From Theocolax elegans (lineage: Eukaryota; Arthropoda; Insecta; Hymenoptera; Cerocephalidae): a DNA stretch of 64,000 nt. A program made the translations under genes and the position numbers. This document shows, in pieces, positions 1-64,000 of the stretch. The notes under the pieces were generated by a model, which made no database searches, was not told the origin of the DNA, and was given only the letters and a program-made list of their open reading frames with translations. The stretch covers positions 41,091,313 to 41,155,312 of the forward strand of contig CM047426.1 in assembly GCA_026168455.1 (NCBI GenBank), read 5' to 3'. The first letter of the stretch is position 1. The number at the start of each line of letters is the position of its first letter.

Positions 1-211
1 GATGTCGAGGTACAGGTGTAATAATTGCTAGACAGAGAATAATCGTTATTAGTCTTTATTGGTACAGACTTTCGTCCGCTCTTGCGGACTCATGCGTCGG
101 AAGCTACGACGCGACTATTGTCGGCGGTTATCCCGCTCTCTCTATATCGCTCGCTGTGAAGCGCCAACTGATGGCTACTGGGGTAAATACTCTCTGTGCG
201 TCTCGCCCACA
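1..211 (-). repeat. 3' LTR of TE-1 (partial, cut by window start)
   Basis: About 205 bases match 6438-6644 almost base for base, with a few substitutions (for example gcgtctcgcccaca here and gcgtcttacccaca there). The outer LTR boundary TGTGGG lies at 211 on the minus strand, directly after a polypurine tract. The rest of the LTR lies before position 1. Confidence 0.9.
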
Positions 212-223
212 GTGCTCCCCCCT
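212..223 (-). promoter_or_regulatory. Polypurine tract of TE-1
   Basis: On the minus strand AGGGGGGAGCAC directly abuts the LTR start TGTGGG, as expected for the plus-strand DNA primer of an LTR retrotransposon. An 11/12 inverted repeat (taaatgttgacc at 222-233, ggttaacattta at 248-259) sits directly upstream and could form a hairpin next to the tract. Confidence 0.75.
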
Positions 224-1038
224 AAATGTTGACCGGGGTTTTTTCAGGTTAACATTTACTTATTTCTCGAAGATGTATAACCCACTCCCCTGGTGTAGTA
301 ACTATACATTTTAACGATTCCACCTTGACTTGCTTTGATAATCTAAGTGTCGACGCTTTTACAATCTGTTAATTGTACCGTGTGTATTCTTGAGTTTAAC
401 TCTATCAAACTACATAGTGATGTCGTTGACACAATGTTACAATCTATCAGTTTCAACATTTCTAATTTAATTGTAATTGGATAAATCCACTCGCTTGAAA
501 GTTACAATTTTTATGACAATTAATACTTTATAGTCGCCTAAACCCTCGAGAACGGCATCGCACGTTTCTGGACTTTACTTAAGCTAAATACGCTGATATC
601 GAACAATTCGACTATTTGTTTTAACATACGCGCTGATATTTCTATTTCCGAAATGGATAATGCGCTTAACTGTTTGCGACGCGCAAATATCTCGGTTTCG
701 ACACCTCAGGGGTGTTATTTTCTTAAACACGGTTATTCTTCCGGTGCGGTATGCTTCCGCGTAGGTATTCGCCATAAAGCAACATGCTTCACGTCCTCGA
801 CGTTTCTAATTTTTCCACTGCTTCGAGCGGCTTGCGAGTGGGTTGTACTACGCTTTCTTAACAACACATTATTTCGGGGGTTAACATAAAGCTTACCGAT
901 TTACATCTATTATCACGATTTATTACATTAATGGATTCAGTCTTTCGGTTTCGTTTTAAAATACTGGGTATAAATTTCTTTGGCTTACTAGTATTTGGCT
1001 CTGAACACGTAAGTGGTTCATCTTTATCACAATTATGA
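224..1038 (-). other. TE-1 3' untranslated region
   Basis: Non-coding stretch between the integrase stop and the polypurine tract. Short open frames on either strand (around 584-889) resemble no known protein, and I do not regard them as genes. No envelope-like frame is visible. Confidence 0.6.
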
Positions 1039-2502
1039 TTACCGGTTCTCGCGTTTTGTATCGCGTCCGGTTCTTGATTTTTGAATCACTGAATGACTAG
1101 GATTATACAACGTCTCGTTCGTTTCAGAGTTTTCCGCCAAATCGCGTGATTCGCAATATTGCTCGTCATATGTGGAGTATGCTCCACTTGTTAAAAAACT
1201 ACTGGGCGTTACTACGCCCTGGTCATATGCAATGCTGTCATCGACTGTGTCTAAACTGTGATTATCGTTGATAACTTCGTCATTTATTGTATTTGTATTA
1301 CTTTGCTCGACGTCGATGTCAGCGTTGCTGGATATTTCATTGTGCGAATTACTCCCATTCGCGGTGCTGTCTCTAACAGTCTCGGGTAGACTGGAGTTCT
1401 TAATTATCTCGGTTTGTTCCGTCCGAATGAAGTATGCAGGTTTTAACAGTTCTATATTGACGAGTCTTTGTCGTCCGTTCACCTCGATAGTACAATTGCG
1501 TCCGTTAGCAGAACGTTCAATTACTTTATGCGGTCCAGTGTACGGTCTTTCTAAGGCTGGTTTAATGAGTTTAGTCAAGAGAAATACGTGTGTGCAGTCT
1601 TTTAAGTCCCTAAATACGAATGGTCGTGATTTATTCTTGTGTGCTACCGGTACGGCTCTTACCCTGCACATATAATCGCGAAATTCGTTCAAAAATACAT
1701 TGCTTTCCGTCGCGAATTCGTCGAAAATGCATAACTCGCCCGGTATCCGGAGGGATTTTCCGAACACGAAATCGGCGGGGCACGCGTCGGTCTCTAGCCT
1801 CACGCGTGTTCTCAAGCCTAATAGTACCGTCGGTAGTACTCGGGACCAGTCTGCTTTCTCCGTGTGGCACATGATGGACGCCTTTAGGTCGCGGTGCCAT
1901 CTCTCCACCATGCCGTTAGAAGCTGGGTGGTATGGCGCGGTTCTGTTTCTTTTAACGCCCGTTAATTGCAATAACTCGGCGAAAAAACTTGACTTGAATT
2001 GTCTGCCCTGGTCGGAGGTTATGTACATCGGTGCTCCGTACCTGGCTATCCAGTTTTCGTAGAACGCGCGCGCTACCGTGGTCGCTGACGTCTCGTACAG
2101 CGGTATGGCCTCAGGCCACCTGGTGAATCGGTCGATCATCGTTAAGATATACTTGTACCCGTTGCTGTCGCGTAACGGTCCTACTAAATCTATGTGAACG
2201 TGTGCGAAACGCTCGTCGGGAGTTACTATTTTATCCGGTAAAAATTTGCTATGGCGTGATATTTTTGATTTTTGGCACGGAATGCAGTTCTTGCACCATT
2301 TCTTCACGTCCCTACTTATTTCCGGCCACACGTAATGCTGGCGCACTACCCTGTTTGTGGCTACTGCGCTGGGGTGTGCGTTACCATGAAACAGATTAAT
2401 TACTTCGTCACGTAATGTTTTCGGTACATATGGTCTAATGGTTTCGCCCGATATGTCGCAATAAAAGTCTAAATGATCTTCTCCCCATGTTAGTTTCTTT
2501 AA
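1039..2502 (-). pseudogene. TE-1 integrase
   Basis: Integrase of TE-1, which would insert element cDNA into host DNA. Upstream of the first usable start (2346) the frame stays open back to the stop at 2503-2505 and supplies the histidines of the HHCC zinc-binding domain. Its cysteines are visible as CKNCIPC near residue 18 of the 435-aa segment. The catalytic triad is D53 (HIDLVG), D112 (TSDQG) and E148 (NGMVERW); the D112-E148 spacing is the classical D-35-E. A C-terminal extension of about 200 residues is polar and unrecognised. The frame is the same as that of the RNase H tail, so one TAA at 2503-2505 is the only break between them. Confidence 0.9.
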
Positions 2503-2880
2503 TTAAATGGAATAGTCGGTTCTCCTTAAGATTTCTTTTAGCTCGTCGTCTTTCAATTGTTCTTCGCGTAGTTTCGCGAGATCGAAAACGGTTGGGAACC
2601 TCAGCGCGTCGACTTTTTTAGCGTTTCTATCTGGGATCGTTTCGGTATGTGAATGAGTGTCTATGCGGTGGATTTGGGTATGGCCATTACCCGTGTCTAT
2701 TCGCGAGATACTATCCGCAACCGAATTTACTTCCCCTTTGATATACTCTATACGCGTATCGAATTGGCTGATGTACGCCAGTTGACGTTCGCGCCTAACC
2801 GGTGCTTTATCGGTATTCTGCTGGATCGCGTAAATCAACGGCTTGTGGTTCGTTGATATGGTAAAACTAGTACCCTCTAT
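2503..2880 (-). pseudogene. TE-1 RNase H tail and connection region
   Basis: This frame carries the RNase H motif TNHKPLIYA (upstream of the listed start at 2838) and the conserved Gypsy connection EYIKGEVNSVADSISR. It is displaced from the RT frame by a frameshift near 2877-2880. It ends at an in-frame TAA after which the integrase frame continues. Both lesions look like neutral decay of a once continuous pol polyprotein. Confidence 0.85.
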
Positions 2881-4526
2881 AAAGTATAATAGAAATACCT
2901 AACCGCTTCGTAAATTGCTGTAAGTTCGCGATCATATTTCGAATATTTACATTGCGCCGAATTAAACTTTTTCGAGAAAAAAGCTAGAGGTTTCCATTCG
3001 TTCTTCGTTTTTTGCTCAAGTACGGCTCCCATCGCTAAGTCTGACGCGTCCGATACGATGCGTGTCTCGGCCTGATCCTTGGGTAAAGAGAGGTACGCCA
3101 TATTAATCAAACTATCTTTTATCTTATCAAATGCGTCAACTTCCTCCTTCTCCCATGGGATTGGTTGTTTATCTTTTTTCCGCGAACCGTTTAGATGTTT
3201 AACTAACGGTAATTGGTCCGCCACCGCGTGTGGTATGCTTTTCCGGTAAAAATTCACCATCCCTAAGAACCTCTGGAGTTCGTTCACCGTGCGCGGTCGC
3301 GGGAAATCGCGGATTGCTTTTATTTTTTTGTCCGATGGTTTGAAACCTTCCTTGTCGATAACGTAACCTAAAAATTCTATTCTCTTTACTCCGAATATGC
3401 ATTTGCCTATGTTTAGTTTTAGGTTCGCGTTACCGAGTCTTTCCAACACTACTTCTAGGTGTTCTCTGTGTTCGGCTTCATTTCGTGACGCGATTAAAAT
3501 ATCGTCTAGATATACGAAAAGAAAATCTAAGTCGCCGAGTGCCCGATTGATATAACGCTGGAATGTTTGTCCGGCGTTCCTAAATCCGAATCCCATCGCT
3601 TTATACTCGAATAAACCGAATGGAGTAATAATTGCCGTCTTTTTCACGTCCTCCGGCGCGATTGGAATTTGGTGATACGCTTTGTATAAATCGAGCGCGG
3701 TGAAAATCGTTTTTTCACACAAAAAATTGGGGAAATCATGTAAGTGCGGTACGGGGTATCGATCCGGAATTGTTGCTGCGTTCAGTTTTCTATAATCTCC
3801 GCAGATTCGCCATTCTCCGTTTTTCTTCCTAACCATATGAATGGGTGAAGCCCACGGGCTGTCCGACGGTCTACAAATGCCTTGCTCGCACAGCTTGGCT
3901 ATCTCGGCTTTTGCAGCCTTCAATTTCTCGCCGTTCAAACGCCTAACCTTATGGTAAATGGGTGGGCCACGGGTCGTGATATGGTGAACTATCCCGTATT
4001 TCGAAAGTGACGCGGGTTTATCGATGCCTAGAACGTCCGGGAATTTAGCTAATATGTCCGAATACTTATGATCCGGTCCTAATACGGATATGGAGAAGAC
4101 TTCGGCGTTGCCGGCTCTCCCTCGTACGTATTCCTGCGCATCACCTTTTACCAGCCTGCCCATTTTAAGGTCAGGAATCAGGTGGAAATTCGCAATCGCG
4201 TCCCCTCCTAAGATGGGGTAAGGCACGTCGGCTATGATAAAACGCCATCCGATTGCCTCTTTAAAACCGAAGTCTATAACGAGATACGCGTATCCGTAGG
4301 TCTTAATACGCGTGTTATTTGCTGCGTGAAGTTTCAACGACAGCGGTTTGCCTTTAAATCCCGTGGGTTTAGGTATTACCGATATTTCGGCTCCTGTATC
4401 GATCAAAAACATATCGCCCGTTTTTTTATCTTTTAATTGGAGACGTATTGACAAAAAGCCCGGTGCGTTTATCTCCGCAACGTCGGGTTTAGTTAGTTTT
4501 CCGAATTCGTTCCCGTCGCGACACAA
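2877..4526 (-). pseudogene. TE-1 protease-reverse transcriptase-RNase H
   Basis: A 549-residue open segment of pol. The aspartic protease is marked by [10 protein letters not shown] near residue 43. Reverse transcriptase spans about 200-390, with [11 protein letters not shown] near 239, the catalytic Asp in [13 protein letters not shown] near 279, and YLDD at 339-342. RNase H begins near 488 with SDAS (D493) and RELTAIYEA (E534). The frame ends prematurely at 2877 inside RNase H because of a frameshift. It overlaps the end of gag by about 30 bases in the -1 frame, so pol was probably expressed by ribosomal frameshifting. Individual motifs are intact, but the copy as a whole is not. Confidence 0.92.
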
Positions 4527-4990
4527 TCTATGCTTTTACTTCTATTTAAGTCTTTTTTATCCTTCCACTTGCACCCTGATGAATACGATCGCGCTTTATC
4601 GCCGTACTTAAAGTGATGCACGCAAATCCAGACACGGTTCGGCGATCTACTTTTATCGTTTCTTCGACTGCCACGCGATGTCGGGTTTCGCTCGTAGCTA
4701 CGGCTACGACTACGCGTGTTCCCTACCTCGTGCCTATCAGTCAGCAGTCTATTTAATTTCTGATCTTCCGTCTCCGTATATTTCCTTAACACTGCTTTTT
4801 TGATTGTATTGTATTTATTGTCCGGGGGGAGAGCTTTAAGTATATCGAGGTTTTCCCGAATCAAATCGTCTCCGATATTTTTTAATATATTGCAATGTTT
4901 CATTTGGTCCGCGATAATATTATTTTCCGTAAATAACGATTCTAACATTGCGAACCATGCTTCCGGATATCTCTCCAAAAGTTTTGGAAT
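4493..4990 (-). pseudogene. TE-1 gag, capsid C-half and zinc-finger-like region
   Basis: Contains the capsid-type start ERYPEAWFAMLESLF, then a helical region, an Arg/Ser-rich stretch, and CVHHFKYGDKARSYSSGC. The last resembles the CsRn1-type gag finger with one expected Cys replaced by Tyr. A frameshift around 4978-4990 separates it from the N-terminal half: the other frame reads FWRDIRKHG through the same bases that here read as ERYPEAWF. Confidence 0.75.
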
Positions 4991-5538
4991 TTAATATTTA
5001 TTGTCCTTGACTGACGACTATAATTCGACTCGATATTAAAATCGCGTACGTGTTCCGTGTTATTATGTCCGAATGTAAACATGTTATTATCACCTAATAC
5101 TCTTTCGAATCGCGTTGTGTTTACATCGTTCGGCCCTAGTTGGTTACCGTTATTAATTCTGTTTACGTTAGGTTCGCGACTCTGCGTGTTGATTGCCCTT
5201 GTTGTTGCGATTAGATCGTTAATTAGACGTTTCAAGCTTTCGGTTTCTGCTTTGAGTTCTAAGAACTCGTTCTTGGAAATTTCTATGGTTTGTTTACGCG
5301 GGCTAGTCTCCATCGCGATATCCATTTCGTTAATTTCCGAGTTTCCTATTGTCGGCATATTTCTTCTGAATATTTTGCCGTTACGCAGATAAAAATTTCT
5401 ACCTAATTCTGCTATTGATCTTGGCCACTCGTATTGACCTACGAAACCTACTTCTTTTCTACGCTTTTTCAATGTGTGCATGAGTTTACAGGATTGCCCT
5501 ACGGGTATACGCAGATACCATAATCTTCGCAATTTCAC
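4942..5538 (-). pseudogene. TE-1 gag, N-terminal half
   Basis: A 198-residue frame rich in polar residues with a possible coiled-coil stretch (EFLELKAETESLKRLINDL). It lies directly upstream of the capsid homology and is joined to it only through a frameshift. The true start may be internal, for example the Met in MDIAMETSPRK, because the first 60 residues look like 5' UTR read through. Function is inferred from position between leader and capsid. Confidence 0.6.
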
Positions 5539-5632
5539 TAATTTTACTCATGCCACCCGCTAGTTACGTCTAATCTTTCTAACCTGACTGGCTAATTGGC
5601 CTTACTCCGGGTTACGAGTAGCTGCCAGTTAC

Positions 5633-5698
5633 CACGCTATAACAAGGTCGCGACCTTAGCTGCATGGCACAGGCTACGACCTGAGTCGACTACCCGCG
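5633..5698 (-). repeat. TE-1 leader repeat copy 1 with palindromic stem
   Basis: One of two diverged direct copies in the leader between primer site and gag. It contains the perfect 14-base palindrome AAGGTCGCGACCTT (5644-5657) within the context ctataaca...tagctg. Being palindromic, it could form a hairpin or a loop-loop dimer contact in the genomic RNA. Retroviral leaders use such palindromes for RNA dimerisation, but that role is inference here. Confidence 0.6.
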
Positions 5699-5810
5699 CC
5701 CCCGAGCTCGGCTTCCCTAATTTTGCACAGATGAAGCATCACTAGCATTGGGCTGTAAACGCCTCTTTTCGTTTCGCTACTCCGCGTGTGCGTCGGTCTG
5801 CGACTGAGCA

Positions 5811-5877
5811 CACTATAACAGGATCGCGATCCTAGCTGAATGCTCGACGCTACGGCCTATACCGGACTATCTGCACA
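5811..5877 (-). repeat. TE-1 leader repeat copy 2 with palindromic stem
   Basis: Second copy of the leader repeat. The palindrome is AGGATCGCGATCCT (5820-5833) in the same ctataaca...tagctg context. Compared with copy 1, two base pairs of the stem differ and both partners changed together (A-T to G-C and G-C to A-T), so pairing is kept. Confidence 0.6.
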
Positions 5878-6360
5878 CACGTTAATTCACAACATTCTCA
5901 ATATTATTAAAATTTTACTACTTGGCAACTTCATCCGTCGACGCCGTCCCGAGAATTTTCGCATGCAATAATACGCGAATTTTGATATACAAAGTTTTCG
6001 TTCGCGAGTCCGTTTTATATTGATTTGATTGAATTCGCGTTACCGGTTTTTACGACTACGGTAACGGTTTTCACCATGACGATACAACATTGAACGTTAT
6101 ACGTCACAGCTACTTGCTTCGCTGGGTCGATCGAATTTTACGTCATGATCGCCCTTTTTACGTTACATACCTCCATCGCAATGTTGTACTCGATATACTT
6201 CCTGGTGGTGTTCGAAGTTCAGCTTTTACGGCGTAGGCAGTATCTCGCCGATGTTGGATCCACAAAATGGCGGTCGGCACGCTGCGTACCGGTTGTTCTG
6301 AGTATCGGCCACTGGCTCGTCCGCTCGGTGTGTGTTTCCACGCCGCTTCCGCTGATCTTA

Positions 6361-6374
6361 AGTCGGGGTCACCA
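6361..6374 (-). promoter_or_regulatory. Primer-binding site of TE-1, tRNA-Trp type
   Basis: The minus strand reads TGGTGACCCCGAC here, complementary to the 3' end of eukaryotic tRNA-Trp (recalled, not searched). It follows the LTR end after two bases. tRNA-Trp priming is a known trait of CsRn1-like Gypsy elements. Confidence 0.75.
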
Positions 6375-6376
6375 GT

Positions 6377-6644
6377 TGTGGGGATCAGGGTCTGTTGCCT
6401 TGATCGTATCGCTGCCACACTCAGCGTTACCAGGACCTCGAGGTACAGGTGTAATAATTGCTAGTCAGAGAATAATCGTTATTAGTCTTTATTGGTACAG
6501 ACTTTCGTCCGCTCTTGCAGACTCATGCGTCGGAAGCTACGACGCGACTATTGTCGGCGGTTATCCCGCTCTCTCTATATCGCTCGCTGTGAAGCGCCAA
6601 CTGATGGCTACTGGGGTAAATACTCTCTGTGCGTCTTACCCACA
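6377..6644 (-). repeat. 5' LTR of TE-1
   Basis: A 268-bp LTR bounded by TGTGGG...CCCACA and followed by the primer site. The right 207 bases match window positions 5-211. The outer flank is (AT)-rich, so the target duplication cannot be checked because the left end is outside the window. Confidence 0.85.
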
Positions 6645-6656
6645 ATAATATATATA

Positions 6657-7066
6657 TATACGTGACAACAGTATTGAAAAAGAGTAGCAGCAGCTCCCTC
6701 TCAAGGAATTTTTCAGAGTCTGACTGGCGGTTTTTACCTCTGTCCGCACTCTCTCACGGGCTGGAAAGCAAATAGACATATATATATGTGAGGAAGACGA
6801 AAAAAAGGGAAGAGGAAAAAATTTCGTAAAGGAAATCAACAAGCAATATCTTTGTCATGATTTTTCTTCAATATCCGTCAATGAATTTACATAGAATTGG
6901 ATGTAAAATGAAAATAAATAAATAGAGAATACGAGGTTTGATCTATTACATATTGAATATAATGTAATAGTAAAAAAATAGACATAAAAAATCTGAGGGG
7001 TTAAATTAGCTGTCTATAATGGCTCTCGCGCTATACTTGCGTCAGGCGCTATCGCGCCTTTTGATG
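6657..7066 (+). repeat. Dispersed repeat R2, plus-strand copy
   Basis: About 410 bp matching, in inverse orientation, 63035-63470. Shared blocks include cagagtctgac/gtcagactctg, a pyrimidine-rich middle, ctgaggggttaaattagctgtctataatggc (split across lines), and a terminal hairpin aggcgc-tat-cgcgcct near 7045-7060. The terminal part recurs at 27573-27650 with a compensatory change. No coding capacity is visible; probably one end of a non-autonomous transposon. The stretch 7067-7270 is AT-rich with nothing recognisable. Confidence 0.6.
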
Positions 7067-7502
7067 AAATTAAAAATTTAAAAAAAATTACATTTTTTAC
7101 ATGAAATAAATATAAAATATTAACATACAAGCTTATATAAAATATTCTAATACAAAACATTGGATTCCTCACTTATAATAAGCAGGTAGTTAGTACGACA
7201 TTACTTAAAAGTTCCATGTTTGTTTGTTCATTAAAAGGTAACATTGTTGTTTGTTTGAAAATACAGTCTTGTATAACCATATTGCAAATACCGTACTGTA
7301 AGTTCAAATATTAAACAATGTGATATTCTTTTATCACGATCGCCACGCAGAGGTTTCATGTGACAAAACAATCTGCTTAATTTCTACATACATTATAATT
7401 TTCTATTAATAATTAATTATTTCGTCCATGTAATTGTATTTTAGAAAGAAGGTTATATCGATATTTTATGAACAAAAAAACCATAAATTAAATTATTTTC
7501 GC

Positions 7503-7540
7503 GACGTTTCGATGGATATTCTCCATCCTCATCAGGCTAT
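7503..7540 (-). ncRNA. Hammerhead-like ribozyme motif, PLE inverted end
   Basis: On the minus strand: CTGATGAG (7535-7528), a GATGG/CCATC stem with loop AGAATAT, then GAAAC (7510-7506) and GTC. It is identical to the plus-strand copy at 8645. One extra G sits between the CTGATGA core and stem II. The ACGT after GAA is self-complementary, so stem III may form only between two motifs. Confidence 0.6.
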
Positions 7541-7554
7541 ACCTTTTATTGATA

Positions 7555-7697
7555 CAGAAGTTAATTGGAACAAGAGATTATTATCTGAAATGACTCATAT
7601 TAAATTAGAAAAAAACGCTATTAATGTAAAGGAAGACACAAGGAATCTCAGCCAAGTTTACAACAGCATTATTTACACACTAAAATCTAAACTGTGA
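7555..7697 (+). pseudogene. C-terminal tail of PLE polyprotein
   Basis: Residues encoded here include NWNKRLLSEMTHIKLEKNAI and KEDTRNLSQVY, which I recall as the end of insect PLE proteins after the GIY-YIG endonuclease. Everything upstream (reverse transcriptase, endonuclease core) is missing. The open frame extends left to 7434, but the first 40 codons are the inverted terminal repeat read through and are not native protein. Confidence 0.6.
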
Positions 7698-8640
7698 TAG
7701 TTGTTTTTCCTCTTTCAAACATTATTTCTAGTCATTTATATGTGTATGTATATAAGTATCTACAGACGGTAAATAGTTTTCAACACTTGTTGTTGTCGGT
7801 AATTGATTGACCGAATCATCAAGGCGGGAAATTTAAAAACTACTAGTTAGTTAGTTTTCTCAAATCTAGTCAATATTCTATATTATTCTTGTGCAATATA
7901 TAAAGACTGATTTTTATTAATTTTTAGTGTTTTTAAAATAATTTTTTAAACAATAACGAACAATGTTTTTTTAATATTTCAACATTATAATTTTTACTTA
8001 ATCTGTACAGTTATGGAAAATAGGAACGTTAACTATAATGGTTACCGTTTTTTGTTTGTTATAATTTTTTTTAAAATTTTTCAAAAATAATTTTTACAAA
8101 TTTATTAATAATTAACAAATTTTTACATTTTAACCAATTTGAATTTTCGCGGTTTACTCCGTGGGATACCTGTGATTACACAATTAATTGTTCAGGTGTC
8201 TCTGGGTATTGTCGTGATGATTTGAATTGTTTTTCTAATAACCGTCTGTGATATATTTGTTAGCGTCTATATTTGTGTTTTTAACTGCTTTTTGCTTTTT
8301 TCTATGTATTTTTATTATGTGTTGTTTTTTAATTATTTATTTTTTTAATTAAAGAAACATTATTAATTATTTAGTAATTGGTTAATTGTTGATTATGGCA
8401 AATATAAAGAGGAAAGGTAAATATTATAGTTAACCTCAATCTTTGTGCGAGTAAAAAGTTGAAATATAACTATTTGCTTACTCTTGTTTTTAATTATAGT
8501 GCGACATGTCAGAGATGCTGTTGAGTAGTATGGTGCTAACTACTATGTATTATTATTGACGAAACAGTAAGTTATTAGGCTAAATAATTATATGTAAAAA
8601 ATGTTGTTTTTAATTTTTTTATATTTCTCAATAAAAGGTA

Positions 8641-8680
8641 TAGCCTGATGAGGATGGAGAATATCCATCGAAACGTCGCG
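8641..8680 (+). ncRNA. Hammerhead-like ribozyme motif, PLE 3' end
   Basis: CTGATGAG (8645-8652), stem II GATGG/CCATC (8653-8657 with 8665-8669), GAAAC (8670-8674), cleavage triplet GTC (8675-8677). Published work reports minimal type I hammerheads in PLE terminal repeats. This motif fits that description, including a stem III too short to act as a monomer. Confidence 0.65.
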
Positions 8681-9000
8681 AAAATAATTTAATTTATGGT
8701 TTTTTTGTTCATAAAATATCGATATAACCTTCTTTCTAAAATTATAATTTTCTGTTAATAGTATAAGACTTTTTGAAGCCTACATCTATAATAAAAATGT
8801 GGCTGGCTCCATTATATTCAACCTGATTTTTGATGACTTTTCATTTTCTATAACAGAAAAAATTAATTTAAGGCCTAAGTTTATTTATCTATAAATGATA
8901 TAAAAATAATTTTGTGAGGAAATATTTTACCTTTTGGATATGATCAGAATATCAATGATGTTTAGCAATGTCAACCAGGTAGTGTATAGTTTGAAATGTT

Positions 9001-10411
9001 TACCCTACTAAAAAACTCAGGTGAGAAATAACGTGAGAAATCATCTAAGTAATCATGTGATTTCTCATGCCAAAACCTCAGGTGCCAATTAAGAGAAAAA
9101 ATTTCATTGGAAAAAAGTATTATTAAAAAATATGTTTTTTTCTCTATTTGTCTTATCGTATTGAACCGTTTGAACATGAGATAAAATTATGTTTAGAAAA
9201 TTACGTATATTTGGAGAATAAATAAAGTTCGACGAGTTGCAAATTGTTTAAGTCCCATCGGACAAAAATTTACATAAAATAGGGTTTTTATTACTTTCTA
9301 ATCGTAGTGAATCAATTCGTCTGGAGACTCGTTCTGTAATTGTTGCAATGCTTTTACACGCAAAAGATGTTTTCCGCCTCGTTACAGATATGTAACCTAT
9401 AAAAAGAAAAAATATATAATTTGAAAATTTATACACAAATACTAAATTATACATTTATACAGACGCCTTACAGCGTCTTTGAAAATTTCGTATGCGACGA
9501 TGTTCAATATTGCCCTTTACGTGCGCTGCATTCATCTACGATATCCGATTCTTTAGCAGTAAAATTCTTACTTACACAATCGATTCGCGGGAAAGGTTAG
9601 ACGCCAAACTACAGCGTTTGGAGCGTCAAGATGATCGATTTTTTGCATTAAAAACAAATCAACTTCAGTTTGACATCTTTTCATTTTCTATAAGTTCTCG
9701 CGAAATGCAAAATATTTTTACATCATAGATTGCCTAAATAGTTAGTTTACCGCTAAATTAAGATGCGTATATCGTAATTTTATCGTTACAAAATACAATG
9801 CGCGAGAGGGACATATTGAATAAGACGCAAAGGGGCTGATTGGGAACTGATGGTGAATCAATCCCGGCTACTCTATTTATCAGATAAGTACCTTTTCCTT
9901 TATATTATATTAAACTTAAGTTATAAATGTATAATTTTAGTATTTGTTTATAAATTTTTTAATTATATAGATACTCTGTTGTTTCATATTTTTTTTCTAC
10001 AAGTTAGATATTTGGAAAGATACGGGATACATCTTTTGCGTGTAAAAGCATTGCAACAATTACAAGACGAGTCTTCAGACGAAACGATTCACTACGATTA
10101 GAAAGTAATAAAAATCCTGTTGTATGTAAATTTTTTTCGGATAGAATTTAAACAATTTGTGGCTCACCAAACTTTATTTTTTCTCCAACTATAGACAATT
10201 TTATACATGTAATTTTATTCATGTTCCAACGATTTAGCACGATAAGACAAATAGAGAAAAAAGCATATTTTTTAATAATACTTTTTTCCAATGAAACTTA
10301 GAAATTTTTTCTCTCAATTTCGGCAGCTGAAATATTGGCGTGAAAAATCACCTGATTTCTCAGGTGATTTTTCAGGTGATTAATTCTCACCTGAATTTTT
10401 GCAGTAGAGTA
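9001..10411. mobile_element. Non-autonomous TIR transposon nested in R1
   Basis: Long inverted repeats (about 9001-9460 and 9920-10411) flank a 460-bp centre. The ends read taccctact...ctcaggtgag and ctcacctga...agtagagta. Subterminal clusters of TCAGGTGA/TCACCTGA resemble transposase-binding repeats. The centre holds two small hairpins (gacgccttacagcgtc near 9462 and gccaaactacagcgtttgg near 9602). Open frames inside are AT-rich and match nothing I know. Family not assigned. Confidence 0.65.
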
Positions 10412-11164
10412 TGGAAACGTTCGGTCACTGTTGTAAACTCAGATGTTGAAACAAGTGCAGAAGAAAAGACAATTTCATCTAAGTTAAATTATAAATAATC
10501 AATAACACAGATAGCTTTAATCAGAAATTATAAAATACTGTAGATAAAACTGATAAAAGATTTCGATTTTAAAATATTCTGCCCTATAAAGACTAAAAGT
10601 TGTTATATAAAAATTTGCTTAAATTTTAGGGTTTGTTTACCTGTAGGAAGTGAAGTTTACGTTGATATGTCCAGAATGGGCCAGTCGAGAGTTACGTGTG
10701 AGTGATCAACCAAAATCTTGTAAATTCATGTTGATGTTGAATTTGAGATCTTATAAACTTCATTAAAGAAAGTTTGATTATAAATTAAATTACATACAAA
10801 TAAACGCTCGGGTACTCTAAAACTTATTGACTATTGTAATACAAAGTCTGTAAGAACTGCAAATGAAATTTATTTTTTTATTAAATTTTATTTAATTACC
10901 ATATAAATACATTGTGAACGACATTAACTAATTACTTACTTAATGGAAATGTATATAATTGTAACACTTGCTAACAGGATACTTGCGAACAGGAAAATCA
11001 CCAATGTAAATCAATAATCTTGATCATTGTATATAAAGTAGTCAGCTGATCAATTTATGCGACTGTTCAAAATAATTGTGTCAGTTTATATACAAAAAAA
11101 GAGTTATACGAAGGTATATTTAATGATATTGATTTATGTGTTTTACTTACAGTTTGGTAACTTA

Positions 11165-11560
11165 ATACTTTATGTATGCTTCTTGAACATTTACTACTGA
11201 ATTCAATCTAGTCACCATTGAGTCACTTAAGTTTCTAAAATATTGTTGTTGATTGTTTAAGTAAATCCAACTATTTCGAAATCGTTGCCTCATTTCAACA
11301 AGATTGTGGGCCTCATTTGGTATCCATTCTTTGAGCATCTTTACCCAGACATTTTCAATCGGGTTTAGGTCCGGTGATCTAGGTGAATGATTCAGGTGAA
11401 TGATTGTATTTGTGAATGATTATCATACCATTTCTTAACAACTCTAGCAGCATGTAGAGGACTATTTGAAATATCCAAATAATGGGTTCATTTGGATAAC
11501 GTTGTCGAATACCTGGTAAAAGATAATTTTGAAGCAGTTGCACACATCAATTTTCATTTC
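11165..11560 (-). pseudogene. Tc1/mariner-family transposase relic (C-terminal part)
   Basis: Reading the minus strand in shifted frames gives HAARVVKKW, then SPDLNPIENVW (11377-11345), followed by KMLKEWIPNEAHNLVEMRQRFR to a stop near 11165. SPDLNPIENVW carries the third catalytic residue (E) of Tc1-type D34E transposases. A small duplication (gtgaatgattcaggtgaatgatt) and several frame breaks separate it from the upstream HTAR-like motif. The first and second catalytic Asp regions are lost or unrecognisable. Confidence 0.75.
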
Positions 11561-12834
11561 AAGTCACCAGGTCAATCGCCTGGAACCCAGTTTCATCATG
11601 CAAGCGAATTACCGACCAAGATATTAATGTTTTTTAAAGTTTTTAAGGTTAATTTAATTTTGACTAATTTAAAAATTTTGCTAAAAAAATGTACGATAAT
11701 GGATTATGCAATTACGAAATAAACTGTTTTGTCATGATTTTTTTTAAGTCATCAAAAGTTAAAATAATAAAAAAAAGTTATATCTCAGTCAGTAATTTGC
11801 TCGCATGGGCAAATTTGATATCCCCTTAACATGTTTTGCTGGGTCAGTAACAATTCAGTATGGTACCCCAAATACGGTTAGCGAGATTTACATTATTCTA
11901 ATTACCTTTTTAACATTTTTATTTCGAAATTTTTATTTGCTGTATTTAAAATTTTCGCACTTATGAACAGTCTAAACATATTATTTAGGAATTCTGAATC
12001 TGTCTTAATTATTATTTTATAGTATATTAATCGTCTAAAATGAATTTTTCGGAATAATAACCCTTTCTGAAAATATTTATTGGCAGTATGATATTTCAGG
12101 AATGAATTAAATTCTACTGAGCCGCATTTGCTTATTTGACTTTCTGCTTAAAATTATTTTGTTTAAACTTTGTTGGTATAAATATTCAATTATTTATTGT
12201 CTTTTTTGGTAATTGAAAATTCATACACATATTATTCGAGTAAATATTTTTGTTTACATTTAAAAATTCTAATTTTAATCATTTAGGGATTATAATTATC
12301 CTAAAAATTTTTTTATATTTTATATAGACTTTCAAAATCAAATTCCGTTGTATTTTATTAATTATACTCCCCCCCCCCGCGTATTTTTAGCAGCTTACAG
12401 GGGATTAGATGGATACTGAAACAAGTGGAGATACTTTTCTACCATTCCAAGGTAAGTGCACAAATTTTTTTGCAATGATCATGCTAATAGATTCATCGTT
12501 ATAAGGCAACAAATATACATTTCTATTAATATTTCGGGCACTTTTCCCGGATATTTTGACCATAAGTGATCTTAATGATTTAGACCCACTCTGGAAATAT
12601 TTAAGCAGTTTCTGACTATAAAAAGACATCTTTTAGACAGTATTAAGTTACCAGAGTCCGGAGCAGAATTGCTGATTTTCACTATTTAAGGTTTAAATGG
12701 CTTACAAGAGTGTGACGGCATACATTTATGTCTTTAAAAGTATTTTTAATGAAAAGTTCGGAAAATTTTACAAAAAAAGTCATAGTATTGTTTTTAGTGA
12801 AAAATGCATCCCCTGGGAGCTAAAAATTCATGAA
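11561..12834. other. AT-rich interval without recognised gene
   Basis: Contains short frames only (for example 12405-12629 minus, 12697-12897 plus) with no recognisable motif, and a C10 run near 12368. It may be the remains of older transposons, perhaps including the rest of the Tc1 element, but I see no supporting terminal repeats. Confidence 0.4.
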
Positions 12835-13966
12835 AATGAGCATATAATGCAAAAAAGTGCTAAAATGTCAACTTTGACTCTCTGTAACTTAAAATAATGG
12901 CCCAGAAAAAATCTGAAAAAATTCAGGAGAACTACTGGATACCTCTAAAACCTATTCCCACAGTTATAGCAATATTTATTTTTTTCATCTTCGATGTCAC
13001 AGAGAACCACCCATATATATGGGCTATTTCACGTCAAGTGGTACGATGAAAATTTTAAATCGCTCCAAAATTTGAGAACAGGCTGGAAATATCTTCAAGA
13101 AGATAGAAAAAGAATTTTAGGTGTTAAAAATAATTTGCCTAAGAGTTATTCCACCATGAAAAATGGAAATTTTTCAATTTTTTAGAAAAATTTCTATTTT
13201 CAAAGCCATTTATCTCAAAATCTATTGATTTTTTTGAAAAAATATTAGAAACAACTTTTGTTCAAAATAATCTTTAGAACTTATCTACCTGGGTTACAAT
13301 TCTTAATTTTAAAATCTCGAAGAGATAGGGCACTTGGAAATATTGAATATCAAAAAAAGGCGACCACGCCACAATCGATTTTGATCTAACACCGCTCAAA
13401 AGATCGCATTTTTTGAGAGCTTTCGAATGGCGGTAGTTAGATTATTGGCCAAAACCGCTGATGTAAGTTATGCCCTAAAATACATGAAAATTAGTGATTA
13501 TATGAGGTTTATGGGGTATAACATACACCAGCGGTCTTGGCTAATAATCTAACCACCGCCATTCGAAAGCTCTCGAAAAATGTGATCTTTTGAGCGGTGT
13601 TAGATCAAAATCGATTGTGGCGTGGTCGCCTTTTTTTGATATTCAATATTTCCGGGAGTCCTATCTCTCCGAGATTTTAAAATTAAGAATTGTAACCTAG
13701 GTAGATAAGTTCTAAAGATTATTTTGAACAAAAGTTGTTTCTAATATTTTTTCAAAAAAATCAGTAGATTTTGAGATAAATGGCTTTGAAAATAGAAATT
13801 TTTCTAAAAAATTGAAAAAATTCCATTTTTCATGGTGTAATAACTCTTAGGCAAATTATTTTTAACACCTAAAAATTTTTTTCTATCTTCTGGAAGTAAT
13901 TTCTAACTTGTTGTCAAATTTTGGAGCGATTTAAAATTTTCATCGTACCACTTGACGTGAAATAGC

Positions 13967-14000
<34 letters not shown>

Positions 14001-14603
14001 CGTTAATATGCATATATAAGCAGTATAACCGTAAACGGGTTACCGACTAGGCAAAGAACGCGAAAACTAGAAGGTACCGTACTACGCACGTAAGGACGGA
14101 AAGTACCGTTCGCAATCAGCCGTTAATATAGATATAGCGTACCCCCTGTTATTCTACAGGCCGATATCTCAGTGTATTTTGATCGTTTTTGAGAAAAAAA
14201 GGGTTGGTGTGTGTATCACAGTGTGGGTGCGGAGAGGTTCCCTCACACAACCCAACACTGCCGAACCAAGCCGTCTGCCACTACTGTTATATTCCGCCCA
14301 CGTCAGGGTTACCATTTAGGGTTTTTCTGTCCTTTATTGTCTAATGTAAATGAAGTCATGCTGTGTGAGTGCAACAAAAAAGAATACCTCTATCTGGCAA
14401 CTGGCAACACTGATCCCACGGAAAGGACTGAAAGCCGAGGCGGCGACAACCGTGACAGTATGAGAGAGAGAGAGATACAAGGAGTCTCACATGCGGCCGT
14501 TCCCGCCGGTTGAACGCCGTTCGAATGGTGATCTCAAGACCGAGCGGTTGGTGGTGCACCACATTAGGAGCCGTGTGTCCCGTTCGCGTTCCCTATATTC
14601 CTA
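12835..14603. repeat. 1769-bp tandem duplication, unit 1
   Basis: Unit 1 and unit 2 (14604-16372) share the same order of landmarks at a constant offset of 1769 bp (cgaccacgcc at 13361 and 15130; ttctacagg ending at 14160 and 15929). Each unit contains a foldback MITE, a (TA)n tract, and about 600 bp of GC-richer sequence (13990-14600). Frames in that last part are repeated in both units but resemble no protein. Confidence 0.85.
13021..13968. mobile_element. Foldback MITE, copy 1
   Basis: An almost continuous palindrome: arm GGGCTATTTCACGTCAAGTG... at 13021 returns as ...CTTGACGTGAAATAGCCC ending at 13968, centre near 13490. Flanked by ATATAT on both sides, compatible with a TA target. No coding capacity. 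Superfamily not assigned. Confidence 0.8.
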
Positions 14604-15733
14604 TGAAATGGATATAATGCAAAAAAGTGATAAAATGTAACTTTGATTCTGTAACTTAAATAATGGCCAGGCAAAACCTCTGAAAAAATTCAGGAGAAAT
14701 ACTGGATACCTCTAAAACCTATTCCACAGTTATAGCACTATTTATTTTTTGTCTATCATTCGATGGTCACAGAGAACCACACATATATATGGGCTATTCC
14801 TCAAGTGTACGATGAAAATTTTTACATCGCCTGCCAAATTTGAGACCAGGCTGGAAATATCTTCAAGAAGATAGAAAAAGAATTTTAGGTGTTTAAAATA
14901 ATTTGCCTAAGAGTTATTCCACCCATGAAAAATGGAAATTTTTCAATTTTTTTTAGAAAAATTTCTATTTTCAAGCCATTTATCTCAAAATCTATGATTT
15001 TTTTGAAAAAATATTAGAAACAACTTTTGTTCAAAATAATCTTTAGAACTTATCTACCTGGGTTACAATTCTTAATTTTAAAATCTCGAAGAGATAGGGC
15101 ACTTGGAAATATTGAATATCAAAAAAAGGCGACCACGCCACAATCGATTTTGATCTAACACCGCTCAAAAGATCGCATTTTTTGAGAGCTTTCGAATGGC
15201 GGTAGTTAGATTATTGGCCAAAACCGCTGATGTAAGTTATGCCCTAAAATACATGAAAATTAGTGATTATATGAGGTTTATGGGGTATAACATACACCAG
15301 CGGTCTTGGCTAATAATCTAACCACCGCCATTCGAAAGCTCTCGAAAAATGTGATCTTTTGAGCGGTGTTAGATCAAAATCGATTGTGGCGTGGTCGCCT
15401 TTTTTTGATATTCAATATTTCCGGGAGTCCTATCTCTCCGAGATTTTAAAATTAAGAATTGTAACCTAGGTAGATAAGTTCTAAAGATTATTTTGAACAA
15501 AAGTTGTTTCTAATATTTTTTCAAAAAAATCAGTAGATTTTGAGATAAATGGCTTTGAAAATAGAAATTTTTCTAAAAATTGAAAAAATTCCATTTTTCA
15601 TGGTGTAATAACTCTTAGGCAAATTATTTTAACACCTAAAAATTTTTTTCTATCTTCTGGAAGTAATTTCTAACTTGTTGTCAAATTTTGGAGCGATTTA
15701 AAATTTTCATCGTACCACTTGACGTGAAATAGC

Positions 15734-15769
<36 letters not shown>

Positions 15770-16372
15770 CGTTAATATGCATATATAAGCAGTATAACCG
15801 TAAACGGGTTACCGACTAGGCAAAGAACGCGAAAACTAGAAGGTACCGTACTACGCACGTAAGGACGGAAAGTACCGTTCGCAATCAGCCGTTAATATAG
15901 ATATAGCGTACCCCCTGTTATTCTACAGGCCGATATCTCAGTGTATTTTGATCGTTTTTGAGAAAAAAAGGGTTGGTGTGTGTATCACAGTGTGGGTGCG
16001 GAGAGGTTCCCTCACACAACCCAACACTGCCGAACCAAGCCGTCTGCCACTACTGTTATATTCCGCCCACGTCAGGGTTACCATTTAGGGTTTTTCTGTC
16101 CTTTATTGTCTAATGTAAATGAAGTCATGCTGTGTGAGTGCAACAAAAAAGAATACCTCTATCTGGCAACTGGCAACACTGATCCCACGGAAAGGACTGA
16201 AAGCCGAGGCGGCGACAACCGTGACAGTATGAGAGAGAGAGAGAGATACAAGGAGTCTCACATGCGGCCGTTCCCGCCGGTTGAACGCCGTTCGAATGGT
16301 GATCTCAAGACCGAGCGGTTGGTGGTGCACCACATTAGGAGCCGTGTGTCCCGTTCGCGTTCCCTATATTCC
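14604..16372. repeat. 1769-bp tandem duplication, unit 2
   Basis: Matches unit 1. Differences are concentrated in roughly the first 400 bases (many 1-2 base indels and substitutions between 14604 and 15000), while the remaining 1.35 kb is nearly identical. Such a lopsided pattern suggests an assembly overlap with a low-quality contig end rather than an old duplication. Confidence 0.85.
14791..15735. mobile_element. Foldback MITE, copy 2
   Basis: Second copy of the 0.95 kb palindrome inside the duplicated unit. The left arm is damaged near its tip (gggctattcctcaagtg instead of gggctatttcacgtcaagtg); the right arm is unchanged. Confidence 0.8.
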
Positions 16373-16550
16373 TGATACGGTCCAGGTAGGGGAGCGTCCC
16401 CCTCCCCCCGCTCGCGACAAATCCCGCCCGTTTAGTTAAGTCGGTGGCTTGCGGGAGCCACTTCGCGAGGGTCGGCCTGCGTGACATATAAGGCAGCTAC
16501 TACGTCAGAGCTCCTTAGTAAGGAGTCCTTACATCAGAGGGGACTACCCT

Positions 16551-16665
16551 TAGAGCATATACTGGAGACAGCTTTCCATTGGCCGAAAGTGTAGACGACG
16601 TTGTAGAAAGACATAGCTGTTGGGGGCTACAACCTTTCTCTCTCTAGCAGCACGCGATTGGTTGT
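16551..16665 (+). repeat. Repeat R4, left inverted copy
   Basis: About 115 bp recurring in reverse orientation at 24283-24400 with moderate divergence (tagagcatata, gtgtaga, ggctacaacctttctctctctagcagcacgcgattggtt). It contains two ATTGG (inverted CCAAT) motifs. The sequence before it (16373-16550) is GC-rich and unrecognised. Confidence 0.55.
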
Positions 16666-16669
16666 CAAC

Positions 16670-17000
16670 TTCTCTTCTGTTGCGATGATTAATTTGATGT
16701 TTGAAAAATTATTTATTATCATAATAAAATTATAAGAAGTTGAAAGCAATTTTTAAGCTATACTCGAATTATAAAAAATAATATTTTATTTATATGCATT
16801 TAGTATTACTTATTTCTTAAAATAAATACGAACATACAGTATAATTACTATATGTGGAATAAATTGGTATATTGATAATAATGATTATGGTTAAATAAAT
16901 AACCAGATGTTAATAATCTCATTATTTTTATTCGTAAACTTTTTATTACAATCAACGAAAAAAATAGAATCAAACAACGCAACAATGCAATAACATATGT

Positions 17001-17063
<63 letters not shown>
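16670..17063. repeat. AT-rich DNA and microsatellite (CA)n(TA)n
   Basis: 16670-17000 is AT-rich with no visible gene. A (CA)9-type run near 17003-17022 continues into a (TA)n run that ends at the TRIM left boundary. Confidence 0.8.
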
Positions 17064-17068
<5 letters not shown>

Positions 17069-17160
17069 CGGGTACGGATTTCGAGTGTCGGCGCAGGTTA
17101 GGTCCCTGAATTATCGGCGACGTTCGTCGATAGGACCAAGTCGACTAGCCGGGATAATTG

Positions 17161-17243
17161 CGAATGGTAGCGCAGTGGTGAGGCTTCTGCCTCGCGCTCC
17201 CGGGATCGTGGGTTCGCGCCCCGATACCTTCGATGATTTTTTT
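17161..17243 (+). ncRNA. tRNA-like pol III unit inside TRIM left LTR
   Basis: A-box TAGCGCAGTGG (17168-17178) and B-box GGTTCGCGCCC (17211-17221) are spaced about 33 bp, with a T7 terminator near 17237-17243. The region resembles a tRNA pseudogene (GGTAGCGCAGTGGT, GGGTTCGCGCCCC), but acceptor pairing is not convincing. A copy lies in the right LTR at 17809-17891. Confidence 0.6.
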
Positions 17244-17808
17244 ATTCCTTATATTCAATCCGTACCCCGTTACAAATGGCGCCCAGCTCAAAAACCCACT
17301 TGCCAGAAGAGACGAAGTAGTTTATCTTCGCCTGGCTCATCTTGGACCGAAGTCGGTCATAAACTCCCATCCCCACCACCCCACCACCACAGTCCCGGTG
17401 GATTTCCCCGCGAGAACGTCAAAAAGTGCGGAGGTACGACTGTAGGAGAAAAGCCTGTGTTTCTCTCTCCACAGTGTGTATACGTATACGCAGTACACCT
17501 CCAAGGTTGGCACTAGACGTAGGGGAGCTTGAGTTTCTGGGATCTCTAGCGTGGTGGTGCAAACGCACGGCTATCCCTAACGAGGCTCCCGGTGCTCAGA
17601 AAACGGTCTTCTTGACACCGGTCGAGCAGGGACAACCTTCGCCTCTCTAGCCCAGGTGATCGAAGTGATCAAACGGCTCCCCGAGGGCGTAGGTCGCGTT
17701 TGGGTGGGGGATATAACGGGTACGGATTTCGAGTGTCGGCGCAGGTTAGGTCCCTGAATTATCGGCGACGTTCGTCGATAGGACCAAGTCGACTAGCCGG
17801 GATAATTG

Positions 17809-17891
17809 CGAATGGTAGCGCAGTGGTGAGGCTTCTGCCTCGCGCTCCCGGGATCGTGGGTTCGCGCCCCGATACCTTCGTTGATTTTTTT
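17809..17891 (+). ncRNA. tRNA-like pol III unit inside TRIM right LTR
   Basis: Same A-box (17816-17826) and B-box (17859-17869) as in the left LTR; one base differs just downstream (cgttgat versus cgatgat). Confidence 0.6.
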
Positions 17892-17944
17892 ATTCCTTAT
17901 ATTCAATCCGTACCCCGTTACAATATATATAAATTATATTAAAT

Positions 17945-18665
17945 TTACTCGTTTTTAAAAAGGATTAAGTTTGTATAAATTCTTCTAACTTTTTTTGCAC
18001 AGTGCTTATGTTTTTGTGCTTCATAATGTTTTATTCGTATGGCTAAGTATATTTTTATAATGTCTTTAATTAATTGCATTCTGTGTTTTTCAGGTGTATC
18101 AGAGTGATTAATTTGTAAAATGTGCTTTGGAATCATTTTTAAACTCTCTTTAAATAATTCAGCATGGATGCCTGCCCGAGATTTATATAAGATTCGAAAA
18201 TTTCTTTCTAAAATTTTACAGATTGTCGTTACATCAGTACAAGGTTTTATCAAACCACCCCTATTCTCTTTTTGTTTAAAAGAACTGAATTGCTTGTCTC
18301 ATTAGTTAATAAAATCGGGCAAGTGTAACATTTTGTACGCTTAAGTAGTGATCTCGTTATAAAACCAGCTAGGTATTCCACGACGCTATCAATATATTTT
18401 TTATTAGTCTCTGCTCCATAAAAATCTTTTTCATGCATTATTTCTTCCTCACAAAAAGCATCATTTATTTGTATCGATTTATTAATATCTTTTGAATGAC
18501 AAAAATCTTGTGAAGAGATCCTCAAAATTTCTGTATCATTAAAATCAACGCAATTAGCATTTTCTGACCCTTTAATATCAGCATGCACTAATATTTTTTT
18601 GAAGATATTAATAAATTGATAGCAAGTAGGATTGTTGTTATATCCTCCTTTGCATAATTTTTTCC
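17945..18665 (-). pseudogene. P-element/THAP9-like transposase relic (C-terminal part)
   Basis: Two overlapping frames make one decayed coding region. The upstream part (from about 18665) reads KGGYNNNPTCYQFINIF and YIDSVVEYLAGFITRSLL. The downstream part reads NRGGLIKPCTDVTTICKILE. The pattern EYIAGF...GGLIKPS.DV..IC is characteristic of THAP9/P-type transposases. A frameshift near 18250 separates them. The THAP DNA-binding domain and most catalytic residues lie upstream in the family and are not recognisable here. The neighbouring satellite arrays may be related terminal sequence, but that is not proven. Confidence 0.65.
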
Positions 18666-19005
18666 GTTCAAACTGTCATTGACATCATTATATTTTTCTG
18701 AGTTTTTACTGTAAAAATTAATATAGATGTAAAATTATAGTTAATGCTATTGTATTTTTTATCACACTTAATTCTTTATTACTTACTCATTTAAGATTAT
18801 AAAATCTTTAAAAATGGAAGGAGTGGATCCTTCTCTTAACCTTTTATTGTTTGATCCAAAAGCAGTGCAACCAAAGCAAGTCTTCTCAAAATGCCGACTA
18901 CATACATACGAGAATTTTGCAAATTTAGGAGTACCAAATACTTTATTAATATTGTCTATCCATGACTTTTTCAGGACTTCATTCGTAGGAAATCTATATA
19001 ATAAT
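18666..19005. other. Interval with one short unassigned frame
   Basis: A 64-codon plus-strand frame at 18814-19008 begins in an AAAATGG context, but it matches nothing I recognise and runs into the satellite. It may be debris of the P-like element. Confidence 0.3.
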
Positions 19006-19430
19006 TAAGAGGCGAAGTCTCCGGTATTTATTATGTAATTTTTCTCCCGTCTTTCTATGACGTAATTTTTCTCCGGTCTTTCTATGACGTCAATTTTCTC
19101 CGGCTATTTCGTTACATAAATGATGATGCCCCGATGACCTGGAGGTCAGGATGGCGACCTGGACATCGTCTACAGGAAGTGACATTTTTTTAAAAATAGT
19201 TGTAGTTGTCGTCCTAGTAGATGATGCCCCGATAACCTGGAGGTCAGGATGGCGACCTGCACATCGTCTACAGGAAGTGACATTTTTTTAAAAAATAAAT
19301 GTAGTTGTCGTCCTAGTAGATGATGCTCCGATGACTTGGAGGTCAGGATGGTGATCTGGACATCGTCTACAGGAAGTGACAATTTTTTAGAAAATAAATG
19401 TAGTTGTTCTCCTAGTAGATGATGCCCCGA
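19006..19430. repeat. 98-bp satellite array, copy 1
   Basis: A leader made of short repeats of (gacgtaatttttctccggtctttctat) type at 19010-19115 is followed by three units of 98-99 bp (gatgatgcc at 19122, 19220, 19319, 19418). Each unit contains TGACCTGGAGGTCA-like dyads and catcgtctacaggaagtgac. The same leader and units occur at 20365-20917, and a diverged 109-bp version builds the Foldback-like element at 58215-61925. It ends in an (AATAT)n tract (19431-19490). Confidence 0.8.
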
Positions 19431-19490
19431 TATATAATATAATATAATATAATATAATATAATATAATAAAATATAATATATATCTATAT

Positions 19491-19865
19491 ATTGTAGAAT
19501 ATTATTTTAAGCGCAACTATTGATGATTAAGTTTCAGCTATATTACTTTAATGTTTATACATATTTTGATTAATATTATTTTAAGAGCTACTAATGAAGG
19601 TTTTGTGGCAGCTATAGAATTTTAATTTGAAAGTGTGTACGTTTACCGTTTAACTTTATATTTAAGCGCTACTAAGAATGACTTAGTTGCAGCTATAGTG
19701 TTTTTATTCTAATATTATACATATTACAGTGTTGAAAAACGTAGTGTTTTAATATGAAAAAATGTATAAATATTGCAATGTTTACTTATATCGTAATGTT
19801 TAAACGCTGCTATTAAAAATTGTTTTATTATATAATTTATTAAAAATTAATTACGTTAAAAATTT
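19491..19865. other. AT-rich interval with short internal repeats
   Basis: Three loosely repeated stretches (taagcgcaactattgatgattaagtttcagctata, taagagctactaatgaagg, taagcgctactaagaatgac), about 80 bp apart, hint at old tandem repeats. No gene seen. Confidence 0.4.
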
Positions 19866-19869
19866 CTTT

Positions 19870-20340
19870 TTATACTACATTCTTTGCGTATATATTAATT
19901 GACGTTTCTTCTTTATTGTTTAAATATTTTACTTTATTCATTTCTTTTTCGGTATATACAGCACTTTTATCTAATAATATTTTTAAATTATTTTTATTTC
20001 TAACTCTAGATAATGCAACATATAATTGTCCATGACTAAATACAGGTGATGGAAGATACAAGCCTACATTTTAAAAAGATTGACCTTGAGACTTATTTAT
20101 CGTCATTGCAAATCCTAATCTTATTGGAAATTGCCTTCGAATCATGGCAAATGGTATGTCTTTAATTGCTGGACTTAGATCAATTCGAGGTAAAAATACT
20201 GTTACACCTTTATGTTTTCCTGTAACAATTTCAGCTAAAATTATGTGCGTTCGTAATTTTCATATTTTTAAACGTGTACCATTACATAAACCTCCTCCTA
20301 AATTTAAATTTCTTAATAATATTACAATAGCGCCAACTTC
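19870..20340 (-). pseudogene. Helitron helicase, C-terminal part
   Basis: The minus strand encodes [22 protein letters not shown] followed by VFSHGQLYVALSRVR, the conserved last helicase motifs of Helitron and Pif1 proteins. Single-base lesions break the frame (stops near 20060 and 20260). At its upstream end the gene is interrupted by the satellite insertion at 20341-20917. Confidence 0.85.
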
Positions 20341-20917
20341 TATATCTATATCTATATCTATCTATATATTAATTAAGAGGCGAAGTCTCCGGTCTTTCTG
20401 TGACGTAATTTTTCTCCGGTCATTCTATTATGTAATTTTTCTCCCGTCTTTCTATGACGTAATTTTTCTCCGGTCTTTCTATGACGTCAATTTTCTCCGG
20501 CTATGTCGTTACGTAAATGATGATGCCCCGATGACCTGGAGGTCAGGATGGCGACCTGGACGTCGTCTACAGGAAGTGACATTTTTTTAAAAAATAATTG
20601 TAGTTGTCCTCCTAGTAGATGATGTCCCCATGACCTGGAGGTCAAGATGGCGACCTGCACATCGTCTACTTAAAGTGACTATTTTAAAAAATAATTGTAG
20701 TTGTCGTCCTAGTAGATGATGCCCCGATGACCTGGAGGTCAGGATGGCGACCTGGACATCGTCTACAGGAAGTGACTATTTTCAAAAATAATTGTAGTTG
20801 TCGTCCTAGTAGATGATGCCCCGATGACCTGGAGGTCAGGATGGCGACCTGGACATCGTCTACAGGAAGTGACATTTTTTTAAAAATAATTGTAGTTGTT
20901 CTCCTAGTAGATGATGC
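20341..20917 (-). mobile_element. 98-bp satellite inserted in Helitron, with 19-bp direct repeats
   Basis: The Helitron frame is split by 577 bp of satellite, with the same leader and four units of about 98 bp as at 19006. ATTACAATAGCGCCAACTT is present on both sides (20322-20340 and 20918-20936), which looks like a 19-bp target duplication. One edge carries a (TATATC)n tract. A long duplication plus a simple-repeat tail suggests retroposition rather than a cut-and-paste event; this is inference. Confidence 0.7.
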
Positions 20918-21475
20918 AATTACAATAGCGCCAACTTTTAAAATTAACTTATGTGGTGGTAAGCCATTAGGCGTTATTGAATTAAAAAAGTCTATTGGAA
21001 TTGTATTAGATATGTCCTCATTTTTATCAAAATTCGTTATATCAACACTAATATATTCCCTAGGTTCTCCGTTTAATCGATTTAATATTTCATTATTAAT
21101 CTTTAAGACATCTTTATTTGTTGGTGCTAATATTACTTTACTGTATAGCGAGTTGTCATTAGAATTTATTAAAGGGCCAAAAGTTTCTGCAATTAAATCT
21201 CCGCGAGATAAAAGATTAGACGGTAAATGAATTAAATTATTATTTTTTTCAAAATCGCTACCATCACTACGTTGTTCTCCACTTTAAGTAGCCAATCTTG
21301 GAACATATTATCATTATTATTAATTCTTTTGTTGCCTTGTAACGAAACATTATTAAACATGTTCCATAGTTTGCTTTTTTTAACACAAGATTCTATTATT
21401 TGAATTCTATTTCCAAAACGTACAACTGATAAAATTTGTCGAAAGTCACCAGATAATATTACAATTTTACCGCCA
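20918..21475 (-). pseudogene. Helitron helicase, middle part
   Basis: Minus-strand reading gives FGGKIVILSGDFRQILSVV (helicase motif III region), then RGDLIAETFGP, VILAPTNKDVL and GAIVI, in broken frames. It is continuous with the ATPase part at 21459 through a frameshift near 21475, and with the C-terminal part across the satellite. Confidence 0.8.
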
Positions 21476-22400
21476 AATGGTTTGGAAGTTCTTTTAATAA
21501 TCTATCAACAGCATCAAAAGCAAATTTAGATGCCATGGATATTTCATCCCAAATTATAACCTTTATTTCTTTTAAATATTGTCCATATTCGGTTTTTAAC
21601 TTTACATTGCAAGTAGATTGCTCTGTTAAATTAAATGGTAATTTAAATGCAGTGTGTACAGTTTTTCCATCGATTAAAAGATTAGCTGCAATGCCAGTCC
21701 AAGCTACTGCTAATACATTTATATTCGAATTTTTTAAATATGCTATTAAATAATTATGTAAATAACTTTTACCACTACCTTCAGGACCGTCAATAAAAAT
21801 TAATCTTTCTTTATTATTATTTTGAATAGCATTTATAATGCCATTAAATATATTCATCTGTATTTCAGATAAACAACTTATGTTATTACTCACAGAAGAA
21901 CAGTATGTAGTAAAATCATTTAAATCTTCGGTGTATATTTCATTAGTTTCATCTATTGAAGGTAAATCATTTTTATACAACGCGCAACCGTGTAATATTA
22001 AAATATCATTTAATTTATTTAAAACAATCTTTTCTGCTGCTTTTTCATTCAATTTTGGATCGTAAAAATAATTTTTGTACTTATCATAAAGATTTCGAAT
22101 ATTATTTGGTTTATGAAAAATAGTTATGAATGCAAATAATTGAATTAAAGCATTTGGAAATTGGTATATAACTGCTTCTTGTAAGCAATTATCCCATTCT
22201 TCATCTACTGATACCCATCCGCGGGCTGTTACTGCATCATAATAAGTTGGATATATTATATTATTAAAGGACCTTACATCCGTGAATGATGTTGCGCCCG
22301 TTACATGTAATAATAACATTCTAAAATAAAATAATTCTGGTTGTTTATACGTAATAATTTGGTATTTGAATATATAATAAATTTTTAGATGCATTATCAT
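21459..22400 (-). pseudogene. Helitron helicase, ATPase part
   Basis: Contains the Walker A motif GPEGSGKSY, the following WTGIAANLL, and the Walker B motif IIWDEISMAS, typical of the SF1 helicase fused to Helitron Rep. Upstream it carries the spacer sequence VDEEWDNCLQEA seen in the linker region of Helitron proteins. The frame is broken at both ends. Confidence 0.9.
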
Positions 22401-22560
22401 ACGTATTTAATTGAAACCAAGCAGTAAGTATGGTTGTAACATTGCGATCAATCGATTTTTCTTCTGATCCTTCTTTGAAATATACATACTGTTCGTTTTC
22501 TAAATGTATTGCTAATCGATAAATAGCATGTGATTGTTTGTACAATTTGAATTGAAATAA

Positions 22561-23253
22561 TCAATGCATTGCTTCAGGAGGACATACATATCGAGTAGAT
22601 AAGTATTGATCAATTTCATCGTAATTAAATACATTCTTATGTGATGAATCATTATTATTAAAATTATTTAAATCATTAGTATCACTTTTAAATCTGACTA
22701 AAGTACAATCAGGCCCTTTATATAAATATTTAAATAAATACTTTATTGATTTAATTGTGCTGCATATTTCAACATTAATATGACAATTGAATTTCAATAG
22801 TAAGTAAGGATTATAAGGAACTACATATTGATTAGTTGCTATTCTGTTAGAAGAATATTTAATTGCCCTCCCATTGTTACGACGACGATGTAAAGGATAC
22901 CCATTGTAATCATTATAATTAGTGTTATTATTATAAGATTTAGGAAAATTTTTAGTACATTTTATTTTAATTTCGTCCATACAGGGTGAATTTAAATTTT
23001 GTTTTCCATGTGGTCCATGGATCTTGTGCTGCTTTACAAGCTCAGATAATTTTGGATTAACATTCTTATCTGGTATTTCAGCACTTATACTATCTACTTG
23101 ATCTGAATTGTAAAATTTATCATTATCAACAAGATATAACAATAAATGCATATGAGGTAATCCATGTTTTTGAAACTCAATTACATAAATGTATGCTGCG
23201 ACTTTTCCAAAAATGTTTTCCTTTAATAATTCTTCTAAAAATGATTTTATTTT
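22561..23253 (-). pseudogene. Helitron Rep endonuclease (HUH) region
   Basis: Encodes EFQKHGLPHMHLLLYL, whose HMH is the HUH metal-binding motif, and KYLFKYLYKG, whose two tyrosines four residues apart correspond to the nicking tyrosines. An in-frame TGA just upstream (near 23254) separates it from the N-terminal part; the frame is otherwise the same. A further frame at 22345-22545 links it to the helicase. Confidence 0.88.
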
Positions 23254-23725
23254 TCAATTGAAAACTCGAGCCATAAGATCAAGTCGATCTAAAGTAGTTT
23301 CATTGAACTGTAAATTTTCGACTATTTCCGACCATTTTGGATTGCACGATTTAGTAATAAATAAGTCGAGTTTACCACACGTTTGAACTAGAGTCATTGC
23401 ATCCATATAATTTTGTTGCAAAGCACGAGGACCGCCAATAAAAGTAGAGGGTAAAATAACCATTTTACCAACAGTTGTATTTTTATCTAATGCTTTATTA
23501 TGTACATAATCCATTAACCCACGATACATTTCTGTTCTTAAGGATGATTGCTGTTTACGAATGTAAAACAAACGAGTACCCTCTACTTTACACCATGCAT
23601 CAACACAAAACTGTAGACTTACTTTACCTAATTGTAAACAAGGATTAAAATTGTTTCGAATACTAAATTTGTAAGAATAATATTCTAAAGCAGTAACTAT
23701 GTTTTTTTATGTTATTACTGACACA
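23254..23725 (-). pseudogene. Helitron N-terminal (Helitron-like N) region
   Basis: Minus-strand reading gives FNPCLQLGKVSLQFCVDAWCKVEGTR and YRGLMDYV, matching the family pattern for the region before Rep. Coding similarity fades at about 23725. Neither terminal structure (5' TC, 3' hairpin plus CTRR) could be located with confidence. Confidence 0.8.
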
Positions 23726-24282
23726 AATTAGTAAAAAATAAAAATGTATACTGTAACAATAATTATTATAATATAATTAAGCAAAAAATATAATATAATT
23801 ATCATGTATTAAAAAAAATTGTTTGACGATGTATAATTACAAAAATAATACATTATTACAATAATTATTATACATTATTATTATTATGTATACATTATTA
23901 CTGTAATGTACACTGTACAAAAATAGTTATAATTTCATAATGAAAATCGCATTAATTAAGGATATATTCTACCGAGAGATTAATTAATTTTATTCGACCG
24001 AGGGAGCGTTCGCGACCGAGGAATGGTAGCTAGTCTAATAAAAAATTTAATATAAAAAATCAGTTCAAATATTTATCCCTTATTTAAGTTAATTTAAGAA
24101 TTATGGTAAACTTACTTGTAAAAACTTATTTCAAAATCTTTGTCATCTTGCTGCACTTTACAGTTCGGTACACAACATTTTTTTGGCATTATTAATAAAA
24201 AAATACAATAACTTAACCATTTATATAGGTTATTTGGACCCTGCTTTGTTATGGTCGGTTAGCACGTTTACGGTATGCAAGA
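23726..24282. other. AT-rich interval
   Basis: Long runs of A/T with local short repeats (attattatacattatt near 23860-23900); no gene, RNA or transposon end that I recognise. Confidence 0.6.
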
Positions 24283-24400
24283 ATAACCAATCGCGTGCTG
24301 CTAGAGAGAGAAAGGTTGTAGCCCGTAACACCTCTCTCTTTCTACAAGCTCATCTACACTTTGAGCCAATAGAAAGCTGCCTATAGTAGTATATGCTCTA
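24283..24400 (-). repeat. Repeat R4, right inverted copy
   Basis: Reverse complement of 16551-16665 with moderate divergence, including the CCAAT motifs (aaccaatcgcgtgctg, gccaatagaaagc). The two copies bracket the TRIM, P-like, satellite and Helitron block. Confidence 0.55.
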
Positions 24401-24935
24401 AAGCTAATACGTCACAGCCAATAGGTTAAGCAACCGATCATTCGCAGATCGGTTGGCGATCGCGCGGCTAATTATGACTTTTTAATTGTTATTTTAGTGT
24501 TGACCTTGGGGGTAGTTGACGGTACGACGCCCCCTCGATTGTTATTGTATTATTGTTATTAATTATTTATTTATTTAATAAATTGACTCGGCGAGATTGT
24601 CTATCTCGTCGACTAATTAAGATATCAAGCTTGTTGGTTAGTCCATCCGATCATTGTCCTTCCCGATGAATACCGCCCTCTCCGGCCTATACTCTGCTCG
24701 GCTAATCTTGGGTAAAAGTCCCAACACAGTAACTCAAAGCCAAAAAATCGTTGGGTATCATTACCTTGGTTGGTAAGTTGGGACAAATTGGGACTAACCG
24801 GTGCCTTATATTCCCCAGAACCCACCTCGTTACAGCAGTATATACCGTCTTAATAATTATTGAATTAATTGAATTAATTGCACATATGTCTACCATCTTT
24901 GCAACTTGAAAATATTTTTTCGTCTATGAAAATCG
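24401..24935. other. GC-richer interval, possibly a solo LTR relic
   Basis: Contains gttgaccttgggggtag and ends near cacctcgttacag, which faintly resemble Gypsy polypurine-tract and LTR-end sequences. The two ends do not form matching LTR tips, so I leave it unassigned. Confidence 0.25.
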
Positions 24936-24939
24936 TTTT

Positions 24940-25250
24940 TTGCTACTGCTTTTTTGTTCTTTCTAAATTAGCCCTTGCGTAAACTAATCTTGCTTTGCAA
25001 TCTGCTTGACGTATCTCAGTTTTCTTTGTAGCTTTGTAAAACTTGATGTTACTACATTTCTTAAGGTTTTTTCTGATAGTTTGCTCATGAACGTTTAAAT
25101 CCATCACTCTTGGAAATCATTTCACTGCCTGAATGGATTTCGTTACATAAAATTAACAACATTTGCTAGGTCTGCATCACTCATATTATATTTTCCATGA
25201 TTTTGTCGTCGTCGGAGATCTTTTACGCGTTTGTTTTAATTTGCCTGAGC
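24940..25250 (-). pseudogene. Possible Tc1/mariner-type transposase N-terminal relic
   Basis: In broken minus-strand frames I read DLNVHEQTIRKNLKKC, KFYKATKKTEIRQADCKARLVYARANL. This resembles the helix-turn-helix half and following linker of a mariner/Tc1 transposase. No catalytic motif is visible and there are several stops. Assignment is weak. Confidence 0.4.
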
Positions 25251-25960
25251 AAATCGCCTGGTTCATTTAATGACGCACTTAATTGTGCAGTTAAAAAAAT
25301 TAGCAATTTGTTATGCTGTTAGTCGTCGACGAGTCCAGGAATCCCTCATGTGTAACAGATTGTCTTGCGTTGGTCGAAACGGCATTTCAATAAGAAATAA
25401 TGCACTAAAATGTAAAATGCACTTTTTGATAACACACGTGATTTACAAGGGCGCAAAATATGTTGTAGTATTTTAATGAACTTGCTTACACTATATTATA
25501 TAATTTAAAATATTTTTAAAATGACATGATGAGTTTATAGGCTTCTAGCTAACAGTCTAATAGTTCGTACGCTACACGACTGAGATACAATACGACATCT
25601 GTAGTATTATTTATTTCGTAAAGAAACACAACACACATCGTCTGTATTATCGAGAAAAAACAAAATAGTATACACTTAACCGAGCGCGAAATGTATTATA
25701 TAGGCGTTAGCACGGGTTTACCGATGTCAACAGTACGATCTTCCTGTCGTTCGGAGTTGCTGATGGCGCATATTTCACACGACCACAACATTCTGAACGA
25801 CGTGGTCGCAATTTAATTTACGCTGCCTTACGTTACGAAAACGTTCTGATACTAGCTGTTTATTTTGTTTGTTTAATCGCTGTTCTCCGTGTAAAAAGTA
25901 TTTTCGAACGCATAATTTTTGCCTCAAATCAATAGAACTGTGCGAGTTCTTTGAAGATTA
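25251..25960. other. Interval upstream of a possible host exon
   Basis: Includes short non-coding repeats and, at 25690-25960, a stretch with mixed composition and several CpGs that could be a promoter or 5' UTR for the frame at 25970. No TATA box or initiator could be assigned with confidence. Confidence 0.3.
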
Positions 25961-25969
25961 TACATCAAG

Positions 25970-26203
25970 ATGAATCCAATACAAAGAGTTGTGGCACAGG
26001 ATGTGCATGAGCGAGTGTTTCTACATGACTTACTGCATCCACTACATCTAGATATTTATATGCGTGCTCAAGTATTTGATAATATAATTCTCACTGTCAA
26101 AGAAGAATTTCCTGAATCTGCAAAAGAGTACGATGGTAACTATTCAGATAATTATTTTATAAAAAAAACACGTGAACATACATACACATACACAAACACA
26201 TAA
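25970..26203 (+). CDS. Possible first exon of an unknown protein
   Basis: The ATG in the context tcaagATGAATCC opens a frame whose first 55 codons look protein-like (QDVHERVFLHDLLHPLHLDIYM, FDNIILTVKEEFP). A potential splice donor GATG|GTAACT falls at about 26135, and beyond it the frame decays into low-complexity HTYTYTNT. I do not recognise the family, and no second exon could be found nearby before repeat R1 begins. It could also be a transposon remnant. Confidence 0.35.
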   Translation: MNPIQRVVAQDVHERVFLHDLLHPLHLDIYMRAQVFDNIILTVKEEFPESAKEYDGNYSDNYFIKKTREHTYTYTNT

Positions 26204-26478
26204 ATATGTACATTGTTGAATTACAGCTAATAGAACAGCCAATAGAATTGCAAATATATACGGCAATCTCATAAAGACATACGTTATGATAAAGAGAAAA
26301 ATAATAAATGGCGAATGACACTATGATATACATTGACAGAAAAGAGACGAGAGATATACGATGCTCTGTCATTTTTAAGATATCTCATCAGACACCGAAG
26401 TGCACCTCCAAATCCACATTTGCTACCATAAAGATACTTACCTATTTATCGTTCAATCATTTTCTTGTATCATGAATA

Positions 26479-27390
26479 GCTGACTATTTTATATACAATG
26501 GTCAAGATAACTGATCCATATTGGTGATTTTTCTGTTAGCACATGTTTGCTATATTACAGTTACATGCATTTCCAATAAGTAATAATTAGTAATTATCGT
26601 TATATAATTTGGTTTTGTGGTAATTAAATAAAATTTAATAAAAGCAAAAATTACAATAATCAATAAGTTTTGAAGTACTCGAGTGTGTTCATTCACATGG
26701 AATTTAATTTATTATCACTCTTTATATAATGAAGTTTACAAGATTTTGGTTGATCACTCACACGTAACTTTCGACTGGCCCATTCTGGACATATCAACGT
26801 AAACTTCACTTCCTACAGATAAACAAAACCATACAATTTAAGCAAATTTTTATATAACAAGGTTCGGTCCTTACATCAGTTTTATCTACATCTTTATAAA
26901 TTGTGATAAAAGCTATTTATGTTATTATGTATTCTTTTACACCTATTTCAAATCTGAGTTTACAACAGTGACACAGCGTATCCCTAACACAAAATCTCAC
27001 GTGACATCTCACGTGAGATTTTGTAATAGGGATCCATAGTCATTTCAAATTTTACACAAACAACCTGGATAATCTGATCATATCCAAAAGGTAAAATATT
27101 TCCTCATAAATTATTCTTATATCATTTATAGATAAATAAACTTATACCTTGAATTTTTCTGCTATAGAAAATGAAAAGACATGAAAATCAGGTTGAATAT
27201 GATGGAGCCAGCTGACGTTACAGAGAAGCTCACTACAGTTTTATATTATTATTAGAAAATTATAATCTATGTAGAAAAAAGCAAGTTGATTTATCACATG
27301 AAACCTCTGCGTGGTGAAAGCGATACAAGAATATTACATTGGTTTATATATGAAGTTACAGTGCGGTATTTGCAACTTGTTAGCCAATTT
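26479..27390 (-). repeat. Dispersed repeat R1, copy 2
   Basis: Reverse complement of the pieces of copy 1: for example tcacttcctacagataaacaaaacc matches ggtttgtttacctgtaggaagtga at 10630, and accacgcagaggtttcatgtga occurs at both ends. It is interrupted only by a 54-bp palindrome at the place where copy 1 holds a 1.4 kb TIR element. Confidence 0.65.
26980..27033. repeat. 54-bp palindrome within R1 copy 2
   Basis: ATCCCTAACACAAAATCTCAC...GTGAGATTTTGTAATAGGGAT with near-perfect dyad symmetry. Its tips and the CTCACGTGAG blocks resemble the ends of the 9001-10411 element (ccctact...ctcaggtgag), so it may be an extreme internal-deletion derivative of that element. Confidence 0.6.
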
Positions 27391-27572
27391 AAATCCTTTC
27401 AAGTAAAATACATAATTTTTTTTAAATTTTAAATTTAATTATTAATTCTTCAATATTCAACCATTCTTAGACTATGTGTGCAAAAATGTATCAATTTAAT
27501 TATATAATAAATTAAAAGTAACTCAAGTTTGCAGAAAAGTTTTTCTCATTGATATTAACAAAAAAAGTAAAA

Positions 27573-27650
27573 ATCTGAAGGACTAGTTAGCTGTATATAA
27601 TGGCTCTCGCTCCTATACTTGCGTGAGGCTCTATCGAGCCTTTTGATATT
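27573..27650 (+). repeat. R2 terminal segment, third copy
   Basis: Reads ctgaaggactagttagctg...ggctctcgctcctatacttgcg followed by the hairpin aggctc-tat-cgagcct. The hairpin is the same as in R2 except that a G-C pair became T-A. The rest of R2 is absent here. Confidence 0.6.
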
Positions 27651-27897
27651 AACAAATACAAGTGTAAAAAACTTTATTAAATTTTATTTCTATTTTTAAA
27701 TTTAAATAGCAGTCAGTGACTAAATCAATTTGAAAACTTTTCTCACTTCTTTGAGTTTTATTTAGTTACATCAAGAACTATGATGTAGCTTGTTTGTCGT
27801 TTCGTATTTGAATATCTAACCTATAACATAATGTACCAGTTCCATTTCCAGATTCTTAAAAACCCCGCAATCGTATATATGCACGTCGGGTGTAAGT

Positions 27898-28446
27898 AAT
27901 TAGTAAATCATAATGAACTGCCGAACCCTAGTAAAAAATGCCGGGTGAGACGTCATACCAAAATCTTATGTGACTTTTTAATTGGAACGCTGCTTAAAAA
28001 TCCCAAATAATAAGGAATGGATTTGTCAGTATGGTGAGTCACTTTTTAACGCTTTAAAACCTTAAATATCGACCTTACCTGGGGGAATGTTATCATTTAA
28101 AAAGTGACTCATTATGCTGGCAATATCATTTCTTACTATTTAGGTAGTTTATGCAGCGTTCGAAATAAAAATGACATGAGCTGTTGGGATGAGATCTGAC
28201 GTACATTTTTACTAGGGAAACCCTTAAAAAACGGTGAGTCATTTTTTAAGTGATAACATCCCCCCCAGGTAAGATCAATAATTAAGGTTTTAAGCGTTAA
28301 AAAGTGACTCACCATACTGACAAATTAATTTCTTATTAGTTGAGATTTTTAAGCAGGGTTCCAATTAAAAAGTCATAGGAGATTTTGGGGTAAAATCTAA
28401 CCATGCATTTTTACTAGGGTTCGGTAGTTCATTCTGATTTACTATA
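27898..28446. mobile_element. Foldback MITE with ACCCTAGTAAAAATG tips
   Basis: Inverted arms of about 200 bp (27898-28105 and 28225-28446) share gaaccctagtaaaaa, gtgactttttaattgga, gtcagtatggtgagtcac and ttacctggggg. The actagggaaaccc motif recurs internally near 28211, so one arm may itself be nested. No coding capacity. 28447-28800 is AT-rich without features. Confidence 0.7.
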
Positions 28447-28800
28447 ACTATGTACGTTATGAATGCAAAATTACGTTTTAATATTAAACTCTTTAACGAT
28501 GTACGGCTTCATGATAATCATTAAAACTTATTTCATTTCGAATTATGACATAGTATTCATAAGTAAATACTTCGTGCAAGTATGATTTTATTTAAAAACA
28601 ATAAAAAGAGAGAAATTTCGTTTATATTACATTTAAAGAATTTAATTTTGCACAAATGAATATTATTATAAATATTGTTTTTTATTGTTGTAAGACATGA
28701 CAGGGCTAAAATTTATAAAATGAATTTTGTGTAGTATAGTTTTCTGAAAGGATCTGTTACTTTTCAACAGAAATACTTGTCGATTCTTTTTTATTTCAGT

Positions 28801-29110
28801 ACTTACCCGAGTGAAAATGTAAAATATATATAAATGTACGGAAGTGTGCAAAAGTGTATATAATTGTATATTTTTGTGATAATTGGTCACGATCTTTTAA
28901 CACCATTACACATTTATTTACACTTGTGTACACTTTAAAAAAGACATTTTTTTAATATAGCCACATAAATTTACAAAAATGGACAGTTATACACACTTAT
29001 ACACACTTACGAAATAAAAGTGTATTTTTCATTTGATATACGAATATATACTAAAATATACTTTTATATACATTTATACACACTTTCTTGATTAATCTTT
29101 TTATTTATTG
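28801..29110. repeat. MITE-like repeat with acccgagtg tip and (tataca) motifs
   Basis: The segment starting acccgagtgaaaatg is similar, in reverse orientation, to 35380-35520, which ends ccactcgggt. Both contain gtgtatataaatgtac and gataattgg/ccaattatt. Internal motifs of tacacacttatacac type make much of it low complexity. Confidence 0.45.
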
Positions 29111-29454
29111 TTAATTAGTTATACATAAACAAATACAAAAAACTGAATTTTTCAGGAAAAAAATCATTTTTTGTTTGTTTGTTATCCAATTTTCAAGAAA
29201 ATTGGTATACGGGGATTTTTTGAGTGGCTGGAAAGGACTATGAGCTTAGAAAATTGAAATTTTCATTTCTAAGATGGCTGACTCAATATGACGAACAAAA
29301 ATAGCAAAATAATTTGACATAATGCGAATAAATTGTTATTTATGCATTAAGGGAGTAAAGTAATTCATCGAAGGGAATAACTGCATTTTACTCCCGACGT
29401 GCATATACAATTTTATCATTTATTTTTGTATTTCTAATCAGTTATCCCTACTAG

Positions 29455-29615
29455 CACACAACGTTGTAGCAACGTTGTGGCAACGTTGTTGTAAAAGTTG
29501 TTGAAACGTTGGAACAACGTTGCTACAACGTAGGATATGTCCGCTAAGATTTATGTAAGTTGCCGCGATAGGTGGAAATAACGTTGTAACAACGTTTGAG
29601 CAACGTTGAAAATGC
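29455..29615. repeat. Cluster of palindromic CAACGTTG octamers
   Basis: At least six full or near copies of CAACGTTG in 160 bp, spaced by about 11 bp in the first group (aacgttgtagcaacgttgtggcaacg) and again near 29580-29610. A 50-bp gap without copies separates the groups. Confidence 0.7.
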
Positions 29616-29726
29616 CTTTGAAAAATGTATTTCATACGAAAATTTAAAAAATGTCCTGGGCAAGCGAAAAAATACATTTTTAAATGCACAAAATTTTAAC
29701 TAATAAAAAAAAATAAAAAAACATTT

Positions 29727-29815
29727 TCAACCCGCGAGAATTGAACCTCGGATCTTTAGATCCGGAGGCTTACTCTCTACCACCCGAGTAGAAATTCTAG
29801 CCAGGCCACCTGAAT
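29727..29815 (-). tRNA. tRNA-like sequence, probably a pseudogene or SINE head
   Basis: Minus strand reads ggtggtagagagtaagcc (A-box-like), a perfect anticodon-type stem CGGAT/ATCCG with a 6-base loop, and a T-arm CGAGGTTCAATTCTCG with B-box GGTTCAATTCT. T-runs follow at about 29718-29705. The acceptor stem does not pair, so a working tRNA is unlikely. A shorter tRNA-derived element is more plausible. Confidence 0.5.
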
Positions 29816-30305
29816 TAGAAAACAGGGCCTGAAAAGGCCGCCTGTTAAGGGCCGGGATTCGAGTGTAATGGAATTTAAGTCAGGGCCTAATTTTATTAGT
29901 TCGGATGTGACGTTATAGTAAAAGTCAATTTTGTTAGTTCGAATGTGAGGTTAGTAATAGTATCTACAAATTATATAGTATTGTCTATAAATTTTCAGGT
30001 TAGAATTTTATCAAGAGTTTTTTTATAAATATAAAATGAGTAAAAAAATTGATTATGCTCAGAAGCTTAATTTACTAAGAGTTCGAAGGTATCGATTGAA
30101 AAGGAAAATATAATATATAAATAGTGAAAGTTTAAAAAAACACTTTAATAATATAAAAGTTTATGCAGTATTATATTGCTTTAAATATGTGAAAAGATTT
30201 AATTTTGTATTGTATAAAAAAAGTGCAAATTTATTAATATTATATTATATTAAGATTGTTGTAATTATTTGGAAAGTATATTAAACCATATATTTTCACA
30301 TATAT

Positions 30306-30382
<77 letters not shown>

Positions 30383-30535
30383 GCGCGCGCGCATGTATGC
30401 ACGCCTAATTAACCTTATATTTTTAACTTTATATTAGTATCCTTTAGTTATATTAATATCGTCCACATAGTTGAAATTGTAGATTAGGTATTATATCGAT
30501 CATTGATGAACACACTGTATTGTTTACATTACATT
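29816..30535. other. Interval with (CA)n microsatellite
   Basis: AT-rich with one long (CA)n/(CG)n run at 30307-30391. Nothing else recognised. Confidence 0.7.
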
Positions 30536-30580
30536 GCAACGTTTCAATGGAAATTCTCCATCCTCTTCTGGTATTACCTT
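30536..30580 (-). ncRNA. Degenerate PLE hammerhead motif
   Basis: Minus strand has the same layout as the motif at 8641 (GAGGATGGAGAATTTCCATTGAAAC), but the core CTGATGAG has become CAGAAGAG, which should abolish activity. It marks a small PLE end fragment. Confidence 0.55.
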
Positions 30581-30861
30581 TATTACACATATTCTACATT
30601 AGATTATAATAACAAGATTGAATATATATATATATTATAATTATTACATTGGTAACTTACTACACGTCAATATTCATTAAAAATTATGAAAATTCTTTCG
30701 TAGTATCTCTGAATCGTTGCACTATGAATTAAAGACAAAGTATAATAAATACATATTCTCGAAGATAAGTATTGCACAGAAGTTAAGGTTATACAGCCAA
30801 CATTTACCTCTCCTTTATGTGATTTACACATTATTATAAATATTGTTTTCTCTTTTTATTA

Positions 30862-31003
30862 TCGATGTCTCTATAAATGTTGACGGCGACAATATACTTA
30901 TGCCTTTCCAAATAGCAGACGATCTACAGTATGATTGCATACTGGGGATCGATTTTAAGCGCAAAGTCAACATGAGGATAAATTATGAAAAGGATACATG
31001 ATG
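30862..31003 (+). pseudogene. TE-B protease fragment
   Basis: Reads INVDGDNILMPFQIAD...YDCILGIDF, the C-terminal half of a Gypsy aspartic protease (the ILGxDF end). The DTG active site and all of gag are missing; the element appears 5'-truncated near 30845. A TGA stops the frame shortly before RT. Confidence 0.7.
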
Positions 31004-31118
31004 GACTTCTAAGGGCATTACGCATCATTTTTATCCTCATGGCGAATATCCAAGCTACATACCAGCCCTAGCAAGCATCGGAAGACTCAAAAGAGCTACC
31101 CCTTCACAAGAAAAAATT

Positions 31119-32131
31119 TTGCAGCAGCTTTTAGATGAAATGATTCCCGCAGCCCCCGCGACATTAGGTACCACGAACCTAACGGTCCATAGAATTGATA
31201 CGCAAGGAGCAGAGCCCATTAGGCAAAGGAACCGCCGGTACTCGCCTAAAATGCTACAAGCAGGCTATGCGGAGGTCGATAGAATGCTACGTGAAGGCAT
31301 CGTCGAACCTTCCGATAGTCCATGGTGCAGCTGCCCCGTTATTGTCTCTATAGGCAAGTCAATGCAGTTACTAAGAAAATAGCTTATCCCATGCGAAACA
31401 TGGACGATATATTAGATCAGCTACGAGAAAGCCGTTACATAAGCAAGCTAGACTTGTCCCAAGCTTACCATCAAGTCCCCCTAGCCCCCGAAAGCCGAGA
31501 AATAACAGCCTTTGCCTTCCCAGGAAAGGGTTTATTTCAATTCACCCGCGTACCCTACGGTCTAGCAAACGCACCAGCCATGTTCCAGAAAATAATTGAC
31601 AATTTAATAAAGCCAGAGTGGGAACCGAATGTGTTCGCTTATTTAGATGATATAATCATCACAGCCAAAACCTTTGAGGAACACATTCGGTGGCTCAAAA
31701 TAGTATTAGCAGCCCTTAAGAAAGCCAATTTGCAGCTAAACTGCGAAAAATCTGAATTTTGTTGCGCGGAGGTTACATACCTAAGTTATAAAGTTAACCA
31801 GGATGGCCTAAAAACAAATAATGACAAAATAAAGCCAATATTGGAATACCCAGCCCCCACTAATTTGAAGCAGCTACGGAGATTTACCGGATTAATCAAT
31901 AAATTAGCAGACTACCGAGCACCCTTGAATCATCTTACAAGGAAAGATGTCAGATGGCACTGGCACAAAGAGCAGCAAGAAGCGTTCGATAAGATAAAAT
32001 TTGCCCTTACCCAAGCCCCCGTTTTAGCCCGAACCGATTTTTCCCTCACATTTTCCCTCCAAACTGATGCCAGCGATTACGCAATAGCCGGAGTTCTCAC
32101 ACAAGAGATAAACGAGCAGAACCCTAAGTAA
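31119..32131 (+). pseudogene. TE-B reverse transcriptase and RNase H start
   Basis: Two overlapping frames joined by a frameshift near 31330-31380 contain VEPSDSPW, VNAVTKKIAYPMRNMDDIL, SKLDLSQAYHQVPL, the catalytic AYLDDIII, and RNase H LQTDASDYAIAGVL. The frame stops at 32131 inside RNase H. The sequence is close in style to the TE-A RT (shared TFEEH.RWLK and NYPAP.NLKQLRRF patterns), so both belong to one Gypsy branch. Confidence 0.9.
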
Positions 32132-32168
32132 AACTGATCGAAACTACACCGTCACGGAAAAGGAGTGC

Positions 32169-32717
32169 TTGGCCGTGTTATGGTGTGTAGACCGACTCAA
32201 GGGTTATTTGCAAGGGGAAGAGTTCACGGTAGTAACGGATCACCACAGTCTTCTCTGGTTGCATAACATTAAACATCCAACAGGGAGATTGGCCTGTTGG
32301 AATCCCATCCTCCAAAATTATAATATAAAATTTGTGCACCGCAAACGAGCGTTACACCAAGTGCCGTATGCATTATCTCGAGCATACGAGAACACCGAAG
32401 CAGCAGCAGCCATATCAATAGACAGCAGCGATCCCTGGTATCAAACAAAATTAATTGCAGTAGCCAAATTTCCCAGTAAATACCCCTACCTAAGAATAGA
32501 GAATAATCTATTATACGCCCACCGTCCCAATCCCTTAGTAGATCCCCTTGTACCCGTTCTCGATGCCTGGAAGCTGATTTTACCCCAAAACGACCGACCA
32601 AGAGCCCTATATGATGTCCACTATACGCCGCAAGCAGGCCATCTAGGAAATGACAAGACATATGCTAGATTGGCTACATATTATTACTGGCCAGGAATAT
32701 ATATGGATACATGCTAA
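32169..32717 (+). pseudogene. TE-B RNase H end and integrase zinc domain
   Basis: Begins with LAVLWCVDRLKGYLQG and VVTDHHSLLWL of RNase H, then the spacer, then HYTPQAGHLGNDKTYARLATYYYWPG, the H-H half of the integrase HHCC domain. An in-frame TAA at 32715-32717 and a TAG near 32739 cut the two cysteines from it. Confidence 0.85.
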
Positions 32718-33266
32718 TATGTTAAAGCTTGCCAATAGTGCCAAGCTCATAAAAGCAGCCAACAAGCTCCCGCCGGTCTTATGGAAGGCAGGAACATCAG
32801 TGCACCCTGGACAGTAGTCGCAGCAGATATTATGGGCCCGAAGCCACCATCGAAACAAGGCTTCAAATACATTATTGTATTTGAAGACCTATTCACGAGA
32901 TACGCAGAGATGAAGGCATTAAGAAGAGCTGATGCAAAGAGCGTATTACAAGCTTTCGACCAGCTCGTAATAAATAGATGGGGATGTCCCAAATACCTGA
33001 TCACCGATAACGGAACAGAATTCGGTAATCGGATGGTCACAGAGAAGCTAGCATATTACGGGATTACGCAGTCTACAATCCCTCCATTTTTCGCGCAAGC
33101 CAACCCTGTGGAAAGGGTAAACAGAAATATAAAGCCAATGATCAACAGCTATTTAGCTGACGATCATAGAAATTGCGACACACATCTAGGCGAATTTTGT
33201 TTTGCACTAAACACTTGTCGTGCACTCCTCCACCAAATATTCGTCAGCATTCCTGGATTTTGGTAG
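32718..33266 (+). pseudogene. TE-B integrase catalytic core
   Basis: Same frame as the preceding segment after two stops. Catalytic residues: D in VVAADIMGP, D in LITDNGTEF, E in NPVERVNRN. The D-D-35-E fold is complete, but the C-terminal end shifts frame at about 33220. Confidence 0.88.
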
Positions 33267-33658
33267 GAACACTATTCCCATAGCTCTGATCAAAAAGCAC
33301 ATTGAATCCCCAACCCAAATTCCCGCCCCAGATACGCAGCAATGGATAGAGCGACTGCATAGATTGCCAGCAATCTACGACCTAGTAAATAGGCATACCG
33401 AAAGGTCGTAGAGACATACAGTACCAATTAGGAGATTTAGTTTGTCGCCGCAATCGTGTGCTATCGTCAGCCGACGATAATTTCGCAGCTAAGCACGCAC
33501 CCAAATATATAGGACCAGCAAAAATATTTCAAATATTCTCCCCTAGCATATATTTAGTGCAGGATGAGAGCAGCAAACGACAAACTAAGGTTCACATTAG
33601 CGTTTTAAAACGGTATGTCTTAAAAGAAAAATATTTTTTAAGTGATTTAATAAGCTAA
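33267..33658 (+). pseudogene. TE-B integrase C-terminal part
   Basis: Frames at 33220-33411 and 33458-33658 read DTQQWIERLHRLPAIYDLV and KYIGPAKIFQIFSPSIYLV, the GPF/Y-like module of Gypsy integrases. The frame ends at 33658 in a short tail. The opposite-strand copy at 36861 keeps a longer tail with an AT-hook, so this copy probably lost its tail. Confidence 0.75.
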
Positions 33659-34153
33659 CAAAATAATGACGCAGTAGCAGCAATGTGGAAAATACTATAT
33701 ATAAATTGATTTTAATTGCAATTAAAATTTAATTTTTGTTATTAAATAAAATGTTTAATAGGAATGGGAGAGAACATGTAAGTATGCAGTATGAAACGCT
33801 CTCAAAGCGGTAAGATAATAAAAATAATGTAAGGGCCCAGCCAATCGTACTTATAAGCAAAATAAGAGCAAAATCGAATCACATACACCGTGTACACTAA
33901 CACAGATAGCAGCCAAGCAGAATAGTCATGGAGACTAAACACGAGCACACCGCAACAGTAGCACCGGCTACTTGTTAGAAATAAGATAATTAAAATGCAG
34001 CATTACTCTCCCCACCATTACTAGCAGCGATAATAGCAAATCCTTTTTTTTTATTTTAGTAAAATAAGTATTTATTTAATTTATTGTCTTTTAGTTAGTT
34101 AGTTTTAAAATTCAGTTACGACTTCGCGTAACTTCAGTTTGGTGGGGGGGAGT
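33659..34153 (+). other. TE-B 3' UTR and polypurine tract
   Basis: Non-coding, ending in GGTGGGGGGGAG (34141-34152) next to the LTR start TGTGACA. Nothing else recognised. Confidence 0.7.
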
Positions 34154-35369
34154 TGTGACAAGGTATGTTATACCTGTCAAAATAATAAGCGAGCGAGTCC
34201 CAATATAAACTAGCCTACCTACCCTCACATCTCTAAGCCTACCTAACCTAACCGAAGCTTCCCAAATCCCCAATACTTCTCTTGGTTCCTTCCACCTAGC
34301 ACAAGGAAGCAGCATATCAGGAGAGGCTAAGCGGCTTCCAGGAGGCTTGGCACCAGGACCATGAGACAGCCTACGATGGCCCAAGGTGCCAGACTGAGCA
34401 GCACCAGCAGCAACAAGACATCCAGGAAGCTGTAAAACAATTAAGCAATGAATAATAATCCTAATTAGGAGGAGACAGGGAAGAATGTAGTTGCATACAG
34501 TAACTGACAGCTACATGCTAGGAAAGGATTAGAAGTGAGGTTATGGTAATCATAACATTACCATAACTCTCAATTAATAACTAGTATTATATACGCAGCA
34601 CTCCCTCGGGAGCTAGATATTTACCTAGGAAGCAGCTAGAATCCCCGCAGCAACGCAGCATCGAAGAAGAGCAGCAGTAACTGATCCGACGTGCCAACTG
34701 AGCGGCCACCGTGATAGCGAGTGAGAGAGAAGACTCGAGTATCGGCCGTCCCGTCTGCACCTGTAACGAAGTGGACCTATTAGTCGATACGTTAATATCA
34801 CGGAACGATCATAAAGGCTTACCTGGTCAACAGCATCATCAGTCCCGGCAATATCGTCCGCCTTGGTAAACATGGCCACGAGCACTCACTACACGAGGCG
34901 CGCGAGACGACGGCGGCCGACGAGCGACTCGACGCGAGAAACTGCGCGAAGCAGCGAACGAGCCCGAGCTCGATAGAGCTCATCGGGACGCCAACGAGGC
35001 AACACCGGACGACCGATATAATACCGTTTGCGAAGATACTTCGAGTGTGTATGTGGCTCTGACCGCAGAGCCGCAGACTTCCAGGAGACGACCTCCACTG
35101 GCATAATGTGGGTGCACGCCCTGCACCGGTATTTCACGATCTCTCCTGTCCGTAAGTGTGCTTCCCCTTTACTCCCCTCCTCTCCCCTCGGGCAGCAAGT
35201 AGCAGCAGCTCGCACGCAGCCGAGCACAACTATATAAATTCGCCGCGATCGTACGCGGCTGGCGCCCAAACCATATTTTAATTTTATAATAAATTAATAT
35301 AAAATAATATATTTCAATCGTTTATTTCGCCTTTGACACCACGCCCTAATCTCCAGCGTGACCGTTACA
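34154..35369 (+). repeat. TE-B 3' LTR
   Basis: A 1216-bp unit beginning TGTGACAAGG directly after the polypurine tract and ending GACCGTTACA. No second copy lies in the window, so the right boundary rests on the LTR tip. It contains an AT-rich polyadenylation-like stretch near 35270-35310 (aataaa). Frames on both strands inside it are not genes. Confidence 0.7.
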
Positions 35370-36539
35370 GTATAAATGGTGCACAGATCTTGTAAAGTGT
35401 TATAATTTATCTGTCCAATTATTACAAAAGTATACAGTTTTTTACACCATTATACATATTTGTAAATATTTAAACATTTATGTACATTTATATACACTTT
35501 AAAATTTCCACTCGGGTAGAATCAATAAATTTTAAGTTTTTGTTTTAAGTATAGAAAAAATTGTGCATCTAAATTAGATGTTTAACTATTAAATATAATA
35601 ATTATAAAAGTGTGATTAGAATAACACCATATTTGCGAATGTGTATACCTGCATGGAAGGTGTTTTTTTACTAACGATTACATTATGTTAGAATCACGTT
35701 AGATTTTTAAAAATCTAAAAATCTACTGCTTAAAGGATAAGTCAAACATTCAAGAAGTCATCCTTTTAATTCTGATAAATTTGTTGTTTTAGATAGAAAA
35801 TAGATATAAAATGAAAAAATAATGCTTTTTATTCGGTGTTTTTAAACAACTAAGATAGCATTGATTTATTGAAACAGAAATCTTTTTTGAGTTTTTTATC
35901 TGTTTACCGTACATGTAAGAATATTATACTATTATGTCGGTAAACAAAAAAAGTAATGAAAGAAATAAGCAGGCATACATGTTCATTACGAGCTAATTTT
36001 TTTGAATTGCTATGTATAGAATGAAAGCCTGCCATTTGAAGCTTACGATGCACAATTATGTTTTTTTTCGAATTCGATCAGATTTCGCTCCTTTCATGGG
36101 GTATATTAAGTTAAGGTAGAATAAATAAGAGCTTTTATATTAACAAACTCAATTTATTCTCTTCCTTATGAGTTAAGTATAGAGCACCATGTGCTGTCGA
36201 CGCAGGTCAGGACTAGAGTGCCGGTGCAGCGGCTATGTGTCTAAGAGTACAAAAGCGCTAATGTGCATGCGCGTCTGACTCTCAAGTCTGCGGCCCCTAC
36301 ACTACTCCTTACGTTTTTTTTTTTATTTACAAGTTTATAGGCGTGTTTTACCATGTCTGGTGTTACAAAGGTTAAGTATAAAATTTTTAATAGTCTGCGT
36401 CGGTGCTTAAATCTAACATATTTGCATATTGTCCAATGATCACATTTATGAGAACGGTACAGGTGTTTTGCATGAGTATAATCACTTAAATCTATATTTA
36501 CAATGGTTTTTATTATGATTATTTATTTATTGATTTTTT
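35370..36539. other. Mixed interval, MITE-like arm and AT-rich DNA
   Basis: 35380-35520 is the inverse of the 28801 repeat (ends ccactcgggt). The rest is AT-rich, with a CpG-richer patch at 36190-36300. No gene recognised. Confidence 0.45.
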
Positions 36540-36760
36540 ATTGTTAAATTGTTTATTTCTTCAGTATTTTAGTAAAAAAATGTCGTTTGATGCAGACAAA
36601 GTATTTTAAATTTTTTTATTTCTTCAGTATTTTAGTAAAAAAATGTCGCTTGTTGCAGAAAATGATGTTAAATTGTTTATTTCTTTAGTATTTTAGTAAA
36701 AAAATGTCACTTGATCAGACAATGAATGTTAAATTGTTTATTTCTTCAGTAATTTAGTAA
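36540..36760 (+). repeat. 61-63-bp tandem repeat running into the assembly gap
   Basis: Four units, with agtaaaaaaatgtc at 36571, 36634, 36695 and the fourth cut at 36760. Each has the look of an acceptor plus start (ttcttcag...aaaATGTC) followed by MSFDADK, MSLVAEND or MSLDQTMN, but the frames close at once. Confidence 0.7.
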
Positions 36761-36860
36761 NNNNNNNNNNNNNNNNNNNNNNNNNNNNNNNNNNNNNNNN
36801 NNNNNNNNNNNNNNNNNNNNNNNNNNNNNNNNNNNNNNNNNNNNNNNNNNNNNNNNNNNN
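36761..36860. other. Assembly gap, exactly 100 N
   Basis: A run of exactly 100 N, the usual placeholder for a gap of unknown size. It interrupts a tandem repeat on the left and a TE-B fragment on the right. Confidence 0.99.
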
Positions 36861-37350
36861 TTCTGCTCGTACGATCCATTCTGCAAGGATTTATTTCATT
36901 TTGTATTGGTTTTGCATTTGCTCTATTTACCTCATCGCTGCCATTCCATTTATTATTTACATGCTTTTATTATTTTCGCGGTCTAAGCTGACGTTTGGGT
37001 GGGCTGCTAGGGGACATATGGTATCAGGTATAATTTTCCTGGGACGACCTCTTTTACGGGTAATCGGGTTATTGGGCGGATTCGTGATTCGGATGCTTTG
37101 CGATAATTGCTGCTGCTGCGTTTGTGGACATTGGGGTGGAATTATTTTCGGGGAGGGACGTACCGCTTTAAATCGCTAATATGACTTTAGTTTGTCGTTT
37201 GCTGCTGCTCATCCTCCACTAAATAAATGCTAGGGGAGAATATTTGAATTATTTTTGCGGGTCCTATATATTTGGGTGCGTGCTTAGCTGCGAAATTATC
37301 GTCGGCTGACGATAGCACACGATTGCGGCGACAAACTAAATCTCCTAAAA
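36861..37350 (-). pseudogene. TE-B-like integrase C-terminus with AT-hook (fragment)
   Basis: The segment 37195-37350 is the reverse complement of TE-B 33435-33600 (shared cgattgcggcgacaaacta and gctgcgaaattatcgtcgg). Upstream on the plus strand, reading minus, the frame continues into a Pro/Gln-rich tail with TRKRGRPRKIIPD, whose KRGRPRK is encoded at 37055-37035. That is a canonical AT-hook. The fragment is cut by the assembly gap at its 3' end. Confidence 0.75.
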
Positions 37351-37900
37351 TATAATTTTTTTATTTTTGTAAATATGTAATTTGAATCATCTTAAATTAA
37401 TTTAAAACTATAGTTAAATTAAATTCATGATAAGTTTATCTGATAATTATAATTTATATAATAAATTGTATGTGATTTTTATTTATTGCCATTTGCATGT
37501 AAAATAACTTTATACCTTGTGTCTATATTATGTTGTTGCAACTAATTAATGCTAATTAAATATCTATTGCTGTTAATGATAATTATATATCTATTGTTAA
37601 TAATGATAATTAAATTTTTATTTCCTTTGTGCGAGAAAAATAAAGAGTAAAATGATTAAATGTTTCTGCTTGAATTTTTTTTTTTTAATTATAACAGCTT
37701 ATCGTCTGCATCGATGTTTTAAAAATCAATTTGATTTTGTAAAAAGAAAAATAGTAAGATAAGTGTTATTGTGATTTAGGTTAAATTGATCTTTTCTATA
37801 TATATCATATGTTTTTAACAAACGTTGTATACTTAAAATTAAACTTATGTTATTTTAGTCGCACTAATAAATAGAAAATTATTTGCGAAAAAAAAAATAA
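37351..37900. other. AT-rich interval
   Basis: No gene or repeat recognised. Two short direct repeats (tatctattgctgttaatgataattat and tatctattgttaataatgataatta) near 37560-37610. Confidence 0.6.
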
Positions 37901-38386
37901 AGTTAACCTTAAAATTTATCTAATATAATTTTTCGAGTATGCAGTATGACCGATGCATTTCTAGGAACTCTTGTGGAAAATGCCGGTTATTTGTTGTAAA
38001 CAACAAGATGGCGACGCCAAATCGTTTTTTACGTATACCAAATACTCTCATTCCTCAAATCGTATGTAGATGTAGATTGCCTGTTGAGCGCAACCAGTCA
38101 GAAGAAAAAAATGTTGTGTACGAAGATGGTCATACTGTCCAATGTTAAGTCGTAGATCTGTTGGTTTATTGTGTGCCCAGCTGCGTCCCGGATTCGCCGT
38201 GTCGATGAGTGGAGAGATCTCGAGATTCCTAGCAACAGGTGTGCTGCTCTTGCCGATTATCGATGTGGTGTTGATCGGCTTCTCAGTCTCGTTCGCCTCC
38301 TTCTTGATCTTTTTTTTTTTATTGTTTTCCTTTATAATCTATAAGTCGGGGTCACCAATGTAGCGTTGAAGTTAAGGTAAAAATAA
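37901..38386 (-). mobile_element. Gypsy leader and 5' LTR fragment, tRNA-Trp primed
   Basis: GTCGGGGTCACCA (38345-38358) is the same tRNA-Trp primer-binding site as in TE-1. It is followed on the plus strand by TGTAGCG, a plausible LTR inner edge. The 400 bases on the left would then be leader. The LTR is cut after about 28 bp by the PLE fold-back at 38387. The frames at 37939-38363 do not look like protein. Confidence 0.45.
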
Positions 38387-38389
38387 CTA

Positions 38390-38450
38390 CTCGCTGCTGC
38401 TCCTCATCAGGGACTGAAATGATGAGGAGCAGCAGCGAGCTCGAAACGTC
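38390..38450. ncRNA. Head-to-head pair of PLE hammerhead motifs (fold-back)
   Basis: A perfect 20-bp inverted repeat (38390-38409 and 38420-38439) with a 10-base spacer. The plus arm continues into CGAAAC (38442-38447) and GTC, giving a hammerhead layout with stem II GAGC/GCTC. The minus arm has the core CTGATGAG (38410-38403) and its own stem I (cagtcc), but lacks GAAAC. Each half keeps what the other lacks. Confidence 0.65.
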
Positions 38451-38640
38451 GGACAGCATATTTGGGGATAGTAGATTTTTAGTGCAGGGGAACAGTCAGA
38501 TTGCTTTATTAATAATTTGTTTTTATTTTCAGTTAGTGTTTTTATTTTTTATTTTTTATTTTTATTATTTTTATAGATTCTTCGGGGGTGATTACAAGTA
38601 GGGGCAATCTGACTGCCCATATAATTTACTGTAGACCGAC
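38451..38640 (+). mobile_element. PLE terminal fragment
   Basis: Sequence following the hammerhead. It contains a 12-bp inverted repeat cagtcagattgc (38493-38504) and gcaatctgactg (38604-38615) around a T-rich middle. It probably belongs to the PLE terminal repeat; no coding part is attached. Confidence 0.4.
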
Positions 38641-38771
38641 AAAAATATTAATTAATTAATTTATCTATGCAATTTAACACGTAGGTTATGGGACCTACTG
38701 TCAGTTTGCCCATATTGTATTGGTTTACGAAGCTCTAAAAAACTGGATTTTGATAAAAAACTAAATGGTTA

Positions 38772-39163
38772 TACCGTCACATACCCAATTGTTGATCAAT
38801 TAAGGCAAATCTGTACGTTCATAGAATAATTTTATGTTAAAATGACTAATAATTGTATATATTTTGACGCATGCAGAAAGTATAAGTATTAAACTTCCTT
38901 TTAGCCATCTCAGAAAAACAAAATAGCTGCCATTTTTAAAGTAAGCAACAATCTAAGAAAAAAAAGCGGGAAGTACCAATTTCTGATCAGTAAATTTTCG
39001 GTACATATACCACTTTCTGTTTAAGTCTACTAACCAATTATTGATTGTTTAACCTTCAAATTGTGGATAGCAACGTTTGGATTTATGTAAATATTATTAT
39101 TTTATTGAAATAATACACTGATCAGAAATTGGTTCATGATCAACAATTGGGTATGTGACGGTA
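38772..39163. mobile_element. 392-bp MITE with 27-bp perfect inverted repeats
   Basis: The ends TACCGTCACATACCCAATTG... (38772-38798) and the exact reverse complement (39137-39163). A second 16-bp internal inverted pair (accaatttctgatcag near 38976, ctgatcagaaattggt near 39118) lies inside. No frame of note. Confidence 0.8.
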
Positions 39164-39535
39164 CATATTATTACAAGGATTCCAATGATATTAAAAAAAG
39201 CATTGCTCACCGATCCAAAACTAAAAATATTTATTTTTAAAATTTGAATTTTCCAACTATTAGAAAAATTCGTGAATTTATTGCTTTCTTACACTTTAAG
39301 TTTTAAGATATATGAATTTATCGATCTTTACAAGCCAAAGAAATATTCTTAACATCTCAAGTAAGGCGGACTGTATTAATACCAGCCACTTAATAAACCT
39401 CACAGGATGAGTGTTTGAAAAAAGACTAAGACAAGCTAGGTCAACAAAAATATAAAATTTAGTTGTTTGTAGTATGAAATTAATAAAACCTTAATAAGAC
39501 GGAAAAAAAAAAAAAAAAAAAAAAAAAAGAAAAAA

Positions 39536-39604
39536 TTATATTTCGCCCTGAGTATGCCTGGTGGGCTCATCAGTAGAGTCCAGGCATCTCGTCTCTAGAT
39601 ATAA
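39536..39604 (-). ncRNA. Type III hammerhead ribozyme, array copy 1
   Basis: Complete motif on the minus strand: stem III TTATAT/ATATAA, cleavage after ATATC (39598), stem I TAGAG/CTCTA, core CTGATGA, stem II GCCC/GGGC, GAAA. Confidence 0.88.
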
Positions 39605-40097
39605 ATGACAGATATAAAAATTATTTGAAAACCAGCTGTATTCTGACGAGGAAGACATGGGGTATATATGCCCTACCGATAGCAAACTTTAATAAGTGCC
39701 ACATATTAACAGGTAGCCCCCTAACGCACTTACATAGAACTAATGTCTTAATCGTCAGACTTTTGTTACATAAGGCATATTCGTGATCCAATGCCATATA
39801 ATTTTAAAATTTGAATTTCCCAACTATTAGAAAAATTCGTGAATTTATTGCTTTCTTACACTTTAAGTTTTAAGATATATGAATTTATCGATCTTTACAA
39901 GCCAAAGAAATATTCTTAACATCTCAAGTAAGGCGGACTGTATTAATACCAGCCACTTAATAAACCTCACAGGTTGAGTGTTTGAAAAAAGACTAAGACA
40001 AGCTAGGTCAACAAAAATATAAAATTTAGTTGTTTGTAGTATGAAATTAATAAAACCTTAATAAGACGGAAAAAAAAAAAAAAAAAAAAAGAAAAAA

Positions 40098-40166
40098 TTA
40101 TATTTCGCCCTGAGTATGCCTGGTGGGCTCATCAGTAGAGTCCAGGCATCTCGTCTCTAGATATAA
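40098..40166 (-). ncRNA. Type III hammerhead ribozyme, array copy 2
   Basis: Same complete motif as copy 1, cleavage expected between 40160 and 40159 on the minus strand. Confidence 0.88.
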
Positions 40167-40710
40167 ATGACAGATATAAAAATTATTTGAAAACCAGCTG
40201 TATTCTGACGAGGAAGACATGGGGTATATATGCCCTACCGATAGCAAACTTTAATAAGTGCCACATATTAACAGGTAGCCCCCTAACGCACTTACATAGA
40301 ACTAATGTCTAGCTTGTCTTAGTCTTTTTTCAAACACTCATCCTGTGAGGTTTATTAAGTGGCTGGTATTAATACAGTCCGCCTTACTTGAGATGTTAAG
40401 AATATTTCTTTGGCTTGTAAAGATCGATAAATTCATATATCTTAAAACTTAAAGTGTAAGAAAGCAATAAATTCACGAATTTTTCTAATAGTTGGAAAAT
40501 TCAAATTTTAAAATTATATGGCATTGGATCACGAATATGCCTTATGTAACAAAAGTCTGACGATTAAGACATTAGTTCTATGTAAGTGCGTTAGGGGGCT
40601 ACCTGTTAATATGTGGCACTTATTAAAGTTTGCTATCGGTAGGGCATATATACCCCATGTCTTCCTCGTCAGAATACAGCTGGTTTTCAAATAATTTTTA
40701 TATCTGTCAT

Positions 40711-40779
40711 TTATATCTAGAGACGAGATGCCTGGACTCTACTGATGAGCCCACCAGGCATACTCAGGGCGAAATATAA
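40711..40779 (+). ncRNA. Type III hammerhead ribozyme, array copy 3
   Basis: First plus-strand copy after the inversion; cleavage expected after C40717. Stem III, stem I, stem II, core and complementary loops are all present. Confidence 0.9.
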
Positions 40780-40784
40780 TTTTT

Positions 40785-40815
<31 letters not shown>

Positions 40816-41286
40816 CCGTCTTATTAAGGTTTTATTAATTTCATACTACAAACAACTAAATTTTATATTTTTGTTGACCTAGCTTGTCTTAGTCTTTTTT
40901 CAAACACTCATCCTGTGAGGTTTATTAAGTGGCTGGTATTAATACAGTCCGCCTTACTTGAGATGTTAAGAATATTTCTTTGGCTTGTAAAGATCGATAA
41001 ATTCATATATCTTAAAACTTAAAGTGTAAGAAAGCAATAAATTCACGAATTTTTCTAATAGTTGGAAAATTCAAATTTTAAAATTATATGGCATTGGATC
41101 ACGAATATGCCTTATGTAACAAAAGTCTGACGATTAAGACATTAGTTCTATGTAAGTGCGTTAGGGGGCTACCTGTTAATATGTGGCACTTATTAAAGTT
41201 TGCTATCGGTAGGGCATATATACCCCATGTCTTCCTCGTCAGAATACAGCTGGTTTTCAAATAATTTTTATATCTGTCATTTATAT

Positions 41287-42423
41287 TGTAACGGTAAACG
41301 GCTCACGCGAGACGAAAATCGTACCGATCGCGTGAGTCTACCGTTGAAGACGCGTAAGGCGCATGCGCGAGCGCGTCGGAGAGCCGGTGTGCACGACACA
41401 CCGGCAGTATCGTTCGAACCTCGAACAACACGGGATCGGCAACACCGTTCGGTTCGTAGCTCGACCTAGAGTGAGACCAATCAAGGCCCCGCGATTCCGA
41501 ACTGTGGCGAAGGAGAGAGAGAGAGAGAGAGAGAGGGTCCGAGAGAGCGAAAGCGAGAAAAGGCGGACACCGCGAGTGCTAAGCTTCAACGTCGAAAAGA
41601 CAAGTAAGTCCTGGCCAGGCGTGCGCCGTTTCGAAATTACGACGCGATCCGCGAGCGGCATCGGGATACGCGCGGTACCCCGACGCACCATACCGCCCGG
41701 GCGAGAGTCCGGATACTCTCGCCGTGTCTCTCTCTATTGCGTAGACACGCATTCGGTAAGCCGGAGTGCTCCACACTCCGGCAATAATTTGCCCATACTA
41801 GGTCTTCGGCTCAACCAGGTGCTCGATACCTGGTGTAATCTCGTTCCCGCGAACATATCGAGACGCCGTGTCTCGGACCGTAGTTTGCGGCGGGCGCACA
41901 CACACACGCACACTGTATACATTTTATGTGCCCGCGTTTGTTTACATTTTCTTATTTAACTGTTATTGAGCCAAGGTTTAGCATTGCCTTGGCTCGCCCC
42001 GGCATAATTTATAAGCTTTTGTATCCCGTTAATTTTTGTTTATATAGAATAAATTACACTGACATTTTTAATCGCGAGTGTCGATTCATTAAACCCGCGA
42101 GTAATTCCTATCCCAAAGGCGAATACCGCCATGCCCCGCGGGTGTCGTGCACTGCACCTAGCACGACACACTTAACTGAGTAGCCGAGTACGAGCATCAA
42201 CGGAGGATAAGTGTGCACTAGATAAGTGCACACATTGTACACAGGGAAGACGTCGTCGCTCGGAGCTTGAGGCTAGCTCCGGCCGTCCCGAAAGGTAATT
42301 TTCACCGATTTGTCGGCTGTATGGTGAGACAGCTGACCTCGGTATTGCATTGATTTCCTGTACATCGAACAGATGTACTGGACGAACGTAACCCTCCTGA
42401 CGTACGAGAATAACCCTGTTACA
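41287..42423 (+). repeat. TE-A 5' LTR
   Basis: TGTAACGG...CTGTTACA, 1137 bp. Contains a (GA)n tract (41513-41535), a CpG-rich first half, and an AATAAA near 42049. Open frames of up to 198 codons run through it on both strands, but they are identical in both LTRs only because the LTRs are, and they show no protein family. A promoter is expected here; its start site was not identified. Confidence 0.95.
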
Positions 42424-42424
42424 A

Positions 42425-42442
42425 CTGGCGCCCAACACGTGA
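42425..42442 (+). promoter_or_regulatory. TE-A primer-binding site
   Basis: CTGGCGCCCAACACGTGAG follows the LTR. The first ten bases TGGCGCCCAA are those used for tRNA-Lys-type priming; the match beyond is partial, so the exact primer tRNA is uncertain. Confidence 0.7.
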
Positions 42443-43912
42443 GTTTCCTCGGGATAGGAAAAATTTTCCATTTAGTTGAATTTTGTACTGCGGACGTTGT
42501 TGTACATATAAATCGCAACGAGTGGTTGCGAGCACGTTGCGAGTTCGTCGCGACGAACATATATAAACAACAACACGAGCCGAGTACAAACGAACATAAT
42601 TCTCGGAATTGACTCGAAATAATACTTATTATTTTCGAAATAAGACTTATTATTTTCGAGTTAAATTAAATTTAAAATTCGAATTAAATAAATTTCTTAA
42701 AGTAATAATTCATAACAGACATAAATTTTATAAACAAATTAAGTTCCCAAATTTTCCCAAAAATTAAAAATTTTCCAAATTTTCCGAAATTTTCAACCTT
42801 TTCAAATTTTTCGAAATTTGCAATTTTTTTCAAAATTTTCAAAATTTTTCAAAATTTTTCAAAATTTTCAAATTTTCTGAAATTTTCAAATTTTTTTTAG
42901 AAATTTTTTAATTTTTCGAGGTTTTCAAATTTTTCGAGATTTTCAAAATTTTTTTAAATTTTTCGAAATTTAAAAATTTTTCATAATTTTTTAGAATTCT
43001 AGAAAATTTTCAAATTTTTCACATTTGCAAAATTTTTGTAGGTTTTTGGAATTTTTCCAATTTTTCCAATTTTTTCGGAATTCGTAAATTTTTCCGAATC
43101 TTTCGAATTATTTTAGAATCCTCGAAAAGATATTATTTTTTTTTTGCGGTAATCTGGAAAATTTTTCGAAGCGAATAGTACGATTTTATAAATCGAAAAA
43201 TAAAGTGTGTGCGTCGGAAAAATACGAGCGCTAGAACGATACCCTTAGAATTGTAATTTCTCGTTATATATTTCTGCGTAGCATAATAGGCGAGAGAGAG
43301 ACAATAGATTTGGTGTAAAGTGTACGCTAAGCTTTAACCAATTAATTAACTAGATAATTAATTGGCACTAATTTAGTACTATAAAAATAAAAAGACGTAT
43401 AATTGAAGTCTTCATTTTATTTATAATTCGTCTTTAATTTCGTTTATCAATTAGAATTATCTTGATACACGTTCAATAAATTTTAATTGACGTGCTGAAA
43501 GATTGTGTGGGCAAAAATAAAACACTTATTGTTTTATTCGGGTTATTTTAACTGTTTTAAATTAAAGAGGTGTTTGTAGTACCCACAATTAATATTTTAT
43601 ATTTAATTATTAAATCCTTACTCTGGTAATATCAAGCCGATATTGTTACAACTTGGTACAACCAGAATCGAAGAAACCCACACAACCTTGCATTAGCGTA
43701 CACGGTAGGACAAAGCCAGAGCAACCCAATAGTTAGGCCGTATAGTCCAATCATATATATTTTTTGTATTTTGCGATTATAATTGTGTGCCTTAGGGAAA
43801 ACGCGAGCGAACGACACCACGATAGCCGCGCAATTGGACTGCTCTGGTAAAGCGAAATAAATTATTTTTTTGTATTTATTGTAAATTATTTATTTAAATC
43901 GTTATTATAAAT
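42443..43912 (+). promoter_or_regulatory. TE-A leader with phased A/T tracts
   Basis: 1.47 kb before gag without a long frame. Between 42740 and 43060 it is built almost only of AAATTTTTC/AAAATTTTC steps, spaced about 10-11 bases. Phased A-tracts of this kind are known to bend DNA. The stretch just before gag (43600-43900) is ordinary sequence. Confidence 0.6.
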
Positions 43913-45733
43913 ATGGCGTGTTCGACACAACAGAAGATCGAAGACTGGTGTTTGTTTTATAGAGACAAAGATATTTGTCAATATCTTAATGACCTGTCAC
44001 TTAAAGATACAGGCAATAAATTTGACAAATTAAGCCGTCTGACAAAATGGCTCCTAGGAGATTACGAGCCAAGGGATTTCGTTGAAGAACCTGAGCAGGA
44101 TGAAATTACCGTCTGGTACCATCGGGAGGAACTCAGGCAAAATTTCATCACAAAATATAGCTCGGCAGAACACCCGTGGGAGAACTCGACAATTGACGAC
44201 AACACAAGCCATCCATTATTAACTCTTAACAACGATGAAAAAGTTAAAGAAAATATGGAAACAAGTCGTAGAAGAGTTCAACACCTCAAAGACAATGAAA
44301 CCACGGCATTATTGCAAGAAACCACGGAATCAACACCAACGAATGATAAAGCTGCCGACAGTATTTTAAACGATGACCAAAATACAAGCAGAATAAGACT
44401 CACTGCAACAGACGGAGGAACATTCGAAATCCCACTAGAATTCGCAAATTTTATGCAAGGAATGTCAGACACAGTTAAGCAATTAACTGAAAAAGTAAAT
44501 GCGCTAACGGCTGCGCAAGCTCAGCCTATTTTAACTAGCACCAGACTGGACCAGCCACGACACGAAGTCCGGAGCCAACGACAGCAAGTAGGATTCCAGG
44601 ACACAATGACGTACCATTACCTGGACAATACAACCGAATTACCACAACCTGACCCCCCAGCACCACTCGCAAGGAGAGTCGGCCAAGCCTGGGAGGGGGG
44701 GAACTTCCAAGGTCAGGAAAGACTTGGAAATACGAGTGGTACCAGGACCGAGAACAGCACCTGGCAGAGAAGTGCAGGACAGTCGCTGAGAGACGTCGGT
44801 CAAATTGTCCGGAAATGGGGACTACAGTTCTCAGCAGATGGCGACCAGAGCATAGACTCATTTCTCGAACGAGTCGAGGAATGTCGGATTCTGGCCAATC
44901 TTTCAGAATCCGAATTGCTAAGCTCACTGCCAGAGTTATTCAAAGGCGTTGCAGCACTCTGGTTCAAAAACGAAAGAGATACGTGGTCGACGTGGTCCGA
45001 ATTCCAAAAAGAAGCTCGTCACTGGTTCGGAACAAATAGGCGGTTTCAGAAGAGGTTGATTGCCGAAATAAATTCCCGCTATCAAGGACCCGGCGAGAAA
45101 ACACGGGACTATATTACGTGTTTAGTGCACATGATAAGAAGACTCGATCCAATCCCAAGGATCGAGCAGCAGTTAGATACACTGCACGGCAACCTGCGCC
45201 CCGAGATACAGAATTTGGTGCGCAGGACGGATTGCGATTCAATCCATACTCTTCTTGATCTTGCTGTCGAAGCCGAACTTACGCTGGAGGGACAGAAAGC
45301 GTATAGGCACCCTCCGCCACCCGAGACTGCCCTAATCCCCGAGTCGGCTTATAAACCGAAGGAGGAAAGAAGGGCCAAGACGAAGATTGCAGCGGTGCAG
45401 TCGACAGCACCAAATCTGCAGACTAAGAAGAATCCGCCAGAGGACTTGGCGAAAACCCTGGCCAAAGTTCTGGAAGAGAAGATGAGAGAATTCGTCCTTT
45501 CAATGACCACATCCCGGAGCGGAATTGGTAAACCGAGGGAACCAAACCGGACGAAGAATGCGAAGGGTTCCGCCGAAAGGACGTACGGCGGATCGAAGGT
45601 GGAAAAAGACAATCAGATCGTGAGCGCAAGACCGCAAGCCACACAACCACTGAAATGCTTTGGTTGCGGACGGCTAGGGTATAAGCGCGCAGATTGTCCG
45701 GACTGTTCGGGAAACGCAAACAGGAGCGGTTAA
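43913..45733 (+). CDS. gag: TE-A gag
   Basis: 606-residue structural protein that would package element RNA. The N-terminal third is acidic and unrecognised. The region about 300-480 has capsid-like helices (ESELLSSLPELFKGVAALWFKNE, RYQGPGEKTRDYI). Near the C-terminus, CFGCGRLGYKRADCPDC gives C-x2-C-x9-C-x2-C, a variant zinc knuckle without the usual His. The ATG at 43913 is preceded by a leader with stops in frame. It overlaps pol by 40 bases; the frameshift signal at 45709 lies eight codons before its stop. Confidence 0.9.
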   Translation: MACSTQQKIEDWCLFYRDKDICQYLNDLSLKDTGNKFDKLSRLTKWLLGDYEPRDFVEEPEQDEITVWYHREELRQNFITKYSSAEHPWENSTIDDNTSHPLLTLNNDEKVKENMETSRRRVQHLKDNETTALLQETTESTPTNDKAADSILNDDQNTSRIRLTATDGGTFEIPLEFANFMQGMSDTVKQLTEKVNALTAAQAQPILTSTRLDQPRHEVRSQRQQVGFQDTMTYHYLDNTTELPQPDPPAPLARRVGQAWEGGNFQGQERLGNTSGTRTENSTWQRSAGQSLRDVGQIVRKWGLQFSADGDQSIDSFLERVEECRILANLSESELLSSLPELFKGVAALWFKNERDTWSTWSEFQKEARHWFGTNRRFQKRLIAEINSRYQGPGEKTRDYITCLVHMIRRLDPIPRIEQQLDTLHGNLRPEIQNLVRRTDCDSIHTLLDLAVEAELTLEGQKAYRHPPPPETALIPESAYKPKEERRAKTKIAAVQSTAPNLQTKKNPPEDLAKTLAKVLEEKMREFVLSMTTSRSGIGKPREPNRTKNAKGSAERTYGGSKVEKDNQIVSARPQATQPLKCFGCGRLGYKRADCPDCSGNANRSG

Positions 45734-48700
45734 AAAGGGTCGTTCCCGTTCCTGCCCCGCGTAAGACCCGAACAGATATCCCAACTACAGCCGAGCGCTG
45801 TGAGGAGAACTCGGCAGCAAAAGAGTCGTCGGGAGTGCCGACGTCATCGGCTGAGTCCGAGAAAGATAGCGGCTGTCTCAGCCCGAACTCTGTGAGATCG
45901 ACAGAAAAGTCAGATCAACACCAGATAGCGGCCGCTACCCGAGATCATGATGATAGGGCTGGAGGAGAAGACCCTCCGAGTGAAAAAGAAACTCGTTGGT
46001 GGTTCCAAGTGGGCATTGCCGGCTACCGCGTACGCGCCTTGTTCGACACAGGAGCATCGCGCACGGTAATGGGCTCGATTGGCCTACAATTGGCCACGGC
46101 CTGTGGCTGTCCACTCATCCCGAGCAACGGAAGGAAAGCGAAAGTGCCAGGAAACCAGACGGTGTCGATCGCTGGTTACGTAGACCTGCCTTTCGAGGTT
46201 GCCGGGATAAAACGAGATATTCGCGTAGCCGTGCTTCCGGACGATCAAATCGACTGTTACGTCGGAGCGGACTTCATCCGTGGTTTTGGCGCAGTTTTGG
46301 ATCCAAACGAGAATAAACTTTGGATCAAAGCGGCCAACAAGTCCGTAGATCTGGAAGTAGCGAGCATATCGCGAATCGATGCATTCGAGATAGCATCGAT
46401 AGGACTTGCAGACTTATTGCCAGAGGAGCAAGAAAGACTGCATACACTGGCTGACCGATACCTGGGTACAACGGGGAGGCCGTTGGGATGTACATCTCTG
46501 ATTGAGCACGCGATCGACGTGGGTGCGACGCGGCCGATCAAGCAGAAATATTATCCCGTCTCTAAGAGAATAGAGGAAGAGATGCACGCCCAGGTTAAAG
46601 AGATGCTCGACGCAGGGGTGATCGAGCCATCAACCAGTGGGTGGTCGAGCCCCGTAGTAATGGTCCGTAAACCTAACGGGAAGTATCGGTTCTGTATTGA
46701 CTATCGGAAGGTCAATGCAGTGTCGAAAACCGATGCTTACCCGCTGCCTAACATGGACGGCATACTACGGAAGCTCAAGAACGCGAGGTACATCAGTACG
46801 CTAGACTTGAGTAGCGCGTACCACCAGATACCGCTAAGACCGGAGTCAGCGGCTATTACCGCGTTCACAGTACCTGGGTTAGGCTTATTCCAATTTAAAA
46901 GGATGCCTTATGGCTTATCCCAGGCGGGAGCCACGTTCCAAAGGTTAGTGGACAAAATCATAGGGCCTGAGCTCGAGCCCTATGCATTTTCGTACCTCGA
47001 TGATATAATCATCGCCACAGAGACCTTCGAGGAACACGAAAAGTGGCTAAAGTATGTCCTGAAGAGAATCAACGAGGCTAGTCTCACAGTGAATCGGGAT
47101 AAAAGTGTATTTGGACGTACTGAGGTGAAATATCTCGGAGTGCTGGTAAATCGCGATGGAATCAGACCAGACCCCGAGAAAATCGAGCCGATCATCAATT
47201 ATCCGGCGCCCAAGAATCTGAAACAGCTGAGAAGATTCCTTGGTATGGGTTCGTGGTACCGGAAATTCTTACGAGACTTTGCTACCTTGGCCGAGCCGCT
47301 GACAAGGCTTACCAAGAAGGACCGTAAGTTTGAATGGCTCGAGGAGCAGCAACAGGCATTCGATCAGATTAAGGCGCTGATCGCAACTGCTCCCGTCCTA
47401 GCGAGGCCAGAGTTCGATGTGCAGTTTGTCATACAAACAGACGCGAGCGACACTGGCATTGGCGCAGTACTTCTCCAGGTGATTAATGGGGAAGAGAGAG
47501 TACTGGAATTCGCCAGTAGGACGTTAAACCAGGCCGAACGCAATTATAGCGTTACGGAACGAGAATGCCTGGCGGTTATATGGGCGATTGGTAAATATAG
47601 ACCTTACATAGAAGGCTATCATTTCCGCGTTATAACCGACCATAGTAGCTTACGTTGGTTGCGTAGCTTACACAGCCCAACGGGTAGGTTAGCGCGATGG
47701 GCGTTAGAGTTGCAGGGACACAGCTTTGATGTGGAGCATCGAAAAGGCGCCCTGAACTATGTACCCGACGCGCTATCGCGGATGAGCGAGGAGGAGGCCC
47801 TCGCCATCAACGCAATATCTTGGGTAGAGGAGTCCCAAGACGAGTGGTTTCAGAATTGGCTGAAACGAGTTAAATCCAGTCCAAGGGATTTTCCTCGTTG
47901 GAAGTGTGTCGGAGGACGACTATACTTCCACAAGCCGAACGAGTTGATCGACGAAACACTCGGAGACGAGGACGCGTGGAAGTTAGTGATTCCAAAGGAA
48001 CACCGAAAAGCGGTCCTCGAGGAAAGCCACGACTCTCCTACGTCTGGCCATGCTGGACGTGAGAAGACGTTTGCCAGTCTGGCTAAGTATTACTACTGGC
48101 CAGGTTATTACGCCGACGTGAAGGACTACGTGCGTCGCTGTCTCGTCTGTCAACAATGCAAGGTGGATCACCGACCACCTGCAGGACTGATGGGAAAACG
48201 CACGGTCGAGCGTCCCTGGCAAGTCGTGGCAGGGGATATCACCGGGCCCTTTGTAAGGAGCAAGGGCGGATACGAATACATCCTAGTATTCTTGGATTTA
48301 TTCACCCGGTGGGCGGAGTGTATACCAATTCGCAAAGCCAACGCGAAAACCATTCTCAAGGAATTCAAAGAGAGAATAGTTTTAAGATTTGGTACTCCTG
48401 AGGTATTTCTATCGGATAACGGTACCGAATTCAAGAATAAGGCCGTCGACGAATACCTACAAGAGGTTGGGATACACCATACCACCACTCCGCCATATTT
48501 CCCCCAAGCGAATCCGGTTGAACGCGTCAACCGAACGCTGAAAACCAGGATTGTGGCCTTCATCGAAGAAAACCACAATACCTGGGACGAGAAGTTGCCG
48601 GAACTTGTATTCTCGCTGAACAACACCGTACACGAGTCGACGGGTACAACTCCGGCAATGCTGAATTACGGACGAGAGCCTATGCCTCCTGGTACCATCA

Positions 48701-49422
48701 AGAGGAACCAAGAACAGGCTGGCATAGAAGAGGAGCAGCACCATAAAATAAAATTGTGGCAAGAGCGACTTAGAAAGCTCAGGGAAGTACATGAGTCTGC
48801 AGCCGCACGCTCAGACCAACAACCTGAGCGGCAAGCAAGCGATTATAACGCTAAAAGGAGGGACACACCTTTCACCGTAGGAGATATGGTGTGGAAGAAG
48901 AACAGGGTCCTGTCCTCAGCAGCTCAGGGTATTTCGGCTAAGCTGGCTCCGAAGGCAACCGGTCCGTATATCATAATAGGCCAACCAGGATCCAATACTT
49001 ATACGTTGTTGGATAAAGACGGTAAAGTGACCGACCTGGCACACGCCGAACACCTTAGACACTGCATCTCACCGGATCTCGACGCAGACAAGGAAGAAGA
49101 ACATCCGCCGAGGGACATCGTGGGAGAAGGGGCGACGCGCGACCCGCCCCAGGCGAGCGTACAGTCACCAAATTGCGTGCGGACTCCTGCGCGAGTCATA
49201 GCGGGTGACACCAGCGTGCGAGAACAGGCTCCTGCGAGAGTCAAAACGCCGGATGTACGAAAACGCGGCCGTCCGCGAAAATCCGCGAAAGCCGTCGCGA
49301 GACCCCACGGGAAAAACATAGTGAAACGCGGTGTAGCAAATAATGACGTCGAATCCGTACTCGAGAGATCAAGGTCATCGGTAGTCCGTAGAAAGACGCG
49401 CGCGCAAGCGAAGCGGCAGTGA
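45694..49422 (+). CDS. pol: TE-A pol: protease, RT, RNase H, integrase with AT-hook
   Basis: 1242 residues from the first possible codon; real synthesis would start by frameshift at 45715. Protease: LFDTGASRTVMG near residue 115. Reverse transcriptase about 270-450: FCIDYRKVNAV, TLDLSSAYHQIPL, SYLDDIIIAT. RNase H about 575-700: QTDASDTGIGAVL, ERECLAVIWA, VITDHSSLRWL. Integrase: HHCC zinc domain (HDSPTSGHAG...CLVCQQC), then catalytic D in VAGDITGP, D in LSDNGTEF, E in NPVERVNRT. The C-terminal tail after about residue 1110 ends in DVRKRGRPRKSAK, an AT-hook near residue 1190. No stops or frameshifts. Confidence 0.95.
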   Translation: MSGLFGKRKQERLKRVVPVPAPRKTRTDIPTTAERCEENSAAKESSGVPTSSAESEKDSGCLSPNSVRSTEKSDQHQIAAATRDHDDRAGGEDPPSEKETRWWFQVGIAGYRVRALFDTGASRTVMGSIGLQLATACGCPLIPSNGRKAKVPGNQTVSIAGYVDLPFEVAGIKRDIRVAVLPDDQIDCYVGADFIRGFGAVLDPNENKLWIKAANKSVDLEVASISRIDAFEIASIGLADLLPEEQERLHTLADRYLGTTGRPLGCTSLIEHAIDVGATRPIKQKYYPVSKRIEEEMHAQVKEMLDAGVIEPSTSGWSSPVVMVRKPNGKYRFCIDYRKVNAVSKTDAYPLPNMDGILRKLKNARYISTLDLSSAYHQIPLRPESAAITAFTVPGLGLFQFKRMPYGLSQAGATFQRLVDKIIGPELEPYAFSYLDDIIIATETFEEHEKWLKYVLKRINEASLTVNRDKSVFGRTEVKYLGVLVNRDGIRPDPEKIEPIINYPAPKNLKQLRRFLGMGSWYRKFLRDFATLAEPLTRLTKKDRKFEWLEEQQQAFDQIKALIATAPVLARPEFDVQFVIQTDASDTGIGAVLLQVINGEERVLEFASRTLNQAERNYSVTERECLAVIWAIGKYRPYIEGYHFRVITDHSSLRWLRSLHSPTGRLARWALELQGHSFDVEHRKGALNYVPDALSRMSEEEALAINAISWVEESQDEWFQNWLKRVKSSPRDFPRWKCVGGRLYFHKPNELIDETLGDEDAWKLVIPKEHRKAVLEESHDSPTSGHAGREKTFASLAKYYYWPGYYADVKDYVRRCLVCQQCKVDHRPPAGLMGKRTVERPWQVVAGDITGPFVRSKGGYEYILVFLDLFTRWAECIPIRKANAKTILKEFKERIVLRFGTPEVFLSDNGTEFKNKAVDEYLQEVGIHHTTTPPYFPQANPVERVNRTLKTRIVAFIEENHNTWDEKLPELVFSLNNTVHESTGTTPAMLNYGREPMPPGTIKRNQEQAGIEEEQHHKIKLWQERLRKLREVHESAAARSDQQPERQASDYNAKRRDTPFTVGDMVWKKNRVLSSAAQGISAKLAPKATGPYIIIGQPGSNTYTLLDKDGKVTDLAHAEHLRHCISPDLDADKEEEHPPRDIVGEGATRDPPQASVQSPNCVRTPARVIAGDTSVREQAPARVKTPDVRKRGRPRKSAKAVARPHGKNIVKRGVANNDVESVLERSRSSVVRRKTRAQAKRQ
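45709..45770 (+). promoter_or_regulatory. TE-A gag-pol -1 ribosomal frameshift signal
   Basis: Slippery heptamer G GGA AAC (45709-45715) lies in the gag reading frame, as -1 frameshifting requires. After a 5-base spacer comes a 9-bp stem, CAGGAGCGG (45721-45729) with CCGTTCCTG (45746-45754), one pair being G-U. The 16-base loop contains GGGTC (45737-45741), which can pair with GACCC (45765-45769) to make an H-type pseudoknot. The gag stop TAA lies inside the loop. The pol frame is the -1 frame of gag. Confidence 0.8.
49243..49290 (+). other. AT-hook in TE-A integrase tail
   Basis: KRGRPRK is encoded from about 49259 to 49279. The G-R-P core flanked by basic residues is the AT-hook signature, which binds the minor groove of AT-rich DNA. 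The same motif occurs in the TE-B-like fragment at 37035-37055. Confidence 0.8.
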
Positions 49423-49781
49423 AAAATGTATTAATCATATGTATGCTGACGTAGACGGATGTCAACACTGAACCCAATTCAACGAGTTCGCCGTCGAAAA
49501 GATAAAAGAGCACTAACGCTATTTTGTGTGTGGTTGGCAGGGGACACATAACTTATGTACATGCCCCAGTCGGTCGAACCACCACTAGCTAAGTCAGAAA
49601 GAGCCGATAGCTCCTGACAAATCTGAGTCAGGACGAGATCACCAGGGTAAAAATCCCCTGGCTATCGAAATCGTGAAATAAAGCGATTTCAGTCAGTATC
49701 AGACCCCTAACCACACCCTGACGCGTCTAGGAAAGGTCAGAGCATGGTATATGGAAATATACCTTGCGTCTGGAAGGGGGG
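49423..49781 (+). other. TE-A 3' UTR and polypurine tract
   Basis: 360 bp without a frame, ending in GGAAGGGGGG (49772-49781) directly before the LTR start TGTAACGG. Confidence 0.8.
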
Positions 49782-50918
49782 TGTAACGGTAAACGGCTCA
49801 CGCGAGACGAAAATCGTACCGATCGCGTGAGTCTACCGTTGAAGACGCGTAAGGCGCATGCGCGAGCGCGTCGGAGAGCCGGTGTGCACGACACACCGGC
49901 AGTATCGTTCGAACCTCGAACAACACGGGATCGGCAACACCGTTCGGTTCGTAGCTCGACCTAGAGTGAGACCAATCAAGGCCCCGCGATTCCGAACTGT
50001 GGCGAAGGAGAGAGAGAGAGAGAGAGAGAGGGTCCGAGAGAGCGAAAGCGAGAAAAGGCGGACACCGCGAGTGCTAAGCTTCAACGTCGAAAAGACAAGT
50101 AAGTCCTGGCCAGGCGTGCGCCGTTTCGAAATTACGACGCGATCCGCGAGCGGCATCGGGATACGCGCGGTACCCCGACGCACCATACCGCCCGGGCGAG
50201 AGTCCGGATACTCTCGCCGTGTCTCTCTCTATTGCGTAGACACGCATTCGGTAAGCCGGAGTGCTCCACACTCCGGCAATAATTTGCCCATACTAGGTCT
50301 TCGGCTCAACCAGGTGCTCGATACCTGGTGTAATCTCGTTCCCGCGAACATATCGAGACGCCGTGTCTCGGACCGTAGTTTGCGGCGGGCGCACACACAC
50401 ACGCACACTGTATACATTTTATGTGCCCGCGTTTGTTTACATTTTCTTATTTAACTGTTATTGAGCCAAGGTTTAGCATTGCCTTGGCTCGCCCCGGCAT
50501 AATTTATAAGCTTTTGTATCCCGTTAATTTTTGTTTATATAGAATAAATTACACTGACATTTTTAATCGCGAGTGTCGATTCATTAAACCCGCGAGTAAT
50601 TCCTATCCCAAAGGCGAATACCGCCATGCCCCGCGGGTGTCGTGCACTGCACCTAGCACGACACACTTAACTGAGTAGCCGAGTACGAGCATCAACGGAG
50701 GATAAGTGTGCACTAGATAAGTGCACACATTGTACACAGGGAAGACGTCGTCGCTCGGAGCTTGAGGCTAGCTCCGGCCGTCCCGAAAGGTAATTTTCAC
50801 CGATTTGTCGGCTGTATGGTGAGACAGCTGACCTCGGTATTGCATTGATTTCCTGTACATCGAACAGATGTACTGGACGAACGTAACCCTCCTGACGTAC
50901 GAGAATAACCCTGTTACA
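49782..50918 (+). repeat. TE-A 3' LTR
   Basis: 1137 bp, same length as the 5' LTR and apparently identical (all frames through it give the same translations as in the 5' LTR), which indicates very recent insertion. Confidence 0.95.
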
Positions 50919-50985
50919 ATATCTAGAGACGAGATGCCTGGACTCTACTGATGAGCCCACCAGGCATACTCAGGGCGAAATATAA
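50919..50985 (+). ncRNA. Type III hammerhead ribozyme, array copy 4 (interrupted by TE-A)
   Basis: TE-A is inserted in the 5' strand of stem III. The target duplication ATAT restores four of six stem III pairs (ATAT/ATAT) next to the LTR end. Everything from the cleavage site (after C50923) onward is intact, so activity is plausible. Confidence 0.8.
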
Positions 50986-51482
50986 TTTTTTCTTTTTTTT
51001 TTTTTTTTTTTTTTTTTTCCGTCTTATTAAGGTTTTATTAATTTCATACTACAAACAACTAAATTTTATATTTTTGTTGACCTAGCTTGTCTTAGTCTTT
51101 TTTCAAACACTCATCCTGTGAGGTTTATTAAGTGGCTGGTATTAATACAGTCCGCCTTACTTGAGATGTTAAGAATATTCTTTGGCTTGTAAAGATCGAT
51201 AAATTCATATATCTTAAAACTTAAAGTGTAAGAAAGCAATAAATTCACGAATTTTTCTAATAGTTGGAAAATTCAAATTTTAAAATTATATGGCATTGGA
51301 TCACGAATATGCCTTATGTAACAAAAGTCTGACGATTAAGACATTAGTTCTATGTAAGTGCGTTAGGGGGCTACCTGTTAATATGTGGCACTTATTAAAG
51401 TTTGCTATCGGTAGGGCATATATACCCCATGTCTTCCTCGTCAGAATACAGCTGGTTTTCAAATAATTTTTATATCTGTCAT

Positions 51483-51551
51483 TTATATCTAGAGACGAGA
51501 TGCCTGGACTCTACTGATGAGCCCACCAGGCATACTCAGGGCGAAATATAA
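51483..51551 (+). ncRNA. Type III hammerhead ribozyme, array copy 5 (reference copy)
   Basis: Stem III: TTATAT (51483-51488) with ATATAA (51546-51551). Cleavage after C51489. Stem I: TAGAG (51490-51494) with CTCTA (51509-51513), loop 14 nt. Core CTGATGA (51514-51520), stem II GCCC/GGGC with a 14-nt loop, then GAAA. Loop I ATGCCTGG and loop II CCAGGCAT are perfect complements, which would allow the tertiary loop contact fast hammerheads need. Confidence 0.92.
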
Positions 51552-52047
51552 TTTTTTCTTTTTTTTTTTTTTTTTTTTTTTTCCGTCTTATTAAGGTTTT
51601 TTTAATTTCATACTACAAACAACTAAATTTTATATTTTTGTTGACCTAGCTTGTCTTAGTCTTTTTTCAAACACTCATCCTGTGAGGTTTATTAAGTGGC
51701 TGGTATTAATACAGTCCGCCTTACTTGAGATGTTAAGAATATTTCTTTGGCTTGTAAAGATCGATAAATTCATATATCTTAAAACTTAAAGTGTAAGAAA
51801 GCAATAAATTCACGAATTTTTCTAATAGTTGGAAAATTCAAATTTTAAAATTATATGGCATTGGATCACGAATATGCCTTATGTAACAAAAGTCTGACGA
51901 TTAAGACATTAGTTCTATGTAAGTGCGTTAGGGGGCTACCTGTTAATATGTGGCACTTATTAAAGTTTGCTATCGGTAGGGCATATATACCCCATGTCTT
52001 CCTCGTCAGAATACAGCTGGTTTTCAAATAATTTTTATATCTGTCAT

Positions 52048-52116
52048 TTATATCTAGAGACGAGATGCCTGGACTCTACTGATGAGCCCACCAGGCATAC
52101 TCAGGGCGAAATATAA
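52048..52116 (+). ncRNA. Type III hammerhead ribozyme, array copy 6
   Basis: Identical motif; cleavage expected after C52054. Confidence 0.9.
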
Positions 52117-52615
52117 TTTTTTCTTTTTTTTTTTTTTTTTTTTTTTTTTTCCGTCTTATTAAGGTTTTATTAATTTCATACTACAAACAACTAAATTTTA
52201 TATTTTTGTTGACCTAGCTTGTCTTAGTCTTTTTTCAAACACTCATCCTGTGAGGTTTATTAAGTGGCTGGTATTAATACAGTCCGCCTTACTTGAGATG
52301 TTAAGAATATTTCTTTGGCTTGTAAAGATCGATAAATTCATATATCTTAAAACTTAAAGTGTAAGAAAGCAATAAATTCACGAATTTTTCTAATAGTTGG
52401 AAAATTCAAATTTTAAAATTATATGGCATTGGATCACGAATATGCCTTATGTAACAAAAGTCTGACGATTAAGACATTAGTTCTATGTAAGTGCGTTAGG
52501 GGGCTACCTGTTAATATGTGGCACTTATTAAAGTTTGCTATCGGTAGGGCATATATACCCCATGTCTTCCTCGTCAGAATACAGCTGGTTTTCAAATAAT
52601 TTTTATATCTGTCAT

Positions 52616-52684
52616 TTATATCTAGAGACGAGATGCCTGGACTCTACTGATGAGCCCACCAGGCATACTCAGGGCGAAATATAA
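52616..52684 (+). ncRNA. Type III hammerhead ribozyme, array copy 7
   Basis: Identical motif; cleavage expected after C52622. Confidence 0.9.
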
Positions 52685-53181
52685 TTTTTTCTTTTTTTTT
52701 TTTTTTTTTTTTTTTTCCGTCTTATTAAGGTTTTATTAATTTCATACTACAAACAACTAAATTTTATATTTTTGTTGACCTAGCTTGTCTTAGTCTTTTT
52801 TCAAACACTCATCCTGTGAGGTTTATTAAGTGGCTGGTATTAATACAGTCCGCCTTACTTGAGATGTTAAGAATATTTCTTTGGCTTGTAAAGATCGATA
52901 AATTCATATATCTTAAAACTTAAAGTGTAAGAAAGCAATAAATTCACGAATTTTTCTAATAGTTGGAAAATTCAAATTTTAAAATTATATGGCATTGGAT
53001 CACGAATATGCCTTATGTAACAAAAGTCTGACGATTAAGACATTAGTTCTATGTAAGTGCGTTAGGGGGCTACCTGTTAATATGTGGCACTTATTAAAGT
53101 TTGCTATCGGTAGGGCATATATACCCCATGTCTTCCTCGTCAGAATACAGCTGGTTTTCAAATAATTTTTATATCTGTCAT

Positions 53182-53250
53182 TTATATCTAGAGACGAGAT
53201 GCCTGGACTCTACTGATGAGCCCACCAGGCATACTCAGGGCGAAATATAA
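53182..53250 (+). ncRNA. Type III hammerhead ribozyme, array copy 8
   Basis: Identical motif; cleavage expected after C53188. The unit just after it (53461) has a single substitution (tgtaatgatcg instead of tgtaaagatcg). Confidence 0.9.
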
Positions 53251-53255
53251 TTTTT

Positions 53256-53286
<31 letters not shown>

Positions 53287-53751
53287 CCGTCTTATTAAGG
53301 TTTTATTAATTTCATACTACAAACAACTAAATTTTATATTTTTGTTGACCTAGCTTGTCTTAGTCTTTTTTCAAACACTCATCCTGTGAGGTTTATTAAG
53401 TGGCTGGTATTAATACAGTCCGCCTTACTTGAGATGTTAAGAATATTTCTTTGGCTTGTAATGATCGATAAATTCATATATCTTAAAACTTAAAGTGTAA
53501 GAAAGCAATAAATTCACGAATTTTTCTAATAGTTGGAAAATTCAAATTTTAAAATTATATGGCATTGGATCACGAATATGCCTTATGTAACAAAAGTCTG
53601 ACGATTAAGACATTAGTTCTATGTAAGTGCGTTAGGGGGCTACCTGTTAATATGTGGCACTTATTAAAGTTTGCTATCGGTAGGGCATATATACCCCATG
53701 TCTTCCTCGTCAGAATACAGCTGGTTTTCAAATAATTTTTATATCTGTCAT

Positions 53752-53820
53752 TTATATCTAGAGACGAGATGCCTGGACTCTACTGATGAGCCCACCAGGC
53801 ATACTCAGGGCGAAATATAA
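53752..53820 (+). ncRNA. Type III hammerhead ribozyme, array copy 9
   Basis: Identical motif; cleavage expected after C53758. The unit behind it is truncated at 54054, next to the 14-bp direct repeat. Confidence 0.9.
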
Positions 53821-54068
53821 TTTTTTCTTTTTTTTTTTTTTTTTTTTTTTTCCGTCTTATTAAGGTTTTATTAATTTCATACTACAAACAACTAAATTTT
53901 ATATTTTTGTTGACCTAGCTTGTCTTAGTCTTTTTTCAAACACTCATCCTGTGAGGTTTATTAAGTGGCTGGTATTAATACAGTCCGCCTTACTTGAGAT
54001 GTTAAGAATATTTCTTTGGCTTGTAAAGATCGATAAATTCATATATCTTAAAACCTAAAAATATTTAT

Positions 54069-55030
54069 GTTCGAAGTTAGTATCTTGTCTTTTAATACAT
54101 TAGATAGTAATTACTGCGCATGCTCGCGATAAGCGGCAACGCCGCATTGACTGCAAACTCGATGAAATGGTGGGAAATGTAAACTTTTTCTTATTAATGT
54201 TATAGAATTAATGAATATGAATAATATTATATATTATTCATGTAAATTTATTATTTTCAGATAACTATTATTTTAACGAATAATGATTATAATTTAGATG
54301 GTAAATGGTAAATCATGAAAATAAAATCAATTCGATAAACAAATTTATTTATTTCTAATAGCATTGATCACAGCATACGTTGTGAGGCAAGCCTCACTTA
54401 ATTATTTATGAAAAGAACTCAGTGTGAATAAGTAAAGTGATGGAGAGAAGTAAGTGTGAGAGAGATGGATATATAGAAGTGACAAGTGAAGGTTAGGACT
54501 ACGGTAGTTGTATATACCGGCCCGAGCCACTCTCATTACCGGGAAATCGCGAATGAGAGTTTATGCGAGAATAATAAAAAGGAATATTTCGGTTTGTTGA
54601 GGATGATGGATACAAGGGAAGGATTGGCGGTTAGTAACAACACGTAGCACGGGACCGACTGTGTACGAGATCAAGGTACACCGTCCCGTGGCGACACCGT
54701 AAGAATATCGGCAAACTGCCGACGGCACCGATCACCGCGTGCGCGCGCGAAGCCGAGAGAGATAGAGATAATAGGCATGATGTTAGTTTTACCGGTAACT
54801 GGTGCCCAATTAATTAAAATCGTTACCGGATAATAATTATTAATTAATTATTATTATTTATTTGTTGTAAGCCACAGTGACACGTTGCACTACGGGAACG
54901 ACTCGTTAAGAATCAAAAGTGCAACGTTACAACGTTGATACAAATTTCTTTGGGTAGTATTAATTATAACATAAATGCTTTAAATAGTATATAACATCTT
55001 TCTTTACTAAAACAATAAACAAAGTAAATA
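54069..55030. other. Interval with possible LTR end and primer site
   Basis: At 54792-54812, taccggtaac is followed by TGGTGCCCAA, similar in layout to the LTR end plus primer site of TE-A. No matching second LTR is in the window, and the left part (54380 gtgaggcaagcctcac, a perfect small palindrome) does not show an LTR start. Otherwise unassigned. Confidence 0.3.
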
Positions 55031-55035
55031 ATAAT

Positions 55036-56088
55036 TTATTTTGATAACTGAATGAAAATACTTTTGATTATCTTCGAATTATTTGTTACGCGAGGCTTTC
55101 CTTGTACACTTTCACGCAATAATATTGCTAAACCATCATAGCCTCCAGTCTCGTAAGCTTTTTCCAATATTGTTATATTTATACCAGCTTTTGAAAGTTT
55201 AGATTTCATATTCGTTGATATTTGAAGATGTTTTAAAGAGTTTTTACAAGTTTTAATTTTTTCATTCCTATCTTTTGCATTGACTATAAAATCAAAATTC
55301 TGAGCATGCTTGCATATATTAATCTTATCATGGCAGATTTTTACCAATAATTTTTTTAGGATAATAACATTATTTAATGCATTATGAGCATCTTGAATAT
55401 CACTTTTATCTAAATAATCTTCTGCTAAAGCTCCTTGACTAAATTTTTTTCTTTGCGTAAGCAAATTTTTGAACACATATAAACTGTCACAAAAATCGGT
55501 GACGAATAACTTTAACTCTTTTATAAGATCCACAGTTAGAGCGAGTTGGATGATTCTTGGGGCATCAAACCTAAAAGGAATCATATAAAAATAAATAAAA
55601 GCAATTCAATATGGAATTTAAATTTATATAATATAAATACCTATAACAATTATGTGCCAATAAAATTACAGGACGATTTTGGCGCTTTAAAAAGTAAAAA
55701 AAACTTAATGATCCATCTCGAGGGGACAATGTCAGTACTTGTTTCTCTTTATAATACATTCTTTTATTACAAATCTTTAAATTAGTAACTTCAGATTCTT
55801 TCTGGCTAATACTTCTTTTAGGCATCAAATAAACATTAAACTCATCATTTTCACAAACAGCAGCAATCTACAAATAAAAAGTATTATAAATATACAAAAC
55901 GTACAGTAGAATAAAAATTTGGTATTTATTACTTGAACTATTTCGTCGGACATTTGAAAACCAGTAGTTTCAATATCAAAAATAACTATTTTACAATTCT
56001 CATAGCTAACATTTTCTGTAATACATAAAAATATCTTAATTAATGACAATAGGCGCAAATAAATTATAGTATAAAAAATTAATCGTAC
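55036..56088 (-). pseudogene. DEDDh 3'-5' exonuclease part of MULE gene, with introns
   Basis: Spliced reading on the minus strand gives VIFDIETTGF (Exo I, D and E), then after two introns LLAHNCYR-FDAP (Exo II) and DAHNALNN (Exo III). Introns with GT-AG ends lie at 56016-56088, 55868-55932 and 55571-55640 (73, 65 and 70 bp), and the frame is kept across them. In Exo III the family has H-x4-D; here the Asp is Asn (AAT codon), which should impair metal binding. The tail GKPRVTNNSKIIKSIF matches the end of this protein family as I recall it. It follows the transposase part in the same transcript direction. Confidence 0.75.
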
Positions 56089-57265
56089 CAGATATAAGTA
56101 CTTCATCAATAAGGTCTGCAGTAGTAAAGTAACCAGAGCCAGATTGATACGATACACCTTCTCGGTTAGATGCCAATAAATTTTTATACGATCTTTTTTT
56201 TTAATTCTAAACGTCTTCTTTTAATAGGTATTCAACTTCTTGTTTAAGCTTCTCTAATGAATCGATCTTCTTTGTTTTCGAGACCGTTTAGAATGTTCGC
56301 CTAGTGATAAATTCAATGATGAATTAAGTTTTACAATATATTTGTAGCCGAGATTTTTTTGACATACTGCTGTTGCTACTCGATAGCAGAGAGATTCTGA
56401 GCCACCGTAAAATAATGCTTTTGGGTGTTTAGAGCAAACTGTGTTGTTAAATGATTCATTAGGTTGACTAGATCCACATGGTGCTATTGACATCGAACTG
56501 TTTACAAACGGTTCTAAAATTTTTTTAATTGCTGTTCCAATTTCTCATCTGATAAGCACTGACCGTTTTTAAAGTACTTATGTAGGTGAGTGCCATTGTC
56601 CGATTTTAAGCAAAATGATCTGCATTTCTCATGATTACCGAAAGCATGAGGCACAATGTTTTCCAATGCATGTTTTACTTGCTGTACGTCACCTTTATTT
56701 TGTTTTATTGCAAGAGAGAAAACTTTAGAAAAATATTCTCTAAGATAAGCACTTAACTTAATATCGTACAGTTTACTATTAAAAGTTTTTTGTATGGTTA
56801 ACATCAGACCATTTTTCAATTGCATAATGTGACAATCTCTCAAAGCTGCTATTGCACATGAGTCATCATCACCAATGATTACTTTTACCCTACATTGCAT
56901 ATTTACAAAGTGTTCATTTTTTAATAATAATTGCACTGCCATATCGGCCTCCATTGATTTAGATGTTCCACTGTAATTTTTTCTGCAATCATGCTTTACT
57001 TTTTTATTGATACTACATTGCTTGCAATAAATGTTACGACAAGCATACGCAATAACCTTATTAGAAAAATGTCCAATTAACGATGCATGCCCTAAGAAGC
57101 AATTCAATTAAATAAATTCACTATATTTAACTTATAAAAAATTAAAAGCAATAGAAAGTATCACTAAAACTATTGCGTTGACGTCCTCTTTTGGGCCAAG
57201 CTGCATCGAATGAACCTATCAAATCTGCTACGTCGTTGTTTGGGTCCAGATAATCCTTGTTCATA
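56089..57265 (-). pseudogene. Mutator-like transposase domain part of MULE gene
   Basis: Exons on the minus strand: 57265-57165 (DVADLIGSFDAAWPKRG), intron 57092-57164, then 57091-56089. The second exon reads GHFSNKVIAYACRN, CRKNYSGTSKSMEADMAVQLL, VIIGDDDSCAIAAL and NIVPHAFGNHEKC, the signature order of the eukaryotic Mutator-like transposase domain often seen with an exonuclease. Several frame breaks lie in or beside A-runs (near 56520, 56280, 56228 and 56198), and a further exon must lie upstream of 57266. Either a decayed element or one with homopolymer sequencing errors. Confidence 0.7.
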
Positions 57266-57949
57266 CTAATAAAATGATGAATAATAAATTGACGTAACAA
57301 AACTTAACTTGCACAGATATACGAAAATATTTGTTATTATTTTGCCATTTTATATTATTTTATCTTTAAATTAACTTATAATATTTAATTAAAAGTTTAC
57401 ATTATTGGTACATTAAGTTTACATAATTAAGTGATGGGGTGTCAAAGGTAATAAATAGTTTCGTATTTTCAAAATATTTTCATTTTATGTTTATTTATAT
57501 ACAATATATCTTAAATATATTTGTTATAAGTCTAAAAAAATTGATTTTTAATTTAATTACAACTCTTACAACTATAAACTTAATAATTACAATTCGATAT
57601 AGTATACTAAACATATTTTTTTAATTTGTGATAAACATGATTATGTTAATAGAAATTACTACATTTTCATTTTAAACACCAAAAATGGGCTTAAAAAATA
57701 ACGTAACTTTATAGATCCAAAACTCAACTAAAATATTATTGAAAAGGTAAAAGGCACAATTGTGCAAAATATTTAATTTTAAATTGTCACATATGATAAA
57801 TCTACTATCATACTTCCAAATTAATTACTATTTACTTTAATGAAATCTATATTATATTAAAATGCTTCCTTACTAATTTTCTCCAACCTAAAACACCTAT
57901 ACATTCAAACATCTATTACACATACACATATTTTATTGTAAAAATCTAT
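57266..57949. other. AT-rich interval upstream of MULE gene
   Basis: Begins with an acceptor-like ttttattag on the minus strand, so an upstream exon is expected, but I cannot find it. The rest is AT-rich. Confidence 0.5.
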
Positions 57950-58214
57950 ATTATATTAATATGCTCACATATATATTCATATATATACATATATACATAT
58001 ATGCATACAAACACACATTCATACACACATACATATACACACATGCATACATATATACATATAAACACACATAGCTACACACATACATACAAACATATAC
58101 ATACATATGCGTTGAAGATAATTTTGATAATTTTTTTCAGTAGATTTTTTTAAAAATGGTTAATATTGGGTGGGGAGTGTAATTTAAAGAGGGGGGGGGG
58201 CAAATTTGACCAGG
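57950..58214. repeat. (ACATAT)-type microsatellite and flank
   Basis: A long stretch of acacata/catatatac motifs (57960-58110) followed by a G9 run at about 58191-58200. Confidence 0.8.
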
Positions 58215-61200
58215 TCACCCTGGCCACCTGGACATCGTCTCCAGGAAGTGATAATTTTTTTTTCAAATTCATGCATTTTAGCATGTAGACTTCTAAGTAA
58301 ATGATATTCGGATGACTTTGAGGTCACCCTGGACACCTAGACATCGTCTCTAGGAAGTTACAATTTTTTTATCAGATTCATGCATTTTGGTATGTAGACT
58401 TTCCAGTAGATGATGTCCGGATGACCTGGAAGTCACCTAGGCCACCTAGACATCGTCTCCAGGAAGTTACAATTGATTTATCAAATTCATGCATTTTGGC
58501 ATGTAGATTTTCTAGTAAATGATATTCGGATGACTTTGAGGTCACCCTGGACACCTAGGCATCGTCTCTAGGAAGTTACAACTTTTTTATCAGATTCATG
58601 CATTTTGGTTTGTAGACTTTCCAGTAGATGATGTCCGGATGACCTGGAAGTCACCTAAGCCACCTAGACATCGTCTCCAGGAAGTTACAATTGATTTATC
58701 AAATTCATGCATTTTGGCATGTAGATTTTCTAGTAGATGATGTCCGGATGACCTGGAGGTTACCCTGGTCTCCTAGACAACGTCTCCAGGAAGTGATCAT
58801 CTAAATATAAAAATAAAAAATCATAAACAAAAAAAATTCGAACTTTTGAACTATGTAAAAGTTTGTTAAAATCCTTTACCCAAGTATTCTAATACTTTTT
58901 TTCAAATACTTAATTTGAAAAAAAATATTCGACGAATTCTTTGTTTCGAATCAATATTCGAAATGAAGTATTCGACGAATACTTCCATTCGAATACTGAA
59001 TTCATTTTGAAGGATTCGCCAAATACTCCTTCGAATACTTTAGTAATCGCTTTTAATCAACTTCTACATTGTTCAAAAGGTTGAATTTTTTTTTTTTGTT
59101 TTTTATACTTTTTTTCTCATTTTTTCATTTTTTCATTTTCCCTCTGCATTTTAGGCTTGGGAATATCATATTTTATGAATATGGCTGCATTAAAAATGAG
59201 TATTATTATCATTTTTTTGTTTCAAGTAATATATTTGTAAGTGCTATTTTTTTGGTTGCTGCTTTGTTTAAATATATTTATTATTAATTAATAATAACAA
59301 TTGTAAGTATTATTGTTTTTAGTTGTTGCTTTGATTAAATATACACTATAATTAATATTGATATTGATATTAGTTGCTGCTTTGTTTAAATATACATTAT
59401 TCAATTAATGGTAATATTTGTTAGCGCATCTATTTGTAGTTGCTGCTTTGTGTAATATACATTATTAAAATATTAATAACATTTGTAATTGATATTATTT
59501 TTATTTGCTGCTTTGTTTAATATACAATATTAATATTATTTACTGTTTTTTTTAAATATACATTATTAAATTATTAGTAATATTCGTAAGCGTAACTATT
59601 TATAGTTGCTGCTTTGTATAAATATATACATTATTAAAGTATTATTAACTATTTGTAATTGATATTGATATTGGTTAGTGCTTTGTTTCAATATACACTT
59701 TTAAATTATTGGTGGTATTTGTGTGCGCAACTGTTTGTAGTTACTGTTTTGTTTAAATATAAATTATTAAATTATTAGTAATATATGCAGGCGCAACTGT
59801 TTTTAGTTGCTGCTTTGTTTAAATATACATTATTCAATTAATGGTAATATTTATTAGCGCATCTATTTGTAATTGCTGCTTTGTTTGAATATACAATATT
59901 AAAATATTATTTACATTAAAATATTATAAACATTTGCAATTGATATTAATATTATATGCTGTTTTTTTTAAATATACATTATTAAATTATTAGTAATATT
60001 CGTAAGCGTAACTGTTTATAGTTGCTGCTATGTTTAAATTTAAATAAGATAATACCAACTGAATTTTTAAATTCAATAACTCCAAATGGACTTTCTCCAC
60101 ATATTTTAAAATAATATTACTATAACAAATATTACTATTAAAATAATTTACATTTAATCAAATTAAATCAGCAACTAAAAACAATTGTGCTTACTAATAT
60201 TACAAATATTTGATAATGTATATTTAAATAAAGCAGTAACTTAAAACAATAGCACTTAAATATATTACTAATAATTTATTAATGTATTTTTAAATAAAGC
60301 ATGAACTAAATAAAATATCACTTACAAATGTTAATAATAATTTAATAATGTACATTTAAACAAAGCAGCAACTAAAAACAGTTGCGCTTACAAATATTAC
60401 TAATAATTCAATAATCTATATTTAAACTAAGTAGCAACTAATATCAATAACAATTACAAATGTTAATAATACTTTAATAATGTATATATTGAAACAAAAC
60501 AGCAACTAAAAACAATATCAATTGCAAATGTTAATAATACTTTAATAATGTATATATTTAAACAAAGCTGCAACTATAAACAGTTACGCTTACGAATATT
60601 ACTAATAATTTAATAATGTATTTTTTAAAAAAAACAGCAAATAATATTAATATTAATTACAAATGTTAATAATATTTTAATATTGTATATTCAAACAAAG
60701 CAGCAATTACAAATAGATGCGCTAATAAATATTACCATTAATTGAATAATGTATATTTAAACAAAGCACTAACCAATATCAATATCAATTACAAATAGTT
60801 AATAATACTTTAATAATGTATATATTTACACAAAGCAGCAACTATAAATAGTTACGCTTACGAATATTACTAATAATTTAATAATGTATATTTAAAAAAA
60901 ACAGTAAATAATATTAATATCAATTACGAATGTTAATAATATTTTATTGTTAATAATATTTTAATATTGTATATTAATAACAAAGCAGCAACTACAAATA
61001 GATGCGTTAACAAATATTACCATTAATTGAATAATGTATATTTAAACAAAGCAGCAACCAAAAAAAATAGCACTTACAAATATTACTTGAAACAAAAAAA
61101 AGATAATAATACTCATTTTTAATGTGGCCATATTCATAAAATATGATTGTCCCAAGCCTAAAATGCAGAGGGAAAATGAGAAAATGAAAAAATGAGAAAA

Positions 61201-61925
61201 CAAGTATAAAAAACAAAAAAAAAATTCGACCTTTTGAACAAAGTAGAAGTTGATTAAAAACGATTACTAAAGTATTCGAAGGATTATTCGGCGAATCCTT
61301 CAAAATGAATACAGTATTCGAATGGAAGTATTCGTCGAATACTTCATTTCGAATATTGATTAGAAACAAAGAATTCGTCGAATACTTGGGTAAACGATTT
61401 TAACAAACTTCTACATAGTTCAAAAGCTTGAACTTTTTTTGTTTATGATTTTTTATATTTATATTTAGATGATCACTTCCTGGAGACGATGTCTAGGTGA
61501 CCAGGGTAACCTCCAGGTCTTCCGGACATCATCTACTAGAAAATCTACATGCCAAAATGCATGAATTTGATAAATCAATTGTAACTTCCTGGAGACGATG
61601 TCTAGGTGGCCTAGGTGACTTCCAGGTCATCCGGACATCATCTACTGGAAAGTCTACATACCAAAATGCATGAATCTGATAAAAAAAATTGTAACTTCCT
61701 AGAGACGATGTCTAGCTGTCCAGGGTGACCTCAAAGTCATCCGAATATCATTTACTTAGAAGTCTACATGCTAAAATGCATGAATCTGATAAAAAAATTG
61801 TAACTTCCTAGAGACGATGTCTAGGTGTCCAGGGCGATCTCAAGGTCATCCGAATATCATTTACTTAGAAGTCTACATGATAAAATGCATGAATTTGAAA
61901 AAAAATGATCACTTCCTGGAGATGA
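58215..61925. mobile_element. Foldback-like element: 3.7 kb palindrome of tandem subrepeats
   Basis: Left arm 58215-60050 and right arm 60090-61925 are reverse complements over most of their length. The outer parts are tandem arrays of 109-bp units (catcgtct at 58233, 58342, 58451, 58560, 58669, 58778; mirrored at 61484, 61593, 61703, 61812). Next comes a gaatactt/cgaat-rich block and a 200-bp block (ttgttcaaaaggttgaattt...). The inner parts are repeats of ttgctgctttgtttaaatata type. Long inverted repeats made of tandem repeats are the hallmark of Foldback/Galileo elements. No transposase inside. Confidence 0.8.
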
Positions 61926-62489
61926 TTTTTTTTTTTGATAAAGCGGAGTTTCAGTGGTCCAACTGGTGGTGAAACACCATAACTTCAACCCTTTAATCTT
62001 TTTAATTAACCCAAAATTATAAAAAAGAATTTAAAACTATGGAAATTTGTCATATTTTGGCAATACTTTAAAAAATGTCAAGAAAGTGATGAAAAATAAC
62101 TGTTTGATTTTAACACTGATCATTTCGGCTTCGAATTAATTAGAGGACCAAAATTATGGCTAACTTACTTTTTTTATAGTATAACAACATACTAAATTTG
62201 TAATAAAATCGGTTCATCCAACCCCCTCCGCACCCCCCAAATGAAAAATATTTTATGTGTGTACATTTTAAATATATAAAATATGTGGACATAATTCACT
62301 TTCTTACTGACCACACGCACACACAGCTTCTTTGTAATAACCTATAATGATCATTTTACATAGACAGAATATATATACTTATTTTTTACTATTTGTCATC
62401 TTTATTTTCTTTCTGTATTTTATTTCTATCATTACTAGCGCCAAAATTTAACAGTATACTTATCTTTCCTTAACTTACACCGTTACAGA
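61926..62489. other. Interval without recognised gene
   Basis: AT-rich sequence with no frame, RNA or transposon end that I recognise. Confidence 0.5.
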
Positions 62490-62940
62490 GCCATTTTTTA
62501 AAAATAATTACTACCTTTTCATAAAAAAATTATAACACTCTTTTTGAGTTATGTCGGCAAGGTAAACCGCCATTTTCCCTTACACATTGACTTAATACAA
62601 GTACTATACCAAAATGTCAACATATTTAATATAGGACGCTTTATAATGAATATAAATCATTATAAAGTGATATAGATATGATAAGTATATATATAAATAT
62701 ATACCAAAATATCAACATATTTGATATAGTACACTTTATAATGAATATGAAACACAAATCTTTTTAAAAATAATTACTACTTTTTCATAAAAAAATTATA
62801 ATACTTTTTTTGAGTTATTTCGGCAAGGTAGACCGCCATTTTCCCTTACACATTGACTTAATACAAGTACTATACCAAAATATGAACATATTTAATATAG
62901 TACACATTATAATAAATATAAAACACAAATTTTTATAATT
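62490..62940 (+). repeat. Two direct copies of a 267-bp repeat
   Basis: aaaataattactac...ttcggcaaggta[a/g]accgccattttcccttacacattgac occurs at 62500 and again at 62767 with about 95% identity by eye. The second copy is shorter at its right end. Confidence 0.7.
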
Positions 62941-63034
62941 ATATAAACTAAATGTATTGACTGTAATATTACACATATAATATTACAATATATAAAATGC
63001 CGCCGAACGAGCGTTAGCGAGTGAGGCAACTGTT

Positions 63035-63470
63035 GCTAGTATATCAAAAGGCGCGATAGCGCCTGACGCAAGTATAGCGCGAGAGCCATTATAGACAGCT
63101 AATTTAACCCCTCAGATTTTGTATTCATTATTTTGATTATTACATTAATAAATATATGTATAATCGATCAAACCCCACATTCCCTATTTAATTATCTTCA
63201 CTCAACATTAAATTTTGTGTAAATTCATCGACACATACTAGAGAAAAATCAAGTGAAAGAATTTGCTTGTTGATTTCCTTTAACTCAATTTTTGCTATTT
63301 CCGTGTTTTATTGTCTCTTCCCTTTTTATATATATATGTCTATAGAATTAGTTTCCAGCCCGGGACAGAGCGCGTACACATGTAAAAACTCGTGTCAGAC
63401 TCTGAAAAATTCAGCGCGAGGGCGCTACTGTTACGCTCGGTTTACTTGCAGCAGTTGCAGTTGTCATGTT
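63035..63470 (-). repeat. Dispersed repeat R2, minus-strand copy
   Basis: Reverse complement of 6657-7066: the hairpin aggcgcgatagcgcct (63038-63055 region), the segment gctctcgcgctatac, and gtcagactctgaaaaattc all correspond. Divergence is higher in the middle. Confidence 0.6.
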
Positions 63471-64000
63471 TTGTGGTTATATTTTTTTTATTAAGTACTG
63501 CTAAATTTTCAAATTCTAAAATTAATCGGGGGGTCTTTGGATATATATATATAAATTGATCAATCGGTACTTATGCCGACAAATTCTTACGGGAAATGGG
63601 AATTGTGCTTACTTTGGGGTAATTATGCCGACGTCAGCATATACTGTTCAAATTTTTAATGAAAATAATAAGGGAACATTTGGAGTTTTGGATATTCCAT
63701 TGGCCATAGATTTGCATCAAGTAGTTAAAGAAACACCTTTTTGGATAATATTGTATATACTCCAATAATATTTGTAAGAAATCTTAAGTTACACTTACAA
63801 GGGAAGTACATGACCTCCGGGAAACGGATCTCATCCTAACTTTGGTATGTCTTTTATAATATAAAAATATGAAGAAAGCCAAGTTATCTCTTGCCAATGG
63901 CCACTTTTACGGAAGTTATTCGACATCCAATAATAATAGCAGTAAAAAATACTTCCAATTCGGTCGCTTATAACTCGGAAACAAATAAAGATAAACAATT
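63471..64000. other. Unassigned right end of the window
   Basis: A 70-codon frame (63556-63768) looks weakly protein-like (FGVLDIPLAIDLHQVVKETPF), but I do not recognise it and it has no clear start context. It may continue beyond the window. Confidence 0.25.

Follow-up and report, generated by a model that had tools for sequence, protein, structure and literature searches.

The array described here is probably a non-coding repeat of the retrozyme kind, with one predicted type III hammerhead per unit of ~566 bp, that was inserted head-to-head as one block by a Penelope-like reverse transcriptase (RT)-endonuclease. In the DNA we find the units, two preferred insertion ends (A and B), inversions, target duplications, and a terminus common to the repeat and a Penelope-like element of the same assembly; from these we infer self-cleavage, RNA circles, rolling-circle copying, and the mobilization itself.

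Architecture of the array

The window, i.e., the whole stretch of 64,000 nucleotides that was analyzed, contains about nine units, and the six full units measured are 562 to 570 bp long, in agreement with the ~566 bp of an earlier, sequence-only reading of this DNA. Outside a T tract, the units vary at only five positions, each in one unit. The tandem arrangement proposed in that reading holds for the ~9 units but not as one continuous run, as ~1.9 minus-strand units stand head-to-head with plus-strand units and the latter are divided by a 9.6-kb Gypsy-type element. This layout is best read as a single retrotransposed block, flanked by a 14-bp target site duplication (TSD) and later divided by the Gypsy element. 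The single block, its 14-bp TSD, the head-to-head arms, the split by the long terminal repeat (LTR) element, and the Penelope-type ends at two start sites are additions to the sequence-only reading. The features are as follows.

39221..39234: left-hand TSD copy (14 bp), CTAAAAATATTTAT
39235..40308, minus strand: inverted arm of ~1.9 units that ends outward at site B (unit coordinate 363)
39536..39605, minus strand: predicted type III hammerhead 1 (Rfam sub-threshold, descriptor)
40098..40167, minus strand: predicted type III hammerhead 2 (Rfam sub-threshold, descriptor)
40309..41286, plus strand: direct arm as far as the LTR element
40710..40779, plus strand: predicted type III hammerhead 3, predicted cleavage 40717/40718 (Rfam sub-threshold, descriptor)
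41287..50918, plus strand: Gypsy-type LTR retrotransposon, identical LTRs of ~1137 bp, TSD ATAT; inserted in the array, no part of the retrozyme
50919..54054, plus strand: continuation of the direct arm after the LTR element, ending outward at site A (unit coordinate 295-296)
50919..50985, plus strand: predicted hammerhead 4, stem III reduced to 4 bp by the LTR insertion
51482..51551, plus strand: predicted hammerhead 5 (Rfam sub-threshold, descriptor)
52047..52116, plus strand: predicted hammerhead 6 (Rfam sub-threshold, descriptor)
52615..52684, plus strand: predicted hammerhead 7 (Rfam sub-threshold, descriptor)
53181..53250, plus strand: predicted hammerhead 8 (Rfam sub-threshold, descriptor)
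53751..53820, plus strand: predicted hammerhead 9 (Rfam sub-threshold, descriptor)
54026..54053, plus strand: end A, AAGATCGATAAATTCATATATCTTAAAA, a match to the 3' terminus of a Penelope-like element from this assembly
54055..54068: right-hand TSD copy

The predicted hammerhead and its competing fold

Nine hammerhead motifs with identical cores are located in the window, all within 39536..53820; CTGATGA lies at 39567 and 40129 on the minus strand and at 40742, 50948, 51514, 52079, 52647, 53213, and 53783 on the plus strand. The predicted motif is composed of CUGAUGA, GAAA, and an AUC triplet, with stems I, II, and III of 5, 4, and 6 bp. The CUGANGA and GAAA core, the NUH triplet, and the three stems in register, with stem III open, constitute a type III hammerhead, and this topology stands as first proposed. 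At the sequence level, the nine predicted motifs are confirmed as real, but the claim that all nine are complete holds for eight only, since the motif starting at 50919 retains 4 of the 6 bp of stem III after the LTR element cut its 5' strand. A descriptor (NUH, CUGANGA, GAA, stems of at least 4, 4, and 5 bp) returned eight sites in the window, the ninth motif being short on stem III, versus two sites in 4632 dinucleotide shuffles. Loop 1 of the motif (14 nt) and loop 2 are complementary over 8 nt, whereas neither shuffle site has loops complementary over at least 7 nt. The covariance-model search with the hammerhead type III model, which the sequence-only reading had put forward as a check, went against it: no hammerhead matched in the window at the Rfam gathering score, and in a permissive search the type III model (RF00008) gave 22.8 bits at eight sites and 19.9 bits at one, all below the cut-off of 48.5 bits.

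For the analysis of base pairs, 33 distinct motif rows were used, 7 of 40 having been dropped (truncated, indel-shifted, or without a motif). Stem III includes a pair that is G-C in 26 rows, A-U in 6, and G-U in 1. Paired cells make up 95.1% of the motif stems over the 33 rows, compared with 27.5 to 44.6% when these were slid, and the covariation score was equalled by none of 500 shuffles. A change on both sides is confined to a single pair, and 427 of 500 shuffles show at least as many; the outermost stem III pair is unpaired in 21 of the 33 rows.

The minimum-energy fold of the motif (ViennaRNA) is a different hairpin, in which the two loops are paired and only stem III is kept. This competing hairpin was calculated at -19.5 kcal/mol, compared with a nested hammerhead of -7.3 and a further -12.8 from the loop duplex, and it could block cleavage of the predicted ribozyme. 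Within AUGCCUGG and CCAGGCAU, GCCU of loop 1 pairs with AGGC of loop 2, at the place of the GCCR/YGGC pairing of hepatitis delta virus (HDV)-like hammerheads and with a different fourth pair. In a rival view, the "hammerhead" arises by chance in a conserved hairpin that acts as a protein-binding site, with the loops pairing as an ordinary hairpin in the minimum-energy fold, the hairpin included in the conserved length, and the Rfam score under the cut-off. We regard this as unlikely; the core, triplet, and three stems occur in register, which the shuffles produced only twice, and the exchange of G-C for A-U falls in stem III, outside the paired loops, even though the competing fold keeps stem III as well. 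A predicted type III hammerhead is the reading that we retain.

Copies in the assembly and coding tests

The assembly contains 857 exact copies of the 33-base core and none of the reversed control. Over ten loci, the units, which were picked by part of the hammerhead motif, range from 535 to 570 bp, and arrays reach up to 14 near-identical units (locus L021). Loci selected for part of the motif retain the core and stems, while elsewhere their units are only 83 to 92% like those of the window. The G+C content of the repeat is about 31%. A dense repeat cluster was observed near C1:55.28-55.39 Mb.

The repeat is non-coding. The longest open frames in the unit are 64 to 69 codons; an open frame for an RT and GIY-YIG endonuclease is absent from the unit, with no open frame above 69 codons and a flat codon-position test. 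A conserved 58-amino-acid open frame was rejected as coding, as its variable columns are distributed as 23, 17, and 22 over the three codon positions. It shows 17 synonymous versus 53 non-synonymous changes (115 and 416 possible) and a gap in 20 of 31 distinct copies; none of the 11 gap-free copies has an early stop. These non-coding tandem units, each with one predicted hammerhead, with target duplications longer than 4 bp and without LTRs of their own, bear out the retrozyme-like interpretation first offered.

Insertion ends and target duplications

We analyzed the ends of 34 loci, a non-random sample picked by exact hammerhead matches, with all but two loci on contig C1. Head-to-head inverted arms are found in 23 of the 34, at least one sampled locus having been picked because opposed hammerhead matches had been listed. 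With coordinate windows set after inspection of the loci, 51 of the 57 outward-facing 3' ends map to site A (around unit coordinate 295) or site B (~331 to 367), B being located 36 to 70 nt beyond A; the six ends elsewhere belong to L061 (edge of the stretch), L063 (T tract), L064, L066 (two), and L080. Where both ends of a head-to-head locus are at A or B, A is paired with B in 17 of 18 cases, the exception (L082) having B twice. Head-to-head arms, two adjacent 3' ends, and a tail on one arm, the insertion traits of Penelope-type elements, all occur in the sampled loci. Target duplications of at least 12 bp (12 to 17 bp) flank 13 of 25 loci tested, compared with 2 of 600 mismatched flank pairs obtained by permutation of the locus flanks; the other 12 loci lack a duplication of at least 12 bp.

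A LINE such as L1 or CR1 could instead have moved the repeat by target-primed reverse transcription with twin priming, since LINE insertions too can be inverted or 5'-truncated and carry TSDs in this size range. We consider this improbable, because inversions at this frequency and the pairing of A with B are traits of Penelope-like elements (extracts of PMC3846280 and PMC11167929), the outer ends inspected are free of a poly-A tract, and the array terminus matches a Penelope-like element. The repeat is also tandem, AT-rich, and non-coding, and it has a dense cluster, as would an ordinary satellite shaped by unequal exchange and rearrangement, in which the hammerhead is incidental; however, the dispersed loci carry target duplications and fixed ends, and the variants of the window outside the T tract are private to single units, whereas exchange would spread them. 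This explanation is disfavored and the least probable of those considered. Insertion by a Penelope-like RT-endonuclease is the reading pursued below.

A terminus shared with a Penelope-like element

Among 150 scored candidates in the assembly, 98 matched the GIY-YIG endonuclease. The element compared here, assigned as Penelope-like by its GIY-YIG match and its ends, is present on contig C6 as a head-to-head pair flanked by a 13-bp target duplication, and only one arm carries the tail, of 31 nt. Its terminus (20 nt, bounded by the duplication) scores 24 at array end A, a value reached by none of 19,624 background windows (best 22) and by 2 of 2000 shuffles; this likeness is strong only for the subfamily of the window, as two other subfamilies score 16 and 14 (22-nt version). 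The rest of the unit has no homology to the Penelope 3' region at 1e-3. The tails of retrozyme and Penelope-like element were also compared, and homology between them was rejected, 1878 of 2000 shuffles being equally good. The Penelope-like element has a hammerhead-like motif of its own, of type I layout by reading of the sequence and absent from the Rfam matches.

Proposed mechanism

According to extracts of PMC11167929, a purified Penelope-like protein cleaves both target strands and extends them, and priming at two adjacent internal RNA sites, termed unique to these elements, sets the tail. In the cycle that we propose, tandem units would be transcribed together, the RNA would cleave itself between AUC and U, and host ligase would close the unit-length pieces to circles. 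The Penelope protein would then grip the RNA near unit coordinates 256 to 367 and cut both strands of an AT-rich target 12 to 17 bp apart, and reverse transcription would start from two internal sites, A (~295) and B (~331 to 367), one per target strand. The two cDNAs would circle the template several times before meeting head-to-head, and in the window the Gypsy element would later split the inserted block.

The insert spans the predicted cleavage site in all 34 loci, and linear monomers cut at that site are therefore not the template. Between the remaining templates, we slightly prefer a circle to an uncut multimeric transcript. That the ribozyme-bearing RNA circle is a direct parasite of the Penelope RT, with a borrowed 3' terminus, two fixed start sites, and back-to-back rolling-circle copies, is a tentative proposal that we place just short of an even chance. 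Penelope may instead move the repeat from an uncut tandem transcript, the hammerhead acting only slowly or being shut down by the competing hairpin, with no circles formed; this is plausible, though we would sooner doubt than accept it. In the system of PMC11167929, as far as extracts of that paper go, uncut RNA is the main substrate and hammerhead mutants insert normally, which argues against circles being needed; the stability of the competing hairpin is close to that of the pseudoknotted hammerhead, and start sites internal to the unit serve any multimer. On the other hand, arrays of up to 14 units (L021) demand a long RNA with up to 14 intact, uncut ribozymes, and core and stems are kept in the diverged units, although these loci were selected for part of the motif. 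Under our preferred circular template, in turn, the route by which animal retrozymes move would, if the parasite proposal is true, be settled in a family with a plant-type (type III) hammerhead.

Relation to known systems

The papers compared in this section are cited from extracts. Animal retrozymes are described with type I hammerheads and units of ~150 to 450 bp (PMC7229834, PMC7761336), circular RNAs of 150 to >1000 nt also being mentioned (PMC7229834, Cervera and de la Peña 2020); the sequence-only reading had drawn this contrast with the present type III motif in units of 562 to 570 bp, and it is borne out. Animal non-LTR retrozymes lack LTRs, a primer-binding site (PBS), and a polypurine tract (PPT) and have target duplications of >4 bp when these are present (PMC7229834). 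The repeat agrees with them in that its tandem units are non-coding and carry a single hammerhead, its G+C is low, its TSDs exceed 4 bp, and it has no LTRs of its own; it differs in its type III motif, units of 535 to 570 bp, head-to-head insertions, and ends tied to a Penelope-like element. Plant LTR retrozymes (PMC4918200, via PMC7229834) share the type III hammerhead and, with units of ~600 to 800 nt, are near in size; they have LTRs, a PBS, a PPT, 4-bp duplications, and G+C of >55% (PMC7229834), whereas here the LTRs within the array are those of the Gypsy element, the repeat has none of its own, duplications are 12 to 17 bp, and G+C is ~31%.

Penelope-like elements (PMC3846280, PMC11167929) resemble the repeat in head-to-head arms, a tail on one arm, target duplication, and two 3' ends at internal starts, to which the local element adds a common 3' terminus. 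Unlike them, the unit is devoid of an RT-endonuclease open frame, and its type III motif differs from the type I layout in the local element. Pseudoknotted type III hammerheads of HDV-like RNAs, termite, and fly (PMC7936874) have the same 5-bp stem I and GCC of loop 1 in register with GGC of loop 2; the HDV-like motifs have a helix I with an internal loop and an extra hairpin of ~20 nt, whereas the present motif is distinguished by a 14-nt loop 1 without that hairpin, a stem II of 4 rather than 6 bp, and loop complementarity over 8 nt. In that source, the termite genomic motifs stand isolated, and hymenopterans yielded no match in a structure search. The Dolichopoda satellite pDo500 (PMC2837043) is likewise an insect tandem repeat of ~500 bp with a hammerhead; its motif is short (49 nt) and perhaps active as a dimer, and extracts of that paper mention neither type III, TSDs, nor Penelope ends.

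Type III hammerhead elements are stated to occur in insects on the basis of earlier work and data in preparation (PMC7761336). We found no published type III animal retrozyme in a search of open-licence literature. Relative to described animal retrozymes, the type III motif, the unit size, and the sequence-level link to Penelope are new, and the family does not fit the described division, with type I assigned to animals and type III to plants. Penelope-like elements are regarded as strong candidates for mobilizing animal retrozymes (PMC7229834), and the insertion ends provide evidence for this link within one genome, through the terminus, the one-sided tail, and the TSD size. With this motif, a hammerhead is added in which the two loops can pair into an 8-bp helix, which would either lock the active fold or switch it off. 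The repeat RNA, short and non-coding, would make a clean test system together with a candidate partner enzyme and start sites that are predicted, and Penelope families with termini like ...AATAAATTCATTTATCATATAAC are predicted to be partners of other retrozyme subfamilies.

A tRNA-derived element was considered and rejected, as no tRNA was found in the window by ARAGORN. Exact hammerhead patterns had no match in collections of viral contigs and genome contigs, and a looser pattern matched 11 contigs in the viral-contig collection. The insect-like genome of the sequence-only reading, probably that of a wasp or a relative, is judged from retroelement relatives: of the 120 matches listed for the Gypsy pol region, 13 have a named organism, comprising 12 Hymenoptera and one crayfish.

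Hammerhead motif and its predicted folds

One motif recurs nine times in the window, UUAUAUC/UAGAG-(14-nt loop 1)-CUCUA-CUGAUGA-GCCC-(14-nt loop 2)-GGGC-GAAAUAUAA (slash, predicted cleavage site), with an open stem III of 6 bp, a stem I of 5 bp, and a stem II of 4 bp. The type III layout proposed in the sequence-only reading is borne out by the open stem III, CUGAUGA core, and AUC triplet found in all units; of the nine complete hammerheads that it claimed, eight were recovered as complete sites by a descriptor scan of both strands, whereas the ninth core, at 50948, has had two stem III pairs removed by an LTR insertion. Loop 1 (AUGCCUGG) and loop 2 (CCAGGCAU) share 8 nt of complementarity. 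When the window was dinucleotide-shuffled 4632 times, the descriptor turned up at 2 sites, neither of which had loops complementary over at least 7 nt. The proposed covariance-model check went against the motif: the Rfam type III model gave at best 22.8 bits (eight sites; 19.9 bits at one) against a cut-off of 48.5, so the motifs are not listed under that curated rule. A loose type III pattern was also matched by eleven viral contigs (L001-L011).

The minimum-energy fold of the motif is a hairpin that pairs both loops and retains stem III alone (-19.5 kcal/mol, compared with -7.3 kcal/mol for the nested hammerhead plus -12.8 kcal/mol for the loop duplex); given this competing hairpin, the motif may act as a switch. 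Among 33 distinct aligned rows, from loci that had been chosen by part of the motif, one pair of stem III is G-C in 26, A-U in 6, and G-U in 1, the outermost stem III pair is broken in 21 of 33, and the other three helices, including the loop helix, keep 96 to 98% of their pairs. The covariation score of the structure was equalled by 0 of 500 shuffles; two-sided change was seen at one pair, and on this count the structure is no better than shuffles (427 of 500 reach it).

Array organization in the window

Six full units measure 562 to 570 bp, in agreement with the ~566 bp first read. The units do stand in tandem as claimed, but in two head-to-head arms, and the plus arm is interrupted by a Gypsy-type element.

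Features of the array
39221-39234 and 54055-54068: target duplication CTAAAAATATTTAT, on both sides of the array with the Gypsy-type element set aside
39235-40308, minus strand: inverted arm of ~1.9 units, facing the plus-strand units
40309-41286 and 50919-54054, plus strand: direct arm in two parts, split by the Gypsy-type element
41287-50918: Gypsy-type LTR retrotransposon splitting the plus arm, with identical LTRs of ~1137 bp and the 4-bp duplication ATAT

The duplication bounding the array on both sides suggests that the head-to-head block was inserted as a whole, in one event. Outside a T tract, the units vary at five positions, every one private to a single unit. This tract lies behind every hammerhead (unit coordinates ~64 to 94, e.g., 50986-51018); on the opposite strand, it forms an A tract ~20 nt past AATAAA, resembling a polyadenylated transcript end. 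Unit coordinates ~421 to 540 are non-coding and conserved about as well as the ribozyme (ten units, a biased sample), perhaps as a structured or protein-binding part. The Gypsy-type element is very young, with identical LTRs and open gag and pol, and its insertion point is the hammerhead's own ATAT. Among 120 listed matches to its pol, the organism was given for 13 (12 Hymenoptera and one crayfish), an indirect sign that the genome is insect-like.

Family members, insertion scars, and end sites

The exact 33-mer covering the core and stem II has 857 copies in the assembly (658 Mb, 1277 contigs), 484 on one strand and 373 on the other; the 33-mer reversed has none there. Six loci were fetched with a 68-base query and 28 from the first listed places of the 33-mer, at least one being picked for opposed hits, and all but one of the 34 lie on contig C1. 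L070 was dropped because its flanks and duplication are identical to those of L069, leaving 33 loci which, with the window, make 34; their identity to the window's unit is 78 to 97%. Head-to-head orientation is found in 23 of the 34, and single-orientation arrays reach up to 14 units (L021). A dense hammerhead cluster at 55.28 to 55.39 Mb of C1, with many spacings of ~1.6 kb unlike the dispersed arrays, may be a higher-order satellite that arose from the retrozyme.

Target duplications of at least 12 bp flank 13 of 25 loci tested (a set without L061, which continues past the edge of its stretch), compared with 2 of 600 mismatched flank pairs; among eight further loci, three have duplications of 13, 15, and 14 bp. 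The 57 outward sense-strand ends fall mainly at two recurrent sites, 26 at site A (unit coordinate ~295) and 25 at site B (308 to 335 or 355 to 370), with six elsewhere: L061 (edge of stretch), L063 (T tract), L064, L066 twice, and L080. The T-tract end of L063 adjoins sequence resembling an LTR start. A is combined with B in 17 of 18 head-to-head loci having both ends at A or B, the exception being the composite locus L082. In the last eight loci, fetched after the sites were named although the numeric windows were set once all loci had been seen, 14 of 15 outward ends fit A or B, one of these 14 (in L083) lying beside a masked stretch. The two versions of B appear to be a single site, judging from the alignment of L058, the sole aligned unit of its subfamily, in which ~28 nt of the tail, the stretch present on one arm only, are missing. 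The insert crosses the predicted cleavage site in all 34 loci, so the templates were not linear monomers released by ribozyme cleavage at that site.

A candidate Penelope-like partner and a shared terminus

Insertions of Penelope-like elements are head-to-head, with or without a ~31-bp tail on one arm (PMC3846280). According to the available text of PMC11167929, a Penelope-like protein in purified form cleaves both strands and extends them, reverse transcription begins at two adjacent internal RNA sites, and the tail, the stretch between them, is called unique to these elements. In the assembly, 98 of 150 scored candidates (of 1713) gave GIY-YIG matches, seven of them inside open frames of >800 codons and several forming opposed pairs. 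We examined both outer ends of one pair on contig C6, along with the ends of four other copies; they are called Penelope-like from their endonuclease match and insertion shape. Over 499 nt the two 3' regions of the C6 pair do not differ; one arm ends at ...AAGATCGAAAAATATATCAA, the other is ~31 nt longer with an ATG within the extension, and a 13-bp duplication, AAGTACCAATAAT, flanks the pair. The tail is present at four of the six ends seen and absent at two. By eye, a hammerhead-like motif with a type I layout can be read ~120 nt before the Penelope-like end. In L084 and L085, the Penelope-like element has such a motif near sense-strand positions 365 to 425, where a single G bulges from stem II and stem III is very short; Rfam does not list it.

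Retrozyme end A (AAGATCGATAAATTCATATATCTTAAAA) differs from the Penelope-like terminus by gaps only. The 20-nt terminus bounded by the duplication scores 24 at end A, whereas the best of 19,624 background windows scores 22; 2 of 2000 shuffles do as well as the terminus. With two more A, which may be target-derived, the score is 26, and no window (0 of 19,624) or shuffle (0 of 2000) is as high. Within the unit, windows at these scores all contain end A (19 and 13 of 565). Two other retrozyme subfamilies score 16 and 14 against the 22-nt version of the terminus and may depend on other Penelope families. Homology between the retrozyme and Penelope tails was rejected; their sequences do not match.

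Proposed mobilization

The unit has no coding signal in a codon-position test, so the enzyme of another element would be needed; from the ends, inversions, and shared terminus, the Penelope machinery is most likely the mobilizer. A tandem transcript would be cleaved by its hammerheads into single units, whose ends would be joined, most likely by a host ligase; in other animal retrozymes, such pieces are known to end up as circles (PMC7229834). Copied several times round from A and from B, a circle would give head-to-head arrays, and could also yield single-orientation arrays such as that of L021. A circular template would require no long transcript with many uncut ribozymes. Counting against the circle is uncut RNA as the template: the Anolis enzyme accepts uncut RNA, hammerhead mutants being without effect there (PMC11167929, in its available text), and the lowest-energy fold is the competing hairpin, not the hammerhead.

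As the sequence-only reading had it, described animal retrozymes differ in having type I hammerheads and shorter units of ~150 to 450 bp (PMC7229834, PMC7761336, as far as their accessible text goes). Plant retrozymes share type III but have LTRs and 4-bp duplications (PMC7229834), unlike the duplications of at least 12 bp here. The available part of PMC7936874 describes type III hammerheads with a loop pseudoknot in HDV-like RNAs and in fly and termite genomes, the termite motifs being isolated, and a structure search that found none in hymenopterans. In the open-licence library searched, we found no report either of an animal retrozyme carrying a type III hammerhead or of a retrozyme linked to a Penelope element by its insertion ends.

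Other repeats in the window

A tandem duplication of 1.77 kb (12830-16373) is 97.6% identical. A 109-bp repeat forms two oppositely oriented arrays (58212-58794, 61475-61926) that enclose a 66-bp satellite (59311-61108), and a similar-looking repeat of 97 to 99 bp occurs at 19122 and 20519. Apparent fragments of other mobile elements lie at 21459-22400, 55036-55584, and 56514-57107, their types being a PIF1-type helicase (Helitron-like), a PML_C-domain frame, and a Mutator-like transposase.
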